Shown here: positions 1 through 64,000 of the stretch, one piece after another
Numbering within the stretch: the stretch's first letter is position 1
How the letters are laid out: the number at the start of each line of letters is the position of its first letter
Assembly: GCF_029457495.1 (NCBI RefSeq)
Contig: NZ_CP120361.1
Location: forward strand, 434,001-498,000
Direction: 5' to 3'
DNA length: 64,000 bases
Origin: Chelativorans sp. AA-79
GTDB lineage: Bacteria > Pseudomonadota > Alphaproteobacteria > Rhizobiales > Rhizobiaceae
The notes under the pieces: model-generated
Databases searched by the model: none
What the model saw: the letters and a program-made list of their open reading frames with translations, nothing else
What the model was told of the DNA's origin: nothing
Made by a program: the position numbers and the translations under genes

Positions 1-1
1 G

Positions 2-583
2 GAGAAGACGCCTGCCGGTGTCGCGCCCAGTCGGCGCGTTCTCGAACGTTCCTTCGACTATCTGCGCTCCAACCCGCTCGTCCACCGCGCCGTTCCAATC
101 CTCGCCGACCTGCGACGGACCGTCAAGGAACGTGTCGATCTCAGCCTTTTCGACGACCTTTCAATGATTTACGTGGTCCGCATGCAGAGCAAGCGGGACA
201 CGTTCTATGCGCATCTGATCGGTCGCCGCGTTCCGACATTCTGCACATCGGGCGGTCGCGCCGTGCTCAGCCATCTCGGCCATGAAACGGTACTCGATAT
301 CCTTCACCGCTCCGATCGGCGCAAGTTCACGCCGCGTACCACGGTGGAGATCGACAAGATACTCGCCCGCATCGAGGAGGTTCGGGACACGGGCTATTCG
401 CTTGCCATCGAGGAGATTCTCGTGGGCGAGATTGCCGTTGCCGCAGCAGTGCTCGACGGCGCGGGCCAGCCGGTCGGCGCAATTCATATCGCAGCGTCGC
501 TGGCCGAATGGCAGCCCGAAGAGTTCGTTTCGCGGGCGGGGCCGCTCGTTACTGCAGCGGCTGCCGGTTTGCGCCCCGCCTGA
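2..583 (+). CDS. IclR-family transcriptional regulator, C-terminal part (5' end outside window)
   Basis: The frame is open from the first bases of the window to a TGA at 581-583, about 193 codons, so the N-terminal winged-helix domain lies upstream. What is visible is the IclR effector-binding (GAF-like) domain: the segment around SGGRAVLSHL matches the conserved (S/A)xGRAxL motif of the family, and a conserved ATVAVPV-like strand is replaced by IAVAAAVLD near the end. IclR proteins bind small carboxylic or aromatic effectors and usually control the operon next to them. Here the gene is read into the Liv/hydrolase operon that begins 136 bp downstream, so it is the likely regulator of that operon. 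Family call is firm; effector unknown. Confidence 0.85.
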   Translation, partial: EKTPAGVAPSRRVLERSFDYLRSNPLVHRAVPILADLRRTVKERVDLSLFDDLSMIYVVRMQSKRDTFYAHLIGRRVPTFCTSGGRAVLSHLGHETVLDILHRSDRRKFTPRTTVEIDKILARIEEVRDTGYSLAIEEILVGEIAVAAAVLDGAGQPVGAIHIAASLAEWQPEEFVSRAGPLVTAAAAGLRPA

Positions 584-637
584 AGGTGGAGGCGCCGCTC
601 CTCGCGCGATGTATCGTGAGACACATCTCAGTACTGC

Positions 638-667
638 TTGACAATGCAAGAGAGGGATACCTAATCT
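638..667 (+). promoter_or_regulatory. candidate sigma-70-type promoter of the Liv/hydrolase operon
   Basis: TTGACA at 638-643 and TAATCT at 662-667 are separated by 18 bp, 53 bp before the ATG of the first operon gene. The -35 box is a perfect consensus match, the -10 is weaker. This is the only gap of appreciable size in front of the operon. Confidence 0.5.
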
Positions 668-676
668 GGCAATAAC

Positions 677-707
677 AGTTCGATTGTATCGCACAGCAAT
701 ACGAACT
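677..707. promoter_or_regulatory. inverted repeat between promoter and first gene, possible IclR operator
   Basis: AGTTCG (677-682) and CGAACT (702-707) form a perfect 6-bp inverted repeat, with partly symmetric flanking GTAT/ATAC inside it. It sits immediately downstream of the candidate -10 box and ends 12 bp before the start codon, a suitable place for a repressor. Assignment to the neighbouring IclR protein is inference. Confidence 0.3.
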
Positions 708-719
708 CGGGGAACATAA

Positions 720-1478
720 ATGGCTGCCTTACTCAGCGAACGGGCACGGGCCGACTCGACCGGCGAGGTGCTGCTTCAGGTCTCGGGGCTGGCTTACGAC
801 TATTCCGGCGTAAGCGCCGTCTCGGATTGTTCGCTGGAACTTCCGCGTGGCAAGATCGCGGCTTTGATCGGCGGGAATGGCGCCGGCAAGACGACGAGCG
901 TCAAGATGATCGCGGGCGCGCTCCGGCCCCGTTCCGGCAGCATTGTGCTCGACGGTCGGGATATCACTAACATGCCGGCTCATCAGACCGTCGAACTCGG
1001 CATCGCGCTGGTGCCGGAAGGGCGGCTGGTCTTCCAGCATCTCACAGTGCGTGAGAACCTGATCCTCAGCGGCCATGTGCGCCGCGCCCGCGAACGCTGC
1101 CAACAGAATTTGGAGCGCGTTTTCGATCTGTTTCCCAGGCTCGAAGAGCGTCAGGGCCAGAATGCCGGCTCGCTGTCGGGAGGCGAGCAGCAGATGCTGG
1201 CGATCGGTCGCGGGCTGATGACCATGCCGCGCATCCTGGTGCTGGACGAGCCGTCGCTTGGACTCAGTCCCATTCTCGTCTCGCAGATATTTTCCCTTAT
1301 CCGCAAGCTCAACGAGGAGGGCATCAGCGTTCTTCTGGTTGAGCAGAACGTCCATCACACCCTGGCCATCGCAGACTACGCCTATGTGCTGGAGAAGGGA
1401 CGGGTCGTTCAGAAGGGCGAGGGTCAGGCGCTGCTCAAAGATCCTAAAGTCAAGGAAGCTTATCTCGGGCTGGCCTGA
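720..1478 (+). CDS. livF: Branched-chain amino acid-type ABC transporter ATP-binding protein (LivF-like)
   Basis: 252 residues, usual for LivF (about 235-250). Walker A GGNGAGKTT at residues 51-59, ABC signature LSGGEQQ at 152-158 and Walker B ILVLDEP at 172-178 are all intact. It would power uptake by the HAAT-family importer whose binding protein, permeases and second ATPase (LivG) are encoded downstream in the same operon. The LivF gene being first and separated from livHMG by two hydrolase genes is unusual, since livF normally follows livG. Its stop codon overlaps a possible upstream start of the binding protein gene. The substrate need not be an amino acid: this transporter family also imports amides, urea and aromatic acids. 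Confidence 0.92.
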   Translation: MAALLSERARADSTGEVLLQVSGLAYDYSGVSAVSDCSLELPRGKIAALIGGNGAGKTTSVKMIAGALRPRSGSIVLDGRDITNMPAHQTVELGIALVPEGRLVFQHLTVRENLILSGHVRRARERCQQNLERVFDLFPRLEERQGQNAGSLSGGEQQMLAIGRGLMTMPRILVLDEPSLGLSPILVSQIFSLIRKLNEEGISVLLVEQNVHHTLAIADYAYVLEKGRVVQKGEGQALLKDPKVKEAYLGLA

Positions 1479-1507
1479 TGGCCTGCAATCACAATGGGAG
1501 ACGGCAG

Positions 1508-2731
1508 ATGAGAAGACGTACTTTCCTCCAGGGGACAACGGCAGCGATGATCGCCGGGGCCGTGCCGAAGCTCGCGTTCGGCCAGGACAATACGATCACC
1601 TTCGGCGGTTCGATCCCAATGACGGGCGCGGCGGCCGAGACCGGCCAAAACGTGCTCCAGGGCTATCAATGCGCCGTCAAGTTCATCAACGAGGAGATGG
1701 GCGGCGTCGAAATCGGCGGCCAGAACTACCAACTCGACCTCAATCTCTTCGATGACGCGTCCGACCCGGCGCGAGCCACGACGCTGATCCAGCGTCAGGT
1801 GGACGAGGGCATCAATTTCTTCCTCGGCTCCTTCGGCTCCAACATCGTGCTTCCCACCTGCTCGATCACCGAGGCGGCCGGCCGCATCATGGTGCAGGCG
1901 GGCGGCGGTTCCGATCTGATCTTCACGCAAGGCCGCAAGCGCGTCTTCGGCATATTCCCACGCGCTTCGCGCCAGTTCGTGTCCTCGGTAGACATGTTCG
2001 CCAGCCTCGATCCGGCGGTGAAGACCGTGTCCATCATCTATACCAATGACGCCTTCTCGGAATTCCAGGCCAAAGGAGCTCACGCCAGCCTGGAAGAAGC
2101 GGGCATCGAAGTGCTGGACTACATCGCTTTGCCGGCCGAGGTCAGCGACGTATCCAATGTGTTGACCTCGGTTCGCGAAAACACGCCCGATGTGCTGGTC
2201 TGCACCACCCATGACCAGACCTCGATCCTGATCGCACGTCAGATGGTATCGACCAACACCAACGTGCCGATGCTCTATCAGACCCTCGGCCCGCAGACCT
2301 CCGCTTTCCAGGATGCGCTCGGCAATTATGCCAACGGAGTCGTCACGCAGGCATATTGGTCGGAGCGCGCGCCGTTCTCGGGCGACTACTTCGGCTCGGC
2401 CGCGGATTTCGCGGAGTATTTCCGGGCCAATTTCGACCGCGAACTGACCTATCACATGGCCAGCGGCGCGGTGTGCATCGTCGTCTATATCGAGGCCGCC
2501 AAGCGGGCCGGATCGCTCGATGTCGACGCCGTGCGTGACGCGCTGTCGGCGATCGACTTCGAGTGTTTCTACGGGCATGTGCGTTTCACCGAGGACGGCG
2601 ACGGCGATGCGTCCCTGCTGGGGCCGCTTCTGATCCAGCGCCAGGACGGCGAGATGGAAGTCATCGCGCCACCTGACGGAGCCTCGGCCGACCCCATCTA
2701 TCCGGCCCCGACGTGGGAAGAACGCGCCTGA
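1508..2731 (+). CDS. ABC transporter substrate-binding protein (Liv/amide type, Peripla_BP_6)
   Basis: 407 residues. The N-terminus MRRRTFLQGTTAAMIAGA is a twin-arginine-like signal peptide, with probable cleavage near AFGQ, so the protein is periplasmic. The mature part has the type I periplasmic binding fold of Liv/AmiC-type receptors (TFGGSIPMTGAAAETG near the mature N-terminus). I chose the ATG at 1508 because GGGAG lies 7 nt before it and because it places the RRR motif at the very start; an in-frame ATG at 1478 overlaps livF but has no ribosome binding site. A small GC hairpin (CGGCGC 2758-2763 with GCGCCG 2772-2777) follows the gene and may protect this part of the mRNA. The ligand is unknown; the neighbours suggest an amide-containing compound. 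Confidence 0.88.
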   Translation: MRRRTFLQGTTAAMIAGAVPKLAFGQDNTITFGGSIPMTGAAAETGQNVLQGYQCAVKFINEEMGGVEIGGQNYQLDLNLFDDASDPARATTLIQRQVDEGINFFLGSFGSNIVLPTCSITEAAGRIMVQAGGGSDLIFTQGRKRVFGIFPRASRQFVSSVDMFASLDPAVKTVSIIYTNDAFSEFQAKGAHASLEEAGIEVLDYIALPAEVSDVSNVLTSVRENTPDVLVCTTHDQTSILIARQMVSTNTNVPMLYQTLGPQTSAFQDALGNYANGVVTQAYWSERAPFSGDYFGSAADFAEYFRANFDRELTYHMASGAVCIVVYIEAAKRAGSLDVDAVRDALSAIDFECFYGHVRFTEDGDGDASLLGPLLIQRQDGEMEVIAPPDGASADPIYPAPTWEERA

Positions 2732-2814
2732 TCGGGTGTGTTGAACATAGTGGCATCCGGCGCATCGTCGGGCGCCGCACTTCCAGTTCAAGCTAAAAGG
2801 TCCACAAACCCGGC

Positions 2815-3960
2815 ATGGCAGATCTTCCGCTATTAGAACTCGGCCCGGATCCGCGTGAGCGGGGCCGTATCCACGGCTCGACATTGGCCGATGCGATCAG
2901 GGACAATATAGAGACCTATCTCGCGCGTTTCGAGGCCGCCGGCGCCGACCGCCCGACGATCCTGAAGCAGAGCGAGGGCTGGCTCGATTTCATCCGGAAC
3001 GACAATGGCGAATATGCCGAGGAGATGGCTGCCATCGCGGAAGCGTCCGGTGTCTCGCTCACCGAGATCGCCATGCTGAATGCCCGCTACGAGATCACCT
3101 ATCTCGCGTTCGGTGCGGAGGTCAGAGCCGCCGATACAAGGCTGGAGCAGGAAGGCTGCACATCCTTTGGATTGCTGCCGGAGGCGACCGCCAACGGCCA
3201 CACCATCTTGTGCCAGAACTGGGACTGGCTTGCGAATGTCCAGGGACGCACATTCATCCAGCGTGTAAGGCGTGGAGCCTCTCCCGAGGAAGGCAAACCC
3301 GATTTCATCGGCTTCAGCGAAGCCGGCATAGTCGGCTCGAAAATGGGTGTGAACGCCGCCGGGATCGGCCTTTGCGTCAACGGGCTGGTGACGCCGCGCG
3401 ACGGCACCACCGGCATGCGCAAGCCTTTTCATGTCCGTTGCAAGGAAATTCTCGACGCCTGGAGATTCGACCAGGCACTCCTGCCGGTCGTACAAACCGA
3501 CCGCACCGCATCGAGCAATTATCTCATCGGTCATCGGGACGGCGAGATTCTCGATATCGAGGCGACACCGGAACATTGCGCCTATCTGACGCCGACCGAC
3601 GGGCTGGTGGTTCATGCCAACCATCTGGTGAAGGAAACGCGCGTCACCTCGCAGATGGAGCGCATCGCGCCCAATACGCTCTATCGTGGCCCGCGTGCCG
3701 AACGCCTTTTGAGGCGGCATCTGGGTTCAGTCGATCGTGCAGTGATCGAAGAGGTGATCCGCGATCATTTCTCCGCGCCGGCCGCGATCTGCCGTCACCC
3801 CGACCCGGCCTTGCCGTCGGCAAAACGCGTCGTCACGGTGGCCGCCATTCTGCTCGATCTCGATGAGCGCATCCTCTACGCCACTGACGGACCGCCCTGC
3901 GAGGCACCCTTTCAAGCCTTCCCGCTTTATACGGAACAGACCCGTTCCGATGCTGCCTGA
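2815..3960 (+). CDS. C45-family autoproteolytic acyltransferase/hydrolase (penicillin acyltransferase-like)
   Basis: 381 residues. Conserved EGCTSFG with Cys115 matches the autoprocessing site of the acyl-CoA:6-aminopenicillanic acid acyltransferase family (peptidase family C45), in which cleavage before the Cys exposes an N-terminal nucleophile. The following CQNWDW segment (133-138) and GKMGVNAAGIG-like strand also fit. Family members hydrolyse or transfer acyl groups on amide bonds. No signal peptide is seen, so it is probably cytoplasmic. It lies 83 bp behind the binding protein gene and 12 bp before the deacetylase, inside the operon, so it probably acts on the imported compound or on one of its products. 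Actual substrate unknown. Confidence 0.82.
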   Translation: MADLPLLELGPDPRERGRIHGSTLADAIRDNIETYLARFEAAGADRPTILKQSEGWLDFIRNDNGEYAEEMAAIAEASGVSLTEIAMLNARYEITYLAFGAEVRAADTRLEQEGCTSFGLLPEATANGHTILCQNWDWLANVQGRTFIQRVRRGASPEEGKPDFIGFSEAGIVGSKMGVNAAGIGLCVNGLVTPRDGTTGMRKPFHVRCKEILDAWRFDQALLPVVQTDRTASSNYLIGHRDGEILDIEATPEHCAYLTPTDGLVVHANHLVKETRVTSQMERIAPNTLYRGPRAERLLRRHLGSVDRAVIEEVIRDHFSAPAAICRHPDPALPSAKRVVTVAAILLDLDERILYATDGPPCEAPFQAFPLYTEQTRSDAA

Positions 3961-3972
3961 GGAGACATTCCC

Positions 3973-4803
3973 GTGGACGACATGACCCCGATCGAATGGC
4001 CCGACGGTGCGCGCTGCGCCGTGATGCTGACTTTCGACTTCGACGCCGAGACGCTGTGGCTGTCTCGCAATCCCGACAATGCGCGGCGTCCCGGCGTGCT
4101 GTCGCAGGGTGTCTACGGTGCCAAGACCGGCGTACCCAAGATCCTCGAATTGCTGCGGGAGGAAGAGTTGAAGGGCACCTTTTTCGTGCCGGGCTGGACC
4201 GCCGAGAAATACACCGACCGGATCGAGGCGATCGCGGCCGCCGGGCATGAGATCGGCCATCACGGCTATCTGCATGAATGGATCGACCCCGACTATCCCG
4301 ATAAGGAGCGCGAGGCGCTCGAAAAGGGGCTTGAAGCGCTCAAGAAAACCGTTGGGATCAAGCCGAAGGGATATCGTTCGCCCGCCGGCGAGACATCGCA
4401 AAACATGATTGGCCTGCTGCATGAATACGGCTTCGCCTATGACAGCTCGCTCATGGATCAGGTCAGCCCCTATCGGCATCAATTGTCCGATGGATCGCGC
4501 GGGCCGGTGGAACTGCCCTGGCACTGGAGCCTCGACGATGCGCCCTACGCGCTCTTTGCCATCCAGTCGCCGCGTCCAATCCACACCAACGATCACATCC
4601 TGAATATCTGGAAACAGGAATTCATGGAAATTTATCGCTGGGGCGGGCTCGTCAACATAGTCACCCATCCGCAGATCATCGGGAGGCCTTCCCGGCTTGC
4701 CATGCTGCGCGAATTCATTGCCTTCGTGCGCCGCTATCCGAATGTATGGTTCGCAACCGGCGACGAGGTTGCCATGGCCTGGGCCGCCAAGGAAAACGGT
4801 TAG
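3973..4803 (+). CDS. Polysaccharide-deacetylase-fold hydrolase, PuuE/allantoinase-like
   Basis: 276 residues with the NodB homology domain. TFDFDAE at 20-26 holds the catalytic/metal Asp, and HEIGHHGYLHE at 92-102 holds the metal-binding His pair (H-x3-H type). This subgroup, typified by PuuE allantoinase and other cyclic amide hydrolases, acts on C-N bonds rather than on polysaccharides; lack of a signal peptide supports a cytoplasmic small-molecule role. The start is a GTG with GGAG (3961-3964) 8 nt upstream; an ATG at 3982 is possible. It sits directly behind the C45 gene and before livH. A deacetylase acting on chitin or peptidoglycan is less likely given the neighbours. Confidence 0.82.
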   Translation: MDDMTPIEWPDGARCAVMLTFDFDAETLWLSRNPDNARRPGVLSQGVYGAKTGVPKILELLREEELKGTFFVPGWTAEKYTDRIEAIAAAGHEIGHHGYLHEWIDPDYPDKEREALEKGLEALKKTVGIKPKGYRSPAGETSQNMIGLLHEYGFAYDSSLMDQVSPYRHQLSDGSRGPVELPWHWSLDDAPYALFAIQSPRPIHTNDHILNIWKQEFMEIYRWGGLVNIVTHPQIIGRPSRLAMLREFIAFVRRYPNVWFATGDEVAMAWAAKENG

Positions 4804-4817
4804 GGCGGTTCACCACG

Positions 4818-5696
4818 ATGACGCTCTTTCTGCAAACAGTTCTGAACGGCCTCGTGCTGGGAGGTATCTATTCGCTTGCTGCCGTTGGGTTCTCGCTCGT
4901 CTTCGGCGTGCTCGGCATCGTCAATCTGACGCATGGCATCTTCGTGGTCGCGGGAGCGTATGGCGCCCTTTTCCTGTTTGCACGGATGGGCATCGACCCG
5001 CTTTTGGCCATCATCCCGATCGGACTGGTCCTGTTCGCCGTCGGCTATGTGTATCAGCGCACCATCATCCAGTGGGCCGTTTCGCGCGCTTCGCTGGTCG
5101 CCTCCCTGGTTGTCACTTTCGGCGTTGCCATGATGGCGCGCAACGGGCTGCAACTCGTCTTCGGGCCAGATGTGCATACGATCACGCCGACATACAGCTT
5201 CATGAGCCTGACCCTTGGTCCGCTTCGTATCGATGTCGTGCGGATCGTCGCCCTCGGGGCCAGCTTGGTTCTGCTCGTGGCCCTCGCCCTGGTTCTCGCC
5301 CGCACGCATTTCGGACGGGCGATCCGCGCGACCGCCCAGCAGCCGCTGGCGGCCGAACTTTCCGGGCTCAATGTGCGCAATCTGCATGGACTCACCTTTG
5401 GGCTTGGCGCAGCGATGGCCGGCGCTTCCGGCGCCATTATCGGCATCGTCCAGCCTTTTACGGCGGCAAGTGAGGTCGCCTGGACACTCAATGCCTTCAT
5501 CGTCGTCGTGCTCGGCGGCATCGGCAGTCCGGCCGGGGCGCTTGTGGGCGGGCTGCTCCTTGGGCTGATCAATGCCTTCACGGCGCAATATATCGGCCCC
5601 TCTCTCACCCAGGCCGCCATGTTCCTGGTGCTGGTCCTGATGCTCCTGGTGCGGCCCAGCGGCCTGCTCGGCAACGCGTTTGGAGAAAGCCGATGA
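4818..5696 (+). CDS. livH: Branched-chain amino acid-type ABC permease LivH
   Basis: 292 residues, hydrophobic throughout with about eight predicted membrane segments; FLQTVLNGLVLGGIYSL near the N-terminus is a typical LivH opening. It forms the inner-membrane channel with LivM. The ATG at 4818 was chosen since it gives the family-typical start; an open frame extends 24 codons upstream into the deacetylase gene with no ribosome binding site. The stop overlaps the livM start by 4 nt, indicating translational coupling. Confidence 0.92.
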   Translation: MTLFLQTVLNGLVLGGIYSLAAVGFSLVFGVLGIVNLTHGIFVVAGAYGALFLFARMGIDPLLAIIPIGLVLFAVGYVYQRTIIQWAVSRASLVASLVVTFGVAMMARNGLQLVFGPDVHTITPTYSFMSLTLGPLRIDVVRIVALGASLVLLVALALVLARTHFGRAIRATAQQPLAAELSGLNVRNLHGLTFGLGAAMAGASGAIIGIVQPFTAASEVAWTLNAFIVVVLGGIGSPAGALVGGLLLGLINAFTAQYIGPSLTQAAMFLVLVLMLLVRPSGLLGNAFGESR

Positions 5697-6673
5697 ACCG
5701 CACGCTCCCTCTCGTCATCGGTGCGGTCATAGTCATTGCCGCGGCACTGCTGCCACTCTGGATCGGACCTTTCTACACACGCGTGGCCCAGCTCTTCTTC
5801 TTCTCGGCCGGCATGGCGATCGCGTGGAACATTCTCGGTGGCTTTTCCGGCTATTGGAGTTTCGGCCACACGGTCTTCATCGGAATGGGCGCCTTCAGCG
5901 CCGCCCATATCGTGAACAGGCTCGGCCCGTTCGGCGACGGGCCGTTGTCGATGATCGCCCCGATCCTCCTGGCCGGCCTCATCTGCGGATTGTTCGCGGC
6001 CATCCTCGCCTATCCGATCCTTCGCCTGCGGGGCATCTATTTCGCGATAGCGATGCTCGGCGTGAGCCAGGTCGTCGGCGAACTGGTGAACAATGTGAGC
6101 TGGTTCCAGGGGGGCATCGGAGTCTTCCTGCAGACACCGGTTCCCAGCGCCATGACCCCGGAGGACTTCTTCTACTACATTTTCGGCGGGCTGCTCCTGC
6201 TGTGCTTCCTGATCTCGGTTGCAGTACGCAATTCCCGCTTCGGCTACGCGTTGCTGTCGATCCGTGAAGACGAGGATACCGCCATGATGCTGGGCGTGGC
6301 GACCGAGCGTTACAAGATCATGGCCTTTGTGCTTTCCGCTATTCTCGTCGGCATTATGGGTGCGGTCTACGGCTACAGCGTCGGCTATTTCACGACCTAT
6401 ACCGTCTTCCGCCTGGACTTCTCCCTGAACCTGATCGTCTTCTGTCTGATCGGCGGGATAGGCACCCTGTTCGGGCCGATCATCGGAACCGCGGTCATGC
6501 TCTTCATCACGCAGGTGCTGCTGTCACGCTTCCTCGACATCCACCTTCTCATCACCGGCGCCATGGTGGTCGCGATCATCCTTCTCATGCCTGGCGGCAT
6601 CATTGGCGCCCTGAGTTTCCGGAAACGCAGGGCAAACCAGGCTGAACCGGCCGCGGCGGAGGCGAGGGCATGA
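5693..6673 (+). CDS. livM: Branched-chain amino acid-type ABC permease LivM
   Basis: 326 residues, polytopic membrane protein. The stretch beginning AWNILGGFSGYWSFGH (about residues 43-58) is the hallmark loop of LivM proteins. Start overlaps the livH stop (ATGA) and the stop overlaps the livG start, so livH, livM and livG are one translational unit. It pairs with LivH to form the translocation pathway for the unknown substrate of this operon. Confidence 0.92.
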   Translation: MNRTLPLVIGAVIVIAAALLPLWIGPFYTRVAQLFFFSAGMAIAWNILGGFSGYWSFGHTVFIGMGAFSAAHIVNRLGPFGDGPLSMIAPILLAGLICGLFAAILAYPILRLRGIYFAIAMLGVSQVVGELVNNVSWFQGGIGVFLQTPVPSAMTPEDFFYYIFGGLLLLCFLISVAVRNSRFGYALLSIREDEDTAMMLGVATERYKIMAFVLSAILVGIMGAVYGYSVGYFTTYTVFRLDFSLNLIVFCLIGGIGTLFGPIIGTAVMLFITQVLLSRFLDIHLLITGAMVVAIILLMPGGIIGALSFRKRRANQAEPAAAEARA

Positions 6674-7407
6674 GCGGGATCATCCTGTCGGGGCGCGGAG
6701 TCACAAAGTCCTTTCGTGGGCTGATCGCCATCCAGAACGTCGATTTCGAGATACCGGCTGGCGCCATCTTCGGGCTGATCGGGCCCAATGGCGCCGGCAA
6801 GTCGACCCTGTTCAATCTCATCACCGGCTATTACCCGCTCACAGGAGGCGAGATCCGGTTCAAGGGCGAGGATATTTCCGGCCTGCCCACCTATCGACGC
6901 AATCAGGCGGGTATCGCCCGGGCCTTCCAGATATCGAAACCCTTCCCTGCCCTTACGGTGCGGGAAAATGTGCGCGTGGGCGCGATGTTTGGCAGGCCGG
7001 GCGGAAGCCAGCCCGAAAAGGTGGTGGATGAGGCGCTTGCCATTGCCGGTCTGGAGGAACTCGCCGACCGCACGGCGGAAGGGTTGACCGTTGGCTCGCT
7101 TCGCAAGCTGGAGGTCGCGCGCGCCTATGCCACCCGACCCTCGCTTCTCCTCGCCGACGAACCTTGCGCCGGCCTCAACCCCATCGAGACGGAGGAAATG
7201 GTCACCTGCCTTCGCAAGGTGCGCGAGCGGGGCACGACGGTGTGGCTGGTTGAGCACGACATGAAGGCGGTCACGAGCATTTGTGACCGCATCCTCGTGA
7301 TCGACGCCGGCCAGAAGATCGCCGAGGGAACGCCCCAGGAGGTCGTGGCCGACCCCAAGGTGATCTCGGCCTATCTCGGCGAACCGCTCGAGGAGCAGGC
7401 CAGCTGA
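6670..7407 (+). CDS. livG: Branched-chain amino acid-type ABC transporter ATP-binding protein (LivG-like)
   Basis: 245 residues. Walker A GPNGAGKST at 38-46 and Walker B LLLADEP are intact. The signature region reads LTVGSLRKLEVARA rather than LSGGQ; LivG proteins commonly have a degenerate signature here, so I do not read this as loss of function. With LivF it forms the ATPase pair of the importer. Overlaps livM by 4 nt. The next gene, hyuA, starts 53 bp downstream. Confidence 0.9.
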   Translation: MSGIILSGRGVTKSFRGLIAIQNVDFEIPAGAIFGLIGPNGAGKSTLFNLITGYYPLTGGEIRFKGEDISGLPTYRRNQAGIARAFQISKPFPALTVRENVRVGAMFGRPGGSQPEKVVDEALAIAGLEELADRTAEGLTVGSLRKLEVARAYATRPSLLLADEPCAGLNPIETEEMVTCLRKVRERGTTVWLVEHDMKAVTSICDRILVIDAGQKIAEGTPQEVVADPKVISAYLGEPLEEQAS

Positions 7408-7460
7408 ATGACGGTCTCGGCACGCAACCACTGACATCGACCAATCATGGACCAGGAATC

Positions 7461-9491
7461 ATGAAGCATTTCGGCGGCGGAGGCAGCGGCGCGGACCGTA
7501 TCGGCGTCGAGATTGGCGGCACTTTCACGGACCTTGTCTGGTCCGGCCCCGACGGCCGGCTGCATACGGGCAAGACCCCTTCCACACCGCACGCCATCCA
7601 CGAAGCGGTGCTGACCGTGATCTCCGAGGCCGGCATGCCGCTCGATGACGTCGCCGGGATCACGCATGGTTCCACGGTCGCCACGAATGCGCTGATCATG
7701 CGCAAAGGCGCATCGGCCGGGCTTCTGACCACCAAGGGTTTCCGCGATGTGGTCATTGTCGGGCGAGGTGACCGCGATCACGGCATCTACGACATGCAAT
7801 ATCGCCGCCCGGCTCCACCGATCCGGCGCGGCATGATCCGCGAAGTTCCCGAGCGCATCGGTCCCGACGGCGAGGTGATCGTTCCGCTCGACCTGGAAGT
7901 TGCCTGGCGCGAGGTCGAGACCTTCCTCGCCCAAGGTGTGGAAGGCATCGCCATCAGCCTTATCCACGCCTACCGCAACCCCGTGCATGAAAAAGCGCTG
8001 GCGGACATGATCCGTCGGCGTGCGCCGCATGTCGCGATTTCCGCGAGTCATGAGGTGTCGCCGGAGTTCCGTGAATACGAGAGAAGCGTCACAACTGTGG
8101 TGAATGCCTTTGTAGGACCGGTCGTGGAATCCTATATCGACCTCCTCGATGCCGGCCTGCGCGACAATGCTTATCGCGGCGTCTTGAAAATCATGCAGTC
8201 CAATGGCGGCGCCATGCCGGCGGACGCGGCGGGCGCCAATGCCGTTCGCATGCTTCTGTCCGGGCCGGCGGCCGGCGTGCGCGCGGCGATGTGGTTCGCC
8301 GAACGCAACGGGATCAGGGACGTGATCACGCTCGATATGGGCGGAACGAGCACGGATGTCGCGATTGCACCGGGCCTCGTTCCCAGCATGGTCCCGGAGC
8401 TTAAGATCGACGGTCTGCCCGTGCGTACAGCCGCGGTCGACATGGCCACGATAGGCGCTGGCGGCGGTAGCATAGCTACCATCGATCCAGGCGGGTTCCT
8501 GGCCGTGGGGCCGGAAAGCGCCGGAGCCGTGCCTGGCCCGGTTTGCTACGGGCGCGGCGGCACGCGGCCGACCGTCACCGATGGGCAAGTGGTCGCCGGC
8601 CTCCTGCGGCCGCAACAATTCTTCGGCGGCCGGATGGAGCTTTCCAGCAGTGCGGCGAAAGCCGCGCTCGCCTCGCTCGACAGCGAGGGCGATGCGAGGC
8701 GCGCGGCGGACGCCGTGCTTCGACTCGTCAACAGCAACATGGCGGCGGCCGTTCGGCTTGTCTCGACCGGGCGCGGCATCGATCCACGCGATTTCACACT
8801 CGTCGCCTATGGGGGTGGCGGGCCGCTGCACGCGGCGATGGTCGCCGATGAACTCGGCATCACACGGGTGCTCGTACCGTGGTCGCCCGGTCTGGCGAGC
8901 GCCTTCGGCCTGCTGATCGCGGATACCTTGATCGACGCCGCTCAGAGCGATCTTCACGGGTTGAATGATATGAGCCTGGACGCCGGGCGCTGCAGCGATC
9001 TGCGCGCGCGCGGCCACGAACTCGCCAGGGCCCATGGCATCGAGGAGGGCGGCTACGGGATCGAGATCGGCCTCGACATGCGCTATGTGGGGCAGGCCTT
9101 CGAACTGACGGTCTGGACGGAAGGGCGCGCGAGATCGAAGGAGGAACTGCGCCGGCTCTTCGAGGACGAGCATCGCGCAAGATATGGATATGCTCGCGCC
9201 CGGCTGGACGTCGAGGTCGTGTCCTATCGTATCCGCCTGACGGCGAGGTCGGATGCCCGGTTTTCCACGCCGCTGCCTGCGGGTGAGGGCGATGTCCCGG
9301 AGGAAGTCCTCATTTCGATCGACGGCGCCGATCTCGCAGCAAAGGCGCTCGCCCGCGACAGCCTCGCCGTCGGCGGCAAGGTTTCCGGCCCCGCAATCCT
9401 TTCGGAACCCACCTCGACGACCGTTGTGCCGCCAGGATGGGAAGCGGAATGCCTGACGACCGGCGACCTGGTTTTGCGGAGGGTTTCGTGA
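7461..9491 (+). CDS. hyuA: Hydantoinase/oxoprolinase family protein, subunit A (HyuA-like)
   Basis: 676 residues, normal for the family. GVEIGGTFTD at residues 15-24 is the conserved N-terminal ATP-binding motif of the actin-like-fold HyuA/acetone carboxylase group; HGSTVATNAL and the DMGGTSTDVA repeat of the phosphate motif (about residue 293) are also present. With HyuB, members hydrolyse cyclic amides such as N-methylhydantoin or 5-oxoproline using ATP; some homologues are carboxylases. AGGA lies 5 nt before the ATG. The last codons overlap the GTG start of hyuB, so the two subunits are translated together. Substrate within the family cannot be decided from sequence alone. Confidence 0.88.
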   Translation: MKHFGGGGSGADRIGVEIGGTFTDLVWSGPDGRLHTGKTPSTPHAIHEAVLTVISEAGMPLDDVAGITHGSTVATNALIMRKGASAGLLTTKGFRDVVIVGRGDRDHGIYDMQYRRPAPPIRRGMIREVPERIGPDGEVIVPLDLEVAWREVETFLAQGVEGIAISLIHAYRNPVHEKALADMIRRRAPHVAISASHEVSPEFREYERSVTTVVNAFVGPVVESYIDLLDAGLRDNAYRGVLKIMQSNGGAMPADAAGANAVRMLLSGPAAGVRAAMWFAERNGIRDVITLDMGGTSTDVAIAPGLVPSMVPELKIDGLPVRTAAVDMATIGAGGGSIATIDPGGFLAVGPESAGAVPGPVCYGRGGTRPTVTDGQVVAGLLRPQQFFGGRMELSSSAAKAALASLDSEGDARRAADAVLRLVNSNMAAAVRLVSTGRGIDPRDFTLVAYGGGGPLHAAMVADELGITRVLVPWSPGLASAFGLLIADTLIDAAQSDLHGLNDMSLDAGRCSDLRARGHELARAHGIEEGGYGIEIGLDMRYVGQAFELTVWTEGRARSKEELRRLFEDEHRARYGYARARLDVEVVSYRIRLTARSDARFSTPLPAGEGDVPEEVLISIDGADLAAKALARDSLAVGGKVSGPAILSEPTSTTVVPPGWEAECLTTGDLVLRRVS

Positions 9492-11218
9492 ATACCGATC
9501 GCACGCTGATGGTGATCCTGGCACGCGCGCTTCAGGCAGCCACTGACGAAATGGCGGCAAATCTCATCCGCTCCGCCTTCTCCGCCGTCGTCCGTGAGGC
9601 GCGCGACTGCTCCACCGCTCTGCTCGATTCGCAAGGCAGGGTCGTGGCCCAGGCCGATATGATCCCCATGCAAACGGCAGCGCTCAGCGCTTCCTTCGCC
9701 GCCGCGGCTGAGCAGCTTGACCTGTCCGGCGTGACGCCACGCAGCTTCGTGCTGATGAACGATCCCTATAGCGGCGGCCAGCATCTCAACGATATCATCC
9801 TGTTCACGCCGATCTTCCACGATGAAGAGCTTCTGGGCTGGAGCGGCAGCACCGCCCATCATCTCGACATTGGCGGCGGCTCCGCCGGCGTCAACACGAC
9901 CGCACATGAACTGATCCAGGAAGGGATCGTCATCCCGCCTTTGCTGCTCGATATCGACCGCGACTGGCATGGCGGCATGATCGAGCGCCTGATCTTCGCC
10001 AATATCCGCACGCCGGAGATCGGCATGGGCGACATGGATGCCCAGTTCGCCGCCAATGACGTCGGTGCGCGGCGCGTGCGCGAACTCGCGGAGAGATACG
10101 GGCCGGAAACGGTACGTACCGCCATGCGGGAAGCGCTCGACTATTCGGAACGGCGCATGCGCGCCGCGATTGCCGAGATTCCGGATGGAAGCTGGACTGG
10201 CGAGGCCTTTCTCGACAGCGATGGGCGCGAGCCCATCGGCAAGCCGATCCGGATCGTCGCCACCGTCACGATTTCGGGTGATGAGGCCACGCTCGATTTC
10301 ACCGGCACCGACCCGCAGGTGCGCACGATGTTCAACTCGCCTCTGGCCAGCAGCATAGCCGGCGCCGTGACGGCTTTGCGCAGTGTCCTCGGCGACACCG
10401 AGATGCCGGCCAATGACGGCTGTAACCGGCCGCTGACCATGATCTTTCCCGAGGGCTCGGTGCTCAATCCCAGGCCCGGCGCGCCGGTGCGGGCGCGCGC
10501 GACCGCCTGCTGCCGCGCTCTCGATGCGGTCCACGATGCCCTGGCCGAGGCGTTGCCGGGCCGTGTGCCTGCCGAGGGCGCCAATTCCACAACGGGCTTC
10601 TTTCTTGCTCACGACAGGCCCGAGGGCGGCATCGCTATTCATCTCGATGTGCTCGGTGGCGGCTGGGGTGCGGCTAATGGCTATGACGCCATCCACGCCA
10701 CCGATCATGTCTTGTCCTCCTGCCGGCTGACGCCGTCCGAGGCGATCGAGCAGCTCAATCCGCATGTTCGCATAGAAGGGTTCGGATTGATCCGCGATTC
10801 CTGGGGAGAGGGACAATTCAACGGCGGGCAGGGTATCTTCCGGCGTTTCCGCATTCTCAGGAACGATGTCACGCTCAGCCTTTATTCCGACCGCTTCCGG
10901 CTTGCTCCGCGTGGACGGGCAGGCGGCCGTGACGGTTTCAGCGCGCGGCTCACGGTCGAGCGGGACGGCGAGCTCATCGAGCTCGGCGCAACGAGCACCT
11001 TCCCGCTAAGGGCCGGAGATCTGGTCGAGATTCGTCTGCCGGGCGGCGGCGGCTGGGGGCCTCCGCCCGAACGTGACCGGGAAGCGGTGCGGCGTGACCT
11101 GGAAGATGGGTTCATCTCGCCCAAAACGGCGCGCGACATCTATCGGCTGGACGTTCCGGAACACGCACCGCCTCGTGAAGCAATATCCCCGATGGGGCAA
11201 GGAAGGATCGATGTCTGA
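9488..11218 (+). CDS. hyuB: Hydantoinase B/oxoprolinase family protein, subunit B (HyuB-like)
   Basis: 576 residues. MNDPYSGGQHLNDI and AHHLDIGGGSAG are the characteristic N-terminal motifs of HyuB, and the C-terminal GGGGWGPP is also typical. The GTG at 9488 overlaps the hyuA stop codon by 4 nt, which is why I prefer it over an upstream in-frame ATG at 9437 lying inside hyuA. The product is the partner of HyuA in ATP-dependent opening of a cyclic amide. Its stop lies 5 nt inside the M20 peptidase start region, so translation is coupled onwards. Confidence 0.88.
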   Translation: MNTDRTLMVILARALQAATDEMAANLIRSAFSAVVREARDCSTALLDSQGRVVAQADMIPMQTAALSASFAAAAEQLDLSGVTPRSFVLMNDPYSGGQHLNDIILFTPIFHDEELLGWSGSTAHHLDIGGGSAGVNTTAHELIQEGIVIPPLLLDIDRDWHGGMIERLIFANIRTPEIGMGDMDAQFAANDVGARRVRELAERYGPETVRTAMREALDYSERRMRAAIAEIPDGSWTGEAFLDSDGREPIGKPIRIVATVTISGDEATLDFTGTDPQVRTMFNSPLASSIAGAVTALRSVLGDTEMPANDGCNRPLTMIFPEGSVLNPRPGAPVRARATACCRALDAVHDALAEALPGRVPAEGANSTTGFFLAHDRPEGGIAIHLDVLGGGWGAANGYDAIHATDHVLSSCRLTPSEAIEQLNPHVRIEGFGLIRDSWGEGQFNGGQGIFRRFRILRNDVTLSLYSDRFRLAPRGRAGGRDGFSARLTVERDGELIELGATSTFPLRAGDLVEIRLPGGGGWGPPPERDREAVRRDLEDGFISPKTARDIYRLDVPEHAPPREAISPMGQGRIDV

Positions 11219-12392
11219 AACTTTCGAACAGGCCCTGCCGCGCGCAGAGGAGATCGACACCGAGGCTTTCCTCGCGGGAATCGTGCGCTGGGTGGAGATG
11301 GAGACGCCGTCGGATCGCCCGGATTTGATCGACCTGCTGCTCGAACACGTCGAGCAGTCGTTTTCGGGATTGCCCGTCGAGATGCGCCGCGTCACCTCGC
11401 GTGATGGCTGCGGCGGCCAACTCGTCATGGAGTACGCGCCCGAGGGCTGTGAGGGCAAGCCGGCATTGCTGATGGGGCATGTCGACACGGTTTGGGATGC
11501 CGGCACGCTCGCCGAAAGGCCGGTGAAGCGTGAAGGCGACCGCCTGCACGGGCCGGGCATATTCGATATGAAGGCCGGCTCTTACCTGGCGACCGAAACC
11601 CTGCGGCGGATCGCCGAGAAGGGGCTTGTGCCGCCGCGCCCGATCCAGGTCTATCTCAATGGCGACGAGGAACTCGGCAGCCCGACCTCACGCGAGACGA
11701 TCGAAAAACTCGCCGCCGGGGCGGCTTTTGTCCTCGTTCCAGAACCCGCCTTCGAGGCGCCGGGCACCGTCATCACCGCCCGCAAAGGCTGGGCACGTTT
11801 CTCGCTCATCGCTCATGGCGTCTCCTCGCATGCCGGCGGCAACCGGACCGACGGGCGAAGCGCTATTCACGAGATCGCCCGGCACATCATGGATATCGAG
11901 GCGATGAACGAGACCGAGGAAAAGGCGACCTTCAATGTCGGCACCGTAACGGGAGGAACGCGCGCCAATGTGGTGCCGGATTTCGCGCGTATCGAGGTCG
12001 ATATGCGCGCCGAAGACATAGCGACGGCCGAGCGTCTCGTCGCACGGATGCTGGCGCGCCGACCGGTCGGCGAGGATATCCGGCTGGACGTCGAGGGCGG
12101 AATGAACCGGCCGCCCTTCGTGCGTTCCGCTGAGGTCGCCAGGCTCTATGAGGCGACGCGAGCGCTTGCGGAGCATCTCGGTCTGCCGATGGATGAGACT
12201 TCGCGCGGCGGTGTCTCGGACGGCAATTTCGCAGCCGCCATCGGTCGTCCAGTACTCGATGGGCTCGGCTGCAACGGCGCGGGTGCCCATGCCATTCACG
12301 AGCATATTCTGGTATCCACGGTGGCCCCACGGGCCGCGCTGATACATGCCATGCTGATGTCGCGTCATTTCCAGGACCTGGCAATCGGCTGA
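11211..12392 (+). CDS. M20-family metallopeptidase (carboxypeptidase G2/ArgE-DapE type)
   Basis: 393 residues. Metal-binding residues of the M20 family are visible: GHVDTV (His90, Asp92), GIFDMKAG (Asp119), the GDEE pair at 151-154 and a C-terminal GAHAIHEHI histidine. These co-catalytic zinc enzymes remove N-acyl groups or C-terminal glutamate/amino acids. In this operon it could hydrolyse the N-carbamoyl or N-acyl product formed when HyuAB opens a ring. ATG at 11211 preceded by AAGGA; it overlaps the hyuB stop by 8 nt. No signal peptide, so cytoplasmic. Confidence 0.87.
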   Translation: MSETFEQALPRAEEIDTEAFLAGIVRWVEMETPSDRPDLIDLLLEHVEQSFSGLPVEMRRVTSRDGCGGQLVMEYAPEGCEGKPALLMGHVDTVWDAGTLAERPVKREGDRLHGPGIFDMKAGSYLATETLRRIAEKGLVPPRPIQVYLNGDEELGSPTSRETIEKLAAGAAFVLVPEPAFEAPGTVITARKGWARFSLIAHGVSSHAGGNRTDGRSAIHEIARHIMDIEAMNETEEKATFNVGTVTGGTRANVVPDFARIEVDMRAEDIATAERLVARMLARRPVGEDIRLDVEGGMNRPPFVRSAEVARLYEATRALAEHLGLPMDETSRGGVSDGNFAAAIGRPVLDGLGCNGAGAHAIHEHILVSTVAPRAALIHAMLMSRHFQDLAIG

Positions 12393-12431
12393 TCCCGCCC
12401 GAACCTTTCGCTCCGTATTTGGGAGACGCAA

Positions 12432-13535
12432 TTGAGCGCTCTGTTTTCACCATTCACATTGAAGGAATTGACGCTGGCCAACCGGATCGTCGTCTCGCCC
12501 ATGTGCCAGTACAGCGCGGAGGACGGCTCGGCGACGGATTGGCACCTCGCTCATCTGGGAACGCTGAGCGCATCCGGCGCGGGGGCGCTGATCGTCGAGG
12601 CGACCGCAGTGGAAAGGGAGGGACGCATCACCCATGGCGATCTCGGTCTTTACAATGATGCCAACGAGGAGGCGCTGGCGCGCATTCTGGTCCACTGCCG
12701 TGCGCACGGATCGGCCCGGCTCGGCATCCAGATCGGCCATGCAGGGCGCAAGGCTTCCGCACACAAGCCATGGGATGGCGGCCGCGCGCTTGGCGTGAAT
12801 GAAGACCCCTGGACGACAATCGCGCCGTCCGCGCTCGCTTTCGGCGAAGGCTGGCATGTGCCGCGTGAAATGGACGAGGCCGATCTGGAACGCGTGAAGG
12901 TCGCGCATGTGGAAGCCGCGCGCCGGGCCGAGCGCCTCGGATTCGACCTGCTGGAGGTCCACGCGGCGCATGGCTATCTTCTGCACCAGTTCCTCTCTCC
13001 AATTTCCAACCACCGCATCGACGGCTATGGCGGCAGCGCGGAGAACCGGATGCGCTTTCCGCTCGAAGTGGTGCGTGCCGTCCGCGCGGTCTGGCCGGAG
13101 GGGCGGCCGCTCGGCCTACGGATCACCGGACGCGATTGGATGCAAGGTGGCATCGAGCTGGAGGATGCCGTGACCTTCGCCAATCGGCTGAAGCAGGAGG
13201 GCGTTGATTTTGTCTGCGCGTCGAGCGGCGGCGTGGCGCCGAATGCCGTCCCGAGGATCGAGCCGGGTTACCAGATACCATTCGCGGAGCGCGTGAAGCG
13301 CGAAACGGGGCTTCCGACCCGCGCCGTCGGCCTCATCTCCACGCCGAAACAGGCCGAGGCGATCATCTCCGAGGGGAGAGCCGACATGATCGCGCTGGGG
13401 CGCGCCTTCCTCGACAACCCCCATTGGGGCTGGTTGGCTGCCCGCGCCCTGAATGCCGAGATCGAGCGGCCGGTCCAGTACCAACGGGCAGCGGACAAGG
13501 TTTGGCCCGGCGCGGCCTATGCGGACGCAAACTGA
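12432..13535 (+). CDS. NADH:flavin oxidoreductase, Old Yellow Enzyme family (YqjM-like)
   Basis: 367 residues, TIM-barrel OYE. PMCQYSAEDG with Cys25 is the diagnostic redox-sensing Cys of the YqjM (thermophilic-like) subgroup; QIGHAGRKAS and HAAHGYLLHQFLSP with active-site and FMN-contact residues are present, as is the C-terminal ALGRAFLDNP phosphate-binding segment. It reduces activated C=C bonds with NAD(P)H. The start is TTG at 12432 with GGGAG 6 nt upstream (12421-12425); no nearby ATG would keep the N-terminal strand. It ends the operon and may reduce an unsaturated intermediate. Confidence 0.87.
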   Translation: MSALFSPFTLKELTLANRIVVSPMCQYSAEDGSATDWHLAHLGTLSASGAGALIVEATAVEREGRITHGDLGLYNDANEEALARILVHCRAHGSARLGIQIGHAGRKASAHKPWDGGRALGVNEDPWTTIAPSALAFGEGWHVPREMDEADLERVKVAHVEAARRAERLGFDLLEVHAAHGYLLHQFLSPISNHRIDGYGGSAENRMRFPLEVVRAVRAVWPEGRPLGLRITGRDWMQGGIELEDAVTFANRLKQEGVDFVCASSGGVAPNAVPRIEPGYQIPFAERVKRETGLPTRAVGLISTPKQAEAIISEGRADMIALGRAFLDNPHWGWLAARALNAEIERPVQYQRAADKVWPGAAYADAN

Positions 13536-13698
13536 TTGGCGCGAGACGACGGAATTGTTGTGAAAGAGGCCCCGCCAGTGTCGTCAATGATGGCGCGCGG
13601 CGCGGGCTGGGACCTTTGCTAAACCTGCTCCCACTTTCGGAACGTATAATGGGAGTTTGCCCGCCGATTATTGATTCTTTTGCGCGAACGGTGCCGAT

Positions 13699-14010
13699 CT
13701 AGGTCGACGGCGGGGAGGCGAGCAACTCGACCTCGACGAAGGCGATCTCTTCATCGCTGTCATTTGCGATATTGTGCTCAACCCCGGCGGGTCGGGTATA
13801 GCTCTTGCCGGTTTCGATAGGATAAGGGCTTCCGCTGTCGCCGGGCCGATTCTCCACGGTCAGCGTGCCGCCCTTGACCGGCACCACGACGTAGGCGGCC
13901 TCATGACGATGCGAACCGGTTTCGCTGCCCGGCGGAAAGCGCCAGAGAGTCGCCCGGAGATGCGTCTCCGAAATTTGAAGTTCCGATATGGCGGCGCTGC
14001 GTTTGCTCAT
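13699..14010 (-). CDS. Small cupin-domain protein
   Basis: 103 residues, one cupin barrel. GSHRHEAAYVVVPVKG (motif 1, His34 and His36) and YTRPAGVEHNIAND (motif 2) supply three likely metal-ligand histidines. No catalytic function can be assigned. It is convergent with the OYE gene (163 bp apart) and its start lies 139 bp from the end of the gntK-GH15 gene, so it could be the last gene of that minus-strand run or stand alone. Possible roles range from sugar isomerase-like enzyme to small-molecule sensor. Confidence 0.75.
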   Translation of the reverse strand: MSKRSAAISELQISETHLRATLWRFPPGSETGSHRHEAAYVVVPVKGGTLTVENRPGDSGSPYPIETGKSYTRPAGVEHNIANDSDEEIAFVEVELLASPPST

Positions 14011-14149
14011 GTGCGTTTCCCTTGCGGACCGTCAGTTTTTTCGTGTTTAAAAGAACGCCAGCGAACGTTCACCGGTAGGACCGAGGTCTCAGTTTGGCCC
14101 ATTGCTTCCGATCAACGCAAGAAGCCCCACATACAGGACGCAAGCAACC

Positions 14150-16636
14150 TCAAGATTCATGACGACGCTTTTGCGCCGGGCCGATGTCATGCAGGTTCAG
14201 GGCCGTTCCGACCAAGGCGAGGTGGGAGAAAGCTTGCGGGAAGTTGCCGACCTGCCGATGGAGGCGAGGGTCGTATTCCTCGGCGAGCAGACCGACATCG
14301 TTGCGCAGCGCCAAGAGGCGCTCGAACAGGACGCGGGCTTCCGCATCGCGATTCTGCAAGGTGTAATTGTCGGCGAGCCAGAAGCTGCACGGCAGGAACG
14401 CGCCCTCGCCGGGGGGCAGGCCGTCGACGCCCTTTTGTGTGCGGTAGCGCAGGACGAAGCCGTCCGCCACCAGTTCGCGCTCGATCGCGGCCACGGTGCC
14501 GAGGACGCGCGGATCGTCCGGCGACAGGAAGCCGACCATCGGGATCAGCAGAAGGCTGGCGTCGAGCTCCTCGCTGCCGAAACTCTGCGTGAAGGTGTTG
14601 CGGCGGCGGTCGAAGCCCCGTTCGCAGATGGTTGCGTGCATACGGTCGCGAAGGGCGCGCCAACGCTCCACCGGCGCTTCGAGCTTGAAGCGCTCGGCGT
14701 CGAGCAGGGCGCGATCGAGCGCCACCCATGCCATCACCTTGGAATAGGTGAAATGGCGCTGCCCGCCCCTGACCTCCCAGATGCCTTCATCCGGCTTTTC
14801 CCAGATCGCTTCCAGATGCTGGATCAGGCTGTCCTGCAGAGCCCAGCCCGACGGGGCGGGCGCGAGGCCGTGGTTGCGCGCCTGGTGGAGCGCGTCGAGA
14901 AGCTCGCCATAGACGTCGAGCTGCATCTGATTGGAGGCCGCGTTGCCGATGCGCACGGGGCCGGAACCCTGATAACCGGGCAGCCACGGCACCTGCCATT
15001 CGTTCAACTGCCGCTCGCCCGCCACGCCGTACATGATCTGGATCTGCTCGGGACTGCCGGCGGCGCTGCGCATCAGCCAGTCGCGCCAGGCCCGCGCCTC
15101 CTCGACATAACCGGCCGACATGAGCGCGATCAGCGTCATGGTGGCGTCGCGCAGCCAGCAATAGCGATAGTCCCAATTGCGCGGCCCGCCGATCTGCTCA
15201 GGCAGCGAAGTCGTGGGTGCGGCGACGATGCCGCCGGTGGGAGAATAGGTCAGCGCCTTCAGCGTCAGCAGCGAGCGCTGGACCGGCTCCTTCCACGCAC
15301 CCTCGTAGGTGCACTGCTTGCACCAGCCGCGCCAGAAGGTCTCCGTCGCCTGCAAGGCTGCACGCCAGTCGAGGGCCGGCGGCACGGGCAAGTGGGAAGG
15401 CCCGTAGGTCAGCACGAACGGGATGCATTCGCCCCCCCGGGCGACGGTGAATTCGGCCACAGTGGCGAGGTTCTCGCCGCGCAGCTTGATCGGCGTGCGC
15501 AGGGCGACGGCGTTCGGCCCCGCGACGGCGCTGAGGCCTGACCCGTCCTCGAGCCGCGTGACCCACGGGACCGAGGCGCCATAGTCGAACCGAAGCTGGA
15601 GGTCGAGGCGCATCGTCACCTTGCCGGACCGCCCCTCCACCAGCCTGACGACGGAGGCGTTCGGCTGCCCGAGCGGCATGAAATCGATGAGGGCGACCTC
15701 GCCCTCGGGCGTTTCGAAGACGGTCTCCAGGATCATCGTGCCGTCGCGATAGGCACGCCGTGCGCGAGCCGCCGGATCCGCCGGCGCCAGGCGCCAGCGC
15801 CCGTGCTGTGCCGTGCCGAGCAGGGCCGCGAAGCAGGCGCCGCTGTCGAAACGTGGCCAGCACAACCAGTCTATGGAACCGTTGCGGCCGACGAGCGCGG
15901 CCGTGGTGCAATCACCGATCAGCGCATAGTCTTCGACGGGGAGCGGTCGATCCGGCTCGGCACAAGGGGAGGGTGCCACCGAAGGGTGGCGATGTTCGAG
16001 TTTCCGGTCGTCGGGGGGAACGGTGGGGCGCTGGCCGCGCTTGCGGGTCCCGCTCGCGGCCGCTCCTTGCCCCTGTTTCAGCGCCAAATCTCCGACAATC
16101 CGGCTGACGATGCCATCGGTGGGAGAAGCGATGTCGACCGTGATCGCGGGCTCCTCCGGCGAAGGCGCTTCGAGCGCCGCCATCTGGCTGGCGAGCAGGC
16201 CGGGCGGCATGAAATGGCCTTTGCGGGCGGCAAGCCGGGCGGCGATCAGTGCCTGTTCGCCACCCAGATACACGAACCAAACTTCCGGCCGGCCGCGGGA
16301 GAGGAAGTCGCGATAGCTGCGCTTCAGTGCGGAGCATGTGATGACGCCGGCACTGCCGGCCCGCCGCCACCCGTCGATCCACGCCGCGACCTTTTCGAGC
16401 CACGGCTTGCGGTCGGCATCGGTGAGCGGCGTCTCGGCATGCATTTTTTCGATGTTGGCGACGGGATGCAGGTCGTCGCCCTCTTCGAAGGGCCAGTCGA
16501 GCCGTTCGGCGAGTGCCTTGCCGACCGTCGTCTTGCCGGAGCCCGAGACGCCCATCACGACCAGAATCGGATGCGGCTGGTAAGATGCTGCCTCGAAGGC
16601 GGCTTCTTCCGTGGAAACCTCGGTCGGTTCGGTCAT
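14150..16636 (-). CDS. gntK: Gluconokinase fused to GH15 glucoamylase/trehalase-type glycoside hydrolase
   Basis: 828 residues. Residues about 20-185 are a gluconokinase of the GntK type: P-loop GVSGSGKTT at 29-37, EGDDLH and CSALKRSYRD; it phosphorylates D-gluconate to 6-phosphogluconate. After a 50-residue Pro/Arg-rich linker without methionine comes a full GH15 module (about 235-828): EDYALIGDC opening, WDYRYCWLRDATMTL and a catalytic EGIWEVRGG with YSKVMAWVALDRA, as in bacterial GH15 trehalases/glucoamylases. The ATG at 16636 is preceded by AAGGAGG 8 nt away; the frame extends six codons further with GTG. Placement directly behind zwf and gnd fits a unit feeding 6-phosphogluconate metabolism. 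Each half is commonly a separate protein, so the fusion is notable. No signal peptide: the hydrolase acts on intracellular glycogen or trehalose. Confidence 0.88.
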   Translation of the reverse strand: MTEPTEVSTEEAAFEAASYQPHPILVVMGVSGSGKTTVGKALAERLDWPFEEGDDLHPVANIEKMHAETPLTDADRKPWLEKVAAWIDGWRRAGSAGVITCSALKRSYRDFLSRGRPEVWFVYLGGEQALIAARLAARKGHFMPPGLLASQMAALEAPSPEEPAITVDIASPTDGIVSRIVGDLALKQGQGAAASGTRKRGQRPTVPPDDRKLEHRHPSVAPSPCAEPDRPLPVEDYALIGDCTTAALVGRNGSIDWLCWPRFDSGACFAALLGTAQHGRWRLAPADPAARARRAYRDGTMILETVFETPEGEVALIDFMPLGQPNASVVRLVEGRSGKVTMRLDLQLRFDYGASVPWVTRLEDGSGLSAVAGPNAVALRTPIKLRGENLATVAEFTVARGGECIPFVLTYGPSHLPVPPALDWRAALQATETFWRGWCKQCTYEGAWKEPVQRSLLTLKALTYSPTGGIVAAPTTSLPEQIGGPRNWDYRYCWLRDATMTLIALMSAGYVEEARAWRDWLMRSAAGSPEQIQIMYGVAGERQLNEWQVPWLPGYQGSGPVRIGNAASNQMQLDVYGELLDALHQARNHGLAPAPSGWALQDSLIQHLEAIWEKPDEGIWEVRGGQRHFTYSKVMAWVALDRALLDAERFKLEAPVERWRALRDRMHATICERGFDRRRNTFTQSFGSEELDASLLLIPMVGFLSPDDPRVLGTVAAIERELVADGFVLRYRTQKGVDGLPPGEGAFLPCSFWLADNYTLQNRDAEARVLFERLLALRNDVGLLAEEYDPRLHRQVGNFPQAFSHLALVGTALNLHDIGPAQKRRHES

Positions 16637-16650
16637 TTCTCCAACCTCCT

Positions 16651-18216
16651 TCACACAGCAGGGCTGAGCGGCAGCCAGGCGCGGCCGTCGCGCTTCATGA
16701 GCGCATCGGCGGCCAGCGGGCCGCTACCTCCGGATTTATAGAGATGCACACCGCCGCTGGGCTGGGCCCAACAGTCCAGGAATGGCTGGACCGCGCTCCA
16801 TCCCGCCTCGATGTTGTCGGCGCGCTGGAAGAGCGTCGGATCGCCGATCAGGCAATCATAGATCAGCGTCTCGTAACCGGTGGAAGGTTCCGCCGCGAAA
16901 TAATCCGAATAGCGGAAGTCCATGTCCACCTCGCCGAGCCGCACGGTGCGGCCGGGCACCTTGGCGGCGAAGCGCAGCGATATGCCCTCGCTCGGCTGGA
17001 TGCGGAAGACCAGGAGGTTCGGATCGGGCAAGCCAGCCGGCGTGCCGCGGAAGAGGATGCTTGGCGCCTGCTTGAACTGAATGGCGATCTCGGTGCGCCG
17101 GACGGCCATCGATTTGCCGGTCCTGATGTAGAAGGGCACGCTCGCCCAGCGCCAGTTGTCGATCATCAGCTTGAGGGCGACATAGGTTTCGGTGGTGCTG
17201 TCGGGCGCGACATCCGGCTCCTGCGTATAGGGGCGCATGGGGCGGCCGAGCACCGAACCCGCGTCGTACTGGCCGCGTACGGAGTTTTCCCCGGCCTCCT
17301 CTGGCGACCAGCGTCGCACCGCCTCGATCACCTTCGCCTTCTCCGAGCGCACCGCATCCGCGCCGAAGGAGTTCGGCGCCTCCATGGCGGTCATGGCAAG
17401 GAGCTGGAACATATGGTTCGGCACCATGTCCCTGAGTGCGCCGGTGGCCTCGTAAAAGCGTCCGCGATGCTCGACACCGACGGTTTCGGCGGCGGTGATC
17501 TGCACGTGGTCGATGTGATCGCGGTTCCACAGCGGCTCGAAGAAGCCGTTGGCAAACCGGAGCACCATGATGTTCTGGACCGTTTCCTTTCCGAGAAAGT
17601 GATCGATCCGGTAGAGCTGACTCTCGCCGGCGATCTTCAGGATGCGACGGTTGAGCGCCTCGGCCGAGGCAAGGTCGGTGCCGAAAGGCTTCTCGATGAC
17701 GATGCGGCGGAAGCCCTTTTCCGTTTCGCGGGTGAGGCCGGCCGCACCCAGCCGCTCGATCACGGTACCGAAGAAGCGCGGCGCCGTGGCGAGGTAGAAG
17801 ACGGCGTTGGCATGGCCGTTTTCCTTCGCACGCTTTTCCAGGCGCTCGGCGAGACGGCGATAGGTTTCGGGATCGTCGAAATCGCCCGTGAGATAGCGGA
17901 GGCGCCCGGCAATCCAGTTCCAGGCCTGCAGATCGAGCCTGGCGGCCTCGAATTCCCCGCCACCCTCTTTCACAAGTGCCTGCATTGAGGTGGTGAGATA
18001 GGCGCGGAAATCATCCTCGCCGCGCTCCAGATGGTCGACGCCGATAACCTCGAAGGCCGGATCGAGAGCCTTTTCCCTGGCGAGATTGTAGAGCGCCGGC
18101 ATCAAGAGCCGTTTCGTCAGGTCGCCGGAGGCGCCGAAGACGACGAGCGTGCTGGGTGGCGCCGGTTCGGCGTCATCGGGGAGATGGCGGGCGGAGACGG
18201 GGGTGCTCATTCTCAA
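16651..18216 (-). CDS. zwf: Glucose-6-phosphate 1-dehydrogenase
   Basis: 521 residues, slightly longer than most (about 490). GASGDLTKR at 28-36 is the NADP-binding motif and RIDHFLGKE at 203-211 is the substrate-binding/catalytic signature with the active His206. It oxidises glucose 6-phosphate to 6-phosphogluconolactone, first step of the oxidative pentose phosphate and Entner-Doudoroff routes. ATG overlaps the gnd stop (ATGA), and the stop is 14 nt from the gntK-GH15 start. A pgl lactonase gene, often beside zwf, is absent here. Confidence 0.95.
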
Positions 18217-19196
18217 CCTCCATCCGGACGTTCGACGTGGCCGCCGAACCTGAAGCGCATCGCCGAGAGCAACCGCTCGGCGAAGGTGTGCTCCTTGCGC
18301 GAGCGGAACCGGGCGTAGAGGGCGGCGGACAGGACCTCGGCGGGGACAGCTTCCTCTATTGCCGCCATCACTGTCCAGCGCCCCTCGCCGGAATCGGCGA
18401 CCGCGCCGGAAAAGGCGGAGAGCGCCTCGTCCTCGGCGAGCGCCGCGGCGCCGAGGTCGAGCAGCCAGGAGGAGACGACACTGCCGCGCCTCCAGACCTC
18501 GGCAATGTCGGCGAGATCGAGATCGTAGCGTTCGTCTGCGGGCAGCGTCTCCGAGGCCCTGCCCTTCAGGATGTCGAAGCCCTCGGCATAGGCCTGCATC
18601 AAGCCATATTCGATGCCGTTATGGACCATCTTGACGAAGTGGCCGGCACCCACCGGGCCGGCATGGAGATATCCCCTTTCGGGGCGCGGGTCGCGCCCTT
18701 CGCGGCCCGGCGTACGGGGGATGTCTCCCGCACCCGGCGCGAGCGCGGCGAAGATCGGGTCGAGGCGGTCGACTGCCTCTTTGTCACCGCCGACCATCAG
18801 GCAATACCCACGCTCCAGCCCCCACACGCCGCCCGAGGTGCCGGCGTCGACATAATGAATGCCCTTGGGCTTGAGTGCCGCGGCGCGGCGGATATCGTCC
18901 TTGTAGAAAGTGTTGCCGCCGTCGATGACGGTGTCGCCGGCCGTCATGAGCTCACCAAGCCGCTGAACGGTCTCTTCGGTGGCCTCACCGGCCGGCAGCA
19001 TCACCCAGACGGCGCGTGGGACGTCCATCTTGGCGACCAGATCCTCCGGGCTTGATGCGGCCCTTGCGCCCTCGCCGGCAAGCTCGCGCACGGTATCTGC
19101 ATTGCGGTCATAGACGATGCAGCGATGCCCTGCGCGGCCGAGCCGCCTGGCAATGTTGGCGCCCATCCGTCCGAGGCCGATAACTCCCAGTTGCAT
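18213..19196 (-). CDS. gnd: 6-phosphogluconate dehydrogenase, decarboxylating (short form)
   Basis: 327 residues, the length of the short (GndA/YqeC-like, often NAD-dependent) class rather than the 470-residue form. GLGRMG at 7-12 opens the Rossmann fold; [13 protein letters not shown] and [18 protein letters not shown] are substrate/catalytic segments with the conserved Lys and Asn. It converts 6-phosphogluconate to ribulose 5-phosphate and CO2. I chose ATG 19196 because GGGAG lies 8 nt upstream; ATG 19202 is too close to that site. First gene of gnd - zwf - gntK-GH15, all overlapping or nearly so. Confidence 0.93.
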
Positions 19197-19510
19197 GATC
19201 ATTTCTCCCAGGTTTCTCAGAGGGTTCGCCGTATTTTGGAGCATGGCATGGCAAAGTATCGCTCCCGTTAAGCCGACAAAGTCCAGATGTCCCTCTTCTC
19301 GCTTCATGCAGGAACGATATTGGCAACTCCTTTTCAGCGGTTCGCAAGGCGAAACACGTCCCATGCCAAGCTCTAACCATGGTTGCGATCCACTCACTCA
19401 TTGCCGCAAAGCTGATGACCGTGCAGGCCGACGCCTGAAGCACGACGGCCAAGACATCGCGGAAACCGCCGCTCGTATGTCGGTCAGGTGAATCTCACCC
19501 GAAAAGCGGT

Positions 19511-19554
19511 GGATCATCGGAGCCGCAGCAAAACCACGACGGCCCCGATGATCG
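19511..19554. repeat. inverted repeat, hairpin 1
   Basis: GATCATCGG (19512-19520) pairs perfectly with CCGATGATC (19545-19553); adding flanking bases gives a 13-14 bp stem with one internal mismatch. Loop about 16-24 nt. No T-run follows on either side, so it is not a clear terminator. Confidence 0.55.
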
Positions 19555-19560
19555 GTCCAG

Positions 19561-19596
19561 GACGCCCGGCACTATGAGCCGCAGTAGCCGGGCGTC
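19561..19596. repeat. inverted repeat, hairpin 2
   Basis: GACGCCCGGC (19561-19570) pairs perfectly with GCCGGGCGTC (19587-19596), and pairing continues outward (CCAG with CTGG) after a single bulge. The 16-nt loop contains GAGCCGCAG, which also occurs in the loop side of hairpin 1 just upstream. Very GC-rich; may be a transcription stop or a binding site. Confidence 0.6.
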
Positions 19597-20079
19597 TGGA
19601 TCGACGGCGCGCTCCAGTTTTGAGTCTTCACTCAACGGGACGTCTCCCCTGAGGCGGGTTGCGTCGGCAACGCCCGCCAGGCCGCTATTCTGGTCCGGCA
19701 GATATCCCGTGCCAAGTCTGAGGCCGCAACTCCGCTCTCCCGCCGTCTCATCCACCTTGACCGCTCATAGGTCCAGGAGCCGAGCGAGACCGCCGGAGCC
19801 GGTTGGGATCGACATCTGCCACGTCAACCTCCACGCCTTCTTCGCTGGGAAAGCCCCCGGCAAGGCAGGCGGGCCAAGGCGGGAACCCTGTACGGAGGTG
19901 GCGTTGAGCAGCTCGTTTTCTCCTGGACCAGGACGGAGCCGCGATCGGCTTTATGTGTCGAGGATGACGGGCCGGTCGCCGCCCGCTCCAGACTCGACCG
20001 GGATCGGGCGTCTCGCCTTCACGCTCGACGGCGGGCCGATGATGAACGAGGGCGGATGGACAGGCGCGCGCGATGCCGA

Positions 20080-20658
20080 TCAAAAGTCGAGACTGGATGT
20101 GACCTCGAGCGCCCGGTCTTCGAGGGGAGGCGATCCGTCGTTGGGATGGTGCGCAGCGATCACACGGTCGCGCTCACGGATCAGGCCGGCGATCTCATTC
20201 TCGTAGGCGGCGAGGATGGCGGTCAGCCAGCGGTTGACCAGATAGGACGGACGCGGCATCTCAACGTTGAAGCGGGGTAGCAGCGCGATGGTCTTCTCCG
20301 CATCGAGCCAGTCGTCACCCGTCACCCACCGGTTTACGGTGAAAAGCCGGAGCAGGCGGCCATAGGCATCGACGCCGACGGCGGCAAGATGATGGATCGG
20401 CCCGTCCGGGCCTTCGGGGCGCAGGAAGCAGTGGAAATGTCCGTGCTCGGCCGCCCCTTCCTCCGCCGGATGGCAATGATAGAACCATTGCGCACCGCTT
20501 TGCGGATCGAAGACGTCGCCGGGTGGATAATGGTCCCAGGCCTTGGTCTCCGCGGTGTCGCGAAATGTCTCCAGGAGCACGTTGAGGCCCGCTTTGGAGA
20601 GGATGCTCTCGCAGAAGGCGATCTCGGAGAGCGCACGGCTTCTTGCGTCCGGCGTCAT
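20080..20658 (-). CDS. Conserved protein with dense His/Cys core (possibly DUF6969 family)
   Basis: 192 residues, no signal peptide or membrane segment. The core at residues 58-80 has His61, Cys62, His63, His72, His74, His76 and Cys77 (YHCHP ... EHGHFHCF), which looks like a metal site. From memory this resembles the uncharacterised family DUF6969, but I cannot check. ATG at 20658 overlaps the stop of the preceding small gene by 4 nt, so it is coupled to it. As the last gene of the rhodanese - YeeE transporter group it may act in sulfur handling; that is only context. Confidence 0.7.
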   Translation of the reverse strand: MTPDARSRALSEIAFCESILSKAGLNVLLETFRDTAETKAWDHYPPGDVFDPQSGAQWFYHCHPAEEGAAEHGHFHCFLRPEGPDGPIHHLAAVGVDAYGRLLRLFTVNRWVTGDDWLDAEKTIALLPRFNVEMPRPSYLVNRWLTAILAAYENEIAGLIRERDRVIAAHHPNDGSPPLEDRALEVTSSLDF

Positions 20659-20987
20659 TCGCCGGTTCCTTTCCGGGGCAGTGGAGCTGGAGGTGGCGGC
20701 GGTGCGCGCTTCATCTCCTGCTCGGCCGGAGGTGCCGCCGGCGGTGGAGGCGGTGCCTTTTTTGGCGCTGCCGCTGCGCAAGGTGCGACAGGCGCACAGG
20801 GCGCCGCGGGCGCGGGCTTTGCCGCCCCGGCGGCACAAGGCGCTGCAGCCGCGCAAGGAGGCGCACCCGAGGCGCGAGCGGTTTGCGGGGCGGGGCGCGG
20901 CGCGGGGTGATGGTAGTGGTCGACGGCGACCGCCGCCGTCGTGGCGGCAAGTGCGGCACCGAAGAGAAGCGTATTGCGCGCCGTCAT
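20655..20987 (-). CDS. Small exported or membrane-anchored Ala/Pro/Cys-rich protein
   Basis: 110 residues. Residues 1-22 (MTARNTLLFGAALAATTAAVA) look like a signal peptide or single anchor. The rest is low complexity with repeated PCA-type units (APPCAAAAPCAAGA, APAAPCAPVAPCAAAAP), giving five or so cysteines spaced by Ala/Pro, then a PPPPPA tail. No homologue is recognised. Overlap by 4 nt at both ends with the YeeE transporter gene (upstream) and the His/Cys-rich gene (downstream) argues that it is real despite its odd composition. Regularly spaced cysteines could bind metal or carry sulfane sulfur; this is speculation. Confidence 0.6.
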   Translation of the reverse strand: MTARNTLLFGAALAATTAAVAVDHYHHPAPRPAPQTARASGAPPCAAAAPCAAGAAKPAPAAPCAPVAPCAAAAPKKAPPPPPAAPPAEQEMKRAPPPPPAPLPRKGTGE

Positions 20988-22198
20988 TTGCGGGTGAACC
21001 CATCAAGGCCGAAGACGGGGCGCAGCCAAATCCCCGCCAAAGACCCCAGGAAGGCGGCGGCGAACCAGAGCCAGCCATGCAGGCTGCCGGAAGCGATGCC
21101 GCTGAACAGCGCCCCGATGTTGCAGCCGAAGGAAAGCCGTGCGCCGTATCCCATCAAAATGCCGCCGATCGCCGCCGCAAGCATGGAGGCGAACGGTACC
21201 TTGGCCTTGGGCGCGAACTTGCCGGCAAGGCTGGCCGCAAGAGCCGCCCCCAGAATGATGCCGAAATTCATCACCGAGGTCACGTCGGCCAGAACGCTCG
21301 AACCGAGCGCGGTCTGCGGGCCGGGCCAGTTCCAGAATTCCCAGCTCTCCACGGGAACGCCGAAGGCCTGTGCGACCTTCGCACCCCACAGGCCGAAGCC
21401 GAAGGTCACCGACCAGGGATGACCGGCGAGGAGCAAAGTCGCGATGTTGAGGAGCGCGAGAAGCAGGCCTGCGCCGACCAGCGGCCAGGGCCCGCGGAGA
21501 ACCCAGCTCCAGCCCGGCCGCGACGGGCCCGGCTCAGCCTCGATGTCCCCGTGTGCGCGCCGCTCGATGGCCGCCGTCACGAACGCGACAAGACCGAGGC
21601 CCGCCAGCGATACGAGCACGGCCGCGACGATGCCGAGTTCTGCGGCGATGCTGATTGCCGGCAACGACGGCAGCCCCAGCCACCACGGCAGGTGTGCCGT
21701 GCCGATGAACGCCCCGACGATGAAGAAGGTGAGCGTTATGAGCATCCGCGCCGAGCCGCCGCCGACGGCGAACAGCGTGCCGGACCCGCAGCCGCCGCCA
21801 AGCTGCATGCCGAGCCCGAACATGGCGGCGCCGACCAGCACGCTGGTTCCCGCCGGCGCCACCGCGCCCACCAGTGCCTGCCCGCCGAGATTGCCCGCGG
21901 CGATCAGCGGGATCATCGCAACGGCAGCAACACCGATCATCAGCATTTGCGCCCGCATGGCCCGCCCCCGCCTCTCCACCACCATGCGGCGCCAGCCGCC
22001 GGTGAAGCCGAAAGAGCCGTGATAGAGCGTGGCGCCGAGCAGACCGCCGACGAAGAAGAGCATCGCCTGGCGCAGGTCGACCAAAGTGGCTATCACCAGA
22101 AAGCCGAGAACAAGCGCACCGCCGGCAACCAGTATCGGCGCGCGGTCGGCGTTCACGGGCGGCAGACAGCTTGGGCGGTCGAGTGAAAGATCTGTCAT
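20984..22198 (-). CDS. YeeE/YedE (TsuA-like) sulfur-compound transporter
   Basis: 404 residues, about ten membrane helices in two homologous halves. Each half carries the conserved cysteine motif of the family: GGGCGSGTLFAVGGG in the first and SFGCNIGALFSGIASG in the second; in TsuA such cysteines pass thiosulfate through the membrane. I chose ATG 22198, which leaves a short cytoplasmic tail before helix 1; an in-frame ATG at 22270 would add 24 residues, and neither start has a strong ribosome binding site. Downstream of a periplasmic rhodanese gene (131 bp), so uptake of thiosulfate or its sulfane sulfur is likely. Confidence 0.85.
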   Translation of the reverse strand: MTDLSLDRPSCLPPVNADRAPILVAGGALVLGFLVIATLVDLRQAMLFFVGGLLGATLYHGSFGFTGGWRRMVVERRGRAMRAQMLMIGVAAVAMIPLIAAGNLGGQALVGAVAPAGTSVLVGAAMFGLGMQLGGGCGSGTLFAVGGGSARMLITLTFFIVGAFIGTAHLPWWLGLPSLPAISIAAELGIVAAVLVSLAGLGLVAFVTAAIERRAHGDIEAEPGPSRPGWSWVLRGPWPLVGAGLLLALLNIATLLLAGHPWSVTFGFGLWGAKVAQAFGVPVESWEFWNWPGPQTALGSSVLADVTSVMNFGIILGAALAASLAGKFAPKAKVPFASMLAAAIGGILMGYGARLSFGCNIGALFSGIASGSLHGWLWFAAAFLGSLAGIWLRPVFGLDGFTRK

Positions 22199-22329
22199 GG
22201 GAGGGGTCCAGCCGGTCCGCGCTCGACGTGTCTCGTCGAGAACGGTGAATGCCCGGCACAGGCCGGACATCCTTGATCAGGATATGACTTCGCCAGAATT
22301 CGGGTCAAGTCGATGCGGAATGCCCTTGT

Positions 22330-23244
22330 TCACGTGCCCGAACGGTTCTCGACCGGTCGCGAGGGATCGGCTGTCCACTCGGACATCGAACCATCATACA
22401 TGCTCGTGTTCTTGTTGCCGAGAACCTCGCTGAGGCCGAACCAGGCGATCGAGGCCCAATGGCCGGTGTTGCAGAAGGCGATGTTCTCCTCGTCCGTGCC
22501 GAGGGCAACCTCTTCCGCAAGCGTCCGCACAGTCTCGGGGCGGGCGAAGAGGGCGTATTCGGCTCTGTAGAGCTTGCTGTGCTCGATGTTGACGGCACCG
22601 GGGAGCGTGCCTTCGACGCGCACGACCGGGCTCTTCGACTTGCCTTCATATTGTTCGGCCGGGCGACCGTCGACGAGCTTCACGCCCGATTCGAGCGCGG
22701 CAGCCACCTCCTCGCTCGTCGCGAGTAGATCGTCCTGCAACTCGTATGTGAACTCGACCGGCTCCGGCTTCACGGGCTCCGCCGAGCGGGCGCCACCTGC
22801 GGCATCATACTGCCGCCAGCCGCCGTCGAGGATCGAAACCGCATCGTGCCCGAGATATTTGAAGGTCCAGTAGACGCGGGTCGCACCGCCGAACTCGCTC
22901 GAATCCGTACCCCATGGCACTATGACCACATGGTCGTCATTGTCGATGCCGAGACTGCCGATGAGCCCGGCGACCTGATCGACCGGCGGCAGCATGCCCG
23001 GCACGCCGTCGACCTCGGTGCGCCAGCCGGCCGTCGCATAGGGCGCGGCCACTGCTTTGGCGATATAGGGCTCGGAGCCGAGCTCGGTCTCCTCCACATC
23101 ATCGCGGATGTCGAGGATGACGAGGTTTTCCTGACCGGCATTCGCCTTCAGCCACTCGGCGTCGACAAGTGGGCGCACGTCCTGCGCGAAAGCCGGGGCG
23201 GCAAGGCCGAGCGCGGCAGCCAGAGTGATAGCGGCGATACGCAT
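22330..23244 (-). CDS. Periplasmic thiosulfate sulfurtransferase (tandem rhodanese domains)
   Basis: 304 residues. Signal peptide MRIAAITLAAALGLAAPAFAQ with cleavage after AFA. Two rhodanese domains: the N-terminal one (about 25-145) lacks a catalytic Cys, the C-terminal one has Cys258 in the loop CNTGHWAS, the active-site position of rhodaneses. It transfers sulfane sulfur from thiosulfate to an acceptor, releasing sulfite. GGAG lies 8 nt before the ATG. First gene of the group with the YeeE transporter. 3-mercaptopyruvate sulfurtransferase is an alternative name for the fold, but the loop sequence does not settle substrate. Confidence 0.88.
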   Translation of the reverse strand: MRIAAITLAAALGLAAPAFAQDVRPLVDAEWLKANAGQENLVILDIRDDVEETELGSEPYIAKAVAAPYATAGWRTEVDGVPGMLPPVDQVAGLIGSLGIDNDDHVVIVPWGTDSSEFGGATRVYWTFKYLGHDAVSILDGGWRQYDAAGGARSAEPVKPEPVEFTYELQDDLLATSEEVAAALESGVKLVDGRPAEQYEGKSKSPVVRVEGTLPGAVNIEHSKLYRAEYALFARPETVRTLAEEVALGTDEENIAFCNTGHWASIAWFGLSEVLGNKNTSMYDGSMSEWTADPSRPVENRSGT

Positions 23245-23451
23245 GTCGGATACTCCATGATGGGGACTAACACGAAATTACTCCCATCCACCTGCAAAAT
23301 CAGCGCATGCCTTGGCCGTTTCCGGCCGTACTGAAGAATTAAGACCCCCGGAATCGAGCACAGGCGGAAACATATGCCATTATCGCGGCGGTGCGGCGCG
23401 CTGCCATCGTCGACTCCCGTCCTTCGCGGCACGTGCGCGCTGCCGCCTTGC

Positions 23452-24147
23452 TCATCGATTGCGATATCGCTCCCACAGGAGCTTCAGCGCGAAGGGCACG
23501 AGTGTGACCCCACCGACGACAACGGCTATGATCATCATGTGCATGGGATCGGCGGTGACGGCCTGCTTTCCGAAATAGGTGAGCAGGAAGCTGATCGGAA
23601 CGACGCCCAGGAGCGTCGCGACCGCGAAGCGCCAGAAGGCGAGCGGTGTCAGTCCAGCCGCATAACTGACGGCGTCGAAGGAGATGAAGGGAACGAGCCG
23701 GGAGGCGAAGACGATGGTCATCAGCCAGTTCTGCGATCGGTTGTTGCGCAACTGGTCGAGGAGCGGCTCCACCCTGGACCAGCGCCGCACGATTTCATAG
23801 CCGAAGATGCGGGCGATCCAGAAGGCGATGATCGCGCCTGCCTCTGCGCCGGCCACGACATAGATCGTGCCCAGGACGGGCCCGTATACGGCGCCGGCGA
23901 CCATTGCGATAGGGCCGCTCGGGATGGGACTCAAGACGATGGCACCGGTAATCATCACGACGATTGCCAGCGGACCCCAAAAGCCGAGCCGCCGGATCTG
24001 CGCCCGCAATGCCGGCTCGTTGCCGAGAATCTCCAGTGCGCCGGACCGCCGGAGCCACCAGTAAAGAACCGCCAGCGCGAGCACGATCGCAATCCCGACC
24101 GCGACCTTTTTCCACGCGGTCCCGCGGCGGCGACGGTTCGCCAACAC
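23452..24147 (-). CDS. TVP38/TMEM64 (DedA-superfamily) membrane protein
   Basis: 231 residues, about six hydrophobic segments. Residues in the middle (LSPIPSGPIAMVAGAVYGP, then AGAEAGAIIAFWIAR) match the conserved SNARE-associated/VTT core of the family, whose members include lipid scramblases. I place the start at GTG 24147 because AGGAGG lies exactly 7 nt upstream; an ATG at 24183 in the same frame precedes that ribosome binding site, and an out-of-frame ATG at 24151 leads only to a spurious frame. Single gene, 18 bp from the end of the rhodanese-side gap. Function not established. Confidence 0.85.
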   Translation of the reverse strand: MLANRRRRGTAWKKVAVGIAIVLALAVLYWWLRRSGALEILGNEPALRAQIRRLGFWGPLAIVVMITGAIVLSPIPSGPIAMVAGAVYGPVLGTIYVVAGAEAGAIIAFWIARIFGYEIVRRWSRVEPLLDQLRNNRSQNWLMTIVFASRLVPFISFDAVSYAAGLTPLAFWRFAVATLLGVVPISFLLTYFGKQAVTADPMHMMIIAVVVGGVTLVPFALKLLWERYRNR

Positions 24148-24201
24148 CCATGTTCCTCCTCGTCGCAGCTTTACGCCACGCACCCGGCCTCGCCGGTTAT
24201 A

Positions 24202-25074
24202 CTATCCCCGGAGGCCTTTGCCGACGCTGAAACGCCGCTCGCGGCGAGGCTTCTCGCCCGACGGCAAGCGATCGGTCGGCGGCTGCTCGGTGAACGGCAT
24301 TTCGACCAGTTTCGGCAAGGTCACGTCCTCGGGACTGCGATAGGCCGGCACGCCGATATCTATCTCGCTTTGGGGAATGTCGAGCCGCAAAGTTCCATGC
24401 AGCCAATCCCACAGCGTAAGGCCGCTCGACCAGTTGGAGTTGACTTCGTCCTCGATGATCGAATGGTGGATGCCATGCATGCGGGGCGTGACGAAGAACC
24501 TGGAGAGTCGGCGCTCCAGACGCAGCGGGAAGCGCAGGTCCGAATGATGAAACATGATGGAGACCAGCAGGAATGTCTGCCAGATCGAAAGCGGCCGCGG
24601 TGCGATGCCCAGGAGAGCCACCTGCGCTGCCCTATAGGGGACCGACAAGGCCATCTCGCCGAAGTGGAACCTGAGCGCCGTCGAGGTGTCCATGTCGAGA
24701 TCGGCATGATGCACCTGATGGAAGCGCCAGAGGAACGGCATCCGGTGGACCAGGATGTGCCAGAGATACAGCGTGTAATCCAGCAGCGCCACGGCCAGAA
24801 CATTTTCGACCCAGGCAGGGAGGCGAAAGCGCTTGAGCAAGCCCCAGCGGAGGCGCTCCACCTGCTGGGACAGCGGGTTGACGACCGGCCTTTCAAGGGC
24901 CTGTAGCGCGACAGCGCTCAGGGCCGCCACGGTGAGGTTGCGAATGTTTCGCCTGACCTTCCCTTCCCGGTGCTCGCGCAGAGGCCGGTATATCTCCGCC
25001 CATACCAGCAGTCCGAAGGCGCCGACGACAAGGGCGCCGCTCACCCAACCCGGTATGCGCCTGTCCTGCCCCAT
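24202..25074 (-). CDS. Sterol desaturase / fatty acid hydroxylase superfamily protein
   Basis: 290 residues, several membrane helices. The eight-histidine diiron signature is visible: HILVH, then HQVHHADLD, FHHSD and HGIHHS. These integral membrane non-heme diiron enzymes hydroxylate or desaturate lipids; bacterial members modify carotenoids, hopanoids, ornithine lipids or alkylglycerols. Nothing in the neighbourhood fixes the substrate. Lies 127 bp from the VTT-protein gene and 22 bp after the VKOR-like gene, all on the minus strand. Confidence 0.87.
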   Translation of the reverse strand: MGQDRRIPGWVSGALVVGAFGLLVWAEIYRPLREHREGKVRRNIRNLTVAALSAVALQALERPVVNPLSQQVERLRWGLLKRFRLPAWVENVLAVALLDYTLYLWHILVHRMPFLWRFHQVHHADLDMDTSTALRFHFGEMALSVPYRAAQVALLGIAPRPLSIWQTFLLVSIMFHHSDLRFPLRLERRLSRFFVTPRMHGIHHSIIEDEVNSNWSSGLTLWDWLHGTLRLDIPQSEIDIGVPAYRSPEDVTLPKLVEMPFTEQPPTDRLPSGEKPRRERRFSVGKGLRG

Positions 25075-25096
25075 CGCCGATATCCGGATGCCGGCG

Positions 25097-25642
25097 CTAT
25101 CGCAGCCGCCGCGGCAGCATAACCCTGGCCAGTTCGGGCAGGGTGAGCGCGAAGGTGGCGAAATGGGTCAGCGCATCGACGATGCAATAGGGGCACCATG
25201 CCTTGTCCACCTTCGGCATCTGATAGAACAGGTACTTGGCCGCGATGGCGGCCTGGGCCGCGGAGGCGAAGGCGGCGGCGAGCGGCAGCCAGGGGCGCCA
25301 TCTGAACCGGTCGGGCGGGCCGGCGGCGGCGAACACCAGATTCATAGCGTGCATGGCGATCGCCAGCGGCCCGTCCGGCATGCCGTAGCTGTAGGCCTCT
25401 TCGGACGAATTGACCTTGTCCGAGTCAAAGTGCGGCCGGCGCGTCGGCGGATCGGGCAGGTGCCGCACGATCCCCGTTTGCAGCAGGGTTACGACAGCCA
25501 TACTGGCGATCCCGATCAGGGATGCCCCGACGATCGCCCGGCGATAATCCATCGCGCGGCTGTCGTTTTCCTGCAGCGAGCGGCGCAGATGGCGCGGGCT
25601 CAGACCAGGGCTGGTCAGGTCCATCAGATACTGTCGCATCAT
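25097..25642 (-). CDS. Vitamin K epoxide reductase (VKOR)-like membrane protein
   Basis: 181 residues, about four membrane segments. WCPYC (Cys150 and Cys153) near the last helix is the CxxC redox centre of VKOR proteins, which oxidise periplasmic disulfide-making partners using quinone. The second, loop cysteine pair found in standard bacterial VKORs is not visible, so the protein may need an external thiol partner or have a different role. GGAGG is right in front of ATG 25642/25639; a longer in-frame start at 25702 is possible. Upstream of the fatty acid hydroxylase gene, probably co-transcribed. Confidence 0.72.
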   Translation of the reverse strand: MMRQYLMDLTSPGLSPRHLRRSLQENDSRAMDYRRAIVGASLIGIASMAVVTLLQTGIVRHLPDPPTRRPHFDSDKVNSSEEAYSYGMPDGPLAIAMHAMNLVFAAAGPPDRFRWRPWLPLAAAFASAAQAAIAAKYLFYQMPKVDKAWCPYCIVDALTHFATFALTLPELARVMLPRRLR

Positions 25643-25941
25643 TCCTCCCAACGGCGTGGGGTGCCTCTCGATCACCCGGTACAGACACCGGACAGTCCGC
25701 ATCCCTAATCGGCCACCCGCAGGGACGTTCCGGCAAACGAATCAAATCGCAAGGGAAGACGCTCCCTTTAACTCCCCGGAAACTCCGCCAAATGAGTACG
25801 CGCGCGCTTGCGGGGCCGCATGGCCTGTCGCAAATCCTCTATGCCTATTCTTCGGCGACCGGCAACGACGGCTCGGCCTTCGCCGGCTTCGGCGCAAACC
25901 TGCCGAACGTCGCGGCGCAGCCCGGTTCTACGGGTTGCCCA

Positions 25942-26937
25942 TCAGAGAAGCAGGGACAGACCGAGGGCGAGCATCATCAGGAACAATGTGATCGTGACCA
26001 CCACGTTTATGTGGCCGGCACCGAGGGCGAACATGTCCTTCAGAGCCGTCTTCACGCCGAGCGCGGCAATCGCGACGACCAGAAGCCAGCGCGACAGCTC
26101 CGAAAGCAGGGCTGCGACCGTCGTTGGAATGAAACCCAGGCTGTTGAGCACGACGAGAGCGGCGAACAGCACCACGAAGGAGGGGAGCGACAAGCCCTTC
26201 GCCCCTTCTCCGCGCCGCGCGAAAAGCATGATCGAGATCACCACGATCGGAAGCAGCGCCACGCGCAGGAGCTTGACGAAGGTCGCCGTGTCGCCAGCCA
26301 CGTCGGAGACGGCATAGCCCGCACCCACCACCTGCGCGACATCGTGAATGGTGGCGCCGATCATGACGCCGATTTCCCGGTCGTCAAAGCCGAGCGCGGC
26401 GAAGAGAATCGGGTAGATGATCATCGCGATCGTGGAAAGCCCGGTCACAGCGATGACGGTGAAGAGCGTGTCCTTCTCACGCTCCGGCCGGTTCGGCAGC
26501 ACTGCCGAAATGGCGAGCGCGGCCGAGGCGCCGCAGATCGCCACCGCGCCGCCGGTCAATATGCCGAAGGTCCAGTGCCGTCGGAAAAGCCGCGCCATCA
26601 GGAGGCCGAAGCCGATGGTCGCCACCACCGAGGCGAGTACCAGCAGGATCGGCCCGAAACCGAGCGCACCGATCTCTTCGAAAGTGATGCGGGCTCCGAG
26701 CAGACCGACGCCGAGGCGCAGCAGCGATCTCGAAGCGAAATCGATGCCGGCGGCGCTGCGCGGTTCGTCCCACAGGAAATGGAAAGCCATTCCCAACAGA
26801 AGCGCGAAGAGCATGACGGGGGCGCCGTAGTGCTCGGACAGGAAGGTCGCCGCAAGCGCGATCAAGAGCGCCAGCATGATGCCGGGCGCCAGACTCTTCA
26901 GGTGCTGGAGGCGCATCGCCGGCGGGGAAGCGCTCAT
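25942..26937 (-). CDS. YeiH/UPF0324-family transporter, probable sulfite/sulfate exporter of the sulfolactate operon
   Basis: 331 residues, about ten membrane helices. GGAVAICGASAALAIS and GVMIGATIHDVAQVVGAGY are the family hallmarks (PF03601, annotated as putative sulfate exporters). It is the last gene of the operon that releases sulfite from sulfolactate, 40 bp behind comC. Sulfonate-degrading bacteria need an anion exporter (TauZ, SuyZ or other families) to avoid sulfite poisoning, so this is the likely exporter here. The family alone would not prove the substrate; the operon position does most of the work. Confidence 0.83.
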   Translation of the reverse strand: MSASPPAMRLQHLKSLAPGIMLALLIALAATFLSEHYGAPVMLFALLLGMAFHFLWDEPRSAAGIDFASRSLLRLGVGLLGARITFEEIGALGFGPILLVLASVVATIGFGLLMARLFRRHWTFGILTGGAVAICGASAALAISAVLPNRPEREKDTLFTVIAVTGLSTIAMIIYPILFAALGFDDREIGVMIGATIHDVAQVVGAGYAVSDVAGDTATFVKLLRVALLPIVVISIMLFARRGEGAKGLSLPSFVVLFAALVVLNSLGFIPTTVAALLSELSRWLLVVAIAALGVKTALKDMFALGAGHINVVVTITLFLMMLALGLSLLL

Positions 26938-26977
26938 GACAAGACATCGTAGATGGAAAACGCAGGGATTCCGTGTC

Positions 26978-27979
26978 TCACAGGCCGATCACCCCGATCT
27001 GCTGCAGCAATTCCCGGTCGGCAGGAATGCCTGCGCGCGTCAGTTCGCGTTTCAGGGCCTGGCGCCGCCGGCCAGGCAGGCGCGCGCCGTCCATCTCGTC
27101 GATCAGCCCTGCCATCTCGGCAAAACGTGCCGTCGCCCCCGCACCAAAAGCCGTCGGATCGATCGCGATCAGGGTCTGTCCCGTACCGGGCGGTACGCCC
27201 TCGGCTTCGAAGAAGGAGGTCGCCTCATAGGCATAGTTGGCGCCGGTGAGCCCGGCGCACAGCATCTCCACCATCAGCGCAAGGGCGGTGCCCTTGACGT
27301 CGCCCATCGGCACCATGGTGCCGGCGAGTGCCGCGGCGGGATCGGTGGTCGCGTTGCCCTCGGTGTCCAGCGCCCACCCTTCCGGAATGGACACTCCCTT
27401 CTGCTTGGCCGCCATGATCTTGCCGCGCGCCACCTTGGAAAGGGAAATGTCGATGACGAGCGGTTCCGCTCCCTCCAGCGGTGCCGCGAAGGCGATCGGG
27501 TTGGTGCCGAAAAGCGCCCGCTTTCCGCCCCAGGGCGCCATAGCGGCTGGCGAATTCGCGATCATCAGGCCGACGATGCCGGCTTCGGCCAGCCGCTCTA
27601 CGAACAAGCCGGTGACGCCGCAATGGTGCGAGCGGCGAATGCCGGCGATCGCCACGCCCTGTCCGCGCGCCGCGTCCGGCAGCCACTCGAGCGCGCGTTC
27701 GAGGGCCGGATAGGCGAAGCCGTGGGCGGCATCGACGGTCAGCGCGCCCGGCCTCGTTTCCGTGGTCTGCGGCATCGCCATGCCGTCGACCTTGCCGCTC
27801 AGCGCCTGCGCACAGTAGGAAGGCATGCGCCGCAGGCCATGGCCCGCCTGGCCGGCCAGCTCGGCGCCGATGAGCGCGCGGGCCACGGCCTCCGCATTGG
27901 GCCGCGACGTCCGGCAGCGCAGAAGGGTTTCGACCACGAGGCCGGTCGCCTCTTCGATCGACAGTCGTTTTTCGCTCAT
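26978..27979 (-). CDS. comC: Ldh-family oxidoreductase, probable (R)-sulfolactate dehydrogenase ComC
   Basis: 333 residues of the malate/L-sulfolactate dehydrogenase family (Ldh_2), which uses a non-Rossmann NAD(P) fold. HCGVTGLFVERLAE with its catalytic His and RALFGTNPIAFAAP are family motifs. In known sulfolactate pathways ComC interconverts sulfopyruvate and (R)-sulfolactate, so that with SlcC it racemises (S)-sulfolactate into the isomer used by SuyAB. ATG overlaps the slcC stop by 4 nt. By sequence alone ureidoglycolate, malate or 2,3-diketogulonate dehydrogenases are alternatives; the slcC and suyAB context makes ComC much more likely. Confidence 0.85.
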   Translation of the reverse strand: MSEKRLSIEEATGLVVETLLRCRTSRPNAEAVARALIGAELAGQAGHGLRRMPSYCAQALSGKVDGMAMPQTTETRPGALTVDAAHGFAYPALERALEWLPDAARGQGVAIAGIRRSHHCGVTGLFVERLAEAGIVGLMIANSPAAMAPWGGKRALFGTNPIAFAAPLEGAEPLVIDISLSKVARGKIMAAKQKGVSIPEGWALDTEGNATTDPAAALAGTMVPMGDVKGTALALMVEMLCAGLTGANYAYEATSFFEAEGVPPGTGQTLIAIDPTAFGAGATARFAEMAGLIDEMDGARLPGRRRQALKRELTRAGIPADRELLQQIGVIGL

Positions 27980-28908
27980 ACCTTATCTCTGAGATGCTGA
28001 AGGACGGTCTGCGCGATCTTATAGCTGACGCGCACATTGGATTCACGCGTCACGCCGGCGATGTGGGGCGTCAGAACGAGATTCTTCAGCCCCTGGAACC
28101 TTGCGCCCTTCTCGGCGCCGAGCGGCTCTTCCTCGAACACGTCGAGGGCTGCCCCGGCGAGTCGCCCTTCACGAAGCGCCGCGCACAGGGCGTCCTCGTC
28201 CACGATGCCGCCCCGCGCCGCGTTGATGAGCACCGCATCCTTCTTCATGCGGCCGATGGCGGCGGCGTCTATCATGTGCCGTGTGTCCGGCGTCAGCGGC
28301 GTGTGCAGGCTGACCACATCCGCGTCCGCCAGGAGCCGCTCGAGCGTGACCTTGCGCGCGCCTTTCCAGGCGGCATGGTCGTCCGGCAGGAACGGGTCGT
28401 AAGCGATCACCGCCATGCCGAGCGCCTCCGCCCTGCGGCCCACCTCGCGCGCGATGGCGCCGAAGCCGACAAGCCCGATCGTCCTGCCGGAAGCCTCGCC
28501 GCCGATCAGGGCCTGCCGCGGCCACGCGCCGGCGGCGACGGCGGTGCTCGAGCCATAGGCGCCGCGCAGGAGGACGAGGGCCATCGCGATCACATATTCG
28601 GCGACGGCGAGATCGTTGGCGCCGGTGGCGGGATAGACCGCGATGCCACGTGCGGCACAAGCTTCCGTATCGATATTGTCGAGCCCGACGCCGAGGCGGC
28701 CGACGCATTCGAGCGCGGTCGCTGCCTCCAACAAGGAGACCCTCACCTGCGTGCGGTTGCGCACGACGAGCGCCCGCGCCCCTTGGAGGGCGGCGGCCAG
28801 TTCCGCCGGCCGGTCCACCAGCGACGGGTCATAGAGCGTGTCGAAGCCTTCGCACAGGTGCTCGACGGCGGCTTCATCCATGAATTCGCTGATGACGATT
28901 TCGGGCAT
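27976..28908 (-). CDS. slcC: D-isomer-type 2-hydroxyacid dehydrogenase, probable (S)-sulfolactate dehydrogenase SlcC
   Basis: 310 residues. GLVGFGAIAREVG is the Rossmann NAD motif; the catalytic Arg, Glu and His of the family are in NAARGGIVDEDAL, LDVFEEEP and LTPHIAGVTRES. Phosphoglycerate dehydrogenase-like proteins of this size next to comC and suyAB are the NAD-dependent (S)-sulfolactate dehydrogenases described in Chromohalobacter salexigens. It forms sulfopyruvate from (S)-sulfolactate. ATG 28908 fits the family; 14 bp from the TctB-like gene upstream, and overlapped by comC downstream. Confidence 0.86.
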   Translation of the reverse strand: MPEIVISEFMDEAAVEHLCEGFDTLYDPSLVDRPAELAAALQGARALVVRNRTQVRVSLLEAATALECVGRLGVGLDNIDTEACAARGIAVYPATGANDLAVAEYVIAMALVLLRGAYGSSTAVAAGAWPRQALIGGEASGRTIGLVGFGAIAREVGRRAEALGMAVIAYDPFLPDDHAAWKGARKVTLERLLADADVVSLHTPLTPDTRHMIDAAAIGRMKKDAVLINAARGGIVDEDALCAALREGRLAGAALDVFEEEPLGAEKGARFQGLKNLVLTPHIAGVTRESNVRVSYKIAQTVLQHLRDKV

Positions 28909-28922
28909 GTGTGGCGGTTTCC

Positions 28923-29426
28923 TTAAATGAGCAGGCCGCGCGGCATGGGGATGTTCAGTATGTTGGACATGAGAAGGTAGAAGAGGACGACCAATGTCAG
29001 GACCAGCGCCAGGTTGATCGACAGGCGGCGCGGTGTCTGGCGGCCAAATGTGCCGGTGAACATCAGGGCGATGCAAGCGAGAAGACTGGTCACGAAAATC
29101 CCGATGACCGGGAACAGCAGCGCCCACGCGACCATCACGACGACCAGGCTGATGCGGCGGCCAATTCCCTCCGCCTGCGCCCGCACGCCGGCGCCCGCCT
29201 CCATCGACCTGCCGCTCCGGCCGGTTAGGGATGCCGCGATCTGCAGGACGGCGAGAAGCGCCATGGCCGCGCCGACGGTGCGCGGGAACATCGCCGCCAT
29301 AGGCGACATGGCGAAGCTGGTGACGAAGACGTAGAGACCCAGCACAGCAAAGAGGATGGAGCCGACGGCGCCGGCCCAGTCCTTTTCCTGCACACCTGCC
29401 ACGCCAGGTTCGGAATTCCTCGTCAT
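28923..29426 (-). CDS. Tripartite tricarboxylate transporter small membrane subunit (TctB-like)
   Basis: 167 residues, four predicted membrane helices, poorly conserved sequence as usual for TctB. It starts inside the stop codon of the TctA-like gene (ATGA overlap) and is followed 14 bp later by slcC. With the large subunit and the periplasmic receptor it forms a secondary uptake system; in the sulfolactate cluster of C. salexigens a TTT system of this kind is the proposed sulfolactate importer. Confidence 0.85.
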   Translation of the reverse strand: MTRNSEPGVAGVQEKDWAGAVGSILFAVLGLYVFVTSFAMSPMAAMFPRTVGAAMALLAVLQIAASLTGRSGRSMEAGAGVRAQAEGIGRRISLVVVMVAWALLFPVIGIFVTSLLACIALMFTGTFGRQTPRRLSINLALVLTLVVLFYLLMSNILNIPMPRGLLI

Positions 29427-30943
29427 GGGCGGACCTCCGTCGGCTTCTGGGCGCCGGCGCGCAACTGCCTGATGAGTGGTACGCACAGGGTGAGCAGGAT
29501 CAGGCCGACAATGCCCCAGCTGATCGGGCGATCGAACAGGAGTTGGCCGCCGAAATCGTTTTGCGCCCTGCCGATCAGATAGGCCCGCATGAAGCCCTGC
29601 TCGGCAATCTGCCCGAGCACAAGGCCAAGGACGATGGGGGACGGCCCGTAGCCGGCCAGAGAGAGCAGCCAGCCGATCACACCCATCGCCACCATGACGG
29701 CCACGTCATGGGGGTTGGAATGGATGGAATAGCTGCCCATCACCGTCATGAAGGCAATGAGCGGCACCAGGAGCGTCTTGGGTGTGTTGACGATGAAACG
29801 GTAGGCGTAGCGGCCGATCAGCAGCCCCATCGGCAGCATCAGGACCGTGGCGATCAACAGCCCGAGCATGAAGACGTAGACGATGCCGCTCTGCTGCGTG
29901 AAGAGCTCTGGACCGGTGCGGATACCCTGGACGAGCAACGCGCCGAGGATGACGGCATCCGGCGGCGTGCCCGGTATCCCAAGCACCAGCGTAGGGATGA
30001 AGCCGCCGCCAACCGTGGCGTTGTTGGCACTTTCCGTGGCAAGCAGCCCGCCCGGCTCACCTTTCCCGAAACGCTCGGGATGCCGGCTGGCGCGGCGCGC
30101 TTCCGAGTAGGAGACGAGCGAGGCGATCGAGCCACCGGCACCCGGCAGAATCCCCACGAGCGTGCCGATGATCGAAGAGCGGACGAGATTGAAGGCGTTG
30201 GTCGCGCAATGGCCGACGGCCTCGAAGAAACGGATGCCGCGGCCAAGCGGCGCCGGCTCCAGATGCCGCTCCGGGCGGGCCACCATGTCGATCAGCACCG
30301 GAATGCAGTAGAGGCCGATCAGAGCCGAAACGATATCGATTCCGCCCAGGAGAACGGAGGAGCCGAAGGTGAAGCGCGTGTCGCCGCCGATGACGGCCAC
30401 ACCGATCATAGACAGGACGAGGCCGAAGGTGGCCCCGATCAGGCCCTTCAGCACGTTGCCGCTGGAAAGGCTGGCGACGAGGGTGAGGCCGAGAACCGCC
30501 AGCCAGAAATACTCGCTGGAATGGAAGGCGAGCGCCACCTGGGCGAGCATGGGCGCCAGCGTCATCAGGAGCACGGCGCCAACCAGGCCGCCGATGACGC
30601 TGGCCAGCGTCGCGAGCGTCATGGCGAGATCGCCATTGCCGCTCTTTGCCATCGGATACCCGTCGAAGGTTGTCGCGATGGCGGACGGCGTGCCGGGCGT
30701 GTTGACGAGAATCGCCGCATAGGCGCCGCCATAGATGGCGCCCGTATAGATGGCGCCCAGCATGATCAGGCCCGAGGCGGGATCCATTGCGAAGGTGAAC
30801 GGCACGAGCACGGCGATCGCCATAGTGGCCGATAGGCCGGGAAGCGCACCGATGACCGTGCCCAGCACCACGCCGGAAAGCGCCAGGACGAGATTGAACG
30901 GGCTGAAGGCCTGGCCAAGAATGAATCCGAAATCGATCTGCAT
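29423..30943 (-). CDS. Tripartite tricarboxylate transporter large membrane subunit (TctA-like)
   Basis: 506 residues, about twelve membrane helices. GTVIGALPGLSATMAIAVL near the N-terminus and the repeated GILPGAGGSIASLVSYSEA in the middle are the two inverted-repeat motifs of TctA; NTPGTPSAIATTFDGYP is also typical. It is the transport channel of the TTT system, taking substrate from the receptor encoded 68 bp upstream. Substrate is inferred to be sulfolactate from the operon. Confidence 0.9.
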   Translation of the reverse strand: MQIDFGFILGQAFSPFNLVLALSGVVLGTVIGALPGLSATMAIAVLVPFTFAMDPASGLIMLGAIYTGAIYGGAYAAILVNTPGTPSAIATTFDGYPMAKSGNGDLAMTLATLASVIGGLVGAVLLMTLAPMLAQVALAFHSSEYFWLAVLGLTLVASLSSGNVLKGLIGATFGLVLSMIGVAVIGGDTRFTFGSSVLLGGIDIVSALIGLYCIPVLIDMVARPERHLEPAPLGRGIRFFEAVGHCATNAFNLVRSSIIGTLVGILPGAGGSIASLVSYSEARRASRHPERFGKGEPGGLLATESANNATVGGGFIPTLVLGIPGTPPDAVILGALLVQGIRTGPELFTQQSGIVYVFMLGLLIATVLMLPMGLLIGRYAYRFIVNTPKTLLVPLIAFMTVMGSYSIHSNPHDVAVMVAMGVIGWLLSLAGYGPSPIVLGLVLGQIAEQGFMRAYLIGRAQNDFGGQLLFDRPISWGIVGLILLTLCVPLIRQLRAGAQKPTEVRP

Positions 30944-31011
30944 GGCAGGGTTCCCGGCTTTCGCAAAACGGCCGACCGCGGTCGAACGCCGTGGTCGGCC
31001 ATCTCGTCGTG

Positions 31012-31962
31012 CTACTGTTCGGCGGCCAGTTGCTCGGCAATTTCCTTGTAGATCCGCCTCCTCTCGGCCATGAACGCGTCCATTTCGCCATAGGGAACGT
31101 CGAGCATGGCGAAACCGGCATCCTCCATCTGCTTCACGAATTCGGAGTCCGTGTTGATTTTGCCGATGATATCGGAGAGTTGCCGGCGCACCGCCTCCGG
31201 CGTCGACTTCGGTACTGCGATGCCGCGATACGCCCCGCCGACCATGTCGATGCCGAGTTCCTTGAAGGTGGGCACATCCGGAAAGAGCGGATGCCGCTCC
31301 TCCTGTGCGACCGCCAGCATGCGCACCTCATTTCCTTGGCCGGCCGCCACGGTCGTGTACCCCCAAAGAGCATCGACCTCGCCGCCGAGAAGCGCGGGCA
31401 CGGTGGCACCGGTGCCGGTGTAGGGAATGTAGGTGAGCTTCGCCCCCGTCGCGTTGGCGAAGCGCTGGTTGGCGATGTGATTGGCCGAGTTGGTGGCCGT
31501 CCCGCCCACGGTAACGGACCCGGGCGCAGCGGTCGCGGCCTCTACCAGGTCCTGCAGCGACTTGAACTCGCTGTCGGCACGCACGACCAGCGCGTCGGGC
31601 GTGAAGTGGAACATGTAGATGTTGACGAGGTCTTCCGTCGTATAGCCGGGCTCCTGCAGGAGCGGCTGCATGATGATGTGCGGCAGGTTGGTGCCCATGA
31701 TCGTGTAGCCGTCGCCCGGCTGGTCGTTGAGCACGGACCAGGCCTGAGCGCCGCCTGCACCCGCCTGGTACTGGATGATCAGATCCTGTCCGGTGATCTT
31801 CTTGAAGAAGGGCTGCTGGAGACGGGCGGATATGTCGCTTTCCCCGCCGGGATTGAAGGGAATGATGTAGTTCACCGGCTTGTCCGGGAATGCCATGGCG
31901 GCATTCGAAAGGAAAGTGAAGGCCGCGGCAGCGGCCCACAGGATGGTTTTCTTCAACACCAT
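31012..31962 (-). CDS. Tripartite tricarboxylate transporter receptor protein (TctC/Bug family)
   Basis: 316 residues with an N-terminal signal sequence (about residues 1-24, ending AMAFP). Bug-family features include the early PVNYIIPFNPGGESD segment, where the conserved Pro-Gly-Gly loop binds a carboxylate, and the IMGTNLP loop. GGGAGG lies 5 nt before the ATG. It presents substrate to the TctAB channel; a carboxylate such as sulfolactate suits a Bug receptor. Third gene of the suy operon, 37 bp after suyB. Confidence 0.9.
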   Translation of the reverse strand: MVLKKTILWAAAAAFTFLSNAAMAFPDKPVNYIIPFNPGGESDISARLQQPFFKKITGQDLIIQYQAGAGGAQAWSVLNDQPGDGYTIMGTNLPHIIMQPLLQEPGYTTEDLVNIYMFHFTPDALVVRADSEFKSLQDLVEAATAAPGSVTVGGTATNSANHIANQRFANATGAKLTYIPYTGTGATVPALLGGEVDALWGYTTVAAGQGNEVRMLAVAQEERHPLFPDVPTFKELGIDMVGGAYRGIAVPKSTPEAVRRQLSDIIGKINTDSEFVKQMEDAGFAMLDVPYGEMDAFMAERRRIYKEIAEQLAAEQ

Positions 31963-31999
31963 AACGTCCTCCCTGGTCTGGTGTTTTGCAGCGCCCGGG

Positions 32000-33181
32000 T
32001 CAGGCGCTGCGGTAGAGCTTCGTCATGACGAATTCGCGATGTCCGAGCGCCTCGGCCGCCGTGTTGCGGCCGTTGGCCGTGCGCGCGATCATGTCGATCA
32101 GGGCATCGCCTGCGTCATCAAGGGTCATCTCACGGCGCAGAATGCCGGAGACGTCCACGTCTATGTGCTCGCCCATGGTCCGGACGGTGCGCGGGTTGGC
32201 GGAAATCTTGATGACCGGAACGATCGGGTTTCCGATGACATTGCCCTGGCCCGTGGGGAAGGTGTGGACCACGTAGCCGCCTGCCGCCATCAGGGTGACG
32301 CATTCCGCCGCGGCGGAGGATGTGTCCATGAAATAGAGGCCCGCTCCGGATTTCGGCGCCTCGGCCGGTTCGAGGATGTCGATGTAGCGCGAGGTGCGGC
32401 CGATCTTCTCCAGATTGCCGAGCGCCTTTTCCTCGATCGTCGTCAGGCCGCCTTCGATATTGCCCTTGGTCGGCTGACTTTCCGAGAGATCGTCGACCTT
32501 GTTGGCCTCGATCACCTCGTCCTGATAGGCCTTCCACATCCGGTACCAGCGCTCGCCGACCTCCGGATTGATGGCGCGCGCCTTGGCGATGTGCTCCGCA
32601 CCGGTGATCTCCGACGTTTCGCCGAAGCAGCCGTAGATGCCCTCGGGCAGGAGCTTGTCGTACATGTTGCCCACCGTCGGGCAGGAGCCGAGGCCTGTGG
32701 TGGTGTCGCTCTCGCCGCATTTGGTGGAGACCCACAACTCGGAGATGGAGCACTCCTCGCGCTGCAGCTCCGTGGCATGGTGGACGAACTCCTTCGCCTT
32801 GCGGGAGGCGTCCATGATCGTCTTCAGATCGCCGTTCTGCTCGATGGAGAAGCCCGCGACCGGCTTTCCGGTCTCGGCGATGCCGTCGACGATCCTCTTC
32901 GTCCAGCCCGGCTCGATGCCGATGACCACGACCGCGGCAACATTGGGGTTCGCCCCCGTCCCTATCATCGTGCGGAAATGCAGGTCGAGGTCGGCGCCGA
33001 ATTGCAGACGCCCATAGGCGTGCGGCAGGGCGAGCGTGCCCTTGATATTGTTGGCGACCGCTTCGCAAGCGGCGTTTGAGATATCGTCGACGGGCAGGAT
33101 GACCACGTGGTTGCGCACGCCGACACGGCCGTTCTCGCGGCGATAGCCCTTGAAAGTGAGGTTCGCGTATTTGGATGCCAT
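32000..33181 (-). CDS. suyB: (2R)-sulfolactate sulfo-lyase, large (beta) subunit
   Basis: 393 residues, UxaA/GarD C-terminal-type domain. [20 protein letters not shown] holds cysteines likely to carry the metal/Fe-S site of this family. SuyB joins SuyA to cleave (R)-sulfolactate into pyruvate and sulfite. Altronate dehydratase (UxaA) has the same two domains fused in one chain; here they are separate genes, as in known suyAB, and the neighbours are slcC, comC and a TTT importer, none of which belongs to altronate metabolism. The 18-nt gap to suyA and GGAAGGG before the ATG indicate co-translation. Confidence 0.88.
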
Positions 33182-33199
33182 TGAACTGCCCTTCCCGGC

Positions 33200-33487
33200 T
33201 TACCAGCGCTTGGTCTTGAGATTGTGGACGTGCACATGTCCGCCCTTTTCGACGTCGGCGATGATCTTGCCGATGTCCTCGCCGTATTTGACCGCGGTGT
33301 CGCCGTTCCTCAGATCCTTGAGCGCCACCTTGTGACCGATCGGCACATCGGCCTTCGCCGTAAGCTGAAAGCTCGAGTTGTCGGCGGTGACGACGCACAG
33401 CATGTCCGTGCCCGCCTTGAGATCCTCCACGACGACGACGCCGACATTGTCCTCATGATCATGCACGAGAAGATGCGGGTTTTGCAT
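33200..33487 (-). CDS. suyA: (2R)-sulfolactate sulfo-lyase, small (alpha) subunit
   Basis: 95 residues forming a single SAF domain. It begins with HDHEDNVGVVVVEDL and ends HVHVHNLKTKRW, the latter being the typical C-terminus of small altronate-dehydratase-like subunits. In SuyAB the small subunit binds the substrate carboxylate beside SuyB. GAGGG precedes the ATG. It is the first gene of an eight-gene operon (suyA, suyB, TctC, TctA, TctB, slcC, comC, exporter) running leftward to 25942. Confidence 0.88.
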   Translation of the reverse strand: MQNPHLLVHDHEDNVGVVVVEDLKAGTDMLCVVTADNSSFQLTAKADVPIGHKVALKDLRNGDTAVKYGEDIGKIIADVEKGGHVHVHNLKTKRW

Positions 33488-33499
33488 TTTGCCCTCGCT

Positions 33500-33530
33500 C
33501 TTATATTTTATGTCTTATATAAGATATAAG
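33500..33530. promoter_or_regulatory. operator cluster at the suy promoter (CTTATATAAG palindrome plus half sites)
   Basis: CTTATATAAG (33514-33523) is a perfect 10-bp palindrome just downstream of the -10 box. The half site CTTATAT recurs at 33500-33506 and, inverted, ATATAAG at 33524-33530 overlapping the -10. This arrangement in the divergent suyA/GntR gap is what a repressor needs; the adjacent GntR/UTRA protein is the obvious candidate. Confidence 0.6.
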
Positions 33531-33553
33531 TCACATGCATGTGGCCATGTCAA
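33524..33553 (-). promoter_or_regulatory. promoter of the suyA operon
   Basis: Read on the minus strand, TTGACA (plus-strand 33553-33548) and TTATAT (33529-33524) are spaced 18 bp, 37 bp ahead of the suyA start codon. The -35 is a perfect consensus and this is the only gap in front of the operon, in an AT-rich patch of otherwise GC-rich DNA. Confidence 0.65.
33532..33543. promoter_or_regulatory. 12-bp palindrome within the suy promoter spacer
   Basis: CACATGCATGTG is a perfect palindrome located between the -35 and -10 boxes of the suy promoter. It may be a second regulator site, distinct in sequence from the CTTATATAAG operator. Confidence 0.4.
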
Positions 33554-33598
33554 TCACCGGACGTTAAAAGGCGCGAAGCGCACGCAGGATCGCACGTC

Positions 33599-34333
33599 AT
33601 GACCGAGGTTACCGAAGCCAGGGCTTTCGGGTTCAGGCCCCTCTATCTCCAGGTGAAGGAAAGCCTCGTCCGGCGGCTGATCGAAGGGAGCTGGCAGCCC
33701 GGCCAGATCATTCCCTCGGAAATGGATCTGGCCCGCGAATTGGGCGTCAGCCAGGGGACGGTGCGCAAGGCCCTCGATGCCATGACGGCGGAGAACCTGC
33801 TGATCCGTCGGCAAGGGCGGGGCACCTATGTGGCCGAGCCGGAGGAAAGCCGGATCCTGTTCCAGTTCTTCCGTCTCGTTCCCGACAGCGGCGAGCGTTC
33901 CTTTCCCAATTCGCGGGTGCTGCAATCGAAGCTTGCAAACGCCAGCAAGGAAGAGGCCGAGAGTCTCAAGATATCGATCGGCGCGGATGTCTGGAAGATC
34001 GAGCGCCTGCGCACCCTGCAGCAGGCGCCGCTCCTCATCGAGACGATCACGCTTCCTGCCGCCCGCTTTCCCGGCTTCGAGGCGCTGACGGAAATTCCCA
34101 ACAATGTCTACCGTCTCTATTCGCAGCGGTGGGGCATTACCATCGCGGGCGCCTCGGAAAAGCTGAAGGCCGTCGGCGCGAGCATCCGCGATGCGCGCAT
34201 GCTCGGCTGCCGCCCCGGCGTGCCGATGCTCCATATTTCGCGCACGGCGCTGGATCTTGCACAGGAGCCGGTGGAGCTGCGCGTCTCACGCTGCCTTACG
34301 GAACGGGCGCATTACGTCTCCGACCTGAGATAG
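33599..34333 (+). CDS. GntR-family regulator, HutC subfamily (UTRA domain), probable regulator of the sulfolactate operon
   Basis: 244 residues. Winged helix at about 11-77 (IIPSEMDLARELGVSQGTVR, then RRQGRGTYV), followed by a UTRA effector domain ending with a segment VSRCLTERAHYVSDLR typical of HutC-like proteins. It is transcribed divergently from suyA with only 111 bp between the coding regions, and palindromic operators sit over the suy promoter. It most likely represses the operon until sulfolactate or a derivative binds. ATG 33599 is preferred to an in-frame ATG at 33539 that would run through the operator. It meets the convergent dgoD-like gene with a 2-bp gap. Confidence 0.87.
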   Translation: MTEVTEARAFGFRPLYLQVKESLVRRLIEGSWQPGQIIPSEMDLARELGVSQGTVRKALDAMTAENLLIRRQGRGTYVAEPEESRILFQFFRLVPDSGERSFPNSRVLQSKLANASKEEAESLKISIGADVWKIERLRTLQQAPLLIETITLPAARFPGFEALTEIPNNVYRLYSQRWGITIAGASEKLKAVGASIRDARMLGCRPGVPMLHISRTALDLAQEPVELRVSRCLTERAHYVSDLR

Positions 34334-34335
34334 GC

Positions 34336-35502
34336 TCACCATTCGGCATAGGTGCCGTCGGCGTGCGTCCAGTCGGGATCGGGCAGATACCAATCCGTCC
34401 GTGCCGCCGCGATCTTGTCCGTATCGAGCTCGATGCCCAGCCCCGCTCGGGAATTCAGCGGGAAAGCGCCGTCGACGACGGTGAGCGGCTGCGGGTCGGT
34501 CAGATAGTCGAGCAGGTCGCCCTGCGGCAGGCCGGAAAAGCCCTGGTGATAGTGAAGCCCCAGGCTTTGTTCCTGGATGACCACGTTGGGGCAGCAGAAG
34601 CCGACCTGCAGCGAGGCGGCGAGCGACACGGGCCCGTTGGGGCAGTGCGGGGCGACCGCGACATCATAGATTTCGGCCAGCCGGGCGATCTTCTCCAGCT
34701 CGAACAGGCCGGTCAGCGAGACATCCGGCTGGATGATATCGACCGCGCCCGAATCGAGAAGGCGCTTGAACTCCCAGCGCGAGGTGAGCCGTTCGCCGGT
34801 GGCGACGGGAATCGAGCCCGCAGTGCGGGCCAGTGTTTTGAGGCTCTCCTCGTTCTCGGGCGTGACCGGTTCCTCCACCCACATCGGCCGAAACTGCTCC
34901 AGCTCCTTGAGCAGAGGCTTCAGCGCAGCCCGGTGTACCCGGCCATGAAAGTCGAGCGCTATGTCGAGCCCGTTTCCAAAAGCATCGCGCAAGGCCCCCA
35001 TCCGCGCCGCGGCGGCGTCGATGGTCTCGAGTTCGCCGACATATCCCAGGGCCGCGGTCGCATTCATCTTGACGGCGGTAAAGCCCTGCTCGATGCGCTG
35101 GCGGGCGTGCTCGACAACGTCATCCGGCTCGTCTCCGCCGATCCAGGCGTAGGCGCGGAGCCTGTTGCGCACCGCACCACCCAGGAATTCGTGAACGGCA
35201 AGGCCGTGCACCTTGCCCTTGATGTCCCACAAGGCCTGTTCGATCGCCGCCGCCGCGGTCGCCAGCACCGCGCCACCGCGAAAGAAGGCGCCCTTGCGCA
35301 GGCGCTGGGCGATGTCTTCTATTCGCCCCGCCTCCATGCCCTGGAGATTCGCCGCCATGTCCTCGATGGCGCCGACCACCGCCCGAGAGCGCTTCGGCAC
35401 AATCGCCTCACCCCAGCCTGCGTATCCGTCATCGGTGGTGACGCGGACGAAAATCCAGCGCGGCGGCACTCGAAAAGTGTCGATGGCGGCAATGCGTGCC
35501 AT
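34336..35502 (-). CDS. dgoD: Enolase-superfamily sugar-acid dehydratase, galactonate dehydratase (DgoD)-like
   Basis: 388 residues, mandelate racemase/muconate lactonising fold. Metal and catalytic residues visible: Asp184 and His186 in LDFHGRVH, Glu in WVEEPVTPEN (about 208-217), GERLTSRWEF and the HCPNGP loop with catalytic His. This pattern (DFHGRVH with EEPV-PEN) is that of DgoD, which dehydrates D-galactonate to 2-dehydro-3-deoxygalactonate. It is the last gene of the sugar ABC operon with an SDR that could make the sugar acid. Position beside a sulfolactate operon leaves open a sulfonated sugar acid as substrate. Confidence 0.83.
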   Translation of the reverse strand: MARIAAIDTFRVPPRWIFVRVTTDDGYAGWGEAIVPKRSRAVVGAIEDMAANLQGMEAGRIEDIAQRLRKGAFFRGGAVLATAAAAIEQALWDIKGKVHGLAVHEFLGGAVRNRLRAYAWIGGDEPDDVVEHARQRIEQGFTAVKMNATAALGYVGELETIDAAAARMGALRDAFGNGLDIALDFHGRVHRAALKPLLKELEQFRPMWVEEPVTPENEESLKTLARTAGSIPVATGERLTSRWEFKRLLDSGAVDIIQPDVSLTGLFELEKIARLAEIYDVAVAPHCPNGPVSLAASLQVGFCCPNVVIQEQSLGLHYHQGFSGLPQGDLLDYLTDPQPLTVVDGAFPLNSRAGLGIELDTDKIAAARTDWYLPDPDWTHADGTYAEW

Positions 35503-35538
35503 AAAAAGCTCCTGATGTGCGCCCTGCCCAAACCCTGC

Positions 35539-36624
35539 CTAGCGCAAGGCCAGCCCGGTCGTGCTGTCGAAGATATGCAGATATTTGGCATCGGCGGTGA
35601 ACGTGACGTTCTGGTCGACCTTGACGGGCCGGTCCCGCGGCACACGCGCCGTAAGCTGTCCCCCATCGGTTGTGAAATGGACGAATTGCTCGGAGCCCAG
35701 CATCTCCACCACCTCGACAGCGCCGTCGATCGGACTCCCGCCCTCACCGTTCAGGATCAGGCTTTCAGGGCGGATGCCGACAGTGACCCGGTCCGATCGG
35801 GTCTTCTTAAGCGCGCGCGCCTGCGCGGCCGAAAGCGGGAACCGCGCGGCCCCCGTGACAAGCGCCACTTCGTCGCCGGCGTGTTCGATGCGGCATTCGA
35901 GGAAACCCATTGCCGGGGTGCCGATGAACGAGGCCACGAACTTGTTGTCCGGCCGGTCGTACAGCTCGTCAGGCGTGCCCACCTGGTGGATGCGCCCTTC
36001 GTTCATGACCACGATCCGGTCACCCATGGTGAGTGCTTCCACCTGGTCGTGCGTCACATAGACTGCGGTCGCATCCACGGCACGGTGCACTTTCAGGATC
36101 TCCCCCCGCATCTGGACACGCAGATGCGCGTCGAGGTTCGACAGCGGTTCGTCGAGCAGGAAGACGGCGGGGTCACGGACGATCGCCCGGCCGAGCGCCA
36201 CGCGCTGGCGCTGTCCGCCGGAAAGCTGGCGTGGCCGGCGGTTCAGATAGGGCGCGATGTTGAGCATTTCCGCCGCTCGCCGCACCCTGTTGTCGATCTC
36301 CTGCTTGCCCAGCTTTCGGCGCCGCAGGCCGAAGGCCATGTTGTCGTAGACGGACATGTGCGGATACAGCCCGTAGTTCTGGAACACCATGGCGATGTCC
36401 CGGTCACCCACATCCACATCGTTCACACAGCTCTTGTCGAAGTAAAGCTCGCCGCCGCTGATCTGCTCGAGCCCCGCGATAATGCGCAGCAATGTCGTCT
36501 TGCCCGAGCCGGAGGGACCGACCAGCACGATGAATTCGTGGTCTCCGATTTCGAGGTTGCAGTCGTGCAGGACCTGAACCTCGCCGTACCACTTCTCGAT
36601 ATTGCTCAGCGTGATGCTTGCCAT
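35539..36624 (-). CDS. ugpC: CUT1 sugar ABC transporter ATP-binding protein (UgpC/MsmK/MalK type)
   Basis: 361 residues. Walker [10 protein letters not shown] at 36-44, signature [15 protein letters not shown] and Walker [13 protein letters not shown] are intact, followed by the C-terminal TOBE/MalK-type regulatory domain (about 240-361). It energises the importer formed by the two permeases and the binding protein encoded upstream. ATG overlaps the SDR stop by 1 nt. Confidence 0.92.
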
Positions 36625-37463
36625 TAGTTCTTTCCGTGCATGGGCCGATCACCGAAGGCGGCCTGAAAGGGATCGGGCCGGCGGCTGATATGCCGCCCGC
36701 CATCGACATGAAGGGTGGCGCCGGTGACGAAGGAGGCGTCGGCCGATGCGAGATGGGCAATCGTCTTTGCGACTTCGTCCGGACTACCCTCGCGGCCGAG
36801 CAGCGACGCGGGCATGGCGAATGCCTCTCCATCTCTCCCAACGTCGCTCAACGTGGCCTGAAAATGCTCGGTCGCGATCACGCCGGGTGCGACCGCGTTG
36901 ACGCGGATTCCTTCCGGGGCAAGCTCGACGGCCAGCGCCCGGGTCAGGCTGACGATCGCCCCCTTGCTCGCCACGTAGGCGGCGTAGCTGGGGACGGGCA
37001 GATCCACTTGCACCGAAGCGATGTTCACGATCGACCCCGAGCGGCGCCCGCGCATGTCGCGCGCAGCAGCGCGGGACAGCACGGCGACCGCCGTCACATT
37101 GGTGGCGAAGACCTGCTCCCAGTCTTCATCGGAACTGTCGAGAAACGAGACGCGTGAGCCGTGCCAGGCCGCGTTGTTGACCAGCACGTCGATGCGCCCC
37201 CAGCGCCCAACCACCGCCGGCACGAGCTTTTCGCGATCGCCCGGCTGCGACAGGTCGGCAACCGCCGTTGCGATATCAGCGCCGGAAAGGGATTTCGCAG
37301 CCCGATCGAGCCCGCCCGCATCGATGTCGGTGAGCATGACACGGCACCCTTCCGCCGCAAGCAGGCGCGCGGTGGCGAGCCCGATGCCGCCGGCCGCACC
37401 CGTGACGAGCGCCACTGCGCCGGCAAAGTGGCCTGAATTCCTGCGATCTTCAGGCACCGGCAA
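36624..37463 (-). CDS. Short-chain dehydrogenase/reductase (SDR), probable sugar dehydrogenase
   Basis: 279 residues. TGAAGGIG at 21-28 is the NAD(P)-binding motif, NNAAW replaces the NNAG strand end, and YVASKGA carries the YxxxK catalytic pair; the C-terminal TLHVDGG is typical of the classical family. Inserted between a permease gene and ugpC in a sugar operon with a DgoD-like dehydratase, it probably oxidises an imported aldose to its lactone. Its end overlaps ugpC. Exact sugar not determinable. Confidence 0.85.
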   Translation of the reverse strand: MPVPEDRRNSGHFAGAVALVTGAAGGIGLATARLLAAEGCRVMLTDIDAGGLDRAAKSLSGADIATAVADLSQPGDREKLVPAVVGRWGRIDVLVNNAAWHGSRVSFLDSSDEDWEQVFATNVTAVAVLSRAAARDMRGRRSGSIVNIASVQVDLPVPSYAAYVASKGAIVSLTRALAVELAPEGIRVNAVAPGVIATEHFQATLSDVGRDGEAFAMPASLLGREGSPDEVAKTIAHLASADASFVTGATLHVDGGRHISRRPDPFQAAFGDRPMHGKN

Positions 37464-38349
37464 CCGCTCCCGAGGTCAGGCCGCGCACCATTGAGCGCTG
37501 GACGGCGAAGAAGGCGATCATCAACGGCAGGGTTGTGATGGTCGCGGCCGCCATCATACCGCCCCAGTCGGTTTTGAATTGGCCGGTGAAGGTCAGCACG
37601 AGGGCTGCCGGCAGCGTCTGCTTGTCCAGCGAAGTGATGAAGGTCAGCGGGTAGATCAGATTGTTCCACGCCTCCATGAAAACGAAGGTGCCGGTGGTGA
37701 GAATGCCGGGAAAGACAAGCGGCACGACGACCCGCAGGAGAACCTGCCATCGGGGATAGCCATCGACGCGCGCCGCCTCCTCCACCTCGATCGGAACGGC
37801 GTCGATGAAGCTCTTCATCATCCACACCGCAAAGGGCAGGCCGAAAGTGGTGAAGCCGACGACGAGGCCGGAAAGGCTGTCGAGCAGCTGTGCGTTGAGC
37901 AGAAGCAGATAAAGCGGCGCAAGCAGTACGATCATCGGCAGCATGCGCACGATGAGCACCGTGTAACCGATCGACGTGCGGAGGCGGAACTGCGCGCGCG
38001 AAAGCGCGTAAGCCGCCGGCGTGGCGACGACGACCGCGATGAGGGCGGTCAGGAAGCAACTCACCACCGTATTGAAGAAGAACGAGACGAAAGGCAGCGT
38101 CCCCCCGCCAAGGCCAATATAGTTGGCCAGTGTCGGCTCGTGCGGCCAAAGCGTCGGGTCGAGCCGCGTTGCCTCCAGCTCCGTCTTGAGCGAGGTGGAA
38201 AGCATCCAATAGACCGGCGCGAGGCTCCACACGAGCGCAAAGCCGATCGCCGCCATCTGCACGACCTTGCCGGAGCGCTGCCACGCATCGGTGCGGCTGG
38301 AAGAAGCGCCCAGCGCGGCCGAGGATGGAAAGGTCTCTTCATTGCTCAT
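37450..38349 (-). CDS. CUT1 sugar ABC permease (MalG type)
   Basis: 299 residues, six membrane helices. The EAA loop (VEEAARVDGYPRWQVLLRVV) docks the ATPase. ATG 38349 was taken because the protein then begins with a short cytoplasmic tail before helix 1; it follows the MalF-type gene by 2 nt. Its 3' end overlaps the SDR gene by 14 nt, so the operon is very compact. Confidence 0.9.
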   Translation of the reverse strand: MSNEETFPSSAALGASSSRTDAWQRSGKVVQMAAIGFALVWSLAPVYWMLSTSLKTELEATRLDPTLWPHEPTLANYIGLGGGTLPFVSFFFNTVVSCFLTALIAVVVATPAAYALSRAQFRLRTSIGYTVLIVRMLPMIVLLAPLYLLLLNAQLLDSLSGLVVGFTTFGLPFAVWMMKSFIDAVPIEVEEAARVDGYPRWQVLLRVVVPLVFPGILTTGTFVFMEAWNNLIYPLTFITSLDKQTLPAALVLTFTGQFKTDWGGMMAAATITTLPLMIAFFAVQRSMVRGLTSGAVAGA

Positions 38350-38351
38350 GT

Positions 38352-39266
38352 TCAGTTCATCCTGAGCGCGCGCACATAGGCGACCGCGAATACGAGAAGC
38401 AGCAGAAGCCAGATCACGCCGGTGGCCGAGGCGTAGCCGAATTCGAAATTCTCGAAGGCCAGGCGGTAGACGTAGACCACGAGGGTGGTCGTGCTGAATC
38501 CGGGGCCGCCCTGGGTCATGGCCCAGATCTTCGCGAAGTCGTTGAAGTTGGCGATGATCATCAGCAGGCTCGAGACGATCAACGGATTTCGCAGGAATGG
38601 CAGCTTGATATGCCAGATCATGCTCCAAGTCCGCGCGCGATCGACACGTGCGGATTCGATGACCTCGTTCGGAATCCCGGAGAGCGCCGCGCTCAAAAGG
38701 AGAAAGAAGAACGGCGCCATCGCCCAGATATTGGCGACCATGACCGCCGGCATCGCCAGGGCGGCATTGTTGAGCCACGGGACCGGATGGTCGATCAGCC
38801 CCGACCACAGGAGCATCTCGTTCACGATGCCGCCGTTCTGCATGTACATGTAGCGGAACAGGAAGGCGACGACGACGAAGGGCACGGCCCAGGGCACCAG
38901 AAGGAGCGCCCGGACGGCCCGAAACTGCGGACCTGCCAGATTGTCCAGCAGGAGCGCGAAGATGAGGCCGAGAAGCGCCGAGACGAAAACGCTTCCGAAG
39001 GTGTAGACGGCAGTGTTGTAGAGCGCCGTCCAGAAGACCGGGTCGGAGAAGAGGCTGCTGTAGTTGCCCGCGCCCACATAGCCGCCGGGCACGATGTCCA
39101 GCAGGTTGTAATCCTGCACGGACAGCATGAGCGTGTAGACGACCGGATAGCCGACGACGAGCGCAAGCACCGCCAGCGTCGGCATCACCATCCAGTCCAG
39201 CCATGGCACCCGTCCGGACGCTCTCCGGACGGGCTTCTGGTTCTCCATCACGGCCGTGTTGCTCAT
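38352..39266 (-). CDS. CUT1 sugar ABC permease (MalF type)
   Basis: 304 residues, six membrane helices, with the EAA-like loop (NEVIESARVDRARTWSMIWH) that contacts UgpC. It forms the channel with the MalG-type protein encoded just behind it. Start overlaps the stop of the binding-protein gene by 4 nt. Confidence 0.9.
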   Translation of the reverse strand: MSNTAVMENQKPVRRASGRVPWLDWMVMPTLAVLALVVGYPVVYTLMLSVQDYNLLDIVPGGYVGAGNYSSLFSDPVFWTALYNTAVYTFGSVFVSALLGLIFALLLDNLAGPQFRAVRALLLVPWAVPFVVVAFLFRYMYMQNGGIVNEMLLWSGLIDHPVPWLNNAALAMPAVMVANIWAMAPFFFLLLSAALSGIPNEVIESARVDRARTWSMIWHIKLPFLRNPLIVSSLLMIIANFNDFAKIWAMTQGGPGFSTTTLVVYVYRLAFENFEFGYASATGVIWLLLLLVFAVAYVRALRMN

Positions 39267-40534
39267 TGCCGGTCGAGCTGGCTCTGGACGGAGGCGGCGA
39301 TATCGTCGATCGGCTCGGTGCCGGTCACCGCCTGCTGGACGCCGGCCATCACCGCAGTGGAGGCCGCCGCGAAATCAGGCCCGTATGGCTGCGGCGCCAC
39401 GGTGGGAATGATGCGCTCGCGGAAAGCGTTGAAGATCGGCGTGTCCAGTTCTTCGGATAGCGCCTCAGGCGCCTCCTGCAGCGGCGGCAGAGAGGAATTG
39501 TAGCTGACCGTGTAGTTCGCGATGGCGTCCGGCGACGTCGCCAGATATTGCATGAACTTCCATGCGGCCTCCTTCTTCTCGCTGTCGGCGAACATGACGA
39601 GCTGATGCCCGCCTTCGAAGGAGTGGGATTCCCCGCCGGGTCCCGTGGGCATGGCGGCAACGCCCCAATGCTCATAGAACTCCTCGTCCGACATGCCGTT
39701 GGTGCTCTGGATCACGCCTTGAAGCAGCACCTGATCCCAGTGGAATGCCACCTTGTCCTGGGCGGCCAGGGGCCGGAACTCGCCGATCTTGCGGCCGGGG
39801 TCGATGTAGCCCTTCTGCGCGAGATCGCGCATCCACTGGAGATAGGCCTTCATCTCGGGTGACTCGGCACCCGTTGCGCCTTCGCCCACCGGCTGGGCGC
39901 CGAAGGTGCGCATCCAGGGCCAGTTGGAACTCATGGAAAAGGCGCGGTTCGTGGTGTCGAGGCCTAGCGGAATGACGTCCGGCTGGCTTTCCTTGACGGC
40001 GGCCATCGCCTCCATCAGCTCATCGATCGTCTTCGGCGGGTTCTCGGGGTCGAGCCCGGCTTCCTCCATGATGGCCTTGTTGTACCACAGGCCGGCAGGC
40101 GCGTGGTTCCACGGCAGCGCGATCAGCTTGCTGTCGAGTCTGAGATCCTCCAGCCCGGTCAACTCCACGTCCAGCCTTGCGACATACTCATCGAGCGGTT
40201 CGAGCTTTCCTGTCGCGGCAAGCAGGAAGGTGTCGTTGCCGGCAAGCTGGGAAACATCCGGCGGATTGCCGGAGCGGACCCGCAGGACAAGCTGCCTTGC
40301 GATCTCGGAGAACGAAATAGCTTCGCTCTCGATCTCAATGTTCGGATTGGCCGCCTCGAAATCGGCGATCACCTTTTCGATTCCAGGGCGCGTCGCAGCT
40401 TCCGCGGACGCCCAGTTGGCGAAAGTCAGCGTGATCTTCTCCTGCGCGGTCGCGGCGGTGACGACGGCCGCCATAGCCAGGGCCGAAGTGGCGAACAGCG
40501 CGGACACACGCCTGCACGAGTGGATCGAAGTCAA
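39263..40534 (-). CDS. CUT1 sugar ABC transporter binding protein
   Basis: 423 residues; signal peptide MTSIHSCRRVSALFATSA... ending VTAATAQ. Family 1 extracellular solute-binding fold, rich in aromatic residues for sugar stacking. The start codon is TTG at 40534, with GGGAGG 5 nt before it; no ATG is suitably placed. First gene of the operon binding protein - MalF - MalG - SDR - UgpC - DgoD-like, all on the minus strand. Ligand unknown; the catabolic genes point to an aldose or a sugar acid. Confidence 0.88.
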   Translation of the reverse strand: MTSIHSCRRVSALFATSALAMAAVVTAATAQEKITLTFANWASAEAATRPGIEKVIADFEAANPNIEIESEAISFSEIARQLVLRVRSGNPPDVSQLAGNDTFLLAATGKLEPLDEYVARLDVELTGLEDLRLDSKLIALPWNHAPAGLWYNKAIMEEAGLDPENPPKTIDELMEAMAAVKESQPDVIPLGLDTTNRAFSMSSNWPWMRTFGAQPVGEGATGAESPEMKAYLQWMRDLAQKGYIDPGRKIGEFRPLAAQDKVAFHWDQVLLQGVIQSTNGMSDEEFYEHWGVAAMPTGPGGESHSFEGGHQLVMFADSEKKEAAWKFMQYLATSPDAIANYTVSYNSSLPPLQEAPEALSEELDTPIFNAFRERIIPTVAPQPYGPDFAAASTAVMAGVQQAVTGTEPIDDIAASVQSQLDRQ

Positions 40535-40596
40535 TGAAACCTCCCTTTTTTTCGAAAGCGCACTTTGCTCCTCAACCCCGCTTTCTGCCGGATCAA

Positions 40597-40614
40597 TATC
40601 TGATATTCCAGATA
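40597..40614. promoter_or_regulatory. inverted repeat in the divergent gap, possible operator of the FCD-type regulator
   Basis: TATCTG (40597-40602) and CAGATA (40609-40614) form a 6-bp inverted repeat with a 6-bp spacer, in the region between the binding protein gene and the GntR/FCD regulator gene. On the minus strand a weak TAGACA ... TATTGA promoter-like pair surrounds it. Confidence 0.4.
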
Positions 40615-40674
40615 CTGTCTAGGCAAAGCCCCAGCCGCGCGCTAAAAGATTCCGTCGGTGTCAGGGGAACGGAT

Positions 40675-41373
40675 TTGGATCTGCTACGTCTCAACAGGCC
40701 GGAATCGCTGTCTGAAATGGCGTTGCGGGAGCTGCGCAACGCCATCATCGAGGGGCGCTTGAAGCTCGGCGACCAGGTTTCGGAAATCCGGCTCTCCAAG
40801 ATGCTCGGCATCAGCAAGACGCCCGTGCGGGAGGCGCTGCAGGAACTGAGGCGCGAGGGCCTGGTGCAGATCGACCCCCAACGCGGCACCTCGATCTTCC
40901 GTATCGAGGAGGCGGAGATCGACCAGATCGCCGAGTTCCGCCGGCTGCTCGAACTCGCAGCGGCCCGCCGCATCATGGCCGGCGACCGGAGTGAAGCGTG
41001 TCGCAGGATGCGCATCGTCGTGAACGACATGCACAAGGCGCTGGCAGACAACGACTTCGCCGCCTACCGCAAACTCGATGCGCAGTTTCATCTGGTGCTC
41101 ATCGAGTGCTGCGGGAACGGGTATATCCGCGATGGTTACGGGCTCATCGCCGCCAAGATCGGGGCGCTGCGCACGCGCGCCCACGACGACCGGCATGTGG
41201 TCGATCGCTCGCTCGGCGCCCACACGATGCTCTGCGGGATGCTGGAAACGGGCGACGAGCAGGCCTTTTGCACGCTCCTGTCACGGCATATCGAGAATAC
41301 CGGACGCGATTATCGTGCGTGGCTCGAACGCCAGGGCGAGGGCGCCGCACGGGCGCGCGACGCCACCACCTGA
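40675..41373 (+). CDS. GntR-family regulator, FadR subfamily (FCD domain)
   Basis: 232 residues from a TTG at 40675 that has AGGGGA 6 nt upstream. The same frame is open back to an ATG at 40534, but that would cover the whole divergent promoter region and add a tail not seen in the family, so I prefer the short form. Winged helix at the N-terminus (LRNAIIEGRLKLGD, SKTPVREALQELRREGLV); the rest is an FCD all-helical ligand domain with candidate metal ligands. Divergent from the sugar ABC operon with DgoD-like dehydratase, which it probably controls in response to a sugar acid. Confidence 0.85.
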   Translation: MDLLRLNRPESLSEMALRELRNAIIEGRLKLGDQVSEIRLSKMLGISKTPVREALQELRREGLVQIDPQRGTSIFRIEEAEIDQIAEFRRLLELAAARRIMAGDRSEACRRMRIVVNDMHKALADNDFAAYRKLDAQFHLVLIECCGNGYIRDGYGLIAAKIGALRTRAHDDRHVVDRSLGAHTMLCGMLETGDEQAFCTLLSRHIENTGRDYRAWLERQGEGAARARDATT

Positions 41374-41377
41374 CCGC

Positions 41378-42517
41378 TCATACCGGCAGTGCGACCCGGT
41401 AGCGCTCGAGCCCGTCCAGATCGGGCGCCACGCCCAGACCGTACCCCTCCGGAACGCGCATATTGCCGGATGTGATATCGGGAAAGCCGAGAATGAAACG
41501 GTCGCGCAGGGGATTTGGGTTCGAATCGACTTCAAGCACACCGTCACCGCCGACGGCCGCCAGGAAATGCAGGGAGGCCATGAGGCCGATACCGCCGCCG
41601 AGCCAATGCGGGCACAGGCTGATCCCGTGTTCCAGCGCCCGGCGGCCGATCGCGACACAGCGGCTGAAGCCACCCCATTTGCCGATATCGGGTTGCAGGA
41701 CCGATATGCCGCCCGACTCCATCATCTGCCTGAATGCCGCATCGCCGCGAAGATTCTCGCCCAGGGCCACCGGGATTGGCGAACCGCGCGTCAGCCGCTG
41801 CCAATCCGACAACGGAGCATCGGCGCGCAGAGGCTCTTCGAGCCACACCGGCCCAAAGGGCGCAAGGGCGGCGCTCATCTCCACCGCTTCCTCAAAAGTC
41901 CACGCCTGATTGGCGTCCACCATGATCGGTGTTCCCGGACCGAAGGCCTCCCGCAATGCGCGCAAGTTGCGCACATCGCGCTCCTGCCCGAAGCCGACCT
42001 TGAGCTTGAACCGGCGATAGCCCTCCGCGTGCTTGCGCAGTGCCAGGATCTCCGGCCGATCGGCGTTCAGGCCGCTGGCATAGGCCGGCACGGACCCGAT
42101 CTCCTCCTCGCGGAACATCCGGTAAAGCGGCTTGCGCGCTCTTCTGGCGACCAGGTCCCAGAGCGCAATGTCCAGGCCCGCGACCGCCTGCGCGAGCGGA
42201 CCGGGCTCACCGCTTTGAATGGCGAGCACTTCGGTCGCGGCGGTGAGCCGGCGGAAGGCTTCCGAGGGATCGTCAAAGCGCCTCGACTTGCACAAGGGCG
42301 CCAGCGTCGACTGGATGAGCCGGGCGCGATGCTCGGCGCCGACCGAGGGAAAGTTGCACCAGACCTCCCCCCAGCCTTCGGCTCCGTCGGAGGACCGCAC
42401 CTGAACGAAAAGGGCTGGACGGTCCCGCATCTCTCCGAAGGAGGTCACCACAGGCACGTCGATCGGCACCCGGAAGACATGCGGTGTGATCTCTGCGGTT
42501 TCGAAGGATATGTCCAT
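41378..42517 (-). CDS. Enolase-superfamily (mandelate racemase/muconate lactonising type) enzyme
   Basis: 379 residues. KLKVG (catalytic KxK), MVDANQAW (metal Asp), WLEEPL (metal Glu), GENLRG (metal Glu) and PHWLGGGIGL (general acid His) identify the mandelate racemase subgroup. Such enzymes dehydrate sugar acids or epimerise carboxylates; I cannot name the substrate. ATG 42517 was chosen over an upstream ATG because the protein then starts at the capping domain (MDISFETAEITPHVFRV). It follows the LacI gene by 11 bp and converges with the FCD regulator (4 bp gap). Confidence 0.8.
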   Translation of the reverse strand: MDISFETAEITPHVFRVPIDVPVVTSFGEMRDRPALFVQVRSSDGAEGWGEVWCNFPSVGAEHRARLIQSTLAPLCKSRRFDDPSEAFRRLTAATEVLAIQSGEPGPLAQAVAGLDIALWDLVARRARKPLYRMFREEEIGSVPAYASGLNADRPEILALRKHAEGYRRFKLKVGFGQERDVRNLRALREAFGPGTPIMVDANQAWTFEEAVEMSAALAPFGPVWLEEPLRADAPLSDWQRLTRGSPIPVALGENLRGDAAFRQMMESGGISVLQPDIGKWGGFSRCVAIGRRALEHGISLCPHWLGGGIGLMASLHFLAAVGGDGVLEVDSNPNPLRDRFILGFPDITSGNMRVPEGYGLGVAPDLDGLERYRVALPV

Positions 42518-42528
42518 GGGTGGGACCC

Positions 42529-43587
42529 TCAGTCTTTGGGAGGCGGCGCAGTGGATTCGCGAACCACCAGGGAAAAATCTATCTCGCGATGCATGATCGC
42601 CGGCGCGCCCGCCAGATGCTCCACGAGATATTCGCCCGCCCGGACCCAGATCTCGTCGGTCGGCATGTGGATCGTCGTCAGGCTCGGCTGCAGATGGCGG
42701 CTCCATTCGAGATCATCGAAGCCGACGACCGAAAGTTGCTGCGGAACCGGGATGCCGAGCTTCTGCGCCTCCAGCATCACGCCATAGGCGATGACGTCGT
42801 TGCCGCAGACCAGCGCTGTCGGCCGGTCGCCTTCCGCCAGGATGTAGCGCGCCGCCTGGCGCGCATCATCGAGATTGTAGTTGACCTGCACCATCCAGCG
42901 TTCCGGCGGCGGCGCGTCATGCTCCTCCAGAACCTGGAGGACCCCGGTGAGGCGGGCCTGCGCGCGGTCGTTGTTCCTCTGCATCGCCGCCACGATTCCC
43001 ACGCGCCTGTGGCCGAGCTCGATCAGATGCTGCGTGATGCGCCGCCCCGCCGCCGCGTTGTCCACGCCGATGCTGGGATAGGGCTTTTCCGGCTCGTAGA
43101 CGCCGACATTCACGAAAGGGATCTTCTGCGAAAGCAGAAGTTTGCGCAGCTCATCATGCCGCTTGTCTCCGCGCAGGATAAGCCCGTCTATGCCGCGGCT
43201 GACGAGGTTGCGCGCCTGCTTGAGCTCGATGTCGAGATCATACTCATTGGTGGAAAGCAGAAGCAGGTAGTCCTTCGTCGCCAGGTAGGACTGCAGCGAC
43301 TGCAGACCGCGCGCGAACATCGCATTGTCGATGGTCGGCACGATGGCTCCGATCGTGCGGGTCCGCCGGCTGGACAGGGCACGGGCGGAGGCATCGGGGA
43401 TGTAACCGATTTCGTCGATCACCGTGTTGATGCGCGCGCGAAGCCCGGCACTCACCGACTCAGGGTTGTTGAGCGCGCGGGAAACCGTCGCGGTAGAGAC
43501 GCCCGCCCGCTTCGCCACTTCGCGGATTCCAACGGATTTTGCCTCGTCGAGAAGCGTGGTCGTCGGTTTTTTAGAAATCGGTTTCAT
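42529..43587 (-). CDS. LacI-family transcriptional regulator
   Basis: 352 residues. The helix-turn-helix VAKRAGVSTATVSRALN (about 25-41) is followed by a hinge helix and a periplasmic-binding-protein-like sugar domain (FDDLEWSRHLQPSLTTI near the end). It faces the ABC/kinase/aldolase operon across 220 bp that contain a 14-bp LacI-type operator on top of the promoter, so it should repress that operon until its sugar or a phosphorylated intermediate binds. Co-transcribed with the enolase-family gene downstream. Confidence 0.9.
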   Translation of the reverse strand: MKPISKKPTTTLLDEAKSVGIREVAKRAGVSTATVSRALNNPESVSAGLRARINTVIDEIGYIPDASARALSSRRTRTIGAIVPTIDNAMFARGLQSLQSYLATKDYLLLLSTNEYDLDIELKQARNLVSRGIDGLILRGDKRHDELRKLLLSQKIPFVNVGVYEPEKPYPSIGVDNAAAGRRITQHLIELGHRRVGIVAAMQRNNDRAQARLTGVLQVLEEHDAPPPERWMVQVNYNLDDARQAARYILAEGDRPTALVCGNDVIAYGVMLEAQKLGIPVPQQLSVVGFDDLEWSRHLQPSLTTIHMPTDEIWVRAGEYLVEHLAGAPAIMHREIDFSLVVRESTAPPPKD

Positions 43588-43704
43588 GCTGTTTCGGGTG
43601 CGCTATGCATCCGGCTTTCTTGCAACAGGTTGGCTGGAAATGCAATCATTTGGCGGGCATCTAGCGAATTCAGGAAAGAGTCACTCATGTGTGCCCGCTC
43701 CGAA

Positions 43705-43733
43705 TTGACATTGCCGGGATCGGAAGATATGTA
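43705..43733 (+). promoter_or_regulatory. promoter of the sugar ABC/kinase/aldolase operon
   Basis: TTGACA (43705-43710), a 17-bp spacer and TATGTA (43728-43733), 75 bp before the GTG of the binding-protein gene. The -35 is a perfect match with ideal spacing, and the -10 is overlapped by the LacI-type operator. Confidence 0.65.
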
Positions 43734-43743
43734 ACCGGTTACA
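43730..43743. promoter_or_regulatory. LacI-family operator
   Basis: TGTAACCGGTTACA is a perfect 14-bp palindrome with the central CpG typical of LacI-family sites. It covers the -10 box and start region of the operon promoter, opposite the divergent LacI gene, so binding would block transcription. Confidence 0.8.
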
Positions 43744-43807
43744 GTGAAATCGCTCACTGTTCCGCACGCCTTTGCGGGCAGCGGACCTGGACCAGGGAGG
43801 ACTCATC

Positions 43808-45112
43808 GTGCGATCATCATTGAAAACACTGCCGACCCTCGCCGCGGCGCTGCTTCTGCCCGCCGCCTGGGGTGCTGTTGCAGCGGCGCAGGAATTCGAC
43901 TGGAAGGCGCATGAAGGCGAGACGATCACCTTCCTCGCCAACAACAATCCGTGGGCGACGACCGTCCTGAAATACAAGGACGAGTTCGAGGCGCTGACGG
44001 GGATCACGCTCCGCGTCGACAGCTATCAGGAGCAGCAGATGCGGCAGCGCCTGCTGACCGTCATGAACGCGCGCAGCGACGAGGTGGACATCTTCATGAC
44101 CCTGCCGTCCCGCGAAGGCATGCAGTTCGCGGCGGCCGGCTGGTACGAGGACCTTCTGCCCTACACCACTGAAAACGCCGCTCCGGAATACGATTTCAAG
44201 GGCTTCAGCCCCGCACTCGTGGAAGCGGCCACCTTCGACGGCGCGCTGACGGGCGTTCCCCTGAACATCGAGGGGCCGCTTCTCTACTATCGCACCGACG
44301 TGTTCGAGAAGTGCGGGCTCAATCCCCCCGAGAGCCTTGCGGGGATCTCCGAGGTCGCGGCGGAGCTCAAGAAGTGCGCTCCCGACATGACGGCCTTCGC
44401 CTCGCGCGGGCTCGCGCCGGCGCTTCCCTATACTTTCAGCAACTTCCTTCACAATATGGGCGGAAGCTACATGGCGGACGGGAAGTCGAACCTCTGCTCG
44501 GAGGAGGGCAAGAAGGCGATTTCGCTCTATGCCTCATTGCTGAAGGACTATGGCCCGCCGGGCGTGGTCAACTACTCCTTCTATCAGCTCACCTCGCTTT
44601 ATCGCGAGGGCCGTTCGGCCATGTCATTCCAGTCCTCGAACGAATTCCCAGCCGTCATGGAAGGCGGCGCCCGGCTCGAGGATACGGCGATCGTGCCGCT
44701 GCCGGCGGGCGAGGGCGGCTCTCACCCGACCACGATCGGCTGGGCGCTGGCCGTCTCGCAGTTCAGCTCCAACCCGGAGGCGGCCTGGTACTTCGTGCAG
44801 TGGGCGAGCAGCCCTGAGATGCAGGCGAAACTCGCGCTCGAAGGCATCGCACCGCCACGCAACGCGGTGGCCTCCGACCCCGACTACCAGGCTTGGCTCG
44901 AGGAGCAGCCGGTGCGCCAGCATTGGCAGGAGGCATTGGAGCACCTGGCCGACAAGGGCACCTCGGAAGTCGGCTATCCCATCGTCCAGAATCCGGAATC
45001 GCGCGAGTATATCGGCCAGGCGGTCAACGCCGTCCTCCTCGGCACGAGCACGGTAGACGAGGCCTGCGCTGCCGCCGACGAACAGCTCAACGCGCTGATC
45101 GCGCGCGAGTAG
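43808..45112 (+). CDS. CUT1 sugar ABC transporter binding protein
   Basis: 434 residues; signal peptide RSSLKTLPTLAAALLLPAAW ending near AVAAAQ. Family 1 solute-binding fold. The start is GTG at 43808 with GGGAGG 7 nt upstream; the frame also contains an ATG at 43772 without a ribosome binding site. First gene of an operon controlled by the LacI site: binding protein, SDR, two permeases, alcohol dehydrogenase, ATPase, kinase, aldolase. The imported ligand is presumably the sugar or alditol degraded by the last genes. Confidence 0.88.
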   Translation: MRSSLKTLPTLAAALLLPAAWGAVAAAQEFDWKAHEGETITFLANNNPWATTVLKYKDEFEALTGITLRVDSYQEQQMRQRLLTVMNARSDEVDIFMTLPSREGMQFAAAGWYEDLLPYTTENAAPEYDFKGFSPALVEAATFDGALTGVPLNIEGPLLYYRTDVFEKCGLNPPESLAGISEVAAELKKCAPDMTAFASRGLAPALPYTFSNFLHNMGGSYMADGKSNLCSEEGKKAISLYASLLKDYGPPGVVNYSFYQLTSLYREGRSAMSFQSSNEFPAVMEGGARLEDTAIVPLPAGEGGSHPTTIGWALAVSQFSSNPEAAWYFVQWASSPEMQAKLALEGIAPPRNAVASDPDYQAWLEEQPVRQHWQEALEHLADKGTSEVGYPIVQNPESREYIGQAVNAVLLGTSTVDEACAAADEQLNALIARE

Positions 45113-45130
45113 TTCCACATCCCGTTCAAC

Positions 45131-45154
45131 GGGCCGCTCGCATGCGGGCGGCCC
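45131..45154. repeat. intercistronic GC hairpin after the binding-protein gene
   Basis: GGGCCGC (45131-45137) pairs with GCGGCCC (45148-45154) and the bases between are themselves palindromic (CGCATGCG), giving a 24-nt almost perfect palindrome. No T-run follows. Such hairpins behind binding-protein genes often stabilise the upstream mRNA and raise binding protein over permease. Confidence 0.55.
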
Positions 45155-45172
45155 CTAATCGGATTAGCCCGA

Positions 45173-45910
45173 ATGCCAAGCAGCCCATTCGAACTGACGC
45201 CGGGATTCCGCGCCGTTGTAATCGGCGGCGCCGGCGGTATCGGAACGGCGATCGTCCGGCTCTTTCTCAAGCTTGGCGCGGAGGTGAGCGCGACCGGTGT
45301 CAGCGAGGATGAAATCGCTCGCCTCGCGCCGGAGGGCCATCCCCGTCTGTCGCTCGAATGTCTCGACGTGACGGATGACGGCGCTGTCTGCCGCTATGCA
45401 GGCCGCTTCGATGCAGTCGACGCGCTCGTCAACTGCGCCGGCATTCTGCGGCGGGACGAGGAATATGATCGCGAGACGTTCCGCAAGGTGATCGAGGTCA
45501 ACCTGACCGGCACGTTCAGTACCTGCCTGGCCTTTCGCGCCGCACTCGCGGAAAGGGGAGGCTCCATCGTCAACATCGCTTCCATGAACGCCTTCACCGC
45601 GCTGCCGCGCATTCCCGCCTATTGCGCGAGCAAGGCTGGGGTCGTGATGCTCACCAAGGCGCTGGCGCATGCCTGGGCCGCGGACGGCATTCGCGTCAAC
45701 GCGGTGGCGCCGGGCTTCATCGAAACCGCGATCAATGCGGAGGGCCGCAAGGACCGGGTGCACTACGAGCGGATCGCCGAGCGTACGGCCTTGAAGCGCT
45801 GGGGCCAGCCGGAGGACCTGGCGGCCACGGTCGTCCATCTCGCCATGCCCGCGTCCTCCTACGTCACCGGCAGCGTCTTCGCTGTCGACGGCGGTTATCT
45901 CGCGGGCTGA
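45173..45910 (+). CDS. Short-chain dehydrogenase/reductase (SDR)
   Basis: 245 residues, classical SDR: GGAGGIG nucleotide motif (about 16-22), NCAGIL, catalytic Ser in NIASMNA and YCASKAG with the YxxxK pair, FAVDGGYL C-terminus. It oxidises or reduces a sugar or polyol with NAD(P). It stands between the binding protein and the permease genes of the operon, 15 bp before the MalF-type gene. No ribosome binding site is obvious before the ATG. With the zinc alcohol dehydrogenase downstream it could form a two-step oxidoreduction that sets up a ketose for the kinase. Confidence 0.86.
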   Translation: MPSSPFELTPGFRAVVIGGAGGIGTAIVRLFLKLGAEVSATGVSEDEIARLAPEGHPRLSLECLDVTDDGAVCRYAGRFDAVDALVNCAGILRRDEEYDRETFRKVIEVNLTGTFSTCLAFRAALAERGGSIVNIASMNAFTALPRIPAYCASKAGVVMLTKALAHAWAADGIRVNAVAPGFIETAINAEGRKDRVHYERIAERTALKRWGQPEDLAATVVHLAMPASSYVTGSVFAVDGGYLAG

Positions 45911-45924
45911 ATGCGGAGCGCCGG

Positions 45925-46794
45925 ATGGACACGTCGAATTCCCAACGGGCTCAGCTTGCCGCCCTTGCGGCACCTTCGGTCATCTTTACCGTGGCGATGA
46001 TCGCCTTCCCGTTCTGCTATACGATCTGGATCAGCTTCCAGGCGGTTTCCGCGACCGGGATGATGCGTTTCGACGGTGCGGCGAACTATGCGCGCATGGT
46101 GAACGACACGCAGTTCTGGAACGGGCTCTGGATCACGTTCTATCTCTACGCCCTGTCCCTGGTGCTGCAGCTCGTCTGCGGCACCGCGCTGGCGCTGCTT
46201 CTCTTCCGGGCGCGCCGGCTGCCGGGCATCATCCGCTCGCTCTTCATATCGCCCTTCATGCTGCCGCCGGTGGTGGCGGGAATGATGTGGCTCATTATTC
46301 TCGACCCCTCGCTGGGCGCGGCGAACTATATTCTCACCTCGCTCGGCCTGCCGCCGTCGAACTGGCTCGCCTCACCCGCCCTGGTCATTCCCACGCTCGC
46401 GCTGGTCGATACCTGGCAATGGACGCCCTATGTGGCGCTCATCGTGCTCGGCGGGCTGCAATCGCTGCCGCCCAGCGTCTACGAAGCCGCCGAGATCGAC
46501 GGCGCATCCAGGACGAAGACCCTTCTTCGAATCACCCTGCCGCTGCTCCTGCCGACCCTTGTCACGGCGACGGTGCTGCGCAGCGTCGATCTCCTGCGCT
46601 TCTTCGACCTCATCTACATCACGACGCAGGGCGGCCCGGCCAACGCCTCCACGACGCTCAACATCTACGGTTTCAGGACCGGCTTCGAATTCTTCCAGCT
46701 CGGCTATGCCGGCGCTCTGATGATCACGCTGTCGGTCATGGTGCTCGGCGTGGTGCTTGCGCTCAACCGGCTCCGCAACGCGGTGGCCTGGTAG
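45925..46794 (+). CDS. CUT1 sugar ABC permease (MalF type)
   Basis: 289 residues, six membrane helices; the EAA loop reads YEAAEIDGASRTKTLLRITL. ATG at 45925 gives a short cytoplasmic tail and lies 15 bp behind the SDR gene; the frame is open further upstream but antiparallel to nothing but SDR coding sequence. Partner of the next permease. Confidence 0.9.
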   Translation: MDTSNSQRAQLAALAAPSVIFTVAMIAFPFCYTIWISFQAVSATGMMRFDGAANYARMVNDTQFWNGLWITFYLYALSLVLQLVCGTALALLLFRARRLPGIIRSLFISPFMLPPVVAGMMWLIILDPSLGAANYILTSLGLPPSNWLASPALVIPTLALVDTWQWTPYVALIVLGGLQSLPPSVYEAAEIDGASRTKTLLRITLPLLLPTLVTATVLRSVDLLRFFDLIYITTQGGPANASTTLNIYGFRTGFEFFQLGYAGALMITLSVMVLGVVLALNRLRNAVAW

Positions 46795-46804
46795 GAGGAG
46801 AGAT

Positions 46805-47632
46805 ATGAACAGCAGCGCTTCCGCCGACCGCTGGCTCGGTTATCTCAACGTGATCCTTCTGGCGTTGGCGGGCATCATCGTCATCGCGCCCACGCTGTGG
46901 ATGGTCTTGTCGTCCTTCAAGCTTTCGCACGAGGTCACGGCCTATCCGCCGACGCTGTTGTTCACGCCGACGCTTTCGAACTACGTCTCCTTGTCGGAAA
47001 CGACACCCTTCATCCAGTACGGCATCAACAGCGTGATCGTCACTTCAGTCTCGACGGCGCTTGGCATCCTGCTCGGCGCGCCGGCAGCATTCGTCGTGTC
47101 CTGGACTCGGATCACCTGGCCGGCCATCGTCGCGCTCGTCGCGCGCATGGCGCCGGGTACGCTCTTCCTTCTGCCGTGGTACGTGATGTTCCGTCAGGTT
47201 GACATGATCGGCAGCTATTGGGCGCTCATCTTCACCCATGCGGTCATAACCATGCCGATCGTCATCTGGGTACTTATGCCTTTCTTCGACAACATTCCGC
47301 GCAGCATCTTCGAGGCCGCGCAGGTGGACGGCTGCTCGACGTTTCGCGTCTTCCATCGCATCGCGCTGCCTCTCGTGACTTCCGGTCTTGCGGTCTCGGG
47401 CATTCTCGCCTTCGTGTTCTCCTGGAATTACTTCCTCTTCGCGCTCGTGCTGTCCAATTCCGACACGAAGACGCTGATCGCCGCTTCCTTCAACTTCATC
47501 GGAGAGGGGTCGACCAACTGGGGCGCGCTCATGGCGGCCGCCACCCTGATCGCCCTGCCGCCTCTCGTCCTCGCTGTCATCGTCCAGCGCTGGCTCGTCT
47601 CGGGCCTGACGCTGGGCGCCGTCAAAGGGTGA
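46805..47632 (+). CDS. CUT1 sugar ABC permease (MalG type)
   Basis: 275 residues, six membrane helices; the EAA loop reads FEAAQVDGCSTFRVFHRIAL. GGAGGAG is 6 nt before ATG 46805. It completes the importer channel with the MalF-type protein encoded 11 bp upstream. Confidence 0.9.
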   Translation: MNSSASADRWLGYLNVILLALAGIIVIAPTLWMVLSSFKLSHEVTAYPPTLLFTPTLSNYVSLSETTPFIQYGINSVIVTSVSTALGILLGAPAAFVVSWTRITWPAIVALVARMAPGTLFLLPWYVMFRQVDMIGSYWALIFTHAVITMPIVIWVLMPFFDNIPRSIFEAAQVDGCSTFRVFHRIALPLVTSGLAVSGILAFVFSWNYFLFALVLSNSDTKTLIAASFNFIGEGSTNWGALMAAATLIALPPLVLAVIVQRWLVSGLTLGAVKG

Positions 47633-47636
47633 AGTC

Positions 47637-48638
47637 ATGCCGAATCCACCAACCATGCGGGCAGCCGATTTTCACGGCGACGACCGGATCACCATAGAAG
47701 AAAAGCCCATGCCCGTGCCGGCAACGGGCGAGGCGCTGGTGCGCGTGCTGCGCACCGCGCTCTGCGGCTCCGATTTCAAGCTGTGGCACAAGGGGGCCGA
47801 GCATATCGCAGGCCACGAGATCTTCGGGCGCGTGGAGCACCGCGGCCACGCCATGGACGGCCAACGCTGCGCCGTCTACATCCCGCTTCATTGCGGTGAA
47901 TGCGAAGCCTGCCTGGCGGGCGACACGCAGATGTGCCTCACCGTCTCTTCGCTCATCGGCTGGAACCGGGACGGCGGCTACTGCGAATATGTGGCGGTGC
48001 CGGACAATTGCCTGCTGCCGGTTCCCGACGACATCGAGGACGATCTGGGCCCGCTGCTTCTCGATACGATCGGCACGTCCGCCCATGCCGTCAGGGAAGC
48101 GGGCCGGATCGTGCCGGCCGAGAAGGAGCCGGACGTGCTGGTGACCGGCGCCGGACCCGTCGGCCTGGGTGTCATTCTGGCACTGAAGGCGCTCGGCTTC
48201 GTCAATGTCCATGTCTCCGATCCCAACGAGGAGCGGCTGGCGATCGCGACCGATTTCGGCGCCGTCGCGCATCCGGTCGGCAGCCGTGCAAAGCGTTTCA
48301 GCATGATCGTGGAGTGCTCTGGCGCGCATGCCGCGCGCAACCTCGCCATCGAGCTCATCCTGCCCAAGGGCGTGATCGTGCTGGTGGGCGAGAACGCCGC
48401 CCCCTGGACCATCACGGAGGACAAGGTGTTCCGGCGCAAGGACTTCGTGATGCTCAGAACCTTCTATTTCCCCAAGCAGGATTTCCCGGCAAACCTGGAA
48501 CTGCTGCGCGCTCACAGGAAGCAGTACGCGCGCCTGGTGGACGAGCGGTTCGGTCTCGACGCCCTGCCGGAGCGCTTCGCGCATTTCGCCCGCGGGCGCT
48601 CGATCAAACCCGTTCTCGCGTTCGAGGAGTCCAATTGA
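47637..48638 (+). CDS. Zinc-dependent medium-chain alcohol dehydrogenase (sorbitol/L-idonate dehydrogenase-like)
   Basis: 333 residues. Catalytic zinc ligands in ALCGSD (Cys) and GHEIFG (His, Glu); structural zinc cysteines in CGECEACLAGDTQMC; Rossmann motif VTGAGPVGLG (about residues 165-174). The family includes L-idonate 5-dehydrogenase, sorbitol, galactitol and threonine dehydrogenases. In this operon it may oxidise a polyol to a ketose, or act on an aldehyde or sulfonated C3 product after aldol cleavage. Its TGA overlaps the ATG of the ATPase gene. Confidence 0.85.
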   Translation: MPNPPTMRAADFHGDDRITIEEKPMPVPATGEALVRVLRTALCGSDFKLWHKGAEHIAGHEIFGRVEHRGHAMDGQRCAVYIPLHCGECEACLAGDTQMCLTVSSLIGWNRDGGYCEYVAVPDNCLLPVPDDIEDDLGPLLLDTIGTSAHAVREAGRIVPAEKEPDVLVTGAGPVGLGVILALKALGFVNVHVSDPNEERLAIATDFGAVAHPVGSRAKRFSMIVECSGAHAARNLAIELILPKGVIVLVGENAAPWTITEDKVFRRKDFVMLRTFYFPKQDFPANLELLRAHRKQYARLVDERFGLDALPERFAHFARGRSIKPVLAFEESN

Positions 48639-49717
48639 TGGCGTCCATACGCATCAGGAACCTGGTCAAGCGCTTCGGCAGCGTGACCGTCATTCCCGAT
48701 TTGAGCCTCGACATCCCTGACCACGAATTCGTGGTCCTCGTCGGTCCTTCCGGATGCGGCAAATCCACCCTCTTGCGCATTCTCGCCGGACTGGAGACGG
48801 TGAACGAGGGGGATGTCCATATCGGTGACGAGCGCGTCAACACCGTGCCCGCTGCTCGGCGCGATATCGCCATGGTCTTTCAGGACTATGCACTCTACCC
48901 GCACATGACCGTGCGGCAGAACATGGCCTTCGCACTCGAGATGCGCGGCATGAGCAAGGCCGAAATCGACGAGCGCGTGAAGAAGGCGGCCACGCTCCTG
49001 CATATCGACGGGTTGCTCGACCGCCGGCCGAAGGCGCTTTCGGGGGGGCAGCGCCAGAGGGTTGCGATGGGACGGGCCATCGTGCGCGATCCCAAGGTCT
49101 TCCTTTTCGACGAGCCCCTGTCGAACCTGGATGCCAAGCTGCGTGCGCAGGTGCGCGCCGAAATCAAGGCGCTGTCGCAGCAATTGCGCACCACCATGGT
49201 GTTCGTCACCCATGACCAGATCGAGGCGATGACCATGGCGGACCGCATCGTCGTGATGAAGTCCGGAATCATCCAGCAGGTGGGCAGCCCGGAGGATGTC
49301 TACGAAAAGCCGGCGAACCTGTTCGTCGCCGGCTTCATCGGTTCGCCTTCGATGAACTTTATCCCGGTCCGCATCTCCGGCAGCGAGATCAGCCTTGAGG
49401 ACGGACGGTCCATAGAGGCAGCACGCCTGTTCGAAAGGCGGCCGGCCGGCGTGGAAAACGGCGAGGCGCTGGTGCTCGGCGTACGCCCGGAGCACTTCCT
49501 GTTCAAACCGGACGACCCGGCCGCCTTCAAGGCGCAGGTGAGCCTTGTCGAGCCGCTCGGCTCCGACACGCTCGTCCACTTCAAGGCGGGCGGTATCGAC
49601 GCGATCGCCCGCGTGTCGCCCGACCTGCGGCCCAGGCCCGGCGACACGCTCCCGCTGATCCCGGCCGCAAACAAGGCGCATCTCTTCGCGAGCGAAACCG
49701 GCGAAGCCATACGCTGA
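48638..49717 (+). CDS. ugpC: CUT1 sugar ABC transporter ATP-binding protein (UgpC/MalK type)
   Basis: 359 residues. Walker A GPSGCGKST at 36-44, signature [15 protein letters not shown] and Walker [13 protein letters not shown] are intact; the C-terminal MalK-type domain follows. ATG overlaps the preceding stop by 1 nt (TGATG). It energises the importer of this operon. Similar to the ATPase of the left-hand sugar operon but not a copy. Confidence 0.92.
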   Translation: MASIRIRNLVKRFGSVTVIPDLSLDIPDHEFVVLVGPSGCGKSTLLRILAGLETVNEGDVHIGDERVNTVPAARRDIAMVFQDYALYPHMTVRQNMAFALEMRGMSKAEIDERVKKAATLLHIDGLLDRRPKALSGGQRQRVAMGRAIVRDPKVFLFDEPLSNLDAKLRAQVRAEIKALSQQLRTTMVFVTHDQIEAMTMADRIVVMKSGIIQQVGSPEDVYEKPANLFVAGFIGSPSMNFIPVRISGSEISLEDGRSIEAARLFERRPAGVENGEALVLGVRPEHFLFKPDDPAAFKAQVSLVEPLGSDTLVHFKAGGIDAIARVSPDLRPRPGDTLPLIPAANKAHLFASETGEAIR

Positions 49718-49732
49718 CATCAAGGACCGTCG

Positions 49733-49930
49733 ATGACCGATCCAGGACCGACCAACAGCGTTTTCGCCCAAGCCTGCCCCGTGGCGGGCGGATGGAGCCC
49801 ACCGGCGGAGGAAACAAGTCCTTCCGACGCGTTCGCCGGCTATGAGCAATCGGCACCCGGCCGCGCAGTCGCGCGATACGAGATCGAGAACCATCTCGGG
49901 ATCAAACATGATTGTGTTGTCGGGCTATGA
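49733..49930 (+). CDS. Small ORF of unknown function coupled to the kinase gene
   Basis: 65 codons. AAGGA lies 6 nt before its ATG, which comes 15 bp after the ATPase stop, and its stop overlaps the ATG of the kinase gene (ATGA). The kinase start itself has no ribosome binding site, so translation of this ORF could deliver ribosomes to it. No domain, signal peptide or membrane segment; composition is ordinary. It could be a real small protein, a translated leader, or the relic of a longer gene. Confidence 0.4.
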   Translation: MTDPGPTNSVFAQACPVAGGWSPPAEETSPSDAFAGYEQSAPGRAVARYEIENHLGIKHDCVVGL

Positions 49931-50856
49931 CACGCTTCCCGCCCCAATGGTGCGAACGCACCCCTGAACTCATCTGCCTCGGGCTGTCGGCCCTCGACTA
50001 TATCTGGACGGTCGACAGGTTCGCCGGTCCGGGCAGCGGCAAGGTTCGCGCATCCGCATTCACGACGATCGGCGGCGGCATGGCCGCGACGGCGGCCGTC
50101 ACGGCAGCGCGCCTCGGGGCGCGCGTGCAATTCTGGGGGCGCGGCGGAGACGACCATGAGGGGCGGCTTATGCGGCACGGCCTGGAAGAGGAGAATGTCG
50201 ACGTCTCGCATTTCCGGCTTTTTCCCGGAGCGCGCTCCTCCATTTCCGGGGTCATCGTCGACGCGGCGGGGGAGCGCCAGATCGCCAATTTTCGCGGCGC
50301 GGACCAGCCGGTCGATCCGGAATGGCTGCCCATCTCAGGCATCACCGGGGTTGGCGCGGTCCTGGCCGACCCGCGCTGGCCGGAGGGGGCGGCGGCGGCC
50401 TTCTCTGCCGCGCGAGCGGCGGGCGCGCCCACGGTGCTGGATGCCGACATGGCGGAGCCGGAGGTCTTCACGGCTCTCCTGCCGCTGACGGATCATGCCG
50501 TCTTCTCAAAGCCCGCACTGGAAGCCTTCGCCGGCAGTGCGGCCGACCCGCTGGCGGAGATATGCGCCTTCGGGTGCAAGGTCGCGGCGGTGACGGAGGG
50601 CAGCGAGGGCGTGACGTGGCGCCAGGATGGCCGGGCGCGTCGCCAGCCGGCTTTCCCGGTGCGCTCCGTCGATACGACAGGCGCAGGCGATGTCTTTCAC
50701 GGTGCCTATGCCTTCGCCATCGCCGCCGGCGCGCCGGTCGCCGAGGCCTTCACCTTCGCCTCTGCCGCCGCGGCCCTCAAATGCACCAGGGCCGGTGGAC
50801 GCAGCGGGATTCCGACATTGGACGAAACACTTCATCTATGGAGAACTTGCGCATGA
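49927..50856 (+). CDS. PfkB-family carbohydrate kinase, YihV (sulfofructose kinase)-like
   Basis: 309 residues. GGGMAATAAVTAARLG (49-64) and DTTGAGDVFHG (249-259, catalytic Asp255) define a PfkB sugar kinase. The whole sequence aligns well by eye with what I remember of E. coli YihV: shared LAD-RW, SDHA-FS/TDHAVFS, QPAF and ALKCTR-GGR-GIP segments. The residues I recall as binding the sulfonate in YihV (Lys27, Asn109, Arg138) have equivalents Lys39, Asn121 and Arg150. Partner gene, overlapping by 4 nt, is a YihT-like aldolase. PfkB enzymes for tagatose or fructose are alternatives, because many rhizobial paralogues share part of this pattern. Confidence 0.8.
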   Translation: MTRFPPQWCERTPELICLGLSALDYIWTVDRFAGPGSGKVRASAFTTIGGGMAATAAVTAARLGARVQFWGRGGDDHEGRLMRHGLEEENVDVSHFRLFPGARSSISGVIVDAAGERQIANFRGADQPVDPEWLPISGITGVGAVLADPRWPEGAAAAFSAARAAGAPTVLDADMAEPEVFTALLPLTDHAVFSKPALEAFAGSAADPLAEICAFGCKVAAVTEGSEGVTWRQDGRARRQPAFPVRSVDTTGAGDVFHGAYAFAIAAGAPVAEAFTFASAAAALKCTRAGGRSGIPTLDETLHLWRTCA

Positions 50857-51890
50857 GCACGATCGGAAAAAGTCGCGGCCTCACCCGGCTGGCCGATGAG
50901 GACGGGTACTTCACGATGGTGGCGCTGGATCAGCGCCCTCCGCTGATCAGTGCCATCGCAAAGGCGAAATCCATCGCACCGGAGGACGTGACGTTTGCCG
51001 ATATGCTTTCGGTGAAGCGTCTGCTCGTGAAGGCCTTGGCGGAAGACGCAAGCTCCATGCTTCTCGACCCGAATTTCGCCATTCCGGCCGCGATCGACGT
51101 CCTGCCATCCAAGACCGGTTTCATCGTGACGCTCGAAGATCATCGCTTCGAGGAGACATCCTCGGGCCGCAAGTCGCGTGCGATCGACAACTGGAGCGTC
51201 GAGAAGATCCGGCGGATCGGCGGCGACGCCGTCAAGGTGCTCGCCTGGTACCGGCCGGATGCCGGCGAGGACGTCATCGCCCACCAGCAGGCTTTCGTGC
51301 GCACCATCGGCAAAGAGTGCCGCCGCTACGACATCCCCTATGTGCTGGAGCTGCTCGTCTATCCCTTCCCGGACAGCGCCGCCCACACGACCGGCTACGT
51401 GGAATCGCCTGACAAGAAGGCGGCTCTCGTCATCGAGAGCGTTCGCGAATTCGCCAAGCCGGACTATGGCGTGGACCTCTTCAAGCTGGAAACGCCGGTG
51501 CCCGCCGCGTCGCTGCCGGCAATGGACGGAAGCCCGGCCACGCAATCAGCCGCAAATGCATTCGCCGAGATCGGGGGCATCTGTCGCGAGGCGGGCATTC
51601 CCTGGGTTCTGCTTTCGGGCGGGGCCACGCCGGAGCAATTTGACCGCGTGCTCGGCTACTCCTATGCGGCCGGCGCGCAAGGCTTCCTTGCAGGCCGAAC
51701 GATCTGGCTGGACGCGGTCCAGGAACATTTCCCCGACAAGGAGGCCGTCCTGCACGCGCTCGACGAGGTTGGCAGAAAGCGGCTCAGCGACCTCAAGGCG
51801 CTGACACGAAAGAAAGCGAATCCCTGGAAGGGGGATTTCAGGACAACCGAGGTCTCCTTCGAAGGCGATTTCGCGGCGAGCTACGCCTGA
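50853..51890 (+). CDS. Class I ketose-phosphate aldolase, LacD/YihT-like
   Basis: 345 residues, DeoC/LacD barrel. TMVALDQRP (21-29) opens the barrel, Lys211 in DLFKLETP is the Schiff-base lysine, and GFLAGRTIW carries the phosphate/sulfonate-side Arg. Homologues are tagatose 1,6-bisphosphate aldolase (LacD) and sulfofructose 1-phosphate aldolase (YihT), which give dihydroxyacetone phosphate plus a C3 aldehyde. It is about 50 residues longer than YihT, with an insertion around 172-190. ATG overlaps the kinase stop (ATGA), so kinase and aldolase work as a pair. A strong terminator follows. Confidence 0.84.
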   Translation: MSTIGKSRGLTRLADEDGYFTMVALDQRPPLISAIAKAKSIAPEDVTFADMLSVKRLLVKALAEDASSMLLDPNFAIPAAIDVLPSKTGFIVTLEDHRFEETSSGRKSRAIDNWSVEKIRRIGGDAVKVLAWYRPDAGEDVIAHQQAFVRTIGKECRRYDIPYVLELLVYPFPDSAAHTTGYVESPDKKAALVIESVREFAKPDYGVDLFKLETPVPAASLPAMDGSPATQSAANAFAEIGGICREAGIPWVLLSGGATPEQFDRVLGYSYAAGAQGFLAGRTIWLDAVQEHFPDKEAVLHALDEVGRKRLSDLKALTRKKANPWKGDFRTTEVSFEGDFAASYA

Positions 51891-51966
51891 CCGCGAAAGA
51901 GCCCCCCTTTTCGGCACTATATCCTCGGCCCGACAGCTGGGTGCTGGATATAGAAGCGATCAAAGA

Positions 51967-52000
51967 AAAACCCGGGGCGTTCGGGTGCGTCCCGGGTTTT
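51967..52000. terminator. bidirectional intrinsic terminator
   Basis: AAAACCCGGGGCG (51967-51979) pairs with CGTCCCGGGTTTT (51988-52000), a GC stem of about 9 bp flanked by A4 and T4. It lies between the convergent aldolase operon and phytase-like gene and can stop transcription from both sides. Confidence 0.85.
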
Positions 52001-52023
52001 ATCAGCAGGGCTTTGCCCGGCGA

Positions 52024-54225
52024 TCAGTTCACGGCGTCGAGCCGGCCGAGCTTCACGAAGATCGTCTCGCCAGAGGAATCGTCCACGCCGTCATTGTCGG
52101 TGACGAAATAGGCCTCGCCGTCCGCATCGATGGTGAAGCCCTCGATCTTGTCGACCACGTAGCCGTTGGTGGCGGAACGGATATCCTCGATCAGGTCGCG
52201 CACCAGGGTCTTCTCCACCACGGGGAGATCGCCGTCGAGCGCGGCAGGCTTGAAGCCGTCGAGCGCAACCTTGTAGAGCCGCTTGTTCTTCGCCGCCGTG
52301 CCGATGAGATTGTCACGCTCGACGATGTAGAGCGCGCCGTCGTGGGCGGTGATCTCCGACAGGCCGATCCAGCCCTTCTCCGTCGCGTCGAGCGGGTAGC
52401 GCGCTGCAGACCACTCTTCGGAAGAGGGCTTGTAGGCAAGGAGCTTCACCTGCCCCTTGGGGTCGTCCTTCCACTCGCGCTGGACGGCCATGACCAGCAT
52501 CTGCTCGTCGCCCTCGCCCACGGTGGTGATGCCTTCAAAGCCGTAGCGGATCTCATGCGCCAGCAGTTCTGGCGGCAGGCCGATCTCCTCTTGAATCACA
52601 CCTTCGGCGTCGACGTGATAGACCGCGTGCGGGATGAGTCGGTCGGTGCGCCCTTCGGAGGCGAGCCAGAAGCCGCCCTCGCCATCGGAGGCGAGGCCTT
52701 CGATATCGAGCTTCTGTGCCGGCGCGTCGCCGCGCTTGACGACGATCTTGCGGGTGACCTCGGCGGGGGTCTTTGTCGCATCAACGGCGAAGATCGCCGG
52801 CTGAGCTCCATAGACCGAGTCGGAGGCGGCGAAGAGATGGCCTGCCTGCGCCGGGTCGGCTGCGAGCGCGGAGAGTGCCCCCCAGCCGATCGGGCGCCCA
52901 TCCTGCATGACCGAGGCGATCATCGGATAGGCCGGAGCGCCTTCGCCGAGTTCATAGACCATGACGTGCGAGCGCGCGCCGCCGTCTTCCACCAGGTCGG
53001 TCTCGTTCGCCGTCACCAGAAGGTTGCGCTGGGGGATGGCCAGCACGCCTTCCGGACCGATGCCGGAGGGCAGGACCTGCACGAATTCCGGCTCCGCGCC
53101 GGTATCGCGATAGACGGCCACGAGGGAGGAGCGCTCCTCTGCCACGAAGATATACCGCTGATCGCCATAGGCGGCGACCTCGATGCCCTCGGGCTCCACA
53201 CCCTTGGCATCCGACCGCTTGTCGGGATAGTGGCCGGCGAGCGCCGCCCGGTGGTCGAGATCCGCGCCGGAGTCGTAAAGCACCTCGCCCGCCTTGGAGA
53301 AGATGCTGAAGCTCCGCGAACCGCCCTCGTAATCACCTTCGTTTGCGACTACCAGGCGGTCGTCGTCGAGCCATTTCACGGCGTCCGGCTCGCGCAGGAG
53401 ATCGCTTGCAGACTGGTCGAAGCGCAGCGCGCCGTCATCCAGTGTGTCGATATTGTCGAGGCTCGTGCTGCCGGCCGAGAAATGGCTGACGATTTCGCCG
53501 GTTTCGGCCGAAACGATGGCGATGTGGTTACTCTCCTGAAGCGTGACGGCGATCTCGCCCGCGTCGTTGAAATCCACGAGCTCAGGCTCGGGATCCTCGG
53601 GCGCCACTGCGGCAAGCCCGGTGAGGTCCACGGTTTTGATGCCGTCGCAGTCCGCTACGCCATCGGCAAGCGGCACGATCTGGAGTGTGCCTGCGGGCAT
53701 CTGCGGGATCGCGCCGTCGTTCACGTCCTCGTCGCGCTCGTTCTCGATGGCGATCGCGAGGAAGCGCTTGTCCTTGCTGACGGCCACGGAATCGGGCTGC
53801 CCTGCCAGCGTGCATGCCTCCTCCGCCTGCTTGCCGGCAATGTCCATCACGAGCAGCTTGCCAGAGGGATCGGTGTAGCTCCCGGACGTGTTGACCGCCG
53901 CGAAGGCCTTGCCGCCCACGACCGTCACCGAGGTAGGCTCGCCCTCCACCTTGAGGATGCCGGCCGCCTTGGGAGTCTTCGGATCGGTGATGTCGACGAA
54001 GCCGATCGCGCCCAGCGGGCTGTCGGAATAGACGAGTGTGTTGCCGTCCTCGCTCGCCGTGATGATCTCCGAAGAGGTCGGGGTTGCCGGGTCGATGTCG
54101 TCCGGCAGGTTCTCGGCGACGGGGAACGTCGCGATTCGGTTGAAGGCCTGCTGTGCGAAAGCAGGGATCGCTGTGGAAAGCGAAAGCGTTGCGGCAAGCG
54201 CAAAGAGCAGTGAAGGACGTCCCAT
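52024..54225 (-). CDS. Secreted phytase-like protein (esterase-like activity of phytase family)
   Basis: 733 residues. Signal peptide MGRPSLLFALAATLSLSTA... ending AFAQ. N-terminal part is a beta-propeller-like repeat domain with recurring acidic Ca-binding-like segments (DIDPATPTSSEIITASEDGN and similar); the C-terminal part (from about 430) is the phytase-like esterase module (DIEGLASDGEGGFWLASEG, YGFEGITTVGEG, KIEGFTIDADG). Proteins of this type are exported and thought to hydrolyse phosphate or other esters; activity is not established. GGGAG lies 7 nt before the ATG. Monocistronic between a terminator and a divergent gene. Confidence 0.84.
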   Translation of the reverse strand: MGRPSLLFALAATLSLSTAIPAFAQQAFNRIATFPVAENLPDDIDPATPTSSEIITASEDGNTLVYSDSPLGAIGFVDITDPKTPKAAGILKVEGEPTSVTVVGGKAFAAVNTSGSYTDPSGKLLVMDIAGKQAEEACTLAGQPDSVAVSKDKRFLAIAIENERDEDVNDGAIPQMPAGTLQIVPLADGVADCDGIKTVDLTGLAAVAPEDPEPELVDFNDAGEIAVTLQESNHIAIVSAETGEIVSHFSAGSTSLDNIDTLDDGALRFDQSASDLLREPDAVKWLDDDRLVVANEGDYEGGSRSFSIFSKAGEVLYDSGADLDHRAALAGHYPDKRSDAKGVEPEGIEVAAYGDQRYIFVAEERSSLVAVYRDTGAEPEFVQVLPSGIGPEGVLAIPQRNLLVTANETDLVEDGGARSHVMVYELGEGAPAYPMIASVMQDGRPIGWGALSALAADPAQAGHLFAASDSVYGAQPAIFAVDATKTPAEVTRKIVVKRGDAPAQKLDIEGLASDGEGGFWLASEGRTDRLIPHAVYHVDAEGVIQEEIGLPPELLAHEIRYGFEGITTVGEGDEQMLVMAVQREWKDDPKGQVKLLAYKPSSEEWSAARYPLDATEKGWIGLSEITAHDGALYIVERDNLIGTAAKNKRLYKVALDGFKPAALDGDLPVVEKTLVRDLIEDIRSATNGYVVDKIEGFTIDADGEAYFVTDNDGVDDSSGETIFVKLGRLDAVN

Positions 54226-54444
54226 TCCCCATCTCCCTCTCGGTTGGAAACACCGCTTCTTGGAAGACGAGGATTGCAGCCGCATGACGGGACGATGACA
54301 GTCCCGTGACGTCCCCGGAGGAATTCGGACAATAGTTTTCTTGCCTCGATGGACGAATGCAACTATATAACGCCCATCCCATACATCGGTGGCAATGACC
54401 ACCGCCTGCGCTGGGGACGCGGGCGAAGACAGGATATTTTTACG

Positions 54445-55137
54445 ATGGCCAACACGCTTCTCATGCCGAAGGCAACCGCCGTCTGGCTGGTGGACAACAC
54501 GGCGCTTTCCTTCGACCAGATCGCCGAGTTCTGCAAGCTCCACCCGCTGGAGGTGAGCGCGATCGCCGACGGCGATGCGGCGCAGGGCATCAAGGGGATG
54601 GATCCGGTGATCACCGGCCAGCTCACGCGCGAGGAGATCGCGCGCGGCGAGGCCGACCCGGATTACCGCCTCAAGCTTTCGGAGCCGAAGGTGCGCGTGC
54701 CGGAGACGAAGCGCCGGGGACCGCGCTACACGCCGCTTTCCAAGCGCCAGGACCGGCCGAACGCCATTCTCTGGCTGGTGCGCAACCATCCGGAACTGAA
54801 GGACGCGCAGATTTCGCGCCTCGTCGGCACCACCAAGTCGACCATCGAGCAGATCCGCAACCGGACGCACTGGAACTCGGCCAATCTCGTGCCAATGGAC
54901 CCGGTGACGCTGGGGCTGTGCTCGCAGATCGACCTCGACATCGAGGTGCAGCGCGCCTCCCGCAACGTGCCGCAGCAGCCGCCGGCCGGCGACACGCTCC
55001 TGCCTGCCTCGCAGACGGAGAAGATGCCCTTCGAGGAGACCCGCCAGGAGGAGCCGGAGGAGAAGGAGCTCGACGCGGATGCGGTGTTCGCGAAGCTCTC
55101 TTCGCTGCGCTCCAAGAGCGACGAAGACGAGGAATAA
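54445..55137 (+). CDS. trcR: Cell cycle transcriptional regulator TrcR (DUF1013)
   Basis: 230 residues. The conserved N-terminal part (TAVWLVDNTALSFDQIAEFC) and the second block (NAILWLVRNHPELKDAQISRL, then GTTKSTIEQIRNRTHWN) form two helix-turn-helix-like units characteristic of DUF1013, an alphaproteobacterial family named TrcR in Caulobacter. The C-terminal 60 residues are acidic and disordered. ATG 54445 is chosen; an in-frame ATG 96 nt upstream has no support. It is divergent from the phytase-like gene. Confidence 0.9.
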   Translation: MANTLLMPKATAVWLVDNTALSFDQIAEFCKLHPLEVSAIADGDAAQGIKGMDPVITGQLTREEIARGEADPDYRLKLSEPKVRVPETKRRGPRYTPLSKRQDRPNAILWLVRNHPELKDAQISRLVGTTKSTIEQIRNRTHWNSANLVPMDPVTLGLCSQIDLDIEVQRASRNVPQQPPAGDTLLPASQTEKMPFEETRQEEPEEKELDADAVFAKLSSLRSKSDEDEE

Positions 55138-55235
55138 GACCTCTTAGCCGCACCATCCGACGATGCACCGGCCGATGCCGTAGAGTGCGGCCAGCGCGTC
55201 CACAGGCTGAAAGAATCTCCCCATCCAAAGGAAAA

Positions 55236-55257
55236 GGGCTGTCCTTGCGGACAGCCC
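55236..55257 (-). terminator. intrinsic terminator of the small ORF transcript
   Basis: On the minus strand GGGCTGTCC, a GCAA loop and GGACAGCCC form a perfect 9-bp stem (plus 55236-55257) followed by TTTTCC. It lies 65 nt behind the stop codon of the 22-codon ORF. On the plus strand it has no T-run, so it does not serve trcR well. Confidence 0.75.
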
Positions 55258-55274
55258 CCGTGTCTTCCATTCCT

Positions 55275-55314
55275 GACGCGGCCAGCGGCTCAGCAAAAAG
55301 CCGCGCCGCGCGTC
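55275..55314 (-). repeat. compound hairpin between small ORF and terminator
   Basis: GCGGCT (55285-55290) pairs with AGCCGC (55299-55304), inside an outer stem GACGCGGC (55275-55282) with GCCGCG-CG-TC (55305-55314, 2-nt bulge). Starts 7 nt after the small ORF stop. Together with the terminator it would give a highly structured 3' part to a short RNA. Confidence 0.55.
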
Positions 55315-55321
55315 ATGCGCT

Positions 55322-55390
55322 TTAGCCGAGAGGCTGCTCCCGGGTAAGGCAATCCGCCGAGGCCACGCTGGAATTGAAATCACTCGACAT
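55322..55390 (-). CDS. 22-residue peptide ORF with maximal Shine-Dalgarno sequence
   Basis: ATG at 55390, TAA at 55324-55322. Immediately before it the minus strand reads AAAGGAGGTGATCC, the full complement of the 16S rRNA 3' tail, ending 1 nt before the ATG region, so the effective spacing from the GGAGG core is about 8 nt. The peptide is MSSDFNSSVASADCLTREQPLG: one Cys, hydrophilic, no membrane helix and no run of a single amino acid that would suggest a leader peptide. It is followed by a compound hairpin and an intrinsic terminator, giving a compact transcript of about 200 nt. I do not recognise it. Confidence 0.6.
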   Translation of the reverse strand: MSSDFNSSVASADCLTREQPLG

Positions 55391-55836
55391 TGGATCACCT
55401 CCTTTCGTTTGTTGCAGTTGCCCCCAATGTGGATGGCGAAGGGCGATCGCGCAAGGGGTAAAGCTTCAGTTCAGGGAGAATGATGTCGTCGCCCATTGGA
55501 TACTGCCGGCTTCGCGGGCACGCCACGGGCGGCCGGGGATGCCCGGCGCACCTAGGTGATCGCGTCCGTCTGCTGCCCGCCGCCTGGGCCGACCAGGCTT
55601 CGCCTGAATGGGATCGCGGTACGCTGCTTGCACCATATCGGGCATGACGGCACGACAGACCAGAAACCGACCTATTTCGCTACGAGCGTTCATGACGGTG
55701 TTCCGGAATGACACAGCCTGCGCTCCACATCTGATCCAGCAGCCTTGGCCGGACGGCTCGCGTCGCCCGCAGCATCTGTCTGCCGCAGATTTCCGGCCGT
55801 CCCGCAAGCCCCTGCTTCAACCAATCGGATGCTGAC

Positions 55837-56229
55837 ATGACCAGAGTTCTTGCCGCTCTATCGATAGCGCTCAGCACTCTCTATGCGCCCACAGTTTTCT
55901 CTGCCGAACTCGTTTTCGTCGAGATCAAAGGCTGCGTCTATTGCATACGCTTCGACAGGCAGATGGCGCCGGCATATGCAACCAGCGAGATCGGAAAGAG
56001 GGTTCCCCTACGGCGGGTCGATCTCATGCGCCGCTGGCCCGACGATCTGAAACATGTGGAGAGGCCGCCCTATACGCCCGTTTTTATCCTTGTAGAGGAC
56101 GGCAGGGAGATCGGCCGCTTTCTTGGCTATAGGAGCCCGCGGCAGTTCAATCGCGACCTGCGGCTGATGCTGCAAAAGGCACCCCTGAAGCTGGCCGAAC
56201 ACCTTCGTTCGTCCGGCGGCGGCCGATGA
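55837..56229 (+). CDS. Exported thioredoxin-fold protein with CxxC motif (SoxS/SoxW-like)
   Basis: 130 residues. Signal peptide MTRVLAALSIALSTLYAPTVFSA. The mature protein begins ELVFVEIKGCVYCIRFDRQM, where CVYC is a thioredoxin-type redox site at the start of helix 1; a cis-Pro segment (RPPYTPVFIL) follows, then GREIGRFLGYRSP. Such short periplasmic proteins reduce disulfides of c-type cytochromes or Sox proteins; database entries sometimes call them transcriptional regulators by transfer from soxS. Stands alone between the small ORF and acs. Confidence 0.82.
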   Translation: MTRVLAALSIALSTLYAPTVFSAELVFVEIKGCVYCIRFDRQMAPAYATSEIGKRVPLRRVDLMRRWPDDLKHVERPPYTPVFILVEDGREIGRFLGYRSPRQFNRDLRLMLQKAPLKLAEHLRSSGGGR

Positions 56230-56334
56230 CGTAACGTTGCTGCAGTGCGCGCTGCGCTATGCCGGTCAAACCCGGGCCGACGTCAGGCTGGCTGACGTGA
56301 CGGCCCGCCTAAGGAGCTGAAGAAGGAAAGCTCA

Positions 56335-58299
56335 TCAAGCCTGGACCGTCTTCTTGTTCTGCCGGTTCTCCACCAGGTCCTCCACGACCGCCGGATCGGC
56401 CAGCGTCGAAGTGTCGCCGAGCGCGCCGTAATCATCCTCGGCGATCTTGCGCAGGATGCGGCGCATGATCTTGCCGGAGCGCGTCTTGGGCAGGCCGGGG
56501 GAGAACTGGATCTTGTCCGGCGTGGCGATCGGGCCGATCTCCTGGCGCACGTGCTCGACGAGTTCTTTCTTGAGCCCGTCGGAGCCTTTCTCGCCGGCCA
56601 TCAGCGTCACATAGCAGTAGATGCCCTGGCCCTTGATGTCATGCGGATAGCCGACCACTGCGGCTTCCGAGACCTTGGGATGGGCGACGAGGGCGGATTC
56701 CACCTCGGCCGTTCCGAGCCGGTGGCCGGAGACGTTGAGCACGTCGTCGACGCGGCCGGTGATCCAGTAATAACCGTCCTCGTCGCGGCGGCAGCCGTCG
56801 CCGGTGAAATACTTGCCTTTGTAGGTGGAGAAATAGGTCTGCACGAAGCGCTCGTGATCGCCGTAGACCGTGCGCATCTGCCCCGGCCAGGACTCGGTAA
56901 TGCACAGATTGCCGGAGCCTGCGCCCTCGATCTCCTTGCCGTCGCCGTCGACGAGCTGCGGCCGGACGCCGAAGAAGGGCAGCGTCGCCGAGCCCGCCTT
57001 CAGGTCGATGGCGCCGGGCAGCGGTGTGATCATGATGCCGCCGGTCTCCGTCTGCCACCAGGTGTCGACCACGGGGCTGCGCTTCTCGCCGACCACGTTA
57101 TAGTACCACTCCCAGGCTTCCGGGTTGATCGGCTCGCCCACGGAGCCGAGCACGCGCAGCGACTTGCGCGAGGTCTTCGTCACATACCGATCGCCCGCAC
57201 CCATGAGTGCACGGATGGCGGTCGGCGCGGTGTAGAAGATGTTGACCTGGTGCTTGTCCACGACCTCCCAGAGGCGGGAGGCATCGGGATAGTTCGGCAC
57301 GCCCTCGAACATCAGCGTGGTCGCGCCGTTGGCGAGCGGGCCGTAGACGATGTAGCTGTGGCCGGTTACCCAGCCTACATCCGCCGTGCACCAGTAGATG
57401 TCGCCGTCCTGGTAATCGAAGACGTACTGGTGCGTCATGGAGGCATAGACGAGATAGCCGCCGGTCGTGTGCAGCACACCCTTCGGCTTGCCGGTGGAAC
57501 CGGAGGTATAGAGGATGAACAGTGGATCCTCCGCCTTCATGGACTCCGGCTTGCATTCCGCCTTCGCGTCACGGGTCTCCTGATGATACCAGAGGTCGCG
57601 GCCCTCCACCCAGTCGATCTTGCCGCCCGTGCGGCGCACGACGAGCACGTGGCGCACCTTTGCGCCCGCCTTCTCGGCGATGGCGATGGCCTTATCGGTG
57701 TTCTCCTTGAGCGGGATCGTCTTGCCGCCGCGCAGGCCCTGGTCGGCGGTGATGACGAAATCCGACTTGCCGTCCTCGATGCGGCCGGCGAGTGAATCGG
57801 GCGAGAAGCCGCCGAAGACCACCGAATGCACGGCGCCGATGCGCGCGCAGGCGAGCATGGCATAGGCGGCTTCCGGAATCATGGGCATATAGATCGTCAC
57901 CCGGTCGCCCTTCTTGACGCCGCGCGCCTTCAGCACATTGGCGAGGCGGCACACATGCTCATAGAGCTCGCGATAGGTGATCTTCTTGTCGTCGTAGGGA
58001 TTGTCGCCTTCCCAGATGATGGCGACCTGGTCGCCACGCTTCTTCAGGTGCCTGTCGATGCAGTTGTGCGCGACATTGGTGACGCCGTCCTCGAACCACT
58101 TGATCGAAACCTTGCCCTTGAAGGAGGCGTTCTTGACCTTGGTGTAGGGCTTGAACCAGTCGATGCGCTTGCCGTGCTTGCCCCAGAACTTGTCCGGATC
58201 CTTGATGCTGTCCTTGTACCATTTCCTGTAGGTCTCGCCGTCGATCAGCGCGCGCTTCTTCCACGCCGCCTTCACGCGGTGAACATGCACTTCGGACAT
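56335..58299 (-). CDS. acs: Acetyl-coenzyme A synthetase
   Basis: 654 residues, full length. [14 protein letters not shown] is the AMP-binding P-loop, [16 protein letters not shown] a second adenylate-forming core motif, and [12 protein letters not shown] near the C-terminus contains the catalytic Lys that is regulated by acetylation in other bacteria. It activates acetate to acetyl-CoA via acetyl-AMP. GGAGG lies 6 nt before the ATG. Not in an operon; divergent from usg with 289 bp between, which must hold both promoters. Confidence 0.96.
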
Positions 58300-58588
58300 C
58301 TGTTTCCTCCGGATCTGGGCATTTTACCGGAGCTTCGCCCCGTCAAGGGACGCCGCCCCACGCATCGGCGCGCATTATTACCATTCTGGCCGCGACGGCA
58401 ATATCAGACCAATGATGGACACTCGGCATCTGTCGCAGAAGCGGACGCGTTCTTGTCAGCACTCAAGATTGAGCGCTGCTAACATGCTGTATTTCCAGGA
58501 ACTTTGCGCTGCCAGAAGCATTTTTTCTCTGGACGGGTCAAGCCCGCCCGAGACACAATGGAACAGCAACGGCATTGGAAGGACATCC

Positions 58589-58861
58589 ATGCAGGACACC
58601 CGCGAAACCGAATTGATGCTGGAAGGCTACGGTCTTACCACCGCGCAGTTTCTGTACCATCTTCCCGATCACCCGCATGTGCTGCAAAGCTTCATCTGGC
58701 AGCACTACGACATCGCTCCAAAATTTCCCGAGCTGTACCGGTTCATCGAATTCTGGCGCGACTCGCTCGAGGGACCGCTGCATTCGGTGAGCTACACGCA
58801 CCGACAGCTCATCTCGCCCAGCGAGTGGCGCAAGATAACCGGTGAACTCGTGCTGCAGTGA
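58589..58861 (+). CDS. usg: Usg family protein
   Basis: 90 residues. The core LEGYGLTTAQFLYHLPDHP, LQSFIWQHYDIAPKFPEL and LEGPLHSV match the Usg protein first noted upstream of a trp operon in alphaproteobacteria. Function unknown. GGAAGGA lies 6 nt before ATG 58589; the frame is open about 60 codons further upstream but without conserved sequence. Confidence 0.88.
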   Translation: MQDTRETELMLEGYGLTTAQFLYHLPDHPHVLQSFIWQHYDIAPKFPELYRFIEFWRDSLEGPLHSVSYTHRQLISPSEWRKITGELVLQ

Positions 58862-58950
58862 CCCGGCGACCGCGTTCGCGGTGCCGACTCACCGCAGATG
58901 ATAGGTCAGACCGCCGGCGGGTCGAGCCAGGCGAAACCCTCTTGCCGCGT

Positions 58951-59032
58951 CTATGTGGGCCAGGGGCGGTATCTGCCCGCCCGCGTGCGGGCCTTCCTGG
59001 ATTTCCTCGTGGCCAATGTGAAGGGCGGTTGA
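58951..59032 (+). pseudogene. C-terminal remnant of a LysR-family regulator
   Basis: The frame ending at TGA 59030-59032 reads VYVGQGRYLPARVRAFLDFL and then VANVKGG. This is the usual end of LysR substrate-binding domains (LPxxVRAFxDFL). Nothing upstream in any frame extends it to a domain: the preceding bases are the end of usg and about 90 bp of unrelated sequence. It is a 27-codon fossil rather than a working gene. Confidence 0.55.
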
Positions 59033-59038
59033 GTGGCT

Positions 59039-59956
59039 TCAGCGGTCCCGCTCCGCGACGAAACGGGCGGCAAGGCGCAGCACGGTGGCCTTCTCGCCGA
59101 AGGGCTCGAGCAGTTCTTCGGCCTGATCCACCAGCCCGGCGAGCTGCCTGCGTGTCCATGCCTCGCCGTGGAAAGCGGCAAGCGTGGCCTTGCCGGCCGC
59201 GGCGTCCTTGCCGGTCGCCTTGCCCATGTCCTCGGCGCTGGCGGTAAGATCCAGGAGGTCGTCCGCCAGCTGGAAGGCAAGCCCGATGGCGGCGCCGAAG
59301 GAGGAGAGCCGCTCCCGCTCGGCAGGGCCCGCATTGCCGATGACGGCGCCCGCCTCGCAGGCGAAGCGGATGAGCGCGCCGGTCTTCATGGCCTGGAGCC
59401 GCACGATGCCGGTTTCGTCTGGCGGCAGCTTCTCGGCCATGAGATCGAGGGCCTGTCCGCCCGCCATGCCGCCCGGGCCTGCCGCCCGCGCCAGCTTGAG
59501 GACGAGTTCGGCCCGCGTGGCCGGCGCAAGCTCCGTCTCCGCGTCGGCGATGATATCGAAGGCATAGGTCAGCAGGCTGTCGCCCGCCAGGATGGCCGTC
59601 GCCTCGTCGAAGGCGCGGTGGACCGTGGGTTGGCCGCGGCGCAGGTCGTCGTCGTCCATGGCCGGCAGGTCGTCGTGGATGAGGGAATAGCAGTGCACGC
59701 ATTCGAGCGCTGCGGCCACGCGGAAGGCCGCCATGCCTTGCGCATCGAAGAGCGCGGCACTTTCGAGCACCAGGAAAGGCCGAAGCCGCTTGCCCCCGTT
59801 CAGCACCCCGTGCCGCATTGCCGCGAGAAGACGTTCGGGCCGCAGGATCTCGCCCTCGCGCACGCGCTCGTCGAGAAGGCGGCGCAGCAGGTCCTCGACC
59901 GATTGCGCGCTGAGCGCCAGCAGGGTTTCGAAGGAAGGCAGCGTCATCTCGTCCAT
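59039..59956 (-). CDS. ispA: Polyprenyl synthetase, probable farnesyl/geranyl diphosphate synthase
   Basis: 305 residues. First Asp-rich motif DDLPAMDDDDLRRG and second motif FQLADDLLD bind Mg-diphosphate; NGGKRLRPFL is the conserved N-terminal segment. It elongates DMAPP/GPP with IPP, giving FPP for undecaprenol, quinones and hopanoids. ATG 59956 (MDEMTLPSF) is preferred to an upstream in-frame ATG at 60019. It ends 7 bp from the LysR remnant and is divergent from mtgA. Confidence 0.9.
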   Translation of the reverse strand: MDEMTLPSFETLLALSAQSVEDLLRRLLDERVREGEILRPERLLAAMRHGVLNGGKRLRPFLVLESAALFDAQGMAAFRVAAALECVHCYSLIHDDLPAMDDDDLRRGQPTVHRAFDEATAILAGDSLLTYAFDIIADAETELAPATRAELVLKLARAAGPGGMAGGQALDLMAEKLPPDETGIVRLQAMKTGALIRFACEAGAVIGNAGPAERERLSSFGAAIGLAFQLADDLLDLTASAEDMGKATGKDAAAGKATLAAFHGEAWTRRQLAGLVDQAEELLEPFGEKATVLRLAARFVAERDR

Positions 59957-60065
59957 GCGGGAGCGATGACGGCATTCGTCCCTCCGGTCAAGAGACTGCC
60001 GGCCGTTTATGGTTGCCACTGCGGTAGCCTGTCGCTATGCCCAAAGGGAAAGCTGGGAGAACGGC

Positions 60066-60806
60066 GTGGAGGCACCGTCGGTGGAAGCAGAGAGGCGGTC
60101 CGGCGCAGCGCGCCGGCGGGGCCGGTCGCGGATCATTCGGCGCGTCATGCGCAGGCTCGTGGCCATTCTCGTCGTGCTCGCCTTGCTGCCGCTCGGTCTC
60201 ACGCTCCTTTACCGGGTGCCGTGGGTGCATCCGGTCTCCACGCTGATGATCGGGGACCTGGTGACGCTCAGCGGCTATCAGCGCCAATGGACTCCGCTCG
60301 ACCAACTCGGCACGCCCATCGTGCATGCGGTGATGATGTCGGAAGACGGCCAGTTCTGCTCCCATTCGGGCATCGATCTCGGCGAACTCAAGGCGGCGAT
60401 CGACGAGGCGCTCTCGGGAGAGCGGGCGCGTGGCGCCTCGACGATCCCGATGCAGACTGTAAAGAACCTTTTCCTCTGGCCGAGCCGCTCCTTCCTGCGC
60501 AAAGGGGTCGAGGCGCCGCTCGCACTTTATCTCGACGCGGTCATGCCCAAACGGCGCATCATGGAGATCTATCTCAACATTGCGGAATGGGGTCCCGGCA
60601 TCTATGGCGCCGAAGCGGCGGCGCAGTTTTATTTCGGCCGGCCGGCGAAAGATCTTTCGCCGCGGCAGGCGGCCCTGCTTGCGGCGGCCCTGCCCAACCC
60701 GTTCCTCCGCAACCCTCTGAACCCCGACGCCGGGGCACGCCGCGTGGTCGGGGTGATCGAGGTGCGCGCCCGCAGGGCCGGCGCCTATGACGACTGCCTG
60801 GAATAG
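60066..60806 (+). CDS. mtgA: Monofunctional biosynthetic peptidoglycan transglycosylase
   Basis: 246 residues, GT51 fold. An N-terminal Arg-rich cytoplasmic tail is followed by one membrane anchor (about 28-50). [13 protein letters not shown] carries the first catalytic Glu; [32 protein letters not shown] and [14 protein letters not shown] are conserved GT51 blocks. It polymerises lipid II into glycan strands. The start is GTG 60066 with GGGAG about 7 nt upstream; an ATG at 60009 would overlap the ispA start region. Confidence 0.9.
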
Positions 60807-60822
60807 GGAGGTTCGCTGCTGA

Positions 60823-61227
60823 ATGGTGAAGCGCGGCTCCTCGATCGGTTTCTTCGGCATCTTCGGCCGGTCCGAGGATATGCGGCGGCTCGACGAGGCA
60901 CTGCGGCGGGCGGGCGTACATCCGGACAGCGTGCCGGAGGGCGTGAAGCTCGCCGCCGTCACGCTGATGAGCCGGGAGGAGGCGGAGCCGTCCGCCTCCG
61001 CCTATCCGCCGGTGGGCGAACTGATGGCCTTCTGCATCCTCGGCAGCGGCGATTTCGCTGCACACAACGGAGAGCCGCGGCTCGAAAGCGTCACCCGCCG
61101 CATGGAAGCGGCGCTTGATGAGGGCGAGGGTCAGGATGCCGGGATCATCCTGCTGATGCTTCACGCGAAGCTGATCGACAGTGGTCTGCTCGAGCTGTAT
61201 GACATCGGTGCCGAAAACCGTGATTGA
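60823..61227 (+). CDS. Conserved hypothetical protein
   Basis: 134 residues, probably soluble, no signal peptide. No domain recognised; the sequence has an amphipathic N-terminal part (GFFGIFGRSEDMRRLDEALR) and a hydrophobic strand-helix near the end (AGIILLMLHAKLIDSG). Starts 16 bp after mtgA with GGGAGG 12-13 nt upstream, so it is likely co-transcribed. Its place between mtgA and rpmF is common in related bacteria as far as I recall. Confidence 0.7.
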   Translation: MVKRGSSIGFFGIFGRSEDMRRLDEALRRAGVHPDSVPEGVKLAAVTLMSREEAEPSASAYPPVGELMAFCILGSGDFAAHNGEPRLESVTRRMEAALDEGEGQDAGIILLMLHAKLIDSGLLELYDIGAENRD

Positions 61228-61317
61228 TGCGGCGCCCTGTAGGCGCGAAAAATCACTGCGCCCACTGGCCAAGCAGCGTTTTCCCGTGTATAGGCGGGCC
61301 CCAATTGCGAGATTTGA

Positions 61318-61355
61318 GGCCGGTGGCGAGGCTCCGCGACGGAGCCGCACCGGCC
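61318..61355 (+). repeat. two-tier hairpin in the rpmF leader
   Basis: GGCCGGTG (61318-61325) pairs perfectly with CACCGGCC (61348-61355), and inside it GGCTCCG (61330-61336) pairs with CGGAGCC (61340-61346). The structure ends 23 nt before the rpmF ATG, just upstream of GGAGAG. TTT follows the stem, so it could act as a weak terminator of the mtgA transcript or as a structured 5' leader of rpmF. Confidence 0.65.
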
Positions 61356-61378
61356 TTTGACCGATACCGGAGAGTACG

Positions 61379-61561
61379 ATGGCTGTTCCCAAAAGAAAAA
61401 CCTCGCCGTCCAAGCGCGGCATGCGCCGCTCGGCCGACGCGCTGAAGGCACCCACTTACGTGGAAGACAAGAATTCCGGCGAATTGCGCCGCCCGCACCA
61501 TGTCGACCTGAAGACCGGCATGTATCGCGGCCGGCAGGTGCTGGAGCCCAAGGAAGCTTAA
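61379..61561 (+). CDS. rpmF: 50S ribosomal protein L32
   Basis: 60 residues. [18 protein letters not shown] is the invariant L32 N-terminus and [19 protein letters not shown] the C-terminal half; the zinc cysteines seen in some L32 proteins are absent, as usual in alphaproteobacteria. Component of the large ribosomal subunit. GGAGAG lies 6 nt before the ATG, and a terminator follows 29 nt after the stop. Confidence 0.97.
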
Positions 61562-61589
61562 GCTTCGGATCTCAGGCAACACGTGAAAA

Positions 61590-61615
61590 GGCCGGCCCCT
61601 AGGGGTCGGTCTTTT
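61590..61615 (+). terminator. intrinsic terminator of rpmF
   Basis: GGCCGGCCCC (61590-61599) pairs with GGGGTCGGTC (61602-61611) with two G-U pairs, then TTTTCTGTTT. Placed right behind rpmF. Confidence 0.8.
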
Positions 61616-61703
61616 CTGTTTGGAGCATTCGCAGGCAAATGGAAGCACTTGCCGTCGCACAAACGCGGCTGAAAAGCGAACGCAACCCGCTCCGGGAGCG
61701 GCG

Positions 61704-62159
61704 CTACCTGCCAAGCTTCGCGGCAATGGCGCTGATGCGCGCCAGCATGGCTTGAAGATCGGCTGAGATGCGGCGGTGCAGGTCCTCGGCTGCTTCCGGG
61801 AATTCCTCCAGGATGCGGCGGAACATGGAGCGGCTCAGCCGGATCACGGTGACGTCCGTCTGGGCGACTGCGCTGGTCAGCCGCTCCGATTCGGCGATCA
61901 GCGCGAACTCCCCCAGGATGGCGCCGGGCCCATATGTGGAGATCAGGTCGCGGCGGTCGGCGTTCTGGTGATAGAGTGCCACCTCGCCGGAGGCGATCAC
62001 AAAGGCGCAATCGGCCGGCGCTCCTTCGGAATAGAGCTTCCGCCCCGCGCCGAGGGAGATGGTCTCGGCTCCGAAGGCCAGCAGGCGTAGCTGCTCGCGC
62101 GTGAAACCCTCAAAGAGTCTCACGCCGGACAACACGCGGATGTCATCGTCCAGCGCCAT
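61704..62159 (-). CDS. Stand-alone cyclic nucleotide-binding (Crp/Fnr-type) domain protein
   Basis: 151 residues forming a single cNMP-binding barrel: YSEGAPADCAFVIASGEVALY and GAILGEFALIAESERLTSAV correspond to the phosphate-binding cassette region, though the Arg-Ser/Thr pair that contacts cyclic phosphate reads RLTSA. It stops after the C-helix, so no DNA-binding helix-turn-helix follows. It may sense cAMP or act as a regulatory subunit for a partner. Convergent with rpmF and upstream-adjacent to the response regulator gene. Confidence 0.85.
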   Translation of the reverse strand: MALDDDIRVLSGVRLFEGFTREQLRLLAFGAETISLGAGRKLYSEGAPADCAFVIASGEVALYHQNADRRDLISTYGPGAILGEFALIAESERLTSAVAQTDVTVIRLSRSMFRRILEEFPEAAEDLHRRISADLQAMLARISAIAAKLGR

Positions 62160-62213
62160 GGCGGATCCGTCCCCGCGCCCGTTCCCGTGTTATGGTTTTC
62201 CCCACCCGCCGGC

Positions 62214-62897
62214 TCAGGGAACGAGCTTGTATCCGCCGCTTTCTGTCACAAGAATCTCGGCTTTGGAAGGATCGCGCTCGATCTTTTGGCGCAAACGGTA
62301 GACGTGGGTCTCCAGCGTGTGCGTCGTCACGCCGGAATTGTAGCCCCACACCTCTTCGAGAAGGACGTCCCGCGTGACCACCTTCTGCTCGGCGCGATAG
62401 AGATATCTGATGATCGCCGCCTCCTTCTCCGTCAGACGGATCTTGCTGCCGCGCTGGTCGATCAGCAGCTTCTGGCTGGGCTTGAACGTATACGGCCCCA
62501 CCGTGAAGCTGGCATCCTCACTCTGCTCGTGCTGGCGCATCTGCGCGCGGATGCGCGCGAGCAGGACGGCGAAGCGGAAAGGCTTCGTCACATAGTCGTT
62601 GGCGCCGGCCTCAAGCCCCAGGATGGTGTCGGAATCGGTGTCCTGCGCCGTCAGCATGATGATCGGGGCGCGATAGCCTCCCTTGCGCAGGAGCTTCACG
62701 GCCTCGCGCCCGTCCATGTCGGGCAGGCCCACATCCATGATGGTGAGATCCACCATGGCATTGCGCGTGGCCTGGATCCCCTTGGTCGCCGTGGCTTCCT
62801 CGATGAGGTCGAATTCCTCGTAGAGAGCCAGCTGCTCGACCAGGGTGGAGCGCAGGTCATCGTCGTCGTCGACGATCAGGATGGTGCGTGGCGTCAT
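62214..62897 (-). CDS. cenR: OmpR-family response regulator, CenR-like
   Basis: 227 residues. Receiver domain with acidic pocket at 10-12, phosphoacceptor Asp55 in TIMDVGLPDMDG and Lys in the VTKPF motif; winged-helix DNA-binding domain from about 128 (VWGYNSGVTTHTLETHVYRL, TESGGYKLVP end). The sequence strongly resembles the CenR envelope regulator of alphaproteobacteria as I remember it; its kinase CenK is not in the window. Divergent from an L,D-transpeptidase gene, which would fit a cell-envelope regulon. Confidence 0.88.
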   Translation of the reverse strand: MTPRTILIVDDDDDLRSTLVEQLALYEEFDLIEEATATKGIQATRNAMVDLTIMDVGLPDMDGREAVKLLRKGGYRAPIIMLTAQDTDSDTILGLEAGANDYVTKPFRFAVLLARIRAQMRQHEQSEDASFTVGPYTFKPSQKLLIDQRGSKIRLTEKEAAIIRYLYRAEQKVVTRDVLLEEVWGYNSGVTTHTLETHVYRLRQKIERDPSKAEILVTESGGYKLVP

Positions 62898-62981
62898 TTT
62901 CGATCCATCAATTTTTCGCCAGATGGCGTTGACCAGCCCCCTGCTTGGCAGAACGTCCCGTTTATGTGCAATAAGCCGACT

Positions 62982-63596
62982 ATGAAAGCCCGTCGTGATT
63001 CTTTGTTGAACAAATCAATTATACGCCAGAAAAAGCGGCAAGGCACGCCGGCTTCCGACAGACGCCCCAAAGCTCCGGTTCTCAAGGTTAGCACACGCCC
63101 CGGTGACCGGAGCCGGGGCCTCCTCGCTATTGGCGGGCTGGTCTTCGCCTGCGCGCTCGGGCGCTCGGGAGTAAGCGCCTTCAAGCGCGAGGGCGACGGG
63201 GCGACGCCGCTCGCCACGATGCGTCCGCAGAGAATCTATTTCCGCCCCGACCGGCGGTCGGGCGGCATCGGACCTGCCCGTCTTCCCGTCCTGCCCATCC
63301 GGCCCGATCTCGGGTGGTGCGACGCGCCCTGCAACGCCAATTACAATCGGCCGGTGCGCCTGCCCATCGCGGCGAGCCATGAGAGGATGCTGCGGCAGGA
63401 CAGGCTCTATGACGTCTGCGTGGTGCTCGACTGGAACATCCGGCCGCGCAAGCGCGGCGCCGGCAGCGCCATCTTCCTGCATATCGCGCGGGAAGGCATG
63501 ATGCCCACCGAGGGCTGTATCGCCGTGAGCCCACGTGACATGGCCCGACTCCTGCGGTTCCTGTCCCGCCGGACGCGCATCGCCGTCCTTTCCTGA
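62982..63596 (+). CDS. L,D-transpeptidase (YkuD) family protein
   Basis: 204 residues. The catalytic block FLHIAREGMMPTEGCIAVS has His and Cys179 of the HxxR...GC motif; upstream ALGRSGVSAFKREGDGATPL is the conserved N-terminal segment of this short YkuD class. These enzymes form 3-3 cross-links or attach lipoproteins in peptidoglycan; no signal peptide is obvious, so export is uncertain. Starts considered were ATG 62982 and ATG 62964; the N-terminal 35 residues are Arg/Lys-rich and poorly conserved. Confidence 0.82.
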   Translation: MKARRDSLLNKSIIRQKKRQGTPASDRRPKAPVLKVSTRPGDRSRGLLAIGGLVFACALGRSGVSAFKREGDGATPLATMRPQRIYFRPDRRSGGIGPARLPVLPIRPDLGWCDAPCNANYNRPVRLPIAASHERMLRQDRLYDVCVVLDWNIRPRKRGAGSAIFLHIAREGMMPTEGCIAVSPRDMARLLRFLSRRTRIAVLS

Positions 63597-63643
63597 AGAA
63601 TGTCCCCGGCCTGTTGCCAGGGCCGCAAACACCCGCAGCCTCG

Positions 63644-64000
63644 CTATTTGCAGCTCTGGATGGAATCGAGGGCGGCAGTGAGCCCGAGCAGAGAGAAGGT
63701 GTAGTTCGTGTTGTTGCCGCGGCGCGAGGTGGCGGAAATGCGCATATCCGATCCCGCCTTCATGGCGGCGATGAGTTGCGGCTCTTCGGCCGCGTTCTCC
63801 ATCCAGGCCGACTTGCCCTGGGTGAACATGGTAAAGGACCTGCTGCCCACCGAGACGGTGACCTTGGAGCCTTCCCGCAGATCGTAGCCGGCGATGAATT
63901 GCGGCTCGAAAGCCACGTTCTGACCCGGCTTCTGGCTGACGAAGAAGAAGATGTCGCCGTGATCGAGGCTGGAGGGCTCCTTCTGCTTCGGCACGCTCAT
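63644..64000 (-). CDS. Invasion-associated locus B (IalB)-family protein, C-terminal part
   Basis: 118 codons are visible up to the window edge; a Met codon falls exactly at the edge but IalB proteins are about 170-200 residues with a signal peptide, so the gene continues outside. FVSQKPGQNVAFEPQFIAGYDLREGSKV-type spacing (split here as FVSQKPGQNVAFEP and GYDLREGSKVTV), KAGSDM and the C-terminal FSLLGLTAALDSIQSC match the family. IalB is a periplasmic or outer-membrane-associated protein linked to host invasion in Bartonella but widespread in free-living rhizobia. Confidence 0.82.
   Translation of the reverse strand: MSVPKQKEPSSLDHGDIFFFVSQKPGQNVAFEPQFIAGYDLREGSKVTVSVGSRSFTMFTQGKSAWMENAAEEPQLIAAMKAGSDMRISATSRRGNNTNYTFSLLGLTAALDSIQSCK

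Follow-up and report, generated by a model that had tools for sequence, protein, structure and literature searches.

Most sulfoglycolytic bacteria end at a C3 sulfonate that other organisms finish (PMC9594981), and sulfoquinovose (SQ) output by itself is put at ~10 billion tons a year (PMC12890257). The closest described system is a single cluster with the same modules as the locus studied here, published in 2025 for Paracoccus wurundjeri (= 'P. onubensis') strain Merri (PMC12421959). Strain Merri mineralises sulfofucose via an Entner-Doudoroff (ED) route; the SfcH, SfcD, SfcF and SfcE reactions and full sulfofucose use with sulfite release were shown. The strain grew on neither SQ nor sulfolactate. 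On sulfofucose, kinase and aldolase levels were not significantly raised, the zinc-dehydrogenase homologue was raised and was inactive toward sulfolactaldehyde, isomerase activity was absent, and sulfotagatose was undetected in lysate and metabolome. The authors propose sulfotagatose as a possible substrate. Sulfo-TAL clusters with SuyAB are described from Thermotogae and Chloroflexi (PMC9594981).

We analysed a 64,000-nucleotide stretch of the Chelativorans sp. AA-79 genome (the window) that holds a comparable island. In our main reading, to which we give a probability of roughly 0.6, the island serves sulfosugar breakdown through two branches that share one desulfonating end, and the input of branch A, the LacI operon, is probably not SQ. 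This reading draws on gene content, homology, conserved residues and neighbourhoods, from which we infer all reactions and the substrate of branch A.

A complete sulfolactate operon (25942–33487, minus strand) lies upstream of the LacI operon, fuller than the one that the original prediction had placed near the kinase and aldolase genes. It comprises suyA (33200–33487; sulfolactate sulfo-lyase small subunit, no Pfam family, 81% identical to strain Merri suyA, L158); suyB (32000–33181; (R)-sulfolactate sulfo-lyase large subunit, PF04295/PF20629, 80% to strain Merri suyB); the tripartite importer genes tctC (31012–31962; binding protein, assigned by gene order and homology to loci L040, L050 and L159), tctA (29423–30943; large subunit, PF01970) and tctB (28923–29426; small subunit, PF07331, start inferred); an slcC-like D-2-hydroxyacid dehydrogenase gene (27976–28908; PF02826/PF00389, start inferred, 66% to the slcC-position gene of strain Merri, locus L041); a comC-like Ldh_2 gene (26978–27979; PF02615) for a candidate sulfolactate dehydrogenase, with NCBIfam L-sulfolactate dehydrogenase as best match at 199.8 bits, below the cut-off of 500; and a PF03601/YeiH-type putative sulfate or sulfite exporter gene (25942–26937; TIGR00698 at 123 bits, below the cut-off of 232.6). 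A 76% identical exporter gene adjoins comC/slcC-like genes in L040. By homology, suyAB stands here with slcC and comC, as in a tandem sulfofucolytic-sulfolyase cluster. A GntR regulator gene (33539–34333, plus strand; NCBIfam GntR family) diverges from suyAB, and a GntR gene divergent to suyA recurs in L040, L159 and L161. An aldehyde dehydrogenase encoded elsewhere in the genome (G000:C1:2325752-2327239) is a candidate for oxidising sulfolactaldehyde; a paralogue from the same genome (L122) shares the SLADH Arg pair.

Between the sulfolactate and LacI operons lies a further operon, overlooked by the original prediction, that includes relatives of the SfcH and SfcF genes from the sulfofucose ED route. 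A FadR/GntR-type regulator gene (40534–41373, plus strand; 41% to the gene at the same position in L041) is followed on the minus strand by genes for a binding protein (39263–40534; 61% to L041), two ABC permeases (37450–39266, inner boundary not fixed), an sfcH-like SDR dehydrogenase (36624–37463; 52% to the sfcH-position gene of L041, 57% to the Chelativorans petroleitrophicus locus L161), an ABC ATPase (35539–36624; 62% to L041, 72% to L161) and an sfcF-like dehydratase (34336–35502). The last, a sulfogalactonate or galactonate dehydratase (NCBIfam galactonate dehydratase at 483 bits, over the cut-off of 311), is 62.9% identical to the product of the sfcF-position gene of strain Merri and 80.9% to that of C. 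petroleitrophicus. One operon here unites an SfcF-type PF13378/PF02746 dehydratase, an SfcH-type SDR and an ABC importer. A convincing SfcE (KDSGal aldolase, PF03328) was not found in the genome, where the best match, 42% identical, lies on contig C2. This gene was rejected as SfcE: it scores best as HpaI-like (355.7 bits, just below the HpaI cut-off of 368.8) and adjoins HpaH. Since the two genuine SfcE-like proteins score as HpaI/GarL types as well, the genome could hold a distant stand-in. The best match to the SfcD lactonase is weak (36–37%) and lies elsewhere in the genome; some sulfofucolytic clusters lack SfcD (PMC12421959). Given the SfcE and SfcD results, this operon (branch B) may lack steps of the route or have galactonate as its substrate.

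Gene calls, order and strands bear out a LacI-controlled ABC operon ending in kinase and aldolase genes. The kinase–aldolase operon occurs in 50 named loci (window-type loci), mostly of alpha- and betaproteobacteria. In the window, the LacI gene (42529–43587, minus strand; present in 48 of the 50) is followed on the plus strand by genes for an ABC sugar-binding protein (43808–45112; PF01547, best PDB matches 5iai and 4rya, SmoF 7nbz at 68 bits), an SDR dehydrogenase (45173–45910; PF13561, an SDR being present in 46/50), permeases A (45922–46794) and B (46805–47632), a zinc-type polyol/threonine-dehydrogenase-like enzyme (47637–48638; PF08240/PF00107, 50/50), an ABC ATPase of UgpC/MalK type (48638–49717), a YihV-like PfkB kinase (49927–50856, start codon uncertain, open reading frame from 49912) and a class I (DeoC/LacD) aldolase (50853–51890). 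The last two, a candidate sulfohexulose 1-kinase and a candidate sulfohexulose-1-phosphate aldolase, overlap at ATGA (kinase stop 50854–50856, aldolase ATG at 50853). The palindrome GTAACCGGTTAC (43731–43742, no strand) is predicted as a likely LacI operator; in strain Merri locus L041 its exact sequence occurs once, only in the gap between the LacI and binding-protein genes. A mandelate-racemase-type enolase-superfamily gene (41378–42517, minus strand, start inferred; PF02746/PF13378, best PDB match 3ddm at 407 bits) has counterparts in 25 of the 50 loci. It was considered as a possible sulfolactate racemase; the Shinella loci with the gene have no suyA/B in the flank, and the genome of one of them (G115) lacks suyA/B altogether.

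The kinase (PF00294) resembles YihV in sequence and fold, as originally proposed. Its best PDB sequence match is E. coli YihV (7ag6, 231 bits, versus 170 for 2rbc), and K27, N109 and R138, which we take to be the sulfonate-binding residues, are conserved, with Lys, Asn and Arg aligned. Asn109 is kept in 49/50 window-type kinases. The triad is incompletely specific, as kinases from loci without sulfonate markers also carry the Lys and Arg (KVR, KAR); the residue count covers 26 of 30 distant loci, in 27 of which the neighbourhood census found the kinase. In the kinase tree, LacC, the partner expected for a LacD-type tagatose-1,6-bisphosphate pathway, falls outside the kinase clade (support 99/83 or better). 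That 56-row clade was taken directly from the topology; among seven PfkB paralogue loci of the same genome, L003 and L007 are absent from the tree and row L008 fills 26% of columns. Several long branches make the deep joins of both the kinase and aldolase trees unsure, and fold-similarity lists served as a secondary look only.

The likeness of the aldolase to YihT, also predicted, holds at the level of the class I family (PF01791) and no closer, since it scores 56–60 bits to YihT, versus 146 to LacD and 578 to 8tnf. Identity to YihT is 24% over 282 residues, and the tree places the enzyme in a clade separate and distant from YihT, as well as apart from LacD, which sits on a long branch of its own; it is not a YihT orthologue. 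The enzyme is close in sequence and fold to PDB 8TNF (75% identical, versus ~30% for LacD), deposited from Paracoccus strain Merri under the depositors' title 'sulfohexulose-1-phosphate aldolase'; no enzyme assay for 8tnf was found in the literature searched. It also exceeds the NCBIfam tagatose-1,6-diphosphate aldolase subfamily cut-off (359 versus 184).

The isomerase and sulfoquinovosidase reported missing from the window had no match genome-wide at the thresholds used: none for YihS (PF07221) at 1e-8, none for the fucose-isomerase family at 1e-15 and none for YihQ in a threshold search (L040 and L119 were outside the genome searches, so that E. coli gave no positive control for YihS and YihQ). 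At these thresholds, neither YihS nor a substitute isomerase accompanies the kinase in this genome. Both isomerase and GH31 are absent from all 50 window-type loci. Isomerase absence is not general among window-type genomes, since 9/18, strain Merri included, carry YihS-family genes elsewhere, of which six come close to full length, with 32–38% identity. Among 80 related loci, the zinc dehydrogenase occurs in 52, a fucose-isomerase-family gene in 24 and both together in 0, an exclusion confounded by descent. A distant clade of 30 loci with a YihV-like kinase and the window aldolase type carries a fucose-isomerase-family gene in 24, GH31 in 7 and suyA/B in 9; each of those nine also holds the kinase, the aldolase type and the isomerase-family gene (9/9 each). 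Only 2/8 window-type genomes of the order sample carry suyB (p 0.5) and 5/18 window-type genomes lack it, so desulfonation is no fixed companion of branch A. Eight genomes, P. siganidrum (L166) among them, have their suy genes far off or on another contig. Flanks are short for loci close to contig ends, and absence counts are read as lower bounds.

In the two-branch reading, the ABC importer of branch A would take in a six-carbon sulfonate, which the zinc dehydrogenase and/or SDR would convert to a 6-sulfo-ketohexose without an aldose–ketose isomerase; the kinase would phosphorylate C1 and the aldolase release DHAP and 3-sulfolactaldehyde. Branch B would comprise the FadR-linked operon with its SfcH-like and SfcF-like enzymes. 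At the common end, the candidate aldehyde dehydrogenase would oxidise sulfolactaldehyde to sulfolactate, SlcC/ComC would racemise it, and SuyAB would cleave it to pyruvate and sulfite, the latter then being exported. The zinc dehydrogenase, originally suggested as a possible sulfolactaldehyde oxidase, is rejected in that role on the negative test of its strain Merri homologue (PMC12421959). More tentatively, and at somewhat less than even odds, the LacI operon could be an isomerase-free sulfoglycolytic EMP branch, in which zinc dehydrogenase and SDR replace the isomerase by redox isomerisation or sulfohexitol oxidation, with a rare sulfosugar or sulfohexitol as substrate; we found no such branch described in the available portions of the literature searched.

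The original prediction of a full sulfosugar mineralisation locus stands in its YihV-like kinase, its aldolase with a 75% relative titled sulfohexulose-1-phosphate aldolase and its desulfonating operon within the island. It does not stand on SQ or on novelty. One organism running sulfo-EMP from SQ through sulfofructose and its 1-phosphate to DHAP and sulfolactaldehyde, followed by sulfolactate desulfonation, would suit these genes and the combination seen in the distant clade (isomerase family 24/30, GH31 7/30, suyA/B 9/30). YihS, fucose-isomerase-family and YihQ matches are missing from the genome, however, isomerase and GH31 from all window-type loci, and strain Merri, which shares the modules and has a YihS-family gene at another site, fails to grow on SQ. 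That strain uses sulfofucose through an ED route, and the window encodes homologues of the SfcH and SfcF of this route. Sulfoglycolysis and desulfonation in one locus were already reported (PMC12421959; sulfo-TAL with SuyAB in PMC9594981). With the same modules published and kinase and aldolase not significantly raised in strain Merri, a new single-locus sulfo-EMP mineralisation of SQ is unsupported, and we consider the SQ route quite unlikely.

Unlikely, too, though less so, is a side branch of the sulfofucose system, in which kinase and aldolase would handle sulfotagatose made from sulfofucose or sulfogalactitol via dehydrogenases. Three Paracoccus loci (L041, L042, L060) share with the window the co-location of both modules, the zinc-dehydrogenase homologue is up on sulfofucose, and sulfotagatose was suggested by the authors of PMC12421959; yet neither isomerase activity nor sulfotagatose was detected in strain Merri, the modules are under separate regulators, with the LacI palindrome confined to its single L041 site, and an SfcF-like gene is missing from the fetched flank of 47/50 window-type loci. 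Least probable is an ordinary tagatose, fructose or 6-deoxyketose kinase/aldolase or polyol operon beside suy genes by chance. The NCBIfam tagatose-aldolase score, the best PDB matches of the binding protein (one a sugar ABC binding protein, the other labelled sorbitol) and kinase relatives in loci without sulfonate markers agree with it; the separation from LacC, the 75% identity to 8tnf, the near-constant Asn109 and a suyAB neighbourhood recurring in several genera argue against it.

Islands with both halves point to bacteria that may complete sulfosugar breakdown alone. The comparison also draws attention to the uncharacterised kinase–aldolase operon, testable with synthetic sulfohexuloses and sulfohexitols.

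Among known pathways, sulfo-EMP of the E. coli yih type shares with the window a YihV-like kinase with Lys, Asn and Arg and a class I PF01791 aldolase, but differs in YihS, YihQ and aldolase clade; the sole YihU match in the window (26%) is a 6-phosphogluconate dehydrogenase. In sulfo-EMP2 (SqvD/SqiK/SqiA), SqiA is a class II aldolase (PMC12890257, PMC9594981), whereas the window pairs a class I PF01791 aldolase with a PF00294 kinase and its genome has no fucose-isomerase-family match; distant relatives of the window aldolase do pair with a fucose-isomerase-family gene, and the class of SqiA rules out sulfo-EMP2 for that clade as well. The LacC/LacD tagatose-6-phosphate pathway differs in both tree positions, and the island annotation notes no lacA/lacB-like gene. 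C. petroleitrophicus, of the same genus and named in Fig. 6 of PMC12421959, has close counterparts (aldolase 85%, kinase 79%, SuyB 94%, SfcF-like 81% identical), but its kinase and suy/sfc operons lie on two contigs and SfcE-like (46%) and SfcD-like (40%) genes adjoin its suyAB. Compared with strain Merri cluster 2 (tandem sulfofucolytic-sulfolactate sulfolyase), the window lacks a convincing SfcE, matches SfcD no more than weakly and distantly, carries tctCAB and the PF03601 exporter as extra genes of its suy operon, and differs in module order. Both islands hold suyAB, slcC, comC, the LacI operon from regulator to aldolase, the mandelate-racemase-type gene and the FadR–binding protein–permeases–sfcH–ATPase–sfcF set; the window extends the island type published in 2025 (PMC12421959) by one member, from the genus to which C. 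petroleitrophicus belongs.

The operon claimed by the original prediction is intact in the window, which spans C1:434001-498000 of the genome, as read and by family profiles. It is headed by a LacI gene (42529-43587, - strand); on the + strand follow, in order, genes for the ABC binding protein (SBP), an SDR, two permeases, a Zn-dehydrogenase, an ATPase, the YihV-like PfkB kinase and the class I aldolase, the last two joined in the window sequence by an ATGA overlap. We found no aldehyde dehydrogenase in this operon in the window. A mandelate-racemase-type gene lies at 41378-42517 (- strand; best PDB match 3ddm); it is present in 25 of the 50 closer, window-type loci among the best 80 of 178 relatives and fits no proposed pathway step. 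Elsewhere in the window, 14150-16654 (- strand) encodes an 834-residue protein with a gluconokinase-like N-terminus (31-183) and a trehalase-like region (243-817) that scores under the family cut-off; zwf and a 6-phosphogluconate dehydrogenase gene adjoin it.

The desulfonation operon (from 33487, - strand) comprises suyA, suyB, tctC, tctA, tctB, an slcC-like gene for a D-2-hydroxyacid dehydrogenase, a comC-like gene for an Ldh_2 dehydrogenase (NCBIfam L-sulfolactate dehydrogenase, 199.8 bits, below the cut-off of 500) and, at its end, a PF03601 exporter. In Nitratireductor indicus the same suy-to-exporter string borders the kinase operon; Sagittula marina and Pararhizobium mangrovi have parts of it there. 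Three further Paracoccus genomes were examined: the suy region lies next to the kinase operon in strain Merri and P. alkanivorans, and on a different contig from it in P. siganidrum.

We surveyed relatives in one scan, taking the best 80 named loci of 178 confirmed relatives and counting genes within the fetched flanks. The 50 closer loci in this set contained the kinase (50), Zn-dehydrogenase (50), SBP (49), LacI (48), SDR (46), aldehyde dehydrogenase (21), a TSUP-type exporter (16) and suyA/B (3); within the same flanks, fucose isomerase, GH31 and YihS were each found in 0 of 50. The 30 distant loci of the 80 contained the kinase (27), a fucose-isomerase-family gene (24), a GFO/IDH/MocA gene (14), suyA/B (9), GH31 (7) and the Zn-dehydrogenase (2). 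Over all 80 of the 178, 52 loci have the Zn-dehydrogenase, 24 the isomerase, none both and four neither, a distribution confounded by descent. Nine loci (L090, L095, L100, L102, L106, L113, L114, L116 and L117) combine suyA or suyB with a YihV-like kinase, a fucose-isomerase-family gene and an aldolase of the same type. GH31 is present as well in four of the nine, and a GFO/IDH/MocA gene in five; all nine are candidates for hybrid sulfo-EMP breakdown and desulfonation of sulfoquinovose (SQ) in one locus.

A Rubrivivax MAG operon (L084, around 6577-11029) carries a YihT-like aldolase (51-53%) plus a LacD-type aldolase after a KVR kinase. A Burkholderiales variant (L093, L098) has two Zn-dehydrogenases, a YihV-like kinase (KHR), an aldolase, a probable TRAP importer and a histidinol-dehydrogenase-family gene, which we take to be HpsN-like. 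Five loci of the Rhizobium group and Brucella endophytica (L010, L011, L059, L076, L082) adjoin genes for a formylglycine-generating enzyme, a sulfatase or a sulfonate ABC transporter, in a set that varies, not every locus having all three.

Whole-genome search of the Chelativorans sp. AA-79 genome gave no fucose-isomerase-family, YihS-family or YihQ-like match, so this genome is, as judged by sequence matches, without an isomerase of the first two families. Among 18 window-type genomes, itself included, suyB is present in 13 and a fucose-isomerase-family match in one (G117); half have a YihS-family match elsewhere (9 of 18, strain Merri included), six of these near full length at 32-38% (G102-G105, G109, G115). 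YihQ-like matches at 46-51% occur in three of the 18, with weaker ones in G117. Across 397 genomes of the order (thresholds 1e-60 for the aldolase, 1e-140 for suyB), 38 have the aldolase, 79 suyB and 19 both (Fisher p 1e-5). The middle-identity class, with suyB in 17 of 23, accounts for this association; suyB occurs in two of eight window-type genomes (p 0.5), the other six all belonging to a single genus that lacks it, and in 0 of 7 of the low-identity class.

The LacI-SBP gap of the window contains a 12-base palindrome, GTAACCGGTTAC, that recurs in this gap in 27 of the 50 closer and 0 of the 30 distant loci (best 80 of 178). All fetched DNA holds 36 exact copies, partly non-independent since some loci overlap; of these, 34 were assigned to the LacI-SBP interval, and the other two lie in a short locus (L024) and a rearranged one (L051). 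Because exact copies in the strain Merri loci occur only in the LacI-SBP gap, the kinase operon seems to respond to a signal of its own.

The aldehyde dehydrogenases of the 21 closer loci (best 80 of 178) lie inside the operon, and all 21 carry the W-N-F, Arg and Arg-N-x-G-Q-T-C marks, which are those proposed for RlGabD in the available text of PMC10599462. In the Chelativorans genome, the gene at C1:2325752-2327239 (L160 9752-11239) is 70% and 69% identical to near-suyAB genes of Hoeflea marina and Rhabdaerophilum, and next to it lies a transporter that shares 60% identity with one from L100, a fucose-isomerase/suyAB locus. It is a candidate for the missing sulfolactaldehyde dehydrogenase, and a candidate only, because in the PDB it matches succinate-semialdehyde dehydrogenases best and marks of the RlGabD type also turn up in a paralogue in the same genome (L122).

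Between the desulfonation and kinase operons sits a third operon, overlooked by the original prediction, with genes for FadR, a binding protein, permeases, an SDR, an ATPase and a galactonate-dehydratase-like enzyme. Its SfcF-like protein shares 62.9% identity with the strain Merri protein and 80.9% with the one from C. petroleitrophicus, a species listed in the available text of PMC12421959. No SfcE candidate in the window genome was convincing, the top match (42%) being an HpaI-like gene next to HpaH, and the best SfcD match is weak (36-37%).

Strain Merri is named P. wurundjeri in PMC12421959, in the available text of which it fully consumes sulfofucose via SfcH, SfcD, SfcF and SfcE, giving sulfolactaldehyde and pyruvate; SlcC/ComC and then SuyAB, giving sulfite, are proposed for the later steps. 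Glucose, sulfofucose and racemic DHPS supported growth of the strain; SQ and sulfolactate did not. On sulfofucose, its same-cluster kinase and aldolase (MDP0926268, -269) did not rise significantly; the Zn-dehydrogenase (-266) was raised and had no activity on sulfolactaldehyde, and the YihS-family gene was not raised (PMC12421959, same text). The gene order that we read for the two Merri loci (L158, L041) matches all eleven gene numbers named there; the dehydratase is numbered 279 once and 277 elsewhere, and gene order fits 277.

The signal that the original prediction picked up is genuine; its account of sulfo-EMP breakdown of SQ coupled to sulfolactate desulfonation, and the novelty attached to it, did not stand. 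The strain Merri equivalents of the middle-operon SDR and galactonate-dehydratase-like enzyme are SfcH and SfcF, and the window island is one of a kind with tandem sulfosugar/sulfolactate clusters already published.
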